From the IMG/VR virus record IMGVR_UViG_3300025086_000136, positions 1-31,061 of that record: DNA of 31,061 nucleotides. One strand, given 5' to 3'. This DNA comes from a virus. Below, one piece after another: positions 1 through 31,061 of the stretch; positions within the stretch are counted from its first letter, which is position 1, and each line of letters starts with the position of its first letter. A program made the position numbers and the translations under genes. Below the pieces are notes generated by a model. The model worked only from the letters and a program-made list of their open reading frames with translations. It was not told where the DNA came from and did no database searches.

Positions 1-145
1 CTTGGTAGGTACCAGCCGTTGTAGACAACAAAGGTGCGTCTGCTTTCAAAAGTTCACTACCACTGTAGGAGTAGCCCATGCTTGAGCCTGCACCATAGTA
101 GTATCGTTCCATGTCGTTGATTGTTCTCATGTAATTTCTTGCCAT
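1..145 (-). CDS. Probable major capsid protein, N-terminal fragment (continues off the left edge)
   Basis: Reading leftward from an ATG at 145, 48 codons stay open to the window edge. The peptide begins MARNYMRTINDMERYYYGAG and continues with a Ser/Tyr/Gly-rich stretch and ELLKADAPLLSTTAG. An AGGAG ribosome binding site lies nine bases before the ATG, just past the stop of the protease gene. The major capsid protein normally follows the protease/scaffold gene in HK97-like viruses, and that position is the main reason for the call; the fragment is too short for a fold assignment. The ELLKAD segment resembles the LLKSD part of the tag shared by other proteins here, but that may be chance. An overlapping ATG at 153 stops after about 31 codons and is not the start. 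Identity as capsid protein is inference from synteny. Confidence 0.7.
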   Translation of the reverse strand, partial: MARNYMRTINDMERYYYGAGSSMGYSYSGSELLKADAPLLSTTAGTYQ

Positions 146-160
146 TCTTCATCACTCCTT

Positions 161-1027
161 TCATTGTTGGTGGAAAACACTGCCAGCAAGTCTGTGGACA
201 TCTGACCAATCCATGTTTCCAAGTTCTGCCGTTGATGGGATTTCAACGGTGGAGGTTGATTTGCGAAGTTCCGTGCCGGTGGAGGACGAACCAATGTTGT
301 CAATTCGTGTGCTCAGGTCGGACAGAGCCTTCTCAATGTTTGCGAGAGGGGTGCGTGCATCAAAGGAATGTGCGGCTCGTGCGTCAGCATCGGCTCGCAT
401 TTCCTTGGCGAGTCTGTCAGCGAAGACAGAGCCAAGGTTGCCCTTGAATTGCTCCTCAAGTGAAGCGGCCTTGTAGACCTCGTAAGCGGCCTCAAGGTCA
501 GCGGCACTCACATCAGATGGAGCGAGGTATCCCTTAGCGACTGCGCCGCTACCGCCGGAGTTGATTTTGCCGATTGCGTTGGTGGAAGGAGAGCCGCCCT
601 CTTGGGCACGGCCCTTGACTTGACCAGCGAAGTAGTCAGCACCGTCTCCGATTTGCTCAGGAGTGGAGCCGAGGTTGGCTTTGGAAACGCTGTCAAAGTG
701 GTTGCGAGCACCACTGATGTCAACGCCTTGAGATTTCAAGGTGTTTTCCATCCAGTTGAGGTAGTCAGTAGTGATAACATCGCTGTATTCACCTTTGGCC
801 ATGTCGCCACCGCCGTACATTCCTTCTTTCTTGTCTTCGTCAGCCATTTCTTTCGCCTCGTCTTTTTCTTCGTCTTTTGGCTTGTCGCCTTTTGGCTTGT
901 CGCCTTTCTTGTCAGCCATGTGCTCTTTCAAGCCTTCGGGCATTTCACCCTTTTCCATAGCATCAAGTCGTCCGTTCAATCTGTCCAAAACACTGGACAA
1001 ATCGCCCAATACATTTTCATCACTCAT
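161..1027 (-). CDS. Candidate nested scaffold protein (internal in-frame start within the protease gene)
   Basis: An in-frame ATG at 1027 (MSDENVLGDLSSVLDRLNGR...) lies where the protease domain ends. It is preceded by AAGGAGGA at 1035-1042, seven bases from the ATG, one of the strongest ribosome binding sites in the window and unexplained unless used for initiation. The 288-residue product would be the charged linker plus the Ala-rich helical C-terminus. Phage lambda is the known precedent: the scaffold Nu3 is translated from an internal start in the protease gene C. Nested translation here is inference from the site and domain boundary. Confidence 0.5.
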   Translation of the reverse strand: MSDENVLGDLSSVLDRLNGRLDAMEKGEMPEGLKEHMADKKGDKPKGDKPKDEEKDEAKEMADEDKKEGMYGGGDMAKGEYSDVITTDYLNWMENTLKSQGVDISGARNHFDSVSKANLGSTPEQIGDGADYFAGQVKGRAQEGGSPSTNAIGKINSGGSGAVAKGYLAPSDVSAADLEAAYEVYKAASLEEQFKGNLGSVFADRLAKEMRADADARAAHSFDARTPLANIEKALSDLSTRIDNIGSSSTGTELRKSTSTVEIPSTAELGNMDWSDVHRLAGSVFHQQ

Positions 1028-1564
1028 AGTTGTGTCCTCCTTCAATATACGGAATGTCGCCTCCGGGTTTATACCTTTTTCACAAATGGTAACTTCGTGC
1101 AGTTCCAGTTTGGAGATTTCGGTGTAATCACCGTGTTGCTGGTCACTCTTACGCATGCGCTTGAATGCCTGCCCTCCAATACTGAACCCACGAAGAGCCC
1201 CTTTGCGAATTTCATTAGCCACTTCACGGGCCTTTTCAATGTCGTCTCTCAACTGAATAACGACAAACATACCAGCGTCATCAACGCCGGATTTCCAAAC
1301 ACGACCGTCAGAATCAGTGTAGGCAGGTATAACTTCTCCAACTTGAATGTTAGAGTGTGCGAGTTGTACATTTCGGTAGCCATCGGCTTTCATGAAACCG
1401 TTGAAAGCATTCTTGAGAGCCCCTCTCGTAATGAGGTCGCCCTGCTTGTCAACCATCTCTACCGAAGCATATCCGGCAATAACGAGGTCATTGTCCGCCT
1501 TGACGATGCTAATGTTCCCACTGTGCTGGACAGGGGAAGTTCGCAGAGTCAGTGCAGAAGCCAT
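161..1564 (-). CDS. HK97-type prohead serine protease fused to a scaffold-like C-terminal half
   Basis: Residues about 20-185 (from ATG 1564) match the prohead protease family (peptidase U35/S78). A self-cleaving-enzyme core begins at DLVIAGYASVEMVDKQGD. The catalytic His is probably in QLAHSNIQVGEV, the Ser in GALRGFSIGGQAF, and the acidic partner near LELHEVTICEKGINPEA. After about residue 180 comes a Lys/Asp/Glu-rich linker with repeated GDKPK units, then an Ala-rich helical region ending in NMDWSDVHRLA. That part looks like scaffold. It would cut scaffold and capsid proteins inside the prohead. I chose ATG 1564 because a TATA-like box lies about 27 bases upstream and the ATG lies beyond the preceding gene's stop at 1596; an upstream in-frame start at 1639 is possible and would overlap that gene. 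The fused scaffold may also be made separately from ATG 1027. Confidence 0.88.
   Translation of the reverse strand: MASALTLRTSPVQHSGNISIVKADNDLVIAGYASVEMVDKQGDLITRGALKNAFNGFMKADGYRNVQLAHSNIQVGEVIPAYTDSDGRVWKSGVDDAGMFVVIQLRDDIEKAREVANEIRKGALRGFSIGGQAFKRMRKSDQQHGDYTEISKLELHEVTICEKGINPEATFRILKEDTTMSDENVLGDLSSVLDRLNGRLDAMEKGEMPEGLKEHMADKKGDKPKGDKPKDEEKDEAKEMADEDKKEGMYGGGDMAKGEYSDVITTDYLNWMENTLKSQGVDISGARNHFDSVSKANLGSTPEQIGDGADYFAGQVKGRAQEGGSPSTNAIGKINSGGSGAVAKGYLAPSDVSAADLEAAYEVYKAASLEEQFKGNLGSVFADRLAKEMRADADARAAHSFDARTPLANIEKALSDLSTRIDNIGSSSTGTELRKSTSTVEIPSTAELGNMDWSDVHRLAGSVFHQQ
1035..1042 (-). promoter_or_regulatory. Strong internal ribosome binding site inside the protease gene
   Basis: On the minus strand the sequence is AAGGAGGA, followed after seven bases by an in-frame ATG at 1027. 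It lies at the junction between the protease domain and the scaffold-like half, which suggests a second product in the same frame. Confidence 0.55.
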
Positions 1565-1587
1565 TGAACCAAGAGACAACGCTCTTT

Positions 1588-1595
1588 GTATATAA
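1588..1595 (-). promoter_or_regulatory. Archaeal-type TATA box ahead of the protease/capsid genes
   Basis: The minus strand reads TTATATAC, centred about 27 bases upstream of ATG 1564. Archaeal TATA boxes sit about 25-27 bases before the transcription start, so initiation would fall at or next to the ATG and give a leaderless mRNA. No convincing Shine-Dalgarno sequence lies between the box and the ATG, which fits. The box lies within or next to the 3' end of the 1910-residue gene, so protease, scaffold and capsid protein could be transcribed separately from it. Confidence 0.55.
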
Positions 1596-4500
1596 TTAAG
1601 TACGGAAGACAGCCTTGTCAGATGAGACCTCAAGAACACCCTCTTCCATAGGCACAGTCATGCGTTTTTCAGACTCTTCGTCGTCTTCTTTTGGCTCAAT
1701 GGTGAAATCTTCTCCGGGCCGCTTGCGATTGTCGTAGTCAGGCATAGTTTTCTCATCGTTGAGATTGGTTGGACCCGATGGAGATTCAATCGGAGTAGCG
1801 TAATCTATCCCTAAGCCCATTGTACCAGTGCTTGATTGGCCAACGGCTCCTGCTCCACTCTTCAAAAATTTGTCAATGAGCATCAAGCCTTTGACCAAGA
1901 CCTTCTTTTTCTGTTTCTCTTCCCACCAGTTCGTATCTTCTTCCTTGTGAGGTTCAATGAGCGGTTCGGCCTCACCTTCGGATTCGTGAATCTCTTCTTT
2001 CTCTGCTATCTCAAGTCCAGCCTTCAACAGCGCACCTGCTACTGGACTCCAATACGGTCGCTGACTTTCAGCAAGACGAATCAGATAGTCGTTATTGGCC
2101 AGTGGGGAATGCACCGTCCACATATTACCTCGCTGTGTACACTTGTAGAGAACATCGCCTTGAGGCATGGTAATACGAACACCCGACTTGGCTCTGCTGA
2201 TTTCGCACAACCACTGGTCGCTTTCGGACTTAGCCAGCATACCAAGTGTTTCCCTACTAACCAACCCCTCGCCTTCGGCTTCTCCGATGATTTTGGAACC
2301 TGTTAGCGTGTACACATCATCACCACCGGTCGTTTCCACCTTGCCGACATTGGCAACATTAACTCTAACATGGTCACCTTCGTTGAATTTCTCAGGACTG
2401 TTGAACGCCACACCGACATCCATGTACATCTCACCTTCGGATTCTACAGCCCTGTCACCAATCTCTTCGTCTTTTGTAATCGGTCCAGTGCCAAGTCGGT
2501 AGGTGTAGGGGTCAGAACCTCGGCGCTCCAACACTCGCAAGACAACATCGCTACCGGGTTTGAGCATGACCCACTTCGGATGGCGCAATTCGCCAACCAT
2601 GTAAACTGATTTGGCATCCCTGAGCAAAAGCGACTCGTGTGTCTCCATCAAACTCTTTACCGTGACTTTGAGTCCTTCATCATCGGTTAGTCTTGTATCG
2701 CTGGCACTGGGAACATGAATGTTCTCAACACCCTCCAACCCACCTCGTACAATCTTGATACGGTCGTTGAGCGGTACATCGTGAACTGCTTTCTCAGCAA
2801 ACTCAATCACATCAAAGATGTAGTAGCCTTCTTCGGTCTTGATGACATCGGCATGGAAGTCCTCGTCTGTGACTTTCTTGAAGTTCTCTTTGTCTTCATC
2901 GCTGAGACTGAACGACTTGGACGACACTTCGTCATCCTCTTTCTTGACAAAGCCTCGCTCACCTTCGGGCATGTGAGAAACAATCCAGTCGCCTGTGAAT
3001 CCTCGCAGGTCTTCAAGGTCGTCCAGTTCAAAAATACGGTGCATGGGTTGGAGTATAGGTACTTTCTTGCCCAAGTCTTTGCGGATGATGTCAGGGTTGG
3101 TCAAGTCGGCCAATCCAATTTCAGCCTTGGTAGTGGAATGCTTGTCACCGTGACGAGTGAGGCCTCGTTCGTCCGGCTTGAACTGCGCGCCCATACGGTC
3201 CAGTCTGTTGAGCCCGTCACGATGAACTTGGTGGTCAGGGTGTCTCAGCATCTCCATCCATTCGGAAGGTGCAACTCTGTCCCAAAACTTACCGAGCGGT
3301 TGAATCAAACGCTGTGCGTGCCCTTCGGGTACAGGCGTGATACTGACATTCCCGTTTCTTGAGATGCGGTACTTGAAGTTGGGGCGAAACTCATCGCCGA
3401 ACTCGTGACGCAGACCTGTGGAATTGTACACGCTGTGAACAGAGTGAGCGTTGGGTCCGAACTGGTCAACGGGTACATCGGTCATTTCGTCAGAAGTCTC
3501 GGTGACGCTTTCAGGCATAGGTACACTGGGGTCGTTGGTCAGAATGCTGTCCAACTTCTGCATGACATTCCAATAGTCGTTTTGGTACCTCAATGTCTTC
3601 TTTCCGCCGAACTTCACATTTTTCGGAGTAGAGGGTTTGGTCTCGTGAACAATTTCACCCTGCTTACTTTCCTTGCGCTGACGACGAGGGTCACTGTTGA
3701 ACGCCAAGTGGTGATGAAGGCCAAGTTGTGAGTTGCGTTCTTCGGCTCTGTGGCCGACGGTGTTGTAAATTCCGTTGACCAATCTCAAGAAGTCCATATT
3801 TCTACTTCTTGGGTCTTTCTTCAACGATTCATGCTCTTTCTCAATATCAAGGTCGGGGTGTAATTGTTGAAGGAACTGGCGCATGGTCATGATAGGCGCT
3901 GAATACGAGGGGTCTTGCTGATAATTTGGAAGGAAGGTGTTTTGGATGTAATCAAGGAAGGTGGCGTTGTGGTATTCGTTGTTGGGGTCAAGTCCCAACT
4001 GTTGCATCAGTGCCTCGTTGTCGCCCAAGGTCTCGGCACTCATCATCGTCTCGTGACCTTGAAACGCCTGCTTGACCTGCGAGCCAATGTCAAGTTGCCC
4101 ACTCAATCCCTCTTTGGTGACTCGGTTATGACCTCGTGTGCGAATACCGTGCTGGTCGTGCGGTACAGTGTTGAGATAGTCGTTGGCCATCATGGCGAAC
4201 ATTCGCATGTTCGCTTCCACTGTTTCGTGGTCCAAGTTGGGATTGAAAATGTGGTTGAAGAGTTCAGGGTCGGACTGGAGTAGATTTTTGAGATGCACTC
4301 CTGCACTGGTCATGGCGTTGGTATCGGCCACCAACTTGTCTTGCAGAATGCCGTCGTGACCATCAACAGAAAACCTTTGACCGCGCTTTTCACTCGCCGC
4401 TTCCAACCGAGCCTCCAAGTCGTCCAATCGTTGGTTGTTTTCAACCATGCGTCTACGGATGTCTTCCATTCCGGCTTCGTCTTTGATTTCCCGATGAACC

Positions 4501-7328
4501 TCCATTGATTCTTGTAAAAGTGACATCTCTGCAATCGCGTTTTCATACTCTTCCGTCGCAGGTGACGGTGGCTGTCTTGATAAAATCGGGTCAACCAACC
4601 CTTGCGGACCCATGATTGTACGGTAACCAAAGTCCTGCATGGTAGGTATGTGGTGTCTTTGTCTATGTTCTTCTTTCAAACGCTCCAAAGTGCGCTCGTA
4701 TTCCTTATCCAACATGTCGTGCTGTTCATCAGTGACGGCCTTACCTTTGTCCGAAGAATACCGTTGCTCAAGTGCTTCTATTTCTGCGTCCAAATCACCC
4801 ATTGCTAACTCATCAGGATGTCGGCGGAGTGACATAAAGTCCTCTTCGTGGTTTCGCAAAGTTGGCTGAATCCGACGGTCCTTGATGTGCAGAACATCCT
4901 GATGCGGATTCATCGGAGCATTGGCGGCACCGAGCATGGTACCGAGAAGTGCGTAACTGTGCGCTCCGTGCGACATCATTCTTTCGTCACTGAGCGAGCC
5001 GCCTACGGCAAAGAATGGCTGGGCTACGCTCAACACACCTCTGCCGAGCAACTTTTGGTGACTGGTATCAGCCGCTTCAGCATCACCTGTACGACGGCCT
5101 TGATGGTAGTCCGAAAGTACTCGGTTATTGTACGCAGAATCCACCGTCGCACCGTGCCGTGCGAACTGAGTGTTGTAGCCGCCCGTACCTGCGATACTGG
5201 ACGACATGGAAATGTTGTGAGGATTGAGATTGGTGGCCGAATCTTCCATGTGGCCTCGCACATTTGTACGAATGAGTTTTTTCCCTTGCCGCATCTCAAA
5301 CATTTGATTCTCTTTCTGACCAAACGGTGCAATAAACGACATCATCCCGTAATCTGTAACTTCCCCCAGTGGACTGTACTCATGCCGACCCTCAATGCCT
5401 GCCTTGGTTCGTGAGAACAAAAGGCTGTGTTCTCTGACGCCCTCGGTTTCAGGCTCGTACTCTACCTGTGCTTGTTCTTCTTCGGGCAGATAACCTTCGG
5501 CAAATCCACTTAAAAAATTGTTTTCGTTTGACTGTTGTGCTATTTCTTTGTACGACAGCGTGTGATGGTGAATTTTGTCAAACAATTCGTTCGGGTGTTT
5601 ATGAAGGCCGCCCTTGCCCTTGAACGGCAGTTGCCAATAAGTAGAGAGCGTTTCATGACCCTGCTCAGGGTTCATGTAATCGTACGCTTCATTGTCCATG
5701 GCAAAACCGTAGTGCATCGGAGCATGGTTTCTCGCCATTCTACCAACGCTGACTACATGCTTCGCATCAATGGTCCTTTTTTCAAAAATCTTGTCAATCT
5801 CTTCTTGTGTGAACTCCCCACCGTCCCACAACTCGCCGTAGGTGGGATGCTCACCGGCAGGGTACAGTTGGTGATTTTCATCTACGCCGAGAAGCATTCG
5901 CATGGTTTGGTAGCCGGGGTAGTATTCCTCCTTTCTACCCGATTTGTCCGTGCCTTGAAGTTTCTTGTAGCCCACAACTTGCAGACTTTCTCTTCCGAAC
6001 TCGTCTTTGACTTTCTGCATAACAGGTACTTCTGCGTTGCTCATGGGCTCGTAAGGGCCGAGCCCTTCAACGATGTATCGGTCCGCCTCCATCTTGTTGT
6101 GATGAGCGACGGCACGGTCGTACGCATTCGGTTTACCCGGCGTTTGTGTTTCTCTCATCGCTTCATAGTTTTGAGACGGGTTGACTTCACTGGCCGAACT
6201 CGGCAGTGCTTTGGGACGAATCATCAGACCTTCACCGGGCCGTCCGGGGTCTCTTATCCAATGGTTGTAGAGTCCCGAAAATCGCTGATGAAAGTTTCTG
6301 ATGAACCGTGGCATCCAGTTGGGGTTACCGTTGTGTGTGTTGGTGCGGAAGGGTTCATCGGGATTTGCCCCGTTCTTTTTCATATGGTCGTAAGCGGCGT
6401 TGCGTTGTTCGGGCGTGAGCCATTCCATACCGAAGAAGTAATCCATGAAACCAAGGTTATCCTTCCACTCCGCCTTTTTCTCGTTGATGTGACGCTTCCT
6501 CAACTCGTGCGCTACTTGGTCTTCATCCATACCTTGTTCTTCTAACGAAGCAGTCAATCTGTCTATGGACTGCTGATTGCGCTTCGTCCACTCACGATAA
6601 TCATGTTCGTAAAATGCGTGATTAGTACCGTGTTCAGTATCAAGTTGGCCGTAATGAAACTTGTTGTGCAAAAAGCCGTGGTCTTCGTTATCCCTCACCC
6701 ACTGCTCCCATCTACCTTCCCTATGATGGGCTTTCTGACTTTCTGACTCTGCATACGGGTCGTCAGGATGTGCATAATAATCACCGACTATGTTGTGATA
6801 CTCCCCGTGAAGTGGGTTCATGTCGGAGCCAAGGTAGTTGTGCGTGCGGTACGGGTCGTTTTTGTCACCGTCTACCATCTGCCACGGTCGTCCAGCGAGT
6901 CCTTGTCCGGGGTCGGGCGGAACAATACGACTCTTGTCGTAACTGGGATTGTCGGCGAGGTTCATTCCTGCACCGTGCCCCATGTAATACGACATCTGAC
7001 TTTGTTGCATACCACCGGAGGACTCCATACCCTCACCCTCAGTGTTAAGGTCGTATGAAGACGAAGGACCAGTCACCTGTTGCTCGTCCGCCTTTTTGAT
7101 GACGGAGTTGAACATTTTCAACAGGGCTTCGTCTTCGTTACTGAGGATGTAGCCTCTGCGTTCTGCACTGATAGCAGAGAAGTAGAAGTCAGCACCAGCG
7201 TCAAACTTACCAATGCCGTCAATCAACGACTTGTAGAAGACTTGACGGTTCCTATCAAGGGTGTCCAGTGGGCCTTCTCGCATTCGCATCACCAGCCGTT
7301 CAAAGAATACGGCTGGAGATTCGGTCAA
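1596..7328 (-). CDS. Giant (1910-residue) head-associated protein with a degenerate ATP-dependent-ligase-like domain
   Basis: This is the largest gene in the window, between the small head genes and the protease. Most of it is hydrophilic, rich in His, Asp, Asn and Tyr, with no domain I recognise. Residues about 1440-1590 follow the layout of an ATP-dependent DNA ligase adenylation domain: GDWIVSHMPEGERGFVKK near motif I, GYYIFDVIEF near motif III, VPLNDR, then LLLRDAKSVYMVGELRHPKW ending in VMLKPG, like motifs IV-V (EG-x-x-x-K...SPY...G...KWxKxK). An OB-like stretch follows (about 1593-1690; DVGVAFNSPEKFNEGDHVRV). The catalytic Lys of KxDGxR is absent (MPEGER), so I infer a pseudoenzyme. The C-terminal ~200 residues are charged and probably disordered. 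Synteny suggests a virion or internal head protein. The TTG at 7328 overlaps the previous gene by 29 bases; ATG 7289, eleven bases past that gene's stop, is an equally good start. Confidence 0.8.
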   Translation of the reverse strand: MTESPAVFFERLVMRMREGPLDTLDRNRQVFYKSLIDGIGKFDAGADFYFSAISAERRGYILSNEDEALLKMFNSVIKKADEQQVTGPSSSYDLNTEGEGMESSGGMQQSQMSYYMGHGAGMNLADNPSYDKSRIVPPDPGQGLAGRPWQMVDGDKNDPYRTHNYLGSDMNPLHGEYHNIVGDYYAHPDDPYAESESQKAHHREGRWEQWVRDNEDHGFLHNKFHYGQLDTEHGTNHAFYEHDYREWTKRNQQSIDRLTASLEEQGMDEDQVAHELRKRHINEKKAEWKDNLGFMDYFFGMEWLTPEQRNAAYDHMKKNGANPDEPFRTNTHNGNPNWMPRFIRNFHQRFSGLYNHWIRDPGRPGEGLMIRPKALPSSASEVNPSQNYEAMRETQTPGKPNAYDRAVAHHNKMEADRYIVEGLGPYEPMSNAEVPVMQKVKDEFGRESLQVVGYKKLQGTDKSGRKEEYYPGYQTMRMLLGVDENHQLYPAGEHPTYGELWDGGEFTQEEIDKIFEKRTIDAKHVVSVGRMARNHAPMHYGFAMDNEAYDYMNPEQGHETLSTYWQLPFKGKGGLHKHPNELFDKIHHHTLSYKEIAQQSNENNFLSGFAEGYLPEEEQAQVEYEPETEGVREHSLLFSRTKAGIEGRHEYSPLGEVTDYGMMSFIAPFGQKENQMFEMRQGKKLIRTNVRGHMEDSATNLNPHNISMSSSIAGTGGYNTQFARHGATVDSAYNNRVLSDYHQGRRTGDAEAADTSHQKLLGRGVLSVAQPFFAVGGSLSDERMMSHGAHSYALLGTMLGAANAPMNPHQDVLHIKDRRIQPTLRNHEEDFMSLRRHPDELAMGDLDAEIEALEQRYSSDKGKAVTDEQHDMLDKEYERTLERLKEEHRQRHHIPTMQDFGYRTIMGPQGLVDPILSRQPPSPATEEYENAIAEMSLLQESMEVHREIKDEAGMEDIRRRMVENNQRLDDLEARLEAASEKRGQRFSVDGHDGILQDKLVADTNAMTSAGVHLKNLLQSDPELFNHIFNPNLDHETVEANMRMFAMMANDYLNTVPHDQHGIRTRGHNRVTKEGLSGQLDIGSQVKQAFQGHETMMSAETLGDNEALMQQLGLDPNNEYHNATFLDYIQNTFLPNYQQDPSYSAPIMTMRQFLQQLHPDLDIEKEHESLKKDPRSRNMDFLRLVNGIYNTVGHRAEERNSQLGLHHHLAFNSDPRRQRKESKQGEIVHETKPSTPKNVKFGGKKTLRYQNDYWNVMQKLDSILTNDPSVPMPESVTETSDEMTDVPVDQFGPNAHSVHSVYNSTGLRHEFGDEFRPNFKYRISRNGNVSITPVPEGHAQRLIQPLGKFWDRVAPSEWMEMLRHPDHQVHRDGLNRLDRMGAQFKPDERGLTRHGDKHSTTKAEIGLADLTNPDIIRKDLGKKVPILQPMHRIFELDDLEDLRGFTGDWIVSHMPEGERGFVKKEDDEVSSKSFSLSDEDKENFKKVTDEDFHADVIKTEEGYYIFDVIEFAEKAVHDVPLNDRIKIVRGGLEGVENIHVPSASDTRLTDDEGLKVTVKSLMETHESLLLRDAKSVYMVGELRHPKWVMLKPGSDVVLRVLERRGSDPYTYRLGTGPITKDEEIGDRAVESEGEMYMDVGVAFNSPEKFNEGDHVRVNVANVGKVETTGGDDVYTLTGSKIIGEAEGEGLVSRETLGMLAKSESDQWLCEISRAKSGVRITMPQGDVLYKCTQRGNMWTVHSPLANNDYLIRLAESQRPYWSPVAGALLKAGLEIAEKEEIHESEGEAEPLIEPHKEEDTNWWEEKQKKKVLVKGLMLIDKFLKSGAGAVGQSSTGTMGLGIDYATPIESPSGPTNLNDEKTMPDYDNRKRPGEDFTIEPKEDDEESEKRMTVPMEEGVLEVSSDKAVFRT

Positions 7329-7692
7329 CGGACTTCTTTAAATCACTCATTTTTGGCCCGTCGCCGCCTGTGAAGTTTTCAAGAGCGCCTGTCGTACTGA
7401 AAGCCGTCGGGTAGTAAGGGGAGGTCCGCGTCAATACATCGCTGTTTTCGGAAATGGCACCTTTGTTAGCGACATCCTCAACCTTAGGGACGGTGTTGTT
7501 GGTGTTGTAGAAAGCATTGGGAATACCAGCAGGTTGAATTTCAAAGCGAGCATGGCCCACATCAGAGCCTTCTTCTTGACCGGAGTAGTCAGGCATGCTA
7601 CCTTCTTTCTTAGCAATGCGGGCTTCAAGAGCCTTGGCGGCTTTGAGAAGTTCGTATGCTTTGTCGTTCGCTTGTACAAATCTCGGTTTCAT
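7300..7692 (-). CDS. Small head-module protein of unknown function (130 residues)
   Basis: I do not recognise a family. The start is ATG 7692, preceded by GGAGTGA five bases away, which overlaps the stop of the upstream gene; an in-frame GTG at 7701 has no better support. The N-terminus (NDKAYELLKAAKALEARIAK) is a predicted amphipathic helix whose AYELLK core resembles the AWxLLK tag of other proteins in this virus, though it lacks the Trp. The middle is Gly/Asn/Thr-rich and includes FEIQPAG, a heptapeptide repeated as FEIQPGG in the 486-residue protein encoded at 15955-17415. The C-terminus is basic and helical (DLKKSVDRISSRIL). Its place between portal and protease suggests a virion or assembly role. 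Confidence 0.7.
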   Translation of the reverse strand: MKPRFVQANDKAYELLKAAKALEARIAKKEGSMPDYSGQEEGSDVGHARFEIQPAGIPNAFYNTNNTVPKVEDVANKGAISENSDVLTRTSPYYPTAFSTTGALENFTGGDGPKMSDLKKSVDRISSRIL

Positions 7693-7697
7693 CGTAT

Positions 7698-8072
7698 TCA
7701 CTCCATACCCATTTGGTTGCCTAAAGAACCTGCATCCTTGGATTGTTCAGCCAAGGCGTGAATCTCTGACCACTCCATGTTGTGGAAGTCAGCGTTGGTC
7801 TGTGGCATATTCAAATCACTACCGTCCTGTGCTTTGAGAACCATAGCGTCAGAAATTTCACCTCTAAAGCCATCAACAAGAACATCTTCCGGTCGCTGAG
7901 TACGGGCCTGCACAAAACCTGCTTTCCTCAACATCAACGAAGGGTCACTCATTATTTTTTTGAGTTGGCGATTTTCGGCTTTCAAATCACGAAGGCCTGC
8001 ATCCATAGATTCCATTTTTGTAATCAACGCACTCATCAGGCGCTCTGCAACATTTTCTCTCTCTTCTGCCAC
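7698..8072 (-). CDS. Coiled-coil head-module protein with scaffold-like C-terminal motif
   Basis: The product has 124 residues. The GTG start at 8072 is set by a GAGGTGA ribosome binding site four bases away. Residues 1-45 form a heptad-patterned coiled coil (RLMSALITKMESMDAGLRDL...). The C-terminal segment carries NMEWSEIHALA, nearly the same as NMDWSDVHRLA at the C-terminus of the protease-scaffold fusion. Two head-module proteins ending in the same peptide suggest they contact the same partner, possibly the capsid shell or portal. No named family recognised; a minor scaffold or portal-associated role is inference. Confidence 0.7.
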   Translation of the reverse strand: MAEERENVAERLMSALITKMESMDAGLRDLKAENRQLKKIMSDPSLMLRKAGFVQARTQRPEDVLVDGFRGEISDAMVLKAQDGSDLNMPQTNADFHNMEWSEIHALAEQSKDAGSLGNQMGME

Positions 8073-8081
8073 AGTCTCACC

Positions 8082-8435
8082 TCACAGAGTTCGGTTGTTC
8101 AATCTGCGGTTAAGAGTTCCGAATCGGTTGGTTCGGATAGTACCGGGGAGAATGTTGGAAGTAGTAGTGTGCACAGACTGTACTTCGTTTATCTTTTGTA
8201 CAGGGACACCACCTGCGTAGATGTCGTTGATACCAGCACTTGATGTCATCTCACTCTTCATGACTGTGGTTTCAATGTCCTTGTTGATGTAATCGGCGTA
8301 CTTCATTATTTCGTGAATGTGCGTTCTCGCAGTGATGCCGTCTTGCTTTGATAGAGCGTCATAGAACGCATCTACATGAGAGCGCATTTTTCGTGCCATA
8401 GGGTCAAGTTTCACCAAGTCCATACCCATGTCCAA
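8082..8435 (-). CDS. Small head-module protein of unknown function (117 residues)
   Basis: This hypothetical protein is encoded directly after the portal gene. The N-terminal half is helical and charged (DLVKLDPMARKMRSHVDAFY, then HIHEIMKYADYINKDIE); the C-terminal half is Thr/Asn/Arg-rich and ends in NRFGTLNRRLNNRTL. The start may be TTG 8435 or ATG 8429; neither has a strong ribosome binding site, though GTGGTG lies just upstream. No motif or membrane segment is visible. Its gene lies nine bases before that of the coiled-coil protein, so the two are probably co-translated. A head-completion or portal-associated role is possible from position only. Confidence 0.6.
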   Translation of the reverse strand: MDMGMDLVKLDPMARKMRSHVDAFYDALSKQDGITARTHIHEIMKYADYINKDIETTVMKSEMTSSAGINDIYAGGVPVQKINEVQSVHTTTSNILPGTIRTNRFGTLNRRLNNRTL

Positions 8436-8458
8436 TACACCACTTGACTTTAAGTTTC

Positions 8459-10237
8459 CTAAGCCCCTCTCGGGTTCCTTGCATTAAGAATACCTTGACT
8501 GGCTTGCTCTACGCCGCCGGGTGTGGAGCCCCTCTGCTGAACACTGGACATAGGACTACCGGACCCCATGCTGGTTCTGTTCTGCGGACTCGCAGGCCCT
8601 CGGTTTCTCAACCCCATACCTTCGCCGCCGGGGTTAGGCATACCGGCCTGCGCCTGTTGGGCCATACGAGCGGCCAACTGTGGAGGAATGTTGCGACTTG
8701 GTAGTGCTCCGGGCGTTCCCATACCGCCACCCATTCGCATACCGCCCATAGGTACGCCACCGGGAGGCATACCGCCGGGAGGCATACCGCCGGGTGGTGC
8801 ACCCTGTTGTGGTTGCTCAGCAGGGTCAGGTTGCTTGTAGATGAAACGAATGTCCCGATTAGCGTCTTCTTTGAGTTCAGGCTTATAGCCCAGCATCATC
8901 ATGCGCTGAGCGATGTTGACTTCCATCTCATCTCTGCGTAGACGAGTGACTTCATCCTCTTCTTCATTTGGATAAAGCGTGAGTTTCCAATCAGTAACAT
9001 CCATTTGGGAAACCATTCTTGGGAATAAATGGTCAATGTATACTTTGTGACCAAACTCTACAGCACGGTTGGTTACAAGAATCTGCATACCTTCGTTGTT
9101 CAATCCGCCGGATTTACCAGTGTCCATCATGAACACATTGGAAACGCCGTAGAACGCCGCAATGCGCTGTCGCATTTCGTCACGGGCGGGTATGTACTGC
9201 ATTTCTTCAAGGCTGTCCATGAGTTTAACCCAGTTGACACCACCTTTGCCGCTACCTTCTGTTGCAATTTTAGGAATGTAATGCGGGTCTCTCTCCAACT
9301 TTTCATCAGTGGCTTTCCAAAATGCTTTCATTGATTCAAGATTGTCGGTGTTGATACTGAGTATACCTCGCGGAATCCTACGCTTTGAATAGGCAGTGTA
9401 CATGTAGTTGTCCATAGCCGTCAAAGTCATGGCCTGTCGCCACAGCGTGGACACAGGCGACCTTCCGTACAACTTGGAAGGCTGATACTTACTTACATGG
9501 ATGACTTCACCCTTGAGATAATACTGAGTTTTGCCGCTACCAGCAGTGTTGACATGGTGTACATCTTCCATTTCAGTACCGCAAGTAGGACAGGATTTGT
9601 TGTCATCTGAATACGACTTTACTTCGTTTCGGTGAATTGGACAAACACGGAAACGCCCTCCTCTTACACCACGCTTGTCGGCAATAATACGCATGAAAAT
9701 GGGGTCGCCACGCACGATTTCTTTAATGCGATAGAACGCCATTTCATTGGTTTCAGGGTCAATGAAATACTCTTTGATGAGGATTAAAAAGGCATCATCA
9801 GTGATGTTAAGGTCGTACTCAATTTCTCTCATGACATCCATAAAAGTCTGTTCCATAGAGTTGCGCTGTTCAAGAAGCCACCTTGGATACATCAACTGAT
9901 TAGGGTCAGGCTCAATCAAATCCATGCTTCCGCATTCTTTGCATTCTTCTACATCGTGCTGATATTCCTTGTCACAAGCAGTACACTTCTTGTGAAACTT
10001 TTTGTCCCAATAGTAGCCTCGGCGAAAAATTTCTTGTTGAAGTGTGCTGAGAACCGTTCTCAAAATGAGGTTCTCAGTAGCAACTGCGTACAGAGCAGGA
10101 ATGGTGATACCTTGTGCAAGAACAGGTTCTTGGATGCCCGTTGTCCACAAAGGCATCTGCGGCTCAGGAGTGCTTCTCCTACGGAACGGATTACCGATAG
10201 ATTCCAACAGTCTGCCAACTCTTCCTTTCTCTGCCAT
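8459..10237 (-). CDS. Portal protein with two zinc-ribbon-like insertions and a Gly/Met/Pro-rich tail
   Basis: The portal forms the ring at one capsid vertex through which DNA is packaged and ejected. The core is recognisable at about residues 120-480: an N-terminal wing (ALYAVATENLILRTVLSTLQ), the stretch around RRIPRGILSINTDNL, and the segment IAAFYGVSNVFMM...GGLNNEGMQILVTNR typical of HK97/SPP1-type portals. Two Cys clusters are unusual: C85-x2-C88...C99-x2-C102, and C199 with H202, C216 and C219, each a candidate zinc knuckle. The C-terminus has PPGGM-type repeats. ATG 10237 is preceded by GGAGGG and overlaps the stop of the upstream gene as TAATG, so translation is probably coupled. The position next to the terminase supports the call. 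Confidence 0.9.
   Translation of the reverse strand: MAEKGRVGRLLESIGNPFRRRSTPEPQMPLWTTGIQEPVLAQGITIPALYAVATENLILRTVLSTLQQEIFRRGYYWDKKFHKKCTACDKEYQHDVEECKECGSMDLIEPDPNQLMYPRWLLEQRNSMEQTFMDVMREIEYDLNITDDAFLILIKEYFIDPETNEMAFYRIKEIVRGDPIFMRIIADKRGVRGGRFRVCPIHRNEVKSYSDDNKSCPTCGTEMEDVHHVNTAGSGKTQYYLKGEVIHVSKYQPSKLYGRSPVSTLWRQAMTLTAMDNYMYTAYSKRRIPRGILSINTDNLESMKAFWKATDEKLERDPHYIPKIATEGSGKGGVNWVKLMDSLEEMQYIPARDEMRQRIAAFYGVSNVFMMDTGKSGGLNNEGMQILVTNRAVEFGHKVYIDHLFPRMVSQMDVTDWKLTLYPNEEEDEVTRLRRDEMEVNIAQRMMMLGYKPELKEDANRDIRFIYKQPDPAEQPQQGAPPGGMPPGGMPPGGVPMGGMRMGGGMGTPGALPSRNIPPQLAARMAQQAQAGMPNPGGEGMGLRNRGPASPQNRTSMGSGSPMSSVQQRGSTPGGVEQASQGILNARNPRGA
8755..8800. repeat. Short tandem repeat in the portal gene encoding a PGGMP-type linker
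   Basis: The plus strand repeats a unit close to GGCATACCGCCGGGA about three times. It encodes the Pro-Gly-Gly-Met repeats in the portal's C-terminal tail. Such simple coding repeats change length readily and probably form a flexible linker. Confidence 0.7.
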
Positions 10238-11556
10238 TACAATCCCTCCGCCCAACTCATGACAGTTTCACGGTCTACTCCCCATTCTCGCAAAGAGTCC
10301 TTGCCTTTAACGGTTCCATCTCTGTTAGAGAACTGTACAAACCGCTTCAACTGTGTTTTTCGCACGGGGTCTTTCTCTCCGATGTACGCCAATACTGCCT
10401 TTGCCTGCATGTCTTTCATTCTAAGATGAGGAGTTAAGTTGTCAAGGAGTTTGTTTAAATCATCCTTGGCATAAAAACTAACACGGTGCTGACTCCGTTG
10501 GTTGTCCGAGTACACTTTTTGGTCAAGTTGTAAAACGCCTGCACCAATATGCTTGTGCAACTCTTCACAGTGCATACGACCTCGGTCACCTGTGGCAATG
10601 AAGCCTGCTCTTGGCTCACCTCGTTCGGTGATGGTAATGTAACCGTCAGCGTCAAGGAAGCCAGCGGCATAAGCCCAAGCGTCTTTGAGAATTAAACCTG
10701 AACGGTCAACGCACATGTATTCTCCTTTGCGATGCGATTTGATGATGTTGATTTCTTCACCGTACATGTTCAACAACTTTGACAAGCGTGTGGAGTTAAG
10801 CCGTGGTACCCCTTTTTCTATAAGGTTCTGCGCTATCGTCCTTCCTTTCATCGCTCCTTTTTCTTTGAGTTCTTCTTTGGCAAGGTTCATCCACTTCTGT
10901 TGTTCTTTGGACAGATTATCAAACTGGTGAAGAGCGTTTCTCCAAACCTTTCTTGCGTCCTGCTTTTGTTTCATAGCACCAACCCAAGCGTTCTTTTCTT
11001 CTTCGCCCCACACATCATCAAACTCATCCAACTTAGCCAACGAGCCCTCGGCACTGTCCCAAATATGACAGGCTCTGAGTAGACTGGATTTTCTCGTGTT
11101 ACCAAACAAACGCAAGGCTCGTAGGTCTTTGTTGCCCAATCCCATTTTTCGCATGGTGTCTTGATGACCGTCGGCCCAGTTCAACTTGGCCAGTGTCGCC
11201 TCTACTTCCAAACTTTTCAACGCTCGGACGCTGGCAATAATACTGTCAATTTCACCCTTGTCTTCTTTGAAAACACGACGCGCTTTTCGCAAATTGCGAA
11301 TTACGGCATTAGCACTCTTGCCCAATTTATCTTCAAACCAACCTTCTCCGGTTGGACTGAAAGGAGCATACTGCGGAACTGGTAAACTCTCTTCGCTAAC
11401 CAACAAAGACTGCGATGCAATGGACTTGGCGATGGTTTCGTCTACCATTGGATGGCCAAGAAGATTACTGGCGATGGTGTTGAGAATCTCATGTCCCATG
11501 TCCACCGAATGAACGGCGTTTCCTACACTCAAACTGGGCCACATAGTATCGTCCAA
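10237..11556 (-). CDS. Head-module protein with a C-terminal LAGLIDADG endonuclease domain
   Basis: The product has 439 residues and is encoded between terminase and portal. Residues 1-280 are helical and highly charged, with no fold I recognise; around 185-235 they are coiled-coil-like. From about residue 293, DAWAYAAGFLDADGYI is a clear LAGLIDADG helix, followed by about 100 residues typical of one LAGLIDADG unit (residues about 295-400). Only one motif is present, so the domain would act as a dimer if active. No intein splicing residues flank it, so I read it as a fused homing-endonuclease-type domain, perhaps domesticated. The start may be TTG 11556 (preceded by GTGAT) or ATG 11544. The stop overlaps the portal start (TAATG). 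Confidence 0.82.
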   Translation of the reverse strand: MDDTMWPSLSVGNAVHSVDMGHEILNTIASNLLGHPMVDETIAKSIASQSLLVSEESLPVPQYAPFSPTGEGWFEDKLGKSANAVIRNLRKARRVFKEDKGEIDSIIASVRALKSLEVEATLAKLNWADGHQDTMRKMGLGNKDLRALRLFGNTRKSSLLRACHIWDSAEGSLAKLDEFDDVWGEEEKNAWVGAMKQKQDARKVWRNALHQFDNLSKEQQKWMNLAKEELKEKGAMKGRTIAQNLIEKGVPRLNSTRLSKLLNMYGEEINIIKSHRKGEYMCVDRSGLILKDAWAYAAGFLDADGYITITERGEPRAGFIATGDRGRMHCEELHKHIGAGVLQLDQKVYSDNQRSQHRVSFYAKDDLNKLLDNLTPHLRMKDMQAKAVLAYIGEKDPVRKTQLKRFVQFSNRDGTVKGKDSLREWGVDRETVMSWAEGL

Positions 11557-11574
11557 CTTTTGGTATCACATAAA

Positions 11575-13056
11575 TCATGCTGTGTACCAAGTTGCTCCTG
11601 CGACATTTCGTTGAGGTACATCGCCAAACCAACTATCTACACCTTCAAGGTAGTCGTCCAGTAGAACAATCGTACCTCTGAACTCCTTTGTTGCCCAGTT
11701 TGCTAACGCTACGCTGACAGCCAAGTCGTCGTGACTGCCGACTGATTCCAATCTACCGTTCTTCTGCATGCCGAACCGACTAAGTTCGGTCTCAAGTGTC
11801 CTTGTGAACTCTTTGCTTCTCTCGTCGCCCCAAGGTGTCTTGATGTGCCCTTGCTCAAAAGCAAGAAGTAGACTCATGAACATGGACTCTTTCTTGGCCC
11901 TTGTCGTCATAAAAATTTTGATAGGCATGTCTGCCGCCATCTCTCGCATCTCGGCTTCAAGCATACGCTGGAAGTTGTTGCCTTCCAATTCAATGAGGTC
12001 GGGTTGGAACTTGCTGTTGAGTGCAACCATCATACGCTTCTGTGCCATAGACGACAATCCCTTTTCGTGAACACTGTGAATCAACTGCTTCACATCTTCA
12101 CCGGGCAACATACGCATGACCGTCATGGCCGTGTAGTCAGCGTTTTTGTCCGAGGAGATAGCAGGGTCGTAGCCAATGAAGTGCTGTCCGAAAATACCCG
12201 TAGACTCTCCTTTGTCGTCATACTCGTACTCGGCTTTGTCCATGAGTCGGATACTGGGGTCACGAGCCTTTTCAAGCAGACTCATGGGGAACATACTGGA
12301 CATGTCGTGAATAGGTTCACAGAGGTATTCACGAGCGAACTTGATAGCAGGCATGGATTCTTCACGCTGTTTAAGAGCCGCAAGGTCCCATCGCTGAGGC
12401 CAAAGTGCTTCTCCTTTGGTGTTGATAGCAGGGTAAGTCTCTACAGTGAAGGTGTCTTTGTCCTCCAGTTCGGCGTACAAATCGTTGTACGAAAACGGCG
12501 TACCGACCATCATCAGACGACCAGTGTGGTGAAGGACAGGAAGAAGAACGGTGTAAAACCAGTCAGCCGCTCGTTGCAGTTCACCGGAAGTGGTACCCCA
12601 CAAGATGTCATCGCAAACAACGACATCAGGGTGGAAACCACGAGTAGCACCACCAACCGACTTAGCCATAATACGACTGCCGTTGGTGAACTCAAAGTAA
12701 GATTTAGCCCAAGGCTTCCCTTGAGGCTTGAGTCCTGTGAGTATGTCAGCAGACTCAATGTTGTTTCGGATGAAGCGCATGTGTTCCAAGGTCTGCTCAA
12801 GGCTGTGACTAAACACCATGACATGCGTGTTAGGATTAAACGCCGCCAGCCACAGAGCGTAAGACATGAAGAACACGGACTTACCGTGGTCACGAGATGC
12901 CTTGACGCAGTAGTATTTGTTCTCATTCAAACCCTTGAGCCACTGTTCGTGATGGTGTGACAGTTCAAAGTCAAGAATCTCAGTGAAGAAATAAGCGAAC
13001 GACTTCTTTGACATTTGCGTGTCCATCTCATGAACGAGGTCATTGATGTCAGCCAT
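11575..13056 (-). CDS. terL: Terminase large subunit (DNA-packaging ATPase/nuclease)
   Basis: This motor pumps viral DNA into the prohead through the portal and cuts it at packaging ends. The ATPase is shown by a Walker A-like KASRDHGKSV (residues about 52-61), Walker B VVVCDD (about 145-150) and the coupling motif MMVGTPFS (about 182-189). The RNase H-like nuclease is shown by FIGYDPAIS (about 293-301), LIELEGNN (about 354-361) and SHDDLAVS (about 441-448), which supply the acidic metal ligands. The length of 493 residues is normal for the family. ATG 13056 overlaps the upstream stop as TGATG, with AGGTGG ahead of it. Neighbours are an uncharacterised structural protein upstream and the LAGLIDADG protein downstream. 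Confidence 0.96.
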   Translation of the reverse strand: MADINDLVHEMDTQMSKKSFAYFFTEILDFELSHHHEQWLKGLNENKYYCVKASRDHGKSVFFMSYALWLAAFNPNTHVMVFSHSLEQTLEHMRFIRNNIESADILTGLKPQGKPWAKSYFEFTNGSRIMAKSVGGATRGFHPDVVVCDDILWGTTSGELQRAADWFYTVLLPVLHHTGRLMMVGTPFSYNDLYAELEDKDTFTVETYPAINTKGEALWPQRWDLAALKQREESMPAIKFAREYLCEPIHDMSSMFPMSLLEKARDPSIRLMDKAEYEYDDKGESTGIFGQHFIGYDPAISSDKNADYTAMTVMRMLPGEDVKQLIHSVHEKGLSSMAQKRMMVALNSKFQPDLIELEGNNFQRMLEAEMREMAADMPIKIFMTTRAKKESMFMSLLLAFEQGHIKTPWGDERSKEFTRTLETELSRFGMQKNGRLESVGSHDDLAVSVALANWATKEFRGTIVLLDDYLEGVDSWFGDVPQRNVAGATWYTA

Positions 13057-14063
13057 CAATTACCACCTTGTTGTTGTCGTTCAAGTGCTTCTTGTTCTTG
13101 AATGCGCTGAAGGCTTGTGTCAACTACGCCCACAACACCCGGATTCGTGCCCGGATTTGGCATCTCGTCTTCTTCTTCCTCTGTATCTTCGTCTCTATCG
13201 GTGACGGCTACCTTATTGCGATTAAGTGCACTGTTCGTAGCATTCGTATTAAATTGAGTACCCCTATTGTTATCCTTGTCGTTTTCAGCACCTGCACCTT
13301 CGGCTGGTGGTTGGGTAGGTGGCGGTAACATAAGTTGCGGAGGTACAGGTAAACCGGCGGCGTTGGTAGGTGCCACTGCGCCGGAGTGGTCTACCGGGTC
13401 TTCTTCAAACTGGGCAGGCTCAACTCTGACAACATTTCCGGCTCTTTGATTAAACATGTTTTGCTTTTCGGGGTCAAATGCACCTTGGAAGGCCTCTTCC
13501 ATCTGTGCCATTCGGTCAGCACGGCCTTTGTCTTCTTTACCCCGCTTTATACCAAATGCTTTCGCCCTTGCCATCCTTTCTGCCTGTGCTTCTTTTGCTT
13601 GTTGAGCGGCAAGTTCGTCTTCTTGGTTCACTTCTTCAACCCGACGACGCATTGTTGCGGGATTTATACGGTCGTTGACATCGTATCGTCTGTTTTCAAA
13701 ACGACCCCTTGCGCTCATACGAGCATAATCCCTTTTTGCTTCTTCGTCATAATCAGCACGAGCCTGTCGTTGACGACCTACGCCTACGAGTTTGCTTCTG
13801 CCGAGTGCTCCACCGAGTGCTTTGCCTTGGGCTCCGCCGCTTATCATTGCTTGAACGAGGCCACCAAGACTACGATGTTTTCCAGCAAGTGCGCCAAGTA
13901 CACCGACAGTGCCTCCAGCGAGGCCACCTAATCGTTCTCGCTTCGTTCTACCCACGGCTGGTCCGCCGCTACTACGACCGCCGCCCACCATCATAATAGG
14001 CGGACCGCCACTAACCGTGTTGTAATTTGGCTCAATGGCCTTTACAACGAGAACCTTGTCCAT
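13056..14063 (-). CDS. Uncharacterised structural protein with a glycine-zipper-like N-terminus (335 residues)
   Basis: No family recognised. Residues about 40-95 are rich in Gly, Ala and Leu with spaced glycines (RLGGLAGGTVGVLGALAG, then MISGGAQGKALGGALG), resembling glycine-zipper segments that can associate with membranes. Residues about 100-200 are highly charged and helical with many Arg, Glu and Gln. The C-terminal third is Pro/Asn-rich, includes an acidic run (DEDTEEEEDE), and ends in a Gln-rich helix. ATG 14063 follows GAGGTGAG and overlaps the previous stop as TGATG; its own stop overlaps the terminase start in the same way. A role in DNA ejection or as an internal head protein would fit the composition, but this is inference. 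Confidence 0.78.
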   Translation of the reverse strand: MDKVLVVKAIEPNYNTVSGGPPIMMVGGGRSSGGPAVGRTKRERLGGLAGGTVGVLGALAGKHRSLGGLVQAMISGGAQGKALGGALGRSKLVGVGRQRQARADYDEEAKRDYARMSARGRFENRRYDVNDRINPATMRRRVEEVNQEDELAAQQAKEAQAERMARAKAFGIKRGKEDKGRADRMAQMEEAFQGAFDPEKQNMFNQRAGNVVRVEPAQFEEDPVDHSGAVAPTNAAGLPVPPQLMLPPPTQPPAEGAGAENDKDNNRGTQFNTNATNSALNRNKVAVTDRDEDTEEEEDEMPNPGTNPGVVGVVDTSLQRIQEQEALERQQQGGN

Positions 14064-15955
14064 CAGAACTCACCTCGTAGGAAGCCATCAAAGTAGCCCA
14101 TCTTCTTCCGAATCAAATCAATGTCGCTCACGACATCACGGCTGGTACGGATGTCAGGATTCTGTTGCACCATCTCGCCTGTGACTGTGTCAAAGAATCG
14201 TTGACGAGGGTCAAGGCTCTGCTGTTGCTGAAACGCTTGTTCAGCAGGCGATGCCATGCGAGTTGCCATAGGTCTTGGCGCAACACCGACCGTGCCGCCA
14301 GCCATGGGTGCAGGTGCCGCACGAGGAGCGGGGTCAGGCTCAGGTGCCATACCACCACCCATGCCACCGCCCATACCGCCACCCATACCGCCGCCCATCA
14401 TAGGCTCTTCTCGCACTGTAGAGCCTTCGGGAGCAAGCATGTGGTTGCCGTGATAAACGCGAGATTGCCAGTGTTCGGGAGCATCGTGTCGCCCAAAGTC
14501 AGGCACGGGCGTTTCAAGGTTATGGTCTTCATAACTGGTCGGGATGTCGCCGAAACTGAAACGCTTGTGCTCACTGGCTCCGAGTAACTTGTCAATGATA
14601 CCTTGCACTTTATCCCTGTACTCATCAGAAACATCGGATTCTGCATCAGAGGCTCGCAGTTGTGTCAAAACACGCTCAAGTGCCTCGTCTTGCGATGCGC
14701 CGTCAGCCATCAATTTACCTGCGGCGTTGCTCAAATGCGCTACCATTTGCTTTGCTCTGTTATTGGCAGAACGAGCGAACGGTGTCCTTTCGTCCGTCTT
14801 TGCACCTGCGGCATGCTGTGCATGGAGGCGATAAGTTTCATCGTTGTGATGAGACCCAATGTTTCGGAAAATCGTACGAAAACGCTTGGCTACTCCTTCT
14901 CCGCTGTCAGAATTTAAGTTATGCGTTCCACCTTGAAAGAGTAACCGAAGCATAGACGACCTTGCGATTTGATTGAGTTCTTCGGGTTTGTGCCCGTGGT
15001 CCAACCCCAACTGGTCAAATATGGCCTGCAATTTTTGTCCGTTGAATCCTGCACCTACACCTTTACCGCCAGCACCCATCATCCTGAACGCATCGTTTGG
15101 CATCAACTCAGCGAGTTGGTGAGCGTGGACTTCAGGGTGCATTCTTTGGTCTGACATGGACTGACGCTGGTCGCCTGTCAAGTAATGGTCAGGCAACTGA
15201 CCTGTGTTTTGGTACTTTTCAAAATCTTGGGTTGCAATAGACTGAACAATGCCACCGCTGAGGTCGCCGGGAAGCAAGCGGTTGAACTTTACATACCGTA
15301 GATTGTTGACCATTTTTGGGTCAGCACCATAGTTTCTCAGGACTTCGCCCAACTCTCGGTTAAAATGAGTGTACCCGCCATCAATCCAAGTACCCTCTGC
15401 TCCGCCGGGGACATTTCCGACATTCAGTGAATAAGTCATGAGTGGGCGTGGTCCGCCTTCGTGAACAGGGTCAGCACCTCTAACGAGTCTTCTGTGAGTA
15501 TCTGTGTTGTTATCGTAGTACTTTGAAGCATGCACCTTGCGCCACTGTGGGCTATCAAAGTTGGGAAGTGTGTGATTGGACTGTCCTTTTCCATGAGCAA
15601 CATCGTGCCGACGATTGTAAAGGTCAATGGCTTCCTGCATGACAGTCTGAGCCGACCTTGGGTCAAGTCCGAAGTCTCGCATCATTTCACGGTGCATCCA
15701 ATCAATGGGATGAAGGCCACCTTCCAGTAGTTCACCCGTCTTAGGGTGATGATTGAATGGCGGATGGTCGTGTTCTTCGTGGTCATCACTGAGTCCGGCA
15801 GGCGTCGGAGCCCAACCGTGTGCAAGTTCACCATCAAAAGTAAGCCCTGCGGACTTCAAAAGAGGCTTGTTGAGAGCCTTAAGAAAATGATTCGTCCCGA
15901 AAAACGGAGTCTGCTTGAGTAGATAACTGGTCGCAGGCAGGTGAACTTTCCACAT
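14063..15955 (-). CDS. Uncharacterised structural protein with a GGGM-repeat linker (630 residues)
   Basis: No known domain recognised. Residues about 1-470 are His/Asn/Asp-rich and look folded, with a conserved-looking segment from SLNVGNVPGGAEGTWIDGG to VKFNRLLPGDLSGG. A low-complexity linker follows (four GGGM units, then PEPDPAPRAAPAP). The C-terminal ~60 residues (SLDPRQRFFDTVTGEMVQQN and RKKMGYFDGFLRGEF) look like a separate binding segment. Both ends of the gene overlap neighbours as TGATG, so it is translationally coupled to the 486-residue protein upstream and the 335-residue protein downstream. GGGAGGG precedes ATG 15955. Its place between small-terminase candidate and large terminase suggests a head or portal-complex protein. 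Confidence 0.78.
   Translation of the reverse strand: MWKVHLPATSYLLKQTPFFGTNHFLKALNKPLLKSAGLTFDGELAHGWAPTPAGLSDDHEEHDHPPFNHHPKTGELLEGGLHPIDWMHREMMRDFGLDPRSAQTVMQEAIDLYNRRHDVAHGKGQSNHTLPNFDSPQWRKVHASKYYDNNTDTHRRLVRGADPVHEGGPRPLMTYSLNVGNVPGGAEGTWIDGGYTHFNRELGEVLRNYGADPKMVNNLRYVKFNRLLPGDLSGGIVQSIATQDFEKYQNTGQLPDHYLTGDQRQSMSDQRMHPEVHAHQLAELMPNDAFRMMGAGGKGVGAGFNGQKLQAIFDQLGLDHGHKPEELNQIARSSMLRLLFQGGTHNLNSDSGEGVAKRFRTIFRNIGSHHNDETYRLHAQHAAGAKTDERTPFARSANNRAKQMVAHLSNAAGKLMADGASQDEALERVLTQLRASDAESDVSDEYRDKVQGIIDKLLGASEHKRFSFGDIPTSYEDHNLETPVPDFGRHDAPEHWQSRVYHGNHMLAPEGSTVREEPMMGGGMGGGMGGGMGGGMAPEPDPAPRAAPAPMAGGTVGVAPRPMATRMASPAEQAFQQQQSLDPRQRFFDTVTGEMVQQNPDIRTSRDVVSDIDLIRKKMGYFDGFLRGEF
14346..14400. 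repeat. Short tandem repeat encoding GGGM units
   Basis: The plus strand repeats a unit close to CCGCCCATACCGCCACCCAT. It encodes four Gly-Gly-Gly-Met units in the linker of the 630-residue protein. It resembles the PGGMP repeat in the portal gene in base composition and peptide type. Confidence 0.7.
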
Positions 15956-17415
15956 CAACCAACCCTCCCGCTACCGGGGGCGGCAAACAGAGTTGATGGT
16001 GCGCCCCAGTTCTTGGGGTCGTTCTCCAAGTCTTCTGTTGCACCTTCGTTTCTCGTGGTACTGTCCTGCCCTTCACGATGACCTGCCTTTCCTTTCTCAC
16101 CGGGACCGCTGGAGACTGCTCCTTTCTTGCTTTTGTCTTTGCGTTCCAAAGCATCCTTGAGGTCTCGCATGAGTCTTCGCATCTGCGTGAACTGCATGTA
16201 GTTCATTTTCTTTCGCACTTCTTCCATGTCGGAACGAATACCTTCTATGGATTTAGCGAAACCTTTGCCTCTTTCTCGGATTGCCTGTGGCTCCTTTATT
16301 TGACCCGAGCCGCCCACCTTGGGAACGCGTGGGTTGTAATCGGTTTCTGCACCAATACCGTGCCCTGTGGGGATTTGCGGAACATTCCCCATGAGTTTTC
16401 GTCGTGCTTGGGTCGCCTGTTGCTGTCCATACTTCTGTGCGTCCAATCGCAGAGGCTGTTTGGTCTCAACACCCAAGTGCGTTCGGTGAACAGCCAATGG
16501 GGCTCGGTCCAGTCCCTGCTTCTTGCCGGGACTGACGGTTCGTGATTGTTGCTTTGAACGACGAGAGGTAGCAGTTTCAATACGAGCACCACCCGGTTGA
16601 ATCTCAAACTGAGGCTGTCGCCATGACTTGTCCTTGCTTCGCCCTGCTTCGTCCAACTTGGACTTCATCAACGAGGACCAAGCGTCGTTCATTGGCTCGC
16701 TTCTATGAATATCTTGAAAAGTAGGGTGAAATCCCGCATCGCTTACAGCACTACCTTGTGCGTTAAGGTCATTTTCAACCAATCGGTAATTGTACTCATT
16801 GAGTATCTCTTCGTCATATTCAAGAATACCTTCAAGCATCCTTTGTACTTGTGTGTCCAAAACACCATTATCCATTGTTGCATATGGCCTTGGGGTGTCG
16901 GGATTCATCACTTCGGGCCTTACTTCTTCGTCAAAATACCGCTGAGTGTCTTCATCCGAGCCATCTCCAACATCGTGTACATGGGGGTCTTGCTTTAGCA
17001 AACTACTCCAAGCATCCTCCATCGGCTCACCCGTAGCGAGCATACCGCCGGGTGCTGGCATTGTACCAGTAGCGGCACCAAGACTGAGATTGCCCATGTC
17101 AGGCATACCCGTCATGGCACCGAACTGTTGACCCTCGTTGAACTGGTCGTCCATCTCAAGTGGCTCTTCTTCTTCCTCGTTCATCATCGGAGGCATCATC
17201 GGAGGTTCGGGCTTGGGTGTAGTAATCTGTAAGTGAGGAAGTTCTTCACTCATCACAGGCTTTTCTTTTTCTGCCTGCTTTTGGTCACGAACCTGCTCCA
17301 TCTCCTCAGGGTCGCCATAGCCATGCTTGTAGTCGTCATCGTCCTTGGAATAACCAAGGTTGGACTCACTACGAGGCGAGTACATGCGAGTGTCGGAACC
17401 TGTAGCCATTGGCAC
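15955..17415 (-). CDS. Disordered 486-residue protein carrying two internal copies of the AW-x-x-LK tag
   Basis: No family recognised. Acidic, Met/Pro-rich regions (EEEEEPLEMDDQ) surround two near-identical peptides, GEPMEDAWSSLLKQD (near residue 130) and SEPMNDAWSSLMKSK (near residue 240). These match the tag at the N-termini of many accessory proteins here. A FEIQPGG segment follows the second copy and recurs in the protein at 7300. The C-terminal half is basic (RRSKQQSR, KKMNYMQFTQMRRLMRDLKD) and helical near residues 400-435. The GTG start at 17415 is set by GAGGTGA five bases away; an ATG at 17409 is possible. Tag copies inside a head-module protein could mean it is an assembly hub or a fused cargo protein. 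Confidence 0.8.
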   Translation of the reverse strand: MPMATGSDTRMYSPRSESNLGYSKDDDDYKHGYGDPEEMEQVRDQKQAEKEKPVMSEELPHLQITTPKPEPPMMPPMMNEEEEEPLEMDDQFNEGQQFGAMTGMPDMGNLSLGAATGTMPAPGGMLATGEPMEDAWSSLLKQDPHVHDVGDGSDEDTQRYFDEEVRPEVMNPDTPRPYATMDNGVLDTQVQRMLEGILEYDEEILNEYNYRLVENDLNAQGSAVSDAGFHPTFQDIHRSEPMNDAWSSLMKSKLDEAGRSKDKSWRQPQFEIQPGGARIETATSRRSKQQSRTVSPGKKQGLDRAPLAVHRTHLGVETKQPLRLDAQKYGQQQATQARRKLMGNVPQIPTGHGIGAETDYNPRVPKVGGSGQIKEPQAIRERGKGFAKSIEGIRSDMEEVRKKMNYMQFTQMRRLMRDLKDALERKDKSKKGAVSSGPGEKGKAGHREGQDSTTRNEGATEDLENDPKNWGAPSTLFAAPGSGRVG

Positions 17416-17425
17416 TCATCTCACC

Positions 17426-18127
17426 TCACAATATGTCAAGGATGTCGTCATCCACTGTTCCGTCTGCGTTGGCGAGTAGGCTGGCCTTGACTCGCTTCCA
17501 AACATCGGGACTCTCTTTGCCTAATTCAACTTTGAGGACATTGATGGTATTATTGGCGACATTGGTCGTTGGTTCGGCCCACTTCTCTTGGTAAGCACTG
17601 AGGTCTTTCAGCGTCTCTCTAACTTCCTTGTGAAGTCGTACCATGTCGCTGATAACGCCATCATCGTGGATATTGGTTTCTAACATGTACTGAGCCAGTT
17701 TACCATTGAGTCCTTGGACATTGTTTCGCAGGATGTCAACTTCTTCGCCGACTTTGATAGCGACCACTGCCGCCGAACTCTTCTTGACAAGCGGTTGAAA
17801 GTGATGCTTCATGTGTCGGTATACCGAATCTTCACTGCATTCTAACTCATCAGCGATACTCTCACTGGTACGGTCGCCTTCAAAGTAAGCAACTTCCAAT
17901 GCACTGCGATGGTCACTGGTGCAAACTGCACAGGAATGGTTCGCAGTGCTGTGGTATTCACCAACATGGTTTTTCATATGACGCTCCGCAGTATTGGTTC
18001 GCCAACCCATATCCTTGTCCATCACTTGAGGGTTAGCGATACCGTCAATGATACTCTGTTCCAAGGCATCTCGGTCAGGATGTTGACAAAAAGGACAACT
18101 TCGCTTTGTCTGACGAACCCCTCCCAT
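17426..18127 (-). CDS. Duplicated zinc-ribbon/helix-turn-helix protein, candidate terminase small subunit
   Basis: The first ~110 residues are two tandem copies of one unit. Copy 1 is CPFCQHPDRDALEQ...TNTAERHMKNHVGEY; copy 2 is CAVCTSDHRSALEV...SEDSVYRHMKHHFQPL. Each has a CxxC, a conserved R-x2-LE helix, and a helix-turn-helix-like end with HMKxH, so each could bind one zinc and DNA. The remaining ~120 residues are helical (KVGEEVDILRNNVQGLNGKL) and could drive oligomerisation. A DNA-binding protein at the head of the packaging module is a natural small-terminase candidate that recognises packaging sites; a transcription regulator is the alternative. I chose ATG 18127; a TTG at 18169 would run over the divergent gene. 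A TTATTC element lies about 27 bases upstream. Confidence 0.72.
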   Translation of the reverse strand: MGGVRQTKRSCPFCQHPDRDALEQSIIDGIANPQVMDKDMGWRTNTAERHMKNHVGEYHSTANHSCAVCTSDHRSALEVAYFEGDRTSESIADELECSEDSVYRHMKHHFQPLVKKSSAAVVAIKVGEEVDILRNNVQGLNGKLAQYMLETNIHDDGVISDMVRLHKEVRETLKDLSAYQEKWAEPTTNVANNTINVLKVELGKESPDVWKRVKASLLANADGTVDDDILDIL

Positions 18128-18148
18128 ACCATATCGCAGGAGGCTGAC

Positions 18149-18514
18149 ATGAATAACCTTTTTGAACAAAGTGCCCTACGAACACTGATGAAACTTCCTC
18201 GTATCAAGCCCAAAATCATGGGTGTTCCTGTGTCTATAGAGACTGTGAGAAACTTGTCAAGAGCAGGAAGAGACATTGCTATGATGAGATATGTTCCTGA
18301 TGATGTTAAGCAGATTCGGCTTGACATTTGTAAAGGATGCCCCAGTTGGAAAAACTACCGCTGTACCGAATGCGGCTGTCAAATGAGGGTCAAGGTCAGC
18401 CTAACATCAAGCGAGTGCCCCCTCAAGAAATGGGGCAGGCATGTCCCGTCGTTAAATCTCGGAGATGCGGGAATAGATACCAGTGAGCATGAAAAACGCT
18501 CCAAACAGTCCTAA
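18149..18514 (+). CDS. Small zinc-ribbon protein, the only rightward gene in the window
   Basis: The product has 121 residues. ATG 18149 follows AGGAGG with five bases between, an excellent ribosome binding site. Residues about 54-92 carry ICKGCPSWKNYRCTECGCQM and SSECPLKKW: Cys pairs CxxC and CxxCxC plus a final Cys, then a KW. This CxxC...CxxCxC...CPLxKW layout is a zinc-ribbon type I know from many tailed-virus small proteins; its role is not established. The N-terminus (MKLPRIKPKIMGVPVSIETV) is basic. The gene starts 21 bases from the divergent small-terminase candidate, and its last 63 bases overlap the 3' end of the leftward membrane-protein gene at 18452. Opposite orientation suggests separate regulation. 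Confidence 0.8.
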   Translation: MNNLFEQSALRTLMKLPRIKPKIMGVPVSIETVRNLSRAGRDIAMMRYVPDDVKQIRLDICKGCPSWKNYRCTECGCQMRVKVSLTSSECPLKKWGRHVPSLNLGDAGIDTSEHEKRSKQS

Positions 18515-18694
18515 CACAAGATAAGCCATGCTGTTGCTGTCCATTTTACTACTGGAAGTTAGCAACAACATAGACAGCGTGACAATAATAGTCAAGAGTT
18601 GAACCATTATCATGTCAACGATGACACTCTTTCTTGGAGCAAAAATCTCCATCGCTGTGTTGGATAAGCCCGTAAATCCGTAATCTCTCATCAT
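18452..18694 (-). CDS. Small membrane protein with two transmembrane helices (80 residues)
   Basis: Two hydrophobic segments, residues about 30-46 (QLLTIIVTLSMLLLTS) and 57-75 (MAYLVLGLFGAFFMLTGIYS), indicate a two-pass membrane protein. The start is ATG 18694, with an ATG three bases later; GGTGAT lies four to seven bases upstream and overlaps the stop of the preceding gene. The 3' end overlaps the rightward zinc-ribbon gene tail to tail. Size and topology are like many viral holin-type or membrane-remodelling proteins, but no family is recognised. It is the last gene of the leftward run that includes the GTPase and other small membrane proteins. Confidence 0.72.
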   Translation of the reverse strand: MMRDYGFTGLSNTAMEIFAPRKSVIVDMIMVQLLTIIVTLSMLLLTSSSKMDSNSMAYLVLGLFGAFFMLTGIYSRISEI

Positions 18695-18698
18695 GTTA

Positions 18699-19337
18699 TC
18701 ACCGTGTCCCCATCATTCTGCCCATAAAACTACCAGCGGCAGAGCCCGCTTTGTCCATGAATCCGTCATTTGCCAAAGCCGCGTTCAAAGCCCCTCCCAT
18801 CATGGACTGCTGTGCAAATGCCGCAATCTGCTGTTGTTGCATTTCTGCCTGTTGAATACTTTGTTGACTGGCCATTTGCAGTGAACTAAATTGATTTTTG
18901 ACATTCTCGGCACTCATGGTTTGAAGATTGTCAGGAAGTGAAGTGACATCCATTTTCATTTTACCTTCCTTTTCGTCAATGATGAACTCAGCGTTTTTGA
19001 GAACTTCCAACACTGAAAAACTCACGAGGTCGTTGAACATCTGCAAGAAAGTTGCCATCTGTGCTCCAACGACAAAACGGTCAATGGGTGCAAGTGTACG
19101 CATCATGGCCAGTTGAATCTCCATTTCGCTGGGAGGTGCCATTGGTTGTTGCATCATACCTTGTTGCATACCTGCTCCTCCCATCATGCCGCCCATAAAC
19201 GCGTTGTTTTGGGCTTGTTGCATCATGCCATTTTGCTGTGCAAATGGGTTCATTTGAGAGTTCATAGGAGGAGCGTTAGATTGCGCTCCAAGGTTAAGTG
19301 CACCGTTTTGTTGTTGTCCATTGTTGCCAAATAACAT
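18699..19337 (-). CDS. Met/Gln-rich protein of unknown function (212 residues)
   Basis: The first ~70 residues are low complexity (Asn, Gln, Met, Gly; for example MMQQAQNNAFMGGMMGGAG). A folded-looking middle follows, residues about 72-140 (EIQLAMMRTLAPIDRFVVGA then FNDLVSFSVLEVLKNAEFII). A Gln-rich helix and a Gly/Met-rich C-terminus complete it. GTGAGGTGAG sits just before ATG 19337. No family recognised. The Gly/Met/Gln repeats resemble the flexible linkers of the portal and the 630-residue protein, so a virion component is plausible. Encoded between a two-pass membrane protein and a zinc-binding protein. Confidence 0.7.
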   Translation of the reverse strand: MLFGNNGQQQNGALNLGAQSNAPPMNSQMNPFAQQNGMMQQAQNNAFMGGMMGGAGMQQGMMQQPMAPPSEMEIQLAMMRTLAPIDRFVVGAQMATFLQMFNDLVSFSVLEVLKNAEFIIDEKEGKMKMDVTSLPDNLQTMSAENVKNQFSSLQMASQQSIQQAEMQQQQIAAFAQQSMMGGALNAALANDGFMDKAGSAAGSFMGRMMGTR

Positions 19338-19346
19338 TTTCTCACC

Positions 19347-20348
19347 TCACTGTGTAAATAGCCCTTGCTCTGTTTGTGGGAGGGCACCTTGATTCATAAC
19401 ACCATTGGTCACCTCTTGGGGTAAATTTTGAGCCACGCTGGGTGGCGGGTGTTGCATAATACCGAGATTACCGATAGCATCGGAAAGAGTCGGCGTCATG
19501 TTGGTCATTTCCTGTTGAAACAATCTTAGGTCAAAGACAATCATAGTCACATCGTTGATGCCGGTTTCCGGGTTTTTGTAGTGAAGGAGGTTAATACCGT
19601 TGTAAGCCTTGGAGTCTTTTTCCAACTGCATAAAGAACGGCTCATACTTCTTGAGGAGTTCAGGAGTATTGTCTTTCTTTCGGACTATGGATATTGGCAC
19701 TGCTACTGTAGAAACCCCTTTCTTAACCATTTCTCGCATACCTGTTTTGGTCTTGTTGTGGTCTTTGTCAGCCTCGGATTCCCACTTGCACAACAAATGA
19801 TACAAGTGAAGATGTTCAGGGCAGTAGGTACCCTTCATTTTGCGACCGTTCGTAACTTGTTCCCGTGCCACAAACGGCTCCGGCGTACCTGTTACTGGAT
19901 TTTGCCAATACATTTCCCACAAACTCTTACCGCTTTCCTCATCGGTAATTTTAGCGTACAAGTTGTCGTACTTGATGAGTTCTTCGCAGTCGCACCCGTC
20001 AATGACGCATAGGTTGCTTTGACGATTGTAGCGATATTTCCGTCCCCAAACCCAGCGGAGAGGGTTAAACAAACTTCGCTTTGTAGGAGTTAGCAACTTA
20101 CGAGCCTGCTTGATGTCCTGTTTGCGAGCCTTTCTTGGGTCAGGATGACGACTTGGGTAGAAGTTCACTTTAGGTACCTCAATGTTCTGCTTGGCTATTT
20201 CTTGCATACCTTGCTGTGCGGCTTGCATTTCCATCAACTGTTCATGACTTGCGTTCCCTTGCTGGCCCAAGGCCACCAAATGAGACTGACTCATGTTTGC
20301 CAAATTGGCGTCACTCTGCGGTACTCCATATCCTCGTAATCTCATCAT
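19347..20348 (-). CDS. Probable zinc-binding protein of the membrane/GTPase block (333 residues)
   Basis: ATG 20348 is preceded by AAGGTGA five bases away; a GTG at 20357 lies on top of that site and is less likely. The N-terminal ~60 residues are Gln/Asn/Met-rich. A basic stretch follows (ARKQDIKQARKLLTPTKRSL). Cys and His residues in LCVIDGCDCEELI and YCPEHLHLYHLLCKWE could form one zinc site (residues about 115-205). Between them lies a motif-like IKYDNLYAKITDEESGKSLW. The C-terminal part is folded (NGINLLHYKNPETGINDV) and ends in a Gln/Pro-rich tail. No family recognised. It lies directly after the GTPase gene, so a shared complex is possible. Confidence 0.7.
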   Translation of the reverse strand: MMRLRGYGVPQSDANLANMSQSHLVALGQQGNASHEQLMEMQAAQQGMQEIAKQNIEVPKVNFYPSRHPDPRKARKQDIKQARKLLTPTKRSLFNPLRWVWGRKYRYNRQSNLCVIDGCDCEELIKYDNLYAKITDEESGKSLWEMYWQNPVTGTPEPFVAREQVTNGRKMKGTYCPEHLHLYHLLCKWESEADKDHNKTKTGMREMVKKGVSTVAVPISIVRKKDNTPELLKKYEPFFMQLEKDSKAYNGINLLHYKNPETGINDVTMIVFDLRLFQQEMTNMTPTLSDAIGNLGIMQHPPPSVAQNLPQEVTNGVMNQGALPQTEQGLFTQ

Positions 20349-20358
20349 TTTCTTCACC

Positions 20359-21075
20359 TTAACTTAACAAATCCAACATTGTATTTTCTACATTCCAACC
20401 AATTTTCGTAGCCATCATTCCCCTCTTCGTAGGAACACCCGCTTTTTGGAGGCGTACGAGGTCTTCTCGGAACGGGTCAAACATTCTGTGTTCACCAAGG
20501 CGTTGCTGTTGCCACAGTATGTTTGCTTGCTCATCCCACCATTCATCCGCTTTGTTTGCCACCAACATAACCATTTTCGGAACATATCTCTTACCTTTCC
20601 AGCGACTTTTCAAATTACGATAGCGATACTGCCTATGAACGATTGCATCTACAAGAAATTTAAATCCTCCTACGGCTTGCACAGCAGGGTCTCCTCCTTG
20701 TGTACAGCGATGGTCAAACAAAAATATGATGGCCTCTACTTGTCTCGCTACCATGTCGTCCGTCCAAAGATTCCAAAAGCGTTCTTCTCCAGCAATGTCA
20801 GAGGAATATACCACACGCTTGTCGCCTTTCCAAGAAACACGCTTCCGAGTCGCACCGGGAAGTAAAAAGCGATTGAAACCGGGTACTTTGAAGTGCTTGG
20901 TACGCTCGTCAAGTGGAATGTCCTCCATCTCTCCGGGCGTTGTCATGTAGCGGTCAAGCGTAGTTTTACCAACCATTGTCGGACCGTATACGCCTACTCG
21001 CCTTGGTTTCCAGTAGTGGTACAACTCTTTGGCGAACACCACGCCGCCAACAAGTGCGCTACCTCCCAGTGACAT
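20359..21075 (-). CDS. Small GTPase-like P-loop protein, probably membrane-associated
   Basis: The product has 238 residues. GTPase motifs appear in order: P-loop GPTMVGKTTL (31-40), G3 DIAGEE (93-98, the DxxGxE of Ras/Arf-like GTPases) and G4 NKAD (174-177, the guanine-specificity motif). Residues 1-22 (SLGGSALVGGVVFAKELYHY) are moderately hydrophobic and may anchor it. A long insert lies between G3 and G4 (RYRNLKSRWKGKRYVPK, basic). Layout and an N-terminal hydrophobic segment recall Arf or SR-beta-like GTPases; the exact class is uncertain. GGGGAG precedes ATG 21075, which overlaps the stop of the upstream membrane-protein gene as TGATG. Adjacent genes encode one- and two-pass membrane proteins, suggesting a GTP-regulated process at the host membrane. 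Confidence 0.85.
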   Translation of the reverse strand: MSLGGSALVGGVVFAKELYHYWKPRRVGVYGPTMVGKTTLDRYMTTPGEMEDIPLDERTKHFKVPGFNRFLLPGATRKRVSWKGDKRVVYSSDIAGEERFWNLWTDDMVARQVEAIIFLFDHRCTQGGDPAVQAVGGFKFLVDAIVHRQYRYRNLKSRWKGKRYVPKMVMLVANKADEWWDEQANILWQQQRLGEHRMFDPFREDLVRLQKAGVPTKRGMMATKIGWNVENTMLDLLS

Positions 21076-21332
21076 CAGTCTCTCCCCGAAAAAATAGCGT
21101 TTGACCAACTCTGCAACTTACCTTTGAGCCAATCACCTGAAGATTCCCACAGATTCCAATCAGTGTAAAATTCAAAAGCACTGACAACAAATGCAGTTGT
21201 CGTTGAAAATATCACCACTTTCAACCAACCCCAGCCGCGTTCGTAAGCAACATCCACCGTGTTGGCGATGTGCATGCTACGAAGGGTTTCCTCCACAGCG
21301 TCGTCGCTGGGGGTCTTGAAAATGCGACCCAT
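21075..21332 (-). CDS. Single-pass membrane protein (85 residues)
   Basis: One hydrophobic segment, residues about 37-56 (WLKVVIFSTTTAFVVSAFEF), separates a charged N-terminal domain (DDAVEETLRSMHIANTVDVA) from an amphipathic, Trp-rich C-terminus (DWNLWESSGDWLKGKLQSW). The C-terminal helix could lie on the membrane surface. GTGAT precedes ATG 21332. The stop overlaps the GTPase start as TGATG, so the two are probably made together and may form a complex. No family recognised. Confidence 0.75.
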   Translation of the reverse strand: MGRIFKTPSDDAVEETLRSMHIANTVDVAYERGWGWLKVVIFSTTTAFVVSAFEFYTDWNLWESSGDWLKGKLQSWSNAIFSGRD

Positions 21333-21338
21333 GTGGCA

Positions 21339-21929
21339 TCACTTGTCCTTTTTCTTGAATGTCCCGTCAGCGTTTCGCTGAGGTTCCTTGCCATCGTCAA
21401 AGTCAAATCCGAGAGAAAGAGGTGCAGAGGTCTTAGCAGGTACGAAGTCAACAGTACCGGTACCAGCACCCTTCATGCGTTGCTCAATCCAAGGTGGTGT
21501 TTTACCGGGGTTATGTTCCATCCAGTTAAGTTCGGACTCCAATTGTGCCTCTTGCATGCGGATTTCCATGTCTTGTCGGCGTCGGTCAAATGACATTTCC
21601 ATGCTACGGTAGCGTGTACGGCGTTGCTTTTCCTGAGAAGCAATCCTTGCCCGTTCGTCCATACCTTGCTGGAAGAACATTTTGAACAAGTAGTAGGCTA
21701 CACCTTGTACTGCAAATGCGGCCATAGCGTAAGTGATTCCGTTGACTGTCGGGTCATCCAATTTAAGCCAGTAACCTGCATCAAAAACAGCAATGGCTAT
21801 CCCTATTGACACGGCTTGGGTGAGAATCAAACCCATCAATCTTATCTCTGCTTGGTCAGCGTCTCTCATTGGCTCTCTACCGCTCTGCACAACAATCCCT
21901 CTCGGTGTTCGCACCACTGTTGTACTCAT
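21339..21929 (-). CDS. Two-pass membrane protein with a long charged coiled coil (196 residues)
   Basis: Two hydrophobic segments, residues about 33-52 (GLILTQAVSIGIAIAVFDAG) and 65-88 (ITYAMAAFAVQGVAYYLFKM), are followed by a charged helix (DERARIASQEKQRRTRYRSM...) that could form a coiled coil of 50-60 residues. The tail is Pro/Gly-rich and ends in DGTFKKKDK. GTGAT lies upstream of ATG 21929. It follows a 78-base intergenic gap, the largest in this part of the map, so it may begin a new transcript that also encodes the single-pass protein, the GTPase and the downstream genes. No family recognised. Confidence 0.75.
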   Translation of the reverse strand: MSTTVVRTPRGIVVQSGREPMRDADQAEIRLMGLILTQAVSIGIAIAVFDAGYWLKLDDPTVNGITYAMAAFAVQGVAYYLFKMFFQQGMDERARIASQEKQRRTRYRSMEMSFDRRRQDMEIRMQEAQLESELNWMEHNPGKTPPWIEQRMKGAGTGTVDFVPAKTSAPLSLGFDFDDGKEPQRNADGTFKKKDK

Positions 21930-22007
21930 AAAGGTATCACAAAAATATGAAAGGAGGGCCGAAGAGGGAGAGAGTGCCCCTCCGACCCGGTCACTGCGAA
22001 GCAGTCA
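21930..22007 (-). promoter_or_regulatory. Intergenic gap with hairpins, probable terminator and/or promoter region
   Basis: Right after the stop at 22008 a perfect 5-bp stem with a 3-base loop occurs (21993-22005, ACTGC/GCAGT). A second inverted repeat pairs GGAGGG with CCCTCC (21953-21958 with 21978-21983), and the minus strand then runs into the T-rich TTTCATATTTTTG. That order resembles a terminator for the accessory block. The T-rich segment lies only 16 bases before ATG 21929, too near to be a standard leaderless promoter for that ATG. Confidence 0.4.
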
Positions 22008-23207
22008 TCACTCTTCTTTCTTTTCAGAGTCAAGTTTTTCCCGCTTGCCGTCCTTTGAGGGACCGGGGCCTGCTTTAGAGCCGATAACAATGACCATACC
22101 GTGGGCTGGTTTCTTGCTTTTTTTGTCATCTGCCTTTTTCTTGTCATCGCACTTACAGTTTTTACCACATTTAGGGCACTCTGCTTTATTCATACTACAG
22201 TGCATTTTACCGATGCAGTCTTCTTTATCGCACTCGGAGCACTTTGCTTTGTACATCATTTCTTCTACTTGCTTTCTGATTTCTTCACCTGTGTTATTCA
22301 CAAACATATTCTCACCTTTCGTTGTTCCAAATCCACCGAACTCTTGCTGTGCTTCAAAGCCAGTGGCCCTTGGGTCGCTACGATAAGCGTCCGGGTTCCA
22401 TATCTGACGGTCAGCAACAGTGTTGCCCTGTACATTGGAAATATCATTGATGCCGAGTCCTCCTGACCCGAATCCTTGGGTTTGGCCTTGCATACCAAAG
22501 CCGCTATCTTGGTCGTTGTCTTGTCCAAGTAGTGATTGTGCGCCGTAAGCACCCATGAGCGTAGCGGCAACGGGGCCTAACTGCTCTTCTGCTTGTCCGA
22601 GTGCTTGGAAACCACGACCAAGTGTACGGTTGAATCTGCTGTCGCCAACTCTCCGTAGACCTGTGGCACCTGCATCAAAGCCTCGCCCCGCTGATTGTCG
22701 CGCCGCACCAAAAGGCGTCATGGTGGAATCAATGTAGCCTTCGGGCGTCACCTTACTACGCAAACCGGGGTACAGCATGTCCTGCTGACGAGCAACGGCC
22801 TCTGCGGTATCGCTACCAACTCGGCTGGCCGCTCTCGCTCTGTTCGCTTGCCGACCTGCTCTGACTGCCTGTGCTCCTCTCCCTGCCCCACTGACATAAG
22901 CCAAAGGATTCAAACCCTGTAATGCACCAGTAGCGAATCCAAGTGCCCGTTGACCGCCTGTAGCATCTTCAATTTCTTTTTCTGCAAGTAGACCACCTGT
23001 AAAAGGGTCTTGGAAAGTAGCACCGCCATGAAAGCCGGGGTCAAGTTTTCCTGTCTCGGGATTGAAAACCCTACCCCCTGCGCCTGTGAATCCACCCAAT
23101 AAACCGAAAGCGGCGGGAACGGCCAAAGGTAAAATCTTCTCAACCTTGTCAGGGTCACCTTTCACGACCGACCAAGCGTGGTCAATCGGTAAAGAAGACT
23201 CCGACAT
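22008..23207 (-). CDS. Tagged accessory protein with a Cys-rich zinc-binding C-terminus (399 residues)
   Basis: From ATG 23207 the protein begins MSESSLPIDHAWSVVKGDP, a copy of the shared tag. This placement near residue 10 is why I prefer this ATG to one 66 bases upstream. Residues about 25-45 are hydrophobic and glycine-rich (ILPLAVPAAFGLLGGFTGAG). Long Gly/Ala/Arg/Gln-rich regions follow. Near residue 320 to 355 there are about nine cysteines (AKCSECDKEDCIGKMHC, then ECPKCGKNCKCDD), enough for two zinc sites. The last ~45 residues are Lys-rich. No family recognised. The tag and basic, zinc-binding tail suggest a DNA-associated protein carried in the virion. Confidence 0.75.
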   Translation of the reverse strand: MSESSLPIDHAWSVVKGDPDKVEKILPLAVPAAFGLLGGFTGAGGRVFNPETGKLDPGFHGGATFQDPFTGGLLAEKEIEDATGGQRALGFATGALQGLNPLAYVSGAGRGAQAVRAGRQANRARAASRVGSDTAEAVARQQDMLYPGLRSKVTPEGYIDSTMTPFGAARQSAGRGFDAGATGLRRVGDSRFNRTLGRGFQALGQAEEQLGPVAATLMGAYGAQSLLGQDNDQDSGFGMQGQTQGFGSGGLGINDISNVQGNTVADRQIWNPDAYRSDPRATGFEAQQEFGGFGTTKGENMFVNNTGEEIRKQVEEMMYKAKCSECDKEDCIGKMHCSMNKAECPKCGKNCKCDDKKKADDKKSKKPAHGMVIVIGSKAGPGPSKDGKREKLDSEKKEE

Positions 23208-23385
23208 GTATGCTGGCAGGCCTTTTATCGTGATAAGCCTGTTGGAGATACGAATAATGCTCAGAAGCCTCAATCAGCAGACACAGAGCCTCGTCGCTAC
23301 CGTCCTGCAACTCTTGGATTTTCTGCAAATTCCACTTGCTGACCTTTAGAATCTCAACAAACAGGTCGTCCCAAATGCGTTGCAA
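23182..23385 (-). CDS. Small acidic helical protein (67 residues, TTG start)
   Basis: The start is TTG 23385, chosen because AGAGGAG lies six bases upstream and overlaps the end of the preceding gene. The product is mainly helical (DDLFVEILKVSKWNLQKIQE, then LCLLIEASEHYSYLQQAYHD). Its last codons overlap the start of the Cys-rich protein gene by 26 bases in another frame. No motif or family recognised. Tight packing and a good ribosome binding site are the evidence that it is real. Confidence 0.6.
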   Translation of the reverse strand: MQRIWDDLFVEILKVSKWNLQKIQELQDGSDEALCLLIEASEHYSYLQQAYHDKRPASIHVGVFFTD

Positions 23386-23396
23386 GTCGTTCTCCT

Positions 23397-23957
23397 CTAT
23401 CTGACCAGCACGACATCCGACTTAAGTGTGCCTCGCTCTTTAAAGTGGCGGGCTCTATTGGCGTGAGGGTCTTCGGCTACCAGCGTGTGGTCCTTCGTGT
23501 GGCTCATGTCAGGTCCACCCTTGCCGTCAATGCCACGGTGTCGGCGCTCTCGTCGGAGTTCACTGCGATACTTGACACGCTCCGGTGTAGACTCGTACTT
23601 CTTGTCGTACTCCAACTTGTGCCGCTTGGCTTCGGGGCTGATAGGGTTCTTGAGGACAAGAACCGATTTGACAATTGTCGGCTTCCCACCAACACCCTGC
23701 TTCTTGCTACGCTTACGCTTAGTCGCCGCACGCTTCTGCCCTTCGCTCATGGAGCCACTGGTCTTAGGAGTCTTGCTGGACACCTTAACTGATGGGCGAC
23801 ACTTGGGGTAGCCTTTGCTACCTTTCTTGGCCTTGCTCCTTCCGCACGGCGGGTGCTTACCGTCCTTGTCCTTGCGTGATACATCCACCCACTTCTCCTT
23901 GAACCAACGATTCAAGTCCTTAACGACGAGTGTATCGTGGCAAGTACAAGTGGACAT
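23397..23957 (-). CDS. Basic protein with a DUF5872-like domain and an HNH-like C-terminal segment
   Basis: Residues about 20-70 (KWVDVSRKDKDGKHPPCGRS, then YPKCRPSVKVSSKTPKT) match what I know as DUF5872, a short domain in giant viruses and tailed phages. A Lys/Arg-rich linker follows. The C-terminal part (KYESTPERVKYRSELRRERR then DMSHTKDHTLVAEDPHANRA) recurs in viral proteins and resembles a small nuclease or DNA-binding fold around an H and an N; I cannot show that it is catalytic. ATG 23957 starts MSTCTCHDTL, with no AWxLLK tag. Strong positive charge fits nucleic-acid binding. It heads a run of small virion-type domains with the next three genes upstream. Confidence 0.78.
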   Translation of the reverse strand: MSTCTCHDTLVVKDLNRWFKEKWVDVSRKDKDGKHPPCGRSKAKKGSKGYPKCRPSVKVSSKTPKTSGSMSEGQKRAATKRKRSKKQGVGGKPTIVKSVLVLKNPISPEAKRHKLEYDKKYESTPERVKYRSELRRERRHRGIDGKGGPDMSHTKDHTLVAEDPHANRARHFKERGTLKSDVVLVR

Positions 23958-23961
23958 CTAT

Positions 23962-24369
23962 TCAGCCTCTTTTCTCTTGATTCTGCTGAGATGTTTTGTC
24001 ATCATCTATAGGACCGCCTGCGGCCCAAGTGTAGCATGTTCTGTCCTTGTGACACTTGAAATCATGCATCCAACAATAACCTAAGTCACCTTCTAACGGC
24101 ATACATTCTTTCATACGAGGACTAATGTCAAAAGCAATACAGTTACTACAATTTGACTCTTTGGCCACTTCGGGTGTAGTGTTCCAATGCTTTGCCGCAT
24201 CAACCCAGTAACCTTCATCTGTTAAGTTCAAAGGTCCGTACTTTATATGCTCGGACTTAATAGCAGTGTTTCTATTCTTCGTATTCAACTTCAAGTCTCT
24301 TGTAGCCATAGGGCAAGTTGACCTCTGCTTGATAATGGCCCAAGCCTGTTCCATTAGTAGCATATTCAT
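23962..24369 (-). CDS. Tagged Cys-rich protein of a widespread viral family (135 residues)
   Basis: The N-terminus MNMLLMEQAWAIIKQR carries the shared tag. The rest matches a family I know from marine phages: KYGPLNLTDEGYWVDAAKHW, then SNCSNCIAFDISPRMKECMP and GYCWMHDFKCHKDRTCYTWA, ending in GGPI. Six conserved cysteines and two histidines could hold zinc or an iron-sulfur cluster; the function is not established. ATG 24369 overlaps the stop of the upstream gene as ATGA. The tag at the N-terminus of an otherwise common protein suggests it was added for a virus-specific purpose. Confidence 0.8.
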   Translation of the reverse strand: MNMLLMEQAWAIIKQRSTCPMATRDLKLNTKNRNTAIKSEHIKYGPLNLTDEGYWVDAAKHWNTTPEVAKESNCSNCIAFDISPRMKECMPLEGDLGYCWMHDFKCHKDRTCYTWAAGGPIDDDKTSQQNQEKRG

Positions 24370-24791
24370 TTCTTCTTCCCCTTTTTGCCTTTGAACTTAC
24401 CTTTGCAGTATTGCACGGCCCATCCATTGGCGTAGGCTGAGGGATACACCTTGAACTTACGCTTCGCCGCCGCTTTACCAGCGGGGCACAGTTTCTTTTC
24501 TAAGAAGTCAAACGCACTGCCTATGCCGACGCAATGTCCGCACTCGCAACCTTTAGCCACATCTCTTTCCGGCTCGTGTGTGTAAATGTCTCCGTCTTCA
24601 TGAATGAATACTTTACCACTTCGCACCATACTGTCAAGAGTTGATTTCAAATCCTGCTCATCTGATATAACCTTTCTAAGGTTCTTCATACCAAGAGCAC
24701 CGCCTTCTTTCTCAATCTCACGCAAAATAATCTGCTCTGTGCTGTCTGCTGACTTCTTCAACAAAGTCCATGCAGTTTCAAGCGAAGTCAT
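24366..24791 (-). CDS. Tagged winged-helix-like protein with a basic PSAYAN-type C-terminal domain (141 residues)
   Basis: The protein begins MTSLETAWTLLKKSADS, a copy of the shared tag. Residues about 18-72 (REIEKEGGALGMKNLRKVIS then LDSMVRSGKVFIHEDGDIYT) look like a winged-helix DNA-binding domain. A CECGHC cluster follows (about 82-87). The C-terminal LCPAGKAAAKRKFKVYPSAY then ANGWAVQYCKGK is a short basic domain found in many phages and large DNA viruses, with a Lys-rich end. The stop overlaps the next start as ATGA. Three modules in 141 residues (tag, winged helix, basic domain) make it a good candidate for a packaged DNA-binding protein. Confidence 0.8.
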   Translation of the reverse strand: MTSLETAWTLLKKSADSTEQIILREIEKEGGALGMKNLRKVISDEQDLKSTLDSMVRSGKVFIHEDGDIYTHEPERDVAKGCECGHCVGIGSAFDFLEKKLCPAGKAAAKRKFKVYPSAYANGWAVQYCKGKFKGKKGKKK

Positions 24792-25237
24792 GCTCGCTCA
24801 CTCCTTGCGTCTATCAAATCTTGAAGAGTAGGCCCTCTGTACGGGCGACCCATGGTGCTTTCGCCCGAATCGGGGTCACTGACATAAAAGGAAGAAGGCA
24901 TTCCTATCCCTCGTTCCTTTTCTGTTTTATAAGGCAGGTATTGATGAGGTAACCTGTGTTCGGGAGCCATATCCGATATAGAATGAGCACTTTGTCTAAA
25001 CATACCCGGTGCGAAAGGAGCGTACTCGCCAGTCAACCCAGCAGGAACAACGCCCACCCGCTCCAAAGCCTCGTTGACATCTCTCAATTCTTCTTCTTCG
25101 TACACCGAAGAATAGCCGCCCTTGTCAAACCCTTCATCTGTTCTATGTTTCGGAACAGCAGGCAAGAACCCGTGCTTCTCTGCAAAAGCAAAGTTTTCCC
25201 GCTTTAAAAGAAGCCACGCTTGGTCCATTGGGTTCAA
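24788..25237 (-). CDS. Tagged accessory protein of unknown function (149 residues)
   Basis: From TTG 25237 the protein reads MNPMDQAWLLLKRENFAF, a copy of the shared tag at the very N-terminus. I chose this TTG because GAGGTGG lies five bases upstream and the codon overlaps the preceding stop as TTGA; a longer reading from 25324 would run through the neighbour. The remainder is hydrophilic with acidic patches (VYEEEELRDVNEALERVGVV), an APFAPGMFRQS segment and a C-terminus reading MGRPYRGPTLQDLIDARSER. No family recognised. Confidence 0.75.
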   Translation of the reverse strand: MNPMDQAWLLLKRENFAFAEKHGFLPAVPKHRTDEGFDKGGYSSVYEEEELRDVNEALERVGVVPAGLTGEYAPFAPGMFRQSAHSISDMAPEHRLPHQYLPYKTEKERGIGMPSSFYVSDPDSGESTMGRPYRGPTLQDLIDARSERA

Positions 25238-25626
25238 CAGTTCCACCTCTTGAGTGATGCTCCCTTGGGGGTGAGTTTGCCTTTCTTGCTGGTCGGACCT
25301 TTGACACCCGACATGCGAGCGCAAAACGATTTACGACGCTTGGCAGATTTACTACCGGGTTTCAACTTACTTGGCTTTTTGGTGACGGGTGGCTTGAGGT
25401 TTGCACCCGTCTTACGCTTAGCGGCGGCACGACCTTTGGCGTTCAGCCCGCCTTTCTTGTTATGCTTGTTAGGGTTGTAGCCATGGAATGGCTTGGACTT
25501 TTTTTTGGCTTTGAGAACAGCAAGGCTGAGTTCCATCGGACTGCAACAATCACAGAACGAGACATCAGACCAATCAGTCTTACCGACGACATCCGCCTCG
25601 GTCAACCAGTCTATAGCGTCCGCCAT
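25234..25626 (-). CDS. Basic DUF6321-like protein with a degenerate tag (130 residues)
   Basis: Residues about 45-130 (GGLNAKGRAAAKRKTGANLK, then RRKSFCARMSGVKGPTSKKG, ending LKRWNC) match a basic domain I know as DUF6321, common in phages; its function is unproven. The N-terminal ~30 residues contain CDCC and DWSDV. Just before the domain is SPMELSLAVLKAKKK, which keeps the PM, spacing and final LK of the tag but replaces AW with SL. The start may be ATG 25626, which lacks a clear ribosome binding site, or ATG 25536, which would put PM-type tag residues at the N-terminus. Strong positive charge suggests nucleic-acid binding. Confidence 0.78.
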   Translation of the reverse strand: MADAIDWLTEADVVGKTDWSDVSFCDCCSPMELSLAVLKAKKKSKPFHGYNPNKHNKKGGLNAKGRAAAKRKTGANLKPPVTKKPSKLKPGSKSAKRRKSFCARMSGVKGPTSKKGKLTPKGASLKRWNC

Positions 25627-25652
25627 GTGGTTTGTGACAGCAATTCTCTACA

Positions 25653-26993
25653 TCAAGGTTTCTTCAACAGTCGCCAAGCCATGTTCATCGGCTCACCGGT
25701 TATGATGCGGTCGTCTGTAATGTCGTACTGATAGTCGGGGCTATTTTCAGGTAGAACGAAATCGTTCGTACCTTGGTCATAAAAGCGGTCCCGAGCAAGT
25801 TGATGCGCCTTTGGCAAAATTGGTTGAGGAGAGTAGCCTTGCCTCCCGTGCATGGCTTCTCTCGTTGCCTGCTCAAGAACATGGGCTGGCATCTCGGTTT
25901 GAAACTCTGAGCCGCGTCCCTGCTGTGCATCAAGTGCGTGACCAACTTCATGCGCCATGACGGGAGCGAGACGATTCGTAAAGCGACCGACCGTTTTTTC
26001 TCCGAAGTCTTGGTCTGCTGGGGCCAACATACCTTGGTCGTCAGTACGAAACATGGCCGAATCGCCGTGAAACTTGAGGCCGTAAGGTGTCAAAGCCACC
26101 ATTTGATTCGTGTCTCCTTGTTCATCAGGAGCCGTATAGCCTTGCCACGCAGGGGTCAGCGAAGGCCCAGTAGGTAAATCACGAATGTCGTACATGAGTT
26201 TGCGGTCGGCTTTGAGCATTTTGTTCGCTTCATCTCGTGACCTTGCCATTTCTCTCCACGCTTCGGGAAGGTTGGAGTAGTCTTTCTCTTGAGGTATGAG
26301 TGACTGCGGCACGGTCTGTTCAGGCTCTTCGGGTTCCTGTTGCATCTCGGCAGGTACTTGGCGCTCCAAGAAATCAAACCGCTCCGGTAAGTCTTCATGA
26401 ATATCCGTATTATCGTATGCACTTTCCAAACTCGTGGTAGGCGTGACCTTGATGGTCTGCCGTCTGCGGTCACTTAACGGGCGATGTCCGACTGTCGCCA
26501 AGACCAGTTTACCGGTTTTCTTGTCCAGCACAAAGTGCGGCGTCATGACCGTACCAAGTCCCATCTGCTTTTCACTTGAATCAACTTTCGGCATGTCGGT
26601 TGTGAATGCGTTAAACGCTACACTGGGTTGGTTGTGAGGCAAATCTGAATTTTGGTCACCGGGTGGCAACTTTTGGCCCATTACCTCTTTCAATTCAGGG
26701 TGATTCTCAATCAGGTCGTTCGCCATCATCGCCATGATGGCTTCAATGGTAAAGCCATACTGACCCAACCCTCTCCGTTGAAACTGATGAGGAAGGTCTT
26801 GGTCGGGGTGATACCGGTCCCGTTTGCGGTCAAGGTAGTGTTGAGTGGGTCGCACACTCACATGCTCCATACCGCCTTCTTCTATAGCGCGAATCATGCG
26901 GTCAGGGAGTGTCTTGTAGTAATCAGGAGTGAGGTCGCCGTAGAAATCAAAATCTTTGAGCAGAATCCAAGCCTGCTCAAACGGTGCGACCAT
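25653..26993 (-). CDS. HExxH metallopeptidase-like protein tagged at both ends (446 residues)
   Basis: The zincin motif HEVGH lies at 348-352 in VMAHEVGHALDAQQG; a downstream Glu near residue 379 (ATREAMHG) could be the third zinc ligand. HEVGHALD is the usual form in zinc peptidases of the gluzincin or ImmA/IrrE type, though the exact family is unclear. The N-terminus MVAPFEQAWILLKDFDFY and the C-terminus GEPMNMAWRLLKKP are both copies of the shared tag, the only protein here with one at each end. The middle is Pro/Glu-rich and probably flexible. ATG 26993 follows a 57-base gap. A virion peptidase acting on host envelope or on virion proteins at infection is inference. Confidence 0.8.
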   Translation of the reverse strand: MVAPFEQAWILLKDFDFYGDLTPDYYKTLPDRMIRAIEEGGMEHVSVRPTQHYLDRKRDRYHPDQDLPHQFQRRGLGQYGFTIEAIMAMMANDLIENHPELKEVMGQKLPPGDQNSDLPHNQPSVAFNAFTTDMPKVDSSEKQMGLGTVMTPHFVLDKKTGKLVLATVGHRPLSDRRRQTIKVTPTTSLESAYDNTDIHEDLPERFDFLERQVPAEMQQEPEEPEQTVPQSLIPQEKDYSNLPEAWREMARSRDEANKMLKADRKLMYDIRDLPTGPSLTPAWQGYTAPDEQGDTNQMVALTPYGLKFHGDSAMFRTDDQGMLAPADQDFGEKTVGRFTNRLAPVMAHEVGHALDAQQGRGSEFQTEMPAHVLEQATREAMHGRQGYSPQPILPKAHQLARDRFYDQGTNDFVLPENSPDYQYDITDDRIITGEPMNMAWRLLKKP

Positions 26994-27050
26994 AGTTGAC
27001 CCATGCTACGCTACATGAAAAGCGTTGAGGTGGCTGGCAAATACCGTGAA

Positions 27051-27200
27051 TTACTCGTCCATGGTAAATGATTTACACATCTCGCAATACCAAGCGATGC
27101 CGCGAAATACTCCTTGCAATTTCAAATACACCCGCCTTGTCGGATGGTGATGGCAATGTTCGCAACGCTTACTCTTCTTCTTTCCAGCCAAAGTAAACAC
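27051..27200 (-). CDS. Tiny zinc-ribbon protein (49 residues)
   Basis: Translating the minus strand from GTG 27200 to TAA 27051 gives a basic N-terminus (AGKKKSKR), then CEHC with HHH following, about 24 residues, and CEMCKSFTMDE. Two CxxC pairs at this spacing make a classic zinc ribbon. GGAG lies four bases upstream of the GTG. The gene overlaps the 3' end of the preceding membrane-protein gene by 32 bases in another frame and fills most of an apparent 175-base gap. The function is unknown; small zinc ribbons in viruses are often transcription or DNA-binding cofactors. Confidence 0.65.
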   Translation of the reverse strand: MFTLAGKKKSKRCEHCHHHPTRRVYLKLQGVFRGIAWYCEMCKSFTMDE

Positions 27201-27357
27201 CTTGCTCCATTCCTCTTAGCGCACGGAAGCGCATGGTATGGTTGAACGACTTGAGTGCTCTAACATCGTGTTCCAAGTCGCGTAAGCGTTCCCTTACCAT
27301 CTTAGCGTAGACGGTTAAGACGAACAAAGCGCCGATAAACACGATGTCCCATACCAT
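27169..27357 (-). CDS. Small single-pass membrane protein (62 residues)
   Basis: From ATG 27357 the protein opens with a transmembrane segment (VWDIVFIGALFVLTVYAK), followed by a charged helix (MVRERLRDLEHDVRALKS) and an aromatic/acidic tail. GGGGAT lies four bases before the ATG. A longer form from TTG 27405 would overlap the upstream stop as TTGA, with no clear ribosome binding site, and add 16 residues. N-in orientation with a cytoplasmic coil would fit the charges. No family recognised. Confidence 0.65.
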   Translation of the reverse strand: MVWDIVFIGALFVLTVYAKMVRERLRDLEHDVRALKSFNHTMRFRALRGMEQGVYFGWKEEE

Positions 27358-27401
27358 GAATCCCCGATTGGGGCTCAATACTTGAAGTTTGGTGTACCAA
27401 A

Positions 27402-28460
27402 TCAAGCGGCTCGGTCAATTTGGTTCTGCTGAGTAGAGCCGTCTGAACGACCTCGCTGACCCGCAAATTGCATCAGACGCTGACGAATGGCTTGAGATTC
27501 ATCTTCGCCGGGGTCTTGGAACATAGCCATGGTCTCTTCGTCCATAGGTACATTGAGGTCAGGCTTCTCGCCTTGTCGCACACGCTCAAGGTTTTCTCGG
27601 TAGCGGTTGCTCATTTGTCGCATCGGACGCTCTTTGCTCTCTTTGGGTTCGGTTGGCTCCCTTACGGTTTGGTCTTCAAAGGTACCGCCAGCGGCTGTAG
27701 CCATACCGGAGAGAATGTCAGCGATTTTTTCTTGCTGAGTTGGCCTGCGTTGCTCTTGAGGGTCGTCTACAAACTCACGGCTTGCACCACCGAGGCGTGC
27801 ACCTGCACCCACACCTTCAACATTTTGAAGCGTGGTGGCTCGTCGTCGGCGACCACCTTGCCTCAATCGCTTTCCTTCGTCGTCCACGCCACGCAATGGT
27901 AAGTTCATACCTGCACCGGAACCGCCACGGATGTTGGTTCGTCCGCCACGCTGTCCACCGGTCAATTGACGACCAGCCGTTTGCTCCATACCTTCACGAG
28001 CCAGTCGTTGTTCCCTTGGAGAAAAGAATGATTCTTCGGGCATAAGTTCGTACCCCGGAACACGAGCCATACTGGTACCGCCACTGCCAGCCATTTCACC
28101 TACAGTGCCTCTTGGAGTGTGAGCAATCATCGTCTCAGTCATTTCTTGCAGAGGCGACAAGTCTCGCTGAACTCGGCGGTCGGTAGCAGGAAGTGCTTCG
28201 GGCGCAAATTCTTCGCCGGGGCGCATGTCGCCAGCCTCAGAAGGCATGTCCACCTTCCGAGAAGGTGTTACCATTTGGTCTCCTTCATACTCAGCGGGCA
28301 TGGTTCGTCGCATGTGCATAACATCACCAAGGCCTTCTTCCCCGGCTTCGGCTCTGCGCCGTGCAAGCATCTGCAAAACAGCAGGAGGAAGCGTTCCCGT
28401 GTAGCCCTGTTGACCGGGGATGGCTTTCAGTAAATTCCAAGCGTGCATAAATGCGCTCAT
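27402..28460 (-). CDS. Tagged, largely disordered accessory protein (352 residues)
   Basis: The N-terminus MSAFMHAWNLLKAIPGQ carries the shared tag. The rest is rich in Gly, Arg, Glu, Pro and Met, with Arg/Gly-rich regions (GGQRGGRTNIRGGSGAGM, RQGGRRRRATT) that could bind nucleic acid, and an acidic C-terminal third (MDEETMAMFQDPGEDESQ). No family recognised. ATG 28460 overlaps the stop of the HMG-CoA-lyase-like gene as ATGA. Composition and tag together fit an internal virion protein. Confidence 0.75.
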   Translation of the reverse strand: MSAFMHAWNLLKAIPGQQGYTGTLPPAVLQMLARRRAEAGEEGLGDVMHMRRTMPAEYEGDQMVTPSRKVDMPSEAGDMRPGEEFAPEALPATDRRVQRDLSPLQEMTETMIAHTPRGTVGEMAGSGGTSMARVPGYELMPEESFFSPREQRLAREGMEQTAGRQLTGGQRGGRTNIRGGSGAGMNLPLRGVDDEGKRLRQGGRRRRATTLQNVEGVGAGARLGGASREFVDDPQEQRRPTQQEKIADILSGMATAAGGTFEDQTVREPTEPKESKERPMRQMSNRYRENLERVRQGEKPDLNVPMDEETMAMFQDPGEDESQAIRQRLMQFAGQRGRSDGSTQQNQIDRAA

Positions 28461-29299
28461 GCACTGGGGATAGCGTCATTGGTTAAAGACATACTGATGC
28501 GCTCGGCCAGTCGTTCGGCCAACCCAAGTCGCTTTTCGTCAACACCAGTGTGAAAGCCCCATGCGTGCAGGTGCCTGACGAGCGTGGTGGTGTTGATGTT
28601 GGCTCCACTGCCCTCGGCAAAAGGACAACCGCCGAGCCCACCGATGCTGGAATCAAACTGGCGTATGCCATTAAGTAAGCCACTTCTTACTAAGGCCACT
28701 GCTCGGCCTTCGTCGTCTTTATGGTGCAAGTGAAGCGCCGCTTTGATGCCCTCGTTCTTCGCCAGTTCGGCCAGTTCAGCGACTTCTTTCGCCGTCCCGA
28801 CGCCCACGGTATCGGAAAACACAACAGTGTGGCCGAACATCTTGGCATCTCGGATGCACGAAATAAGTGTGGAAATTGAAGGCATTCCGCTGTAAGGCGA
28901 ACCGAAAGCCATGCTGATGTAGACTCGGACATTTTTCTTGGGCACCTTGTCCATGAAGGTCTTGTACATCAGCACAATCTCACTGCGGGTCTTGCCCATG
29001 TTCTTCATGTTGAAAGTCTCGCAGGGTGAAAATACAATGTTGAACTTTTCTACACCAGCGGCTACGCCCCTGTCGTAGCCACGCTTGTTCATCACCAATG
29101 CACTGCCACGGTCAAACACCTGCTCAGCGTCTGCCATTTGCGGCACAAGGCGAGGGTGAGCAAAACTCACTTCCTCAATGTCAGCAAGCCCGCTGTCGTA
29201 CAGAAGGCTGATGAGTTCCCGTTTTGTCTCGGTAGGTACGAAGGGCTTGATGTACTGGAGTCCATCACGAGGGCCAACCTCGTAGATGGAGATGTTCAC
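28457..29299 (-). CDS. HMG-CoA lyase-like enzyme (DRE-TIM metallolyase), candidate auxiliary metabolic gene
   Basis: HMG-CoA lyase splits 3-hydroxy-3-methylglutaryl-CoA into acetyl-CoA and acetoacetate. The signature residues are present: VGPRDGLQ at 8-15 (catalytic Arg and metal-binding Asp), EEVSFAHPRLVPQMAD at 42-57, HLH at 190-192 (metal-binding histidines) and DSSIGGLGGCPFAEG at 216-230, with the catalytic loop Cys 225 and Asn residues 234/236. The length of 280 residues is close to the usual ~300. One deviation: the usual HxHDTYG reads HLHHKDDEG, so activity or substrate may differ. GTG 29299 follows AGAGGA, and both ends overlap neighbours (GTGA, ATGA). It lacks the tag carried by flanking proteins, so it probably acts in the cell. 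Host targets could be leucine breakdown or the HMG-CoA pool feeding mevalonate/archaeal lipids (inference). Confidence 0.88.
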   Translation of the reverse strand: MNISIYEVGPRDGLQYIKPFVPTETKRELISLLYDSGLADIEEVSFAHPRLVPQMADAEQVFDRGSALVMNKRGYDRGVAAGVEKFNIVFSPCETFNMKNMGKTRSEIVLMYKTFMDKVPKKNVRVYISMAFGSPYSGMPSISTLISCIRDAKMFGHTVVFSDTVGVGTAKEVAELAELAKNEGIKAALHLHHKDDEGRAVALVRSGLLNGIRQFDSSIGGLGGCPFAEGSGANINTTTLVRHLHAWGFHTGVDEKRLGLAERLAERISMSLTNDAIPSA

Positions 29300-29502
29300 T
29301 GGATTCCTCTCCGCATGCCGTTGAAGCAGGCTTGGTGAAAAGCCTCCTCGTCTTCAATGTAAATCACGGTGTCCATGGGGTCGGGCGTTGCCAGCCAAAT
29401 GGTCACAAACCCTGCGATAAATGAGAGGATGAAGAGTGTCGGCAACAGCATGTGCAGACCGAGCGCGGTGTAGAAATTAAACTTGTCGGCCAACGCCTTC
29501 AT
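29296..29502 (-). CDS. Small single-pass membrane protein (68 residues)
   Basis: A strong transmembrane segment spans residues about 15-37 (GLHMLLPTLFILSFIAGFVT), followed by an acidic stretch (DTVIYIEDEEAFHQA) and a basic C-terminus. ATG 29502 overlaps the preceding stop as ATGA, and its stop overlaps the lyase GTG as GTGA, so it is translationally coupled on both sides. No family recognised. It could be a membrane partner or spacer protein in this operon. Confidence 0.7.
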   Translation of the reverse strand: MKALADKFNFYTALGLHMLLPTLFILSFIAGFVTIWLATPDPMDTVIYIEDEEAFHQACFNGMRRGIQ

Positions 29503-30125
29503 GGCAAGTAGCCCAAGTCACTAAAAGGCGACGGGGGATAAAGTCGCCTTAACTCTTCATCAGTCGGGTCGCGACCTTCGTCCCGAGTAAACTGGTTAAT
29601 TCTACCTTGAGGTGTGTTTCGTCCTGCTGACACGCGGATGGGGTAAGACGGCCTTGGTTGTCTTGAAATGCCCATGGGTTGGGACAATTCATCCTTATCT
29701 TGGTGGGGGTTTACAAAGCCACCTTCCAAATAGGTTGGCGCTTCTTGAATGCGGTCTTCTGCATTGTATTCGGGCATAGACACAGGTCGGCCTCGGTATG
29801 GCAACGAGCGGAGATTAACTGGCCCGCCCATAAAACTACGCTCACGGCCTGAGTTTTCCGAAGGGTCCATGAGTCTCTGCATTGTTCTCATACGCTCTCG
29901 TGAGTCTTGTGTTGGGAACGGGCTTACTCCGGCGATATTCTGCGGCTTTCGTAGAGCCATTGAGTAGGCATTGGGGTCAATGGTTCCGAGATTAGACACT
30001 GGTCGTTGGAGTCCATGGGCTTCGGCAAGGTCAGGGTGAGTGTCATAGTCACGGTATTGACTGTACGCCTGCATGCGGGGGTCTGATTTGAGAAGCGACC
30101 AAGCCTGTTCCAGTGGCGTCATCAT
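29499..30125 (-). CDS. Tagged accessory protein, paralogue of its upstream neighbour (208 residues)
   Basis: The protein begins MMTPLEQAWSLLKSDPRMQA, the best-formed copy of the shared tag. It is clearly related to the protein encoded next door at 30148: both share SDPRMQA, HPDLAE, NLGT(I/V)DPNAYSMAL, MDP, a GGF segment, and a C-terminal R/QxPTDEEL. The two diverge in the middle. No known domain recognised; composition is Pro/Arg/Asp-rich. Start ATG 30125 or 30122, without a strong ribosome binding site. Tandem duplication with retained tag and C-terminus suggests the ends are functional. Confidence 0.75.
   Translation of the reverse strand: MMTPLEQAWSLLKSDPRMQAYSQYRDYDTHPDLAEAHGLQRPVSNLGTIDPNAYSMALRKPQNIAGVSPFPTQDSRERMRTMQRLMDPSENSGRERSFMGGPVNLRSLPYRGRPVSMPEYNAEDRIQEAPTYLEGGFVNPHQDKDELSQPMGISRQPRPSYPIRVSAGRNTPQGRINQFTRDEGRDPTDEELRRLYPPSPFSDLGYLP
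29956..29980. repeat. 25-base direct repeat shared by the paralogous genes (copy 1)
   Basis: These 25 bases are identical to 30497-30521 and encode the conserved DPNAYSMAL segment of the paralogous proteins. Identity at synonymous positions suggests a fairly recent duplication or continuing gene conversion. Confidence 0.8.
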
Positions 30126-30147
30126 GGTATCATCTCGTGGTGTAGAC

Positions 30148-30669
30148 TCAGCCGAGTAGTGCCATCAACTCTTCATCGGTTGGCTGTCTTGCATTATCAT
30201 AGTAGAAGCGGTCAATACTTGCTTGAGGTGAACTTGATGGTGGTTGGCTGAGCGCAAACCCACGCTCTTCCGGCCTACTCATTCTACTTATCTTCGGCCC
30301 TTCAAAACCCCCTACCAAATCAGTGCGTGGGATGGATGGGTCCTCAGCATAAGCGGTGCTTCGGTAATTGGGCTTTCCTGTTAAATTGATTGGCGAAAGG
30401 CTATCAAATTTGCTCTCATAACCTAAATTCTTTGTCGGGTCCATGAGACTTTGCATTACCGCATGGCGTTGAGCAGGGGTAAGGTACTGCGATAGTGCCA
30501 TTGAGTAGGCATTGGGGTCAACGGTCCCGAGGTTTCCGACTCTACCTTCCAAATCATGGTGCTCTGCAAGGTCGGGATGCCTTCTTCCAAACCTCGTCCT
30601 CGCCGTGTGCGCTTGCATGCGAGGGTCAGACTTGAGCACGCTCCAAGCGATGTCAATAGGCCGACCCAT
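30148..30669 (-). CDS. Tagged accessory protein, first gene of the leftward operon (173 residues)
   Basis: From ATG 30669 the protein begins MGRPIDIAWSVLKSDPRMQA, a copy of the shared tag followed by the same SDPRMQA as its paralogue at 29499. I prefer this ATG to one at 30735, because it puts the tag at the N-terminus as in the other proteins and because a TATA-like box lies about 27 bases upstream. Conserved blocks with the paralogue are HPDLAEHHDLEGRVGNLGTV, DPNAYSMAL, MDPTKN and QPTDEELMAL. No known domain recognised. It is probably the first and perhaps most strongly expressed gene of the accessory block. Confidence 0.75.
   Translation of the reverse strand: MGRPIDIAWSVLKSDPRMQAHTARTRFGRRHPDLAEHHDLEGRVGNLGTVDPNAYSMALSQYLTPAQRHAVMQSLMDPTKNLGYESKFDSLSPINLTGKPNYRSTAYAEDPSIPRTDLVGGFEGPKISRMSRPEERGFALSQPPSSSPQASIDRFYYDNARQPTDEELMALLG
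30497..30521. repeat. 25-base direct repeat shared by the paralogous genes (copy 2)
   Basis: Identical to 29956-29980; it lies in the same coding position of the paralogous gene. Confidence 0.8.
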
Positions 30670-30690
30670 GACTATCGGAGGCGGGCTTAG

Positions 30691-30699
30691 GTAAAAAAG
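30691..30699 (-). promoter_or_regulatory. Candidate TATA-like box of the leftward operon
   Basis: The minus strand reads CTTTTTTAC, centred about 27 bases upstream of ATG 30669, the same spacing as the better box before the protease gene. No ribosome binding site lies between it and the ATG, consistent with a leaderless transcript. The match to the archaeal TTTAWATA consensus is only partial. Confidence 0.42.
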
Positions 30700-30711
30700 C
30701 CAGTGGTCTCT

Positions 30712-30745
30712 TTGTGATACCAAAACTTTTGTCACAATTTTTTTT
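30712..30745 (+). promoter_or_regulatory. Nested palindrome with adjacent T-run upstream of the leftward promoter
   Basis: TTGTGA (30712-30717) pairs with TCACAA (30732-30737), and inside it CAAAA pairs with TTTTG around one central C (30721-30731). Together they make an 11-bp stem with a 3-base bulge (TAC at 30718-30720). Eight T residues follow on the plus strand (30738-30745). It could be a terminator for rightward or incoming transcription, or an operator: it lies about 30 bases upstream of the candidate TATA box. Confidence 0.5.
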
Positions 30746-31061
30746 GTGGAGCGCCGTGTGGGGTTAAAGGAGGCTAAACTCCCGTCTAAACTCCATCTCT
30801 CCGTCTAAACTGGGGCGTCTAAACTGGCCGTCTAAACCGCAGTAGCCCGTTCTATAGACCGTGGCACGGCGTCGTCTAAACTGCCTCGTGTCATGCGTAC
30901 GCCTATAGGTGGTAGCGAGCCCGCTCCCGTTTGCGTAAGCCACCCGTCCCTCTCGTATGCGGGCGGGCCTGCTGGTTTTGCGTGGGCTACCCCTGCCAGT
31001 ACCAGCCGTCCCGCTGGTGTGCGGGTAGGTTGGGCGTGGGGAGGAGTCCCTCAACCCACAC
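30746..31061. other. Gene-free, GC-rich control region
   Basis: The last ~220 bases are roughly 64% G+C by hand count, above the neighbouring coding DNA. The left part holds the CGTCTAAAC repeat array. Further right, an imperfect direct repeat TTGCGT(AA/GG)GC(C/T)(A)CCC occurs near 30931-30945 and 30978-30992. One 96-codon minus-strand reading frame is open here, but it contains the repeat array and has an Arg/Thr/Gly-rich composition unlike the viral proteins, so I do not call it. Position ahead of the long leftward operon suggests an origin, packaging site or regulatory region. Confidence 0.55.
30772..30882. repeat. Array of five CGTCTAAAC(T/C) direct repeats plus a partial copy
   Basis: Ten-base copies start at 30783, 30802, 30816, 30829 (last base C) and 30873, with a partial copy GGCTAAACT ending at 30780. 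Start-to-start spacing is 19, 14, 13 and 44 bases. All are in the same orientation (AGTTTAGACG on the minus strand). Irregular, same-strand short repeats beside a promoter are typical of iterons bound by a replication initiator or of cooperative regulator sites. Confidence 0.75.

Follow-up and report, generated by a model that had tools for sequence, protein, structure and literature searches.

HMG-CoA Lyases of Magroviruses and Cells

Magroviruses are known to encode an HMG-CoA lyase, which is listed for the group in the Aoguangviridae ICTV profile (PMC10768690) and appears as HMGCL, 'involving in leucine degradation', among the magrovirus auxiliary genes of Xu et al. 2023 (PMC10160649). The statement in a preliminary description of the DNA studied here, that no viral HMG-CoA lyase is well established, is out of date given that both sources list the magrovirus enzyme. 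The magrovirus gene reported for the Aoguangviridae (Poseidoniales virus YSH_150918) and by Xu et al. 2023 matches the present one in enzyme name, virus group, and role as an auxiliary metabolic gene, and presumably belongs to the same lyase family. In their accessible text, the magrovirus reports provide the name and pathway of the enzyme, whereas the analysis of its active site and loop, the promoter-like element, the transmembrane (TM) partner, and the exchange of the gene are presented only here. No earlier description of the element, the TM partner, or the incongruence between lyase and core genes was found in the literature covered, which is incomplete; while the lyase gene is known for magroviruses, its cassette structure, element, partner, and incongruent inheritance look new.

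Among cellular HMG-CoA lyases, the human (HMGCL; 2cw6/3mp5), Brucella (1ydn), and Bacillus (1ydo) enzymes have in common with the viral enzyme a TIM barrel, the RDG motif, E72, HxH, GGCP[YF], and Asn275, with 32–35% identity over the structural match. The viral enzyme differs in being ~8 residues shorter after residue 62 and in its longer β7-α7 loop, as well as in the replacement of HDTYG, a Tyr167 position that is not fixed, the change of Ser201 to Val, and its placement in a clade of its own. A membrane-associated HMG-CoA lyase is also known from mammals, er-cHL, which has its own N-myristoylation motif (PMC6941031). This enzyme offers a parallel for a membrane-placed lyase if the small TM protein encoded beside the magrovirus gene is a tether; in er-cHL, however, the motif lies on the enzyme itself, whereas in the magrovirus a separate, coupled TM gene encodes the candidate partner.

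Source Virus and Distribution of the Lyase Gene

The window, i.e., the whole stretch of DNA analyzed, comprises the 31,061 bases of an IMG/VR record; positions 14985–30971 match the end of a viral contig of 100,986 bases with 100% identity. This 101-kb contig carries a family-B DNA polymerase (PolB), a Cpn60/TCP-1-type chaperonin, and a large terminase (TerL); genes for a head protease, a portal, and a terminase are present in the window. Magroviruses (order Magrovirales) are described as having genomes of ~90–110 kb that encode PolB, a chaperonin, and head/tail proteins (PMC10768690, PMC12999244, PMC10160649), and as the genes found here match that description, the lyase gene is viral. Judged by its gene content, the source is a magrovirus-type virus, a tailed virus of the abundant, ocean-surface Poseidoniales archaea. 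The identity of the window with the 101-kb viral contig and the presence of lyase relatives in >80 viral contigs, the latter from a search of related viruses that the preliminary description had proposed, agree with its view that the gene is not a host contaminant.

Three scans of IMG/VR gave 17, 80, and 80 loci, for the most part on one shared set of contigs. The lyase was present in 7 of the 17 PolB-anchored contigs longer than 55 kb and in six of the eight of about 80 kb or more, shares that may be biased upward because lyase-bearing contigs had served as the basis of the PolB profile. The lyase is a frequent accessory gene of magroviruses but not a universal one. Three distant lyase copies (L370, L371, and L369) were noted on viral contigs of 25–52 kb with no match to the magrovirus polymerase profile, and may represent fragments or another virus lineage.

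Family Assignment and Phylogeny

The lyase gene lies at positions 28457–29299 on the minus strand and encodes a protein of 280 a.a from a GTG start; the open reading frame had been correctly delimited before, albeit without its strand. The product matched the Pfam HMGL-like family (PF00682, E = 7e-24) and the NCBIfam HMG-CoA lyase model NF004283 (E = 1e-64, 218.6 bits), with the best NCBIfam model for anything other than HMG-CoA lyase at 35.2 bits, and its closest PDB matches were HMG-CoA lyases (Brucella, human, and others) with E-values down to 2e-41. On the E-values from Pfam, NCBIfam, and PDB, chance is excluded as an explanation of this reading frame. Both the window lyase and a divergent relative (L161, 220.2 bits) fell short of the curated NF004283 cut-off of 246 bits and, for this reason, we use the name HMG-CoA-lyase-type enzyme rather than assigning the protein as a certified member of that subfamily.

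The AlphaFold2 model of the window lyase (pLDDT 94.7) superposed on solved HMG-CoA lyases with Z scores of 35.5–36.7 and an rmsd of 1.6–2.0 over 261–270 residues, with the next structural family being the aldolase of aldolase-dehydrogenase complexes (Z 27.7). A maximum-likelihood phylogeny of 83 rows separated the lyases from synthase- and aldolase-type outgroups with a support of 100/98 and gathered the viral lyases in a single clade (100/100), whose long stem measures 1.69 changes per site. No donor lineage of the viral gene emerges from this tree, whose rows include no archaeal lyase. No relative of the window lyase closer than 31% was found in phage records, 40% in plasmids, or 41% in bacterial genomes, and PHROGs held no family for the lyase or its neighbors. 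Among near relatives, dN/dS ranged from 0.05 to 0.19, indicating that the protein is maintained.

The preliminary description had proposed an HMG-CoA lyase homologue, with a phylogeny to set it against isopropylmalate and homocitrate synthases, and the HMMs, the fold scores, and a place in the tree among the lyases, not the LeuA-type synthases, bear this out. We consider the acquisition of a synthase-type relative (isopropylmalate, citramalate, or homocitrate synthase) to be exceedingly improbable; the shared DRE-TIM superfamily and weak matches to synthase models speak for it, yet those models reached ≤35 bits compared to 219 for the lyase model, the structural Z was about 26 compared to 36 for lyases, and the tree sets the lyase clade apart at 100/98. 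The lyase hallmarks (the GGCPF Cys and the ligand Asn) are also invariant, and a 280-a.a product is too short to include the regulatory domain.

Active Site and the HxH Register

Residue conservation was counted over 88 viral lyase sequences, with the roles of the active-site residues taken from human HMG-CoA lyase (PMC6941031). The equivalent residues in the window and human enzymes are R11/R41, D12/D42, E42/E72, D163/D204, H190-L-H192/H233-x-H235, C225/C266, and N234/N275. For human Gln45, Ser75, Ser201, Asp204, and Glu279, the assignments follow the known human structure. The equivalents of Arg41, Asp42, Gln45, Glu72, Ser75, Asp204, Cys266, and Asn275 were invariant throughout the viral set; among them are the RDG arginine, metal Asp, and Glu72 equivalent (R11, D12, and E42; 88/88), and both the Cys of GGCP[YF] and the ligand Asn (C225 and N234; 88/88). 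H190 and H192 were likewise present in 88/88. The GGCPF motif and metal-ligand Asn region, containing Cys225 and Asn234, corresponds to residues 224–238 (positions 28586–28630, minus strand). All of the elements named at first sight, namely VGPRDGLQ, HLH, and GGCPF with the Asn following it, are therefore present, with their key residues invariant among the viral sequences.

The metal-binding HLH (residues 190–192) and the start of the rebuilt β7-α7 loop, through residue 197, occupy positions 28709–28732 (minus strand). Two registers are possible for the HxH motif. HMMER, one MAFFT alignment, and the Viterbi HMM-HMM alignment chose the ungapped register, which places H192 on the first His and Lys194 at the second. 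In this register, the second metal ligand would be lost, with residue 194 (K/R/N) in its place and His190 and His193 as new residues, leaving an enzyme with a new metal site or inactive as a lyase; consistent with this, His was found at 194 in 0/40 viral rows as opposed to 25/25 cellular rows. However, distant magrovirus copies keep His at 190 and 192 while carrying Tyr or Glu at 193, and the posterior (maximum-accuracy) HMM-HMM alignment pairs the viral ALHLH with the cellular ALHxH, the column confidences being ~0.8. Furthermore, strand β7 covers residues 186–193 in the viral AlphaFold2 model and 200–205 in a bacterial model, so that between fixed anchors (D163/D174 and β8, offset 11) the viral strand is placed two residues earlier. 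Given the distant copies, the posterior alignment, and the modeled strand boundaries, we favor the register that makes HLH the HxH, most likely the metal-binding pair with which strand β7 ends; loss of the ligand is improbable, and we rejected a reading without the second metal His on the same three lines of evidence. The preliminary description's reading of HLH as the HxH thus holds on conservation, posterior alignment, and model boundaries, with the ungapped alignments pointing the other way.

The region following HLH had also been described as altered relative to HxHDTYG, and correctly so. The remainder of HDTYG is replaced, and the loop is rebuilt and 2–3 residues longer than in cellular enzymes. 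The equivalent of Tyr167, a residue named as critical for HMG-CoA lyase (PMC6941031), is Tyr136 in the window and Tyr in 51/88 viral copies, with H, D, or F in the others; the Ser201 equivalent is Val in 88/88; and the Glu279 equivalent is Thr in the window (Thr238) and Glu in most relatives. With Tyr167 variable, Val in place of Ser201, and a rebuilt loop behind HxH, the enzyme may have come to act on a different substrate. An enzyme of the same family and chemistry acting on a CoA thioester other than HMG-CoA, with the acyl pocket and loop changed, would suit these differences (Y/H/D/F at the Tyr167 equivalent, an invariable Val at Ser201, Thr at E279 in the window, and the 2–3 added loop residues) along with the score under the NCBIfam cut-off. 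We regard this as a minority possibility, given that the metal and main catalytic residues are all invariant and the top structural matches are all HMG-CoA lyases.

Candidate TM Partner and Promoter-like Element

Directly upstream of the lyase, a gene for a small single-TM protein (positions 29296–29451, minus strand; 51 a.a, MLLPTLFILSFIAGF...ACFNGMRRGIQ) ends in a stop codon that overlaps the lyase GTG by exactly 4 bases (29299/29296). Its true start is probably 29451 and not the 29502 of the longest open reading frame; we rejected the latter as its N-terminal FNFYTAL is the promoter-like element in translation. In about 42 contigs (~half), the lyase start overlaps the stop of such a small gene by exactly 4 bases, with the encoded protein being 43–58 a.a long and containing a single hydrophobic segment; among the relatives grouped with the window, its tail ends in ACFNGMRRGIQ. 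A profile of the small TM protein matched 9/17 lyase-positive and 0/8 lyase-negative contigs, with a tenth, marginal match (19.7 bits, internal stop) left out of the nine.

Downstream, a gene at positions 27402–28460 (minus strand), whose product bears an N-terminal AWxLLK tag, overlaps the lyase by 4 bases (28457/28460), and this overlap suggests that the two are probably in the same transcription unit. The 4-base overlaps noted in the preliminary description are thus real on both sides of the lyase (29299/29296 and 28457/28460); a further one, between the small reading frame and the gene at 29499, is probably an artefact of taking the longest frame, as comparison places the start of the small gene at 29451, with the element lying in the gap.

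The promoter-like element, AAGTTTAATTTCTACACCGC, is conserved in alignment and lies at positions 29465–29484 on the minus strand, its sole match within the window. The sequence AAGTTTAATTTYTACACCGC is located upstream of the ATG of the small TM gene, and the TTTAATTT box starts 30 nt ahead of this ATG at 29451, a spacing shared by most contigs. When 89 loci were searched with ≤4 mismatches, the element was found within 330 bases upstream in 46 and elsewhere in three. In whole contigs, it occurred at most once each (11/17 lyase-positive and 0/5 lyase-negative), and a reversed-pattern control gave 0 matches in whole contigs. Ten of the 11 whole-contig matches adjoin the lyase or the small gene, with the exception (G020, 2 mismatches) lying away from the lyase. 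Three loci without the small gene (L113, L118, and L125) have the element directly ahead of the lyase. In archaeal leaderless transcripts, a TATA box stands at such a distance before the start and has such a composition, and from its sequence we infer that the element is a TATA-type promoter of the cassette, probably yielding a leaderless mRNA. A variant element, GGTGTTAAATCTACACC, was seen at a similar distance upstream of the lyase unit in seven loci (L148, L152, L139, L143, L144, L151, and L155), and may represent another class of promoter within a subgroup of magroviruses.

The lyase had been portrayed as lying inside a virion operon, which is partly right; however, element-bearing units seem to have their own promoter, the position of the gene differs between virus genomes, and the enzyme is without the AWxLLK tag of its neighbors. 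Cassette sites were observed either before AWxLLK-tagged virion-region genes or after large tail-type genes facing the chaperonin.

Exchange between Virus Lineages

Pairwise identities across 15 contigs were compared by Spearman correlation with 2000 permutations. PolB, terminase, and chaperonin identities agreed mutually (Spearman 0.82–0.86, 0/2000 permutations), whereas lyase identity correlated with PolB, TerL, and chaperonin at 0.06, 0.15, and 0.23 (permutation p 0.28, 0.15, and 0.10), respectively. For example, the window lyase is 77% identical to that of one contig (G013) with a PolB identity of 40%, and 66% identical to that of another (G009) with a PolB identity of 80%. The DNA of the element and small gene is 82–97% identical between the window and seven loci (L004, L100, L101, L103, L105, L008, and L145), while their sequence just upstream is near random level. 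Given its own element, its overlapping TM gene, and a lyase divergence unlinked to the core genes, the cassette appears to be exchanged among magroviruses, an accessory gene thus moving between virus lineages while the core genes stay together.

Proposed Role during Infection

We consider it probable that the gene encodes a functional magrovirus lyase, most likely cleaving HMG-CoA (or a close analogue), from an exchanged cassette with its own promoter. In this enzyme, the metal would be held by Asp12, His190, His192, and Asn234, with Arg11, Glu42, and Cys225 as the predicted catalytic residues. During infection, HMG-CoA (or a close 3-hydroxy-3-methyl dicarboxylyl-CoA) would be converted to acetyl-CoA and acetoacetate, so that carbon of leucine or of the mevalonate pathway would be tapped for acetyl-CoA. 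The lyase would be expressed from a compact cassette under a TATA-type promoter of its own, and the small TM protein, whose link to the enzyme is a genetic one, may tether it.

Archaea use HMG-CoA for isoprenoid lipids, and the Poseidoniales have been described as degraders of amino acids and fatty acids. The benefit to the virus could be either a gain of acetyl-CoA or a brake on lipid synthesis. In a more elaborate scheme, which we think doubtful, the cassette would be a membrane-targeted weapon, with the TM protein holding the lyase at the host membrane, HMG-CoA being destroyed before it reaches HMG-CoA reductase, isoprenoid lipid synthesis being blocked, and the cassette and its promoter being traded as hosts differ. 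The lyase cassette, with its own promoter-like element and a candidate membrane partner, would place a widespread virus enzyme at a node common to leucine breakdown and isoprenoid lipid synthesis, and is a directly testable case of an archaeal virus rewiring host metabolism.

Tagged Proteins of the Virion Region

An xxAWxLLK-like N-terminal motif is common to eight or nine virion-region proteins that otherwise differ, at 30654, 30110, 28448, 26978, 25225, 24779, 24351, and 23183 on the minus strand, with a variant at 17019; the protein at 25653–26993 also has a C-terminal AWRLLKKP. The motif resembles a tag for targeting or scaffolding, perhaps one that the head protease cuts. In one locus (L099, upstream of the lyase at 1838), the lyase is separated from the small TM gene by an additional AWxLLK-tagged gene of 89 a.a, an arrangement indicating that a tag gene can enter the cassette. 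Elsewhere in the window, between the portal and terminase genes, the protein encoded at 10237–11556 (minus strand) contains an HNH-endonuclease-like part at residues 293–394 (phrog_5046, 1.6e-7).
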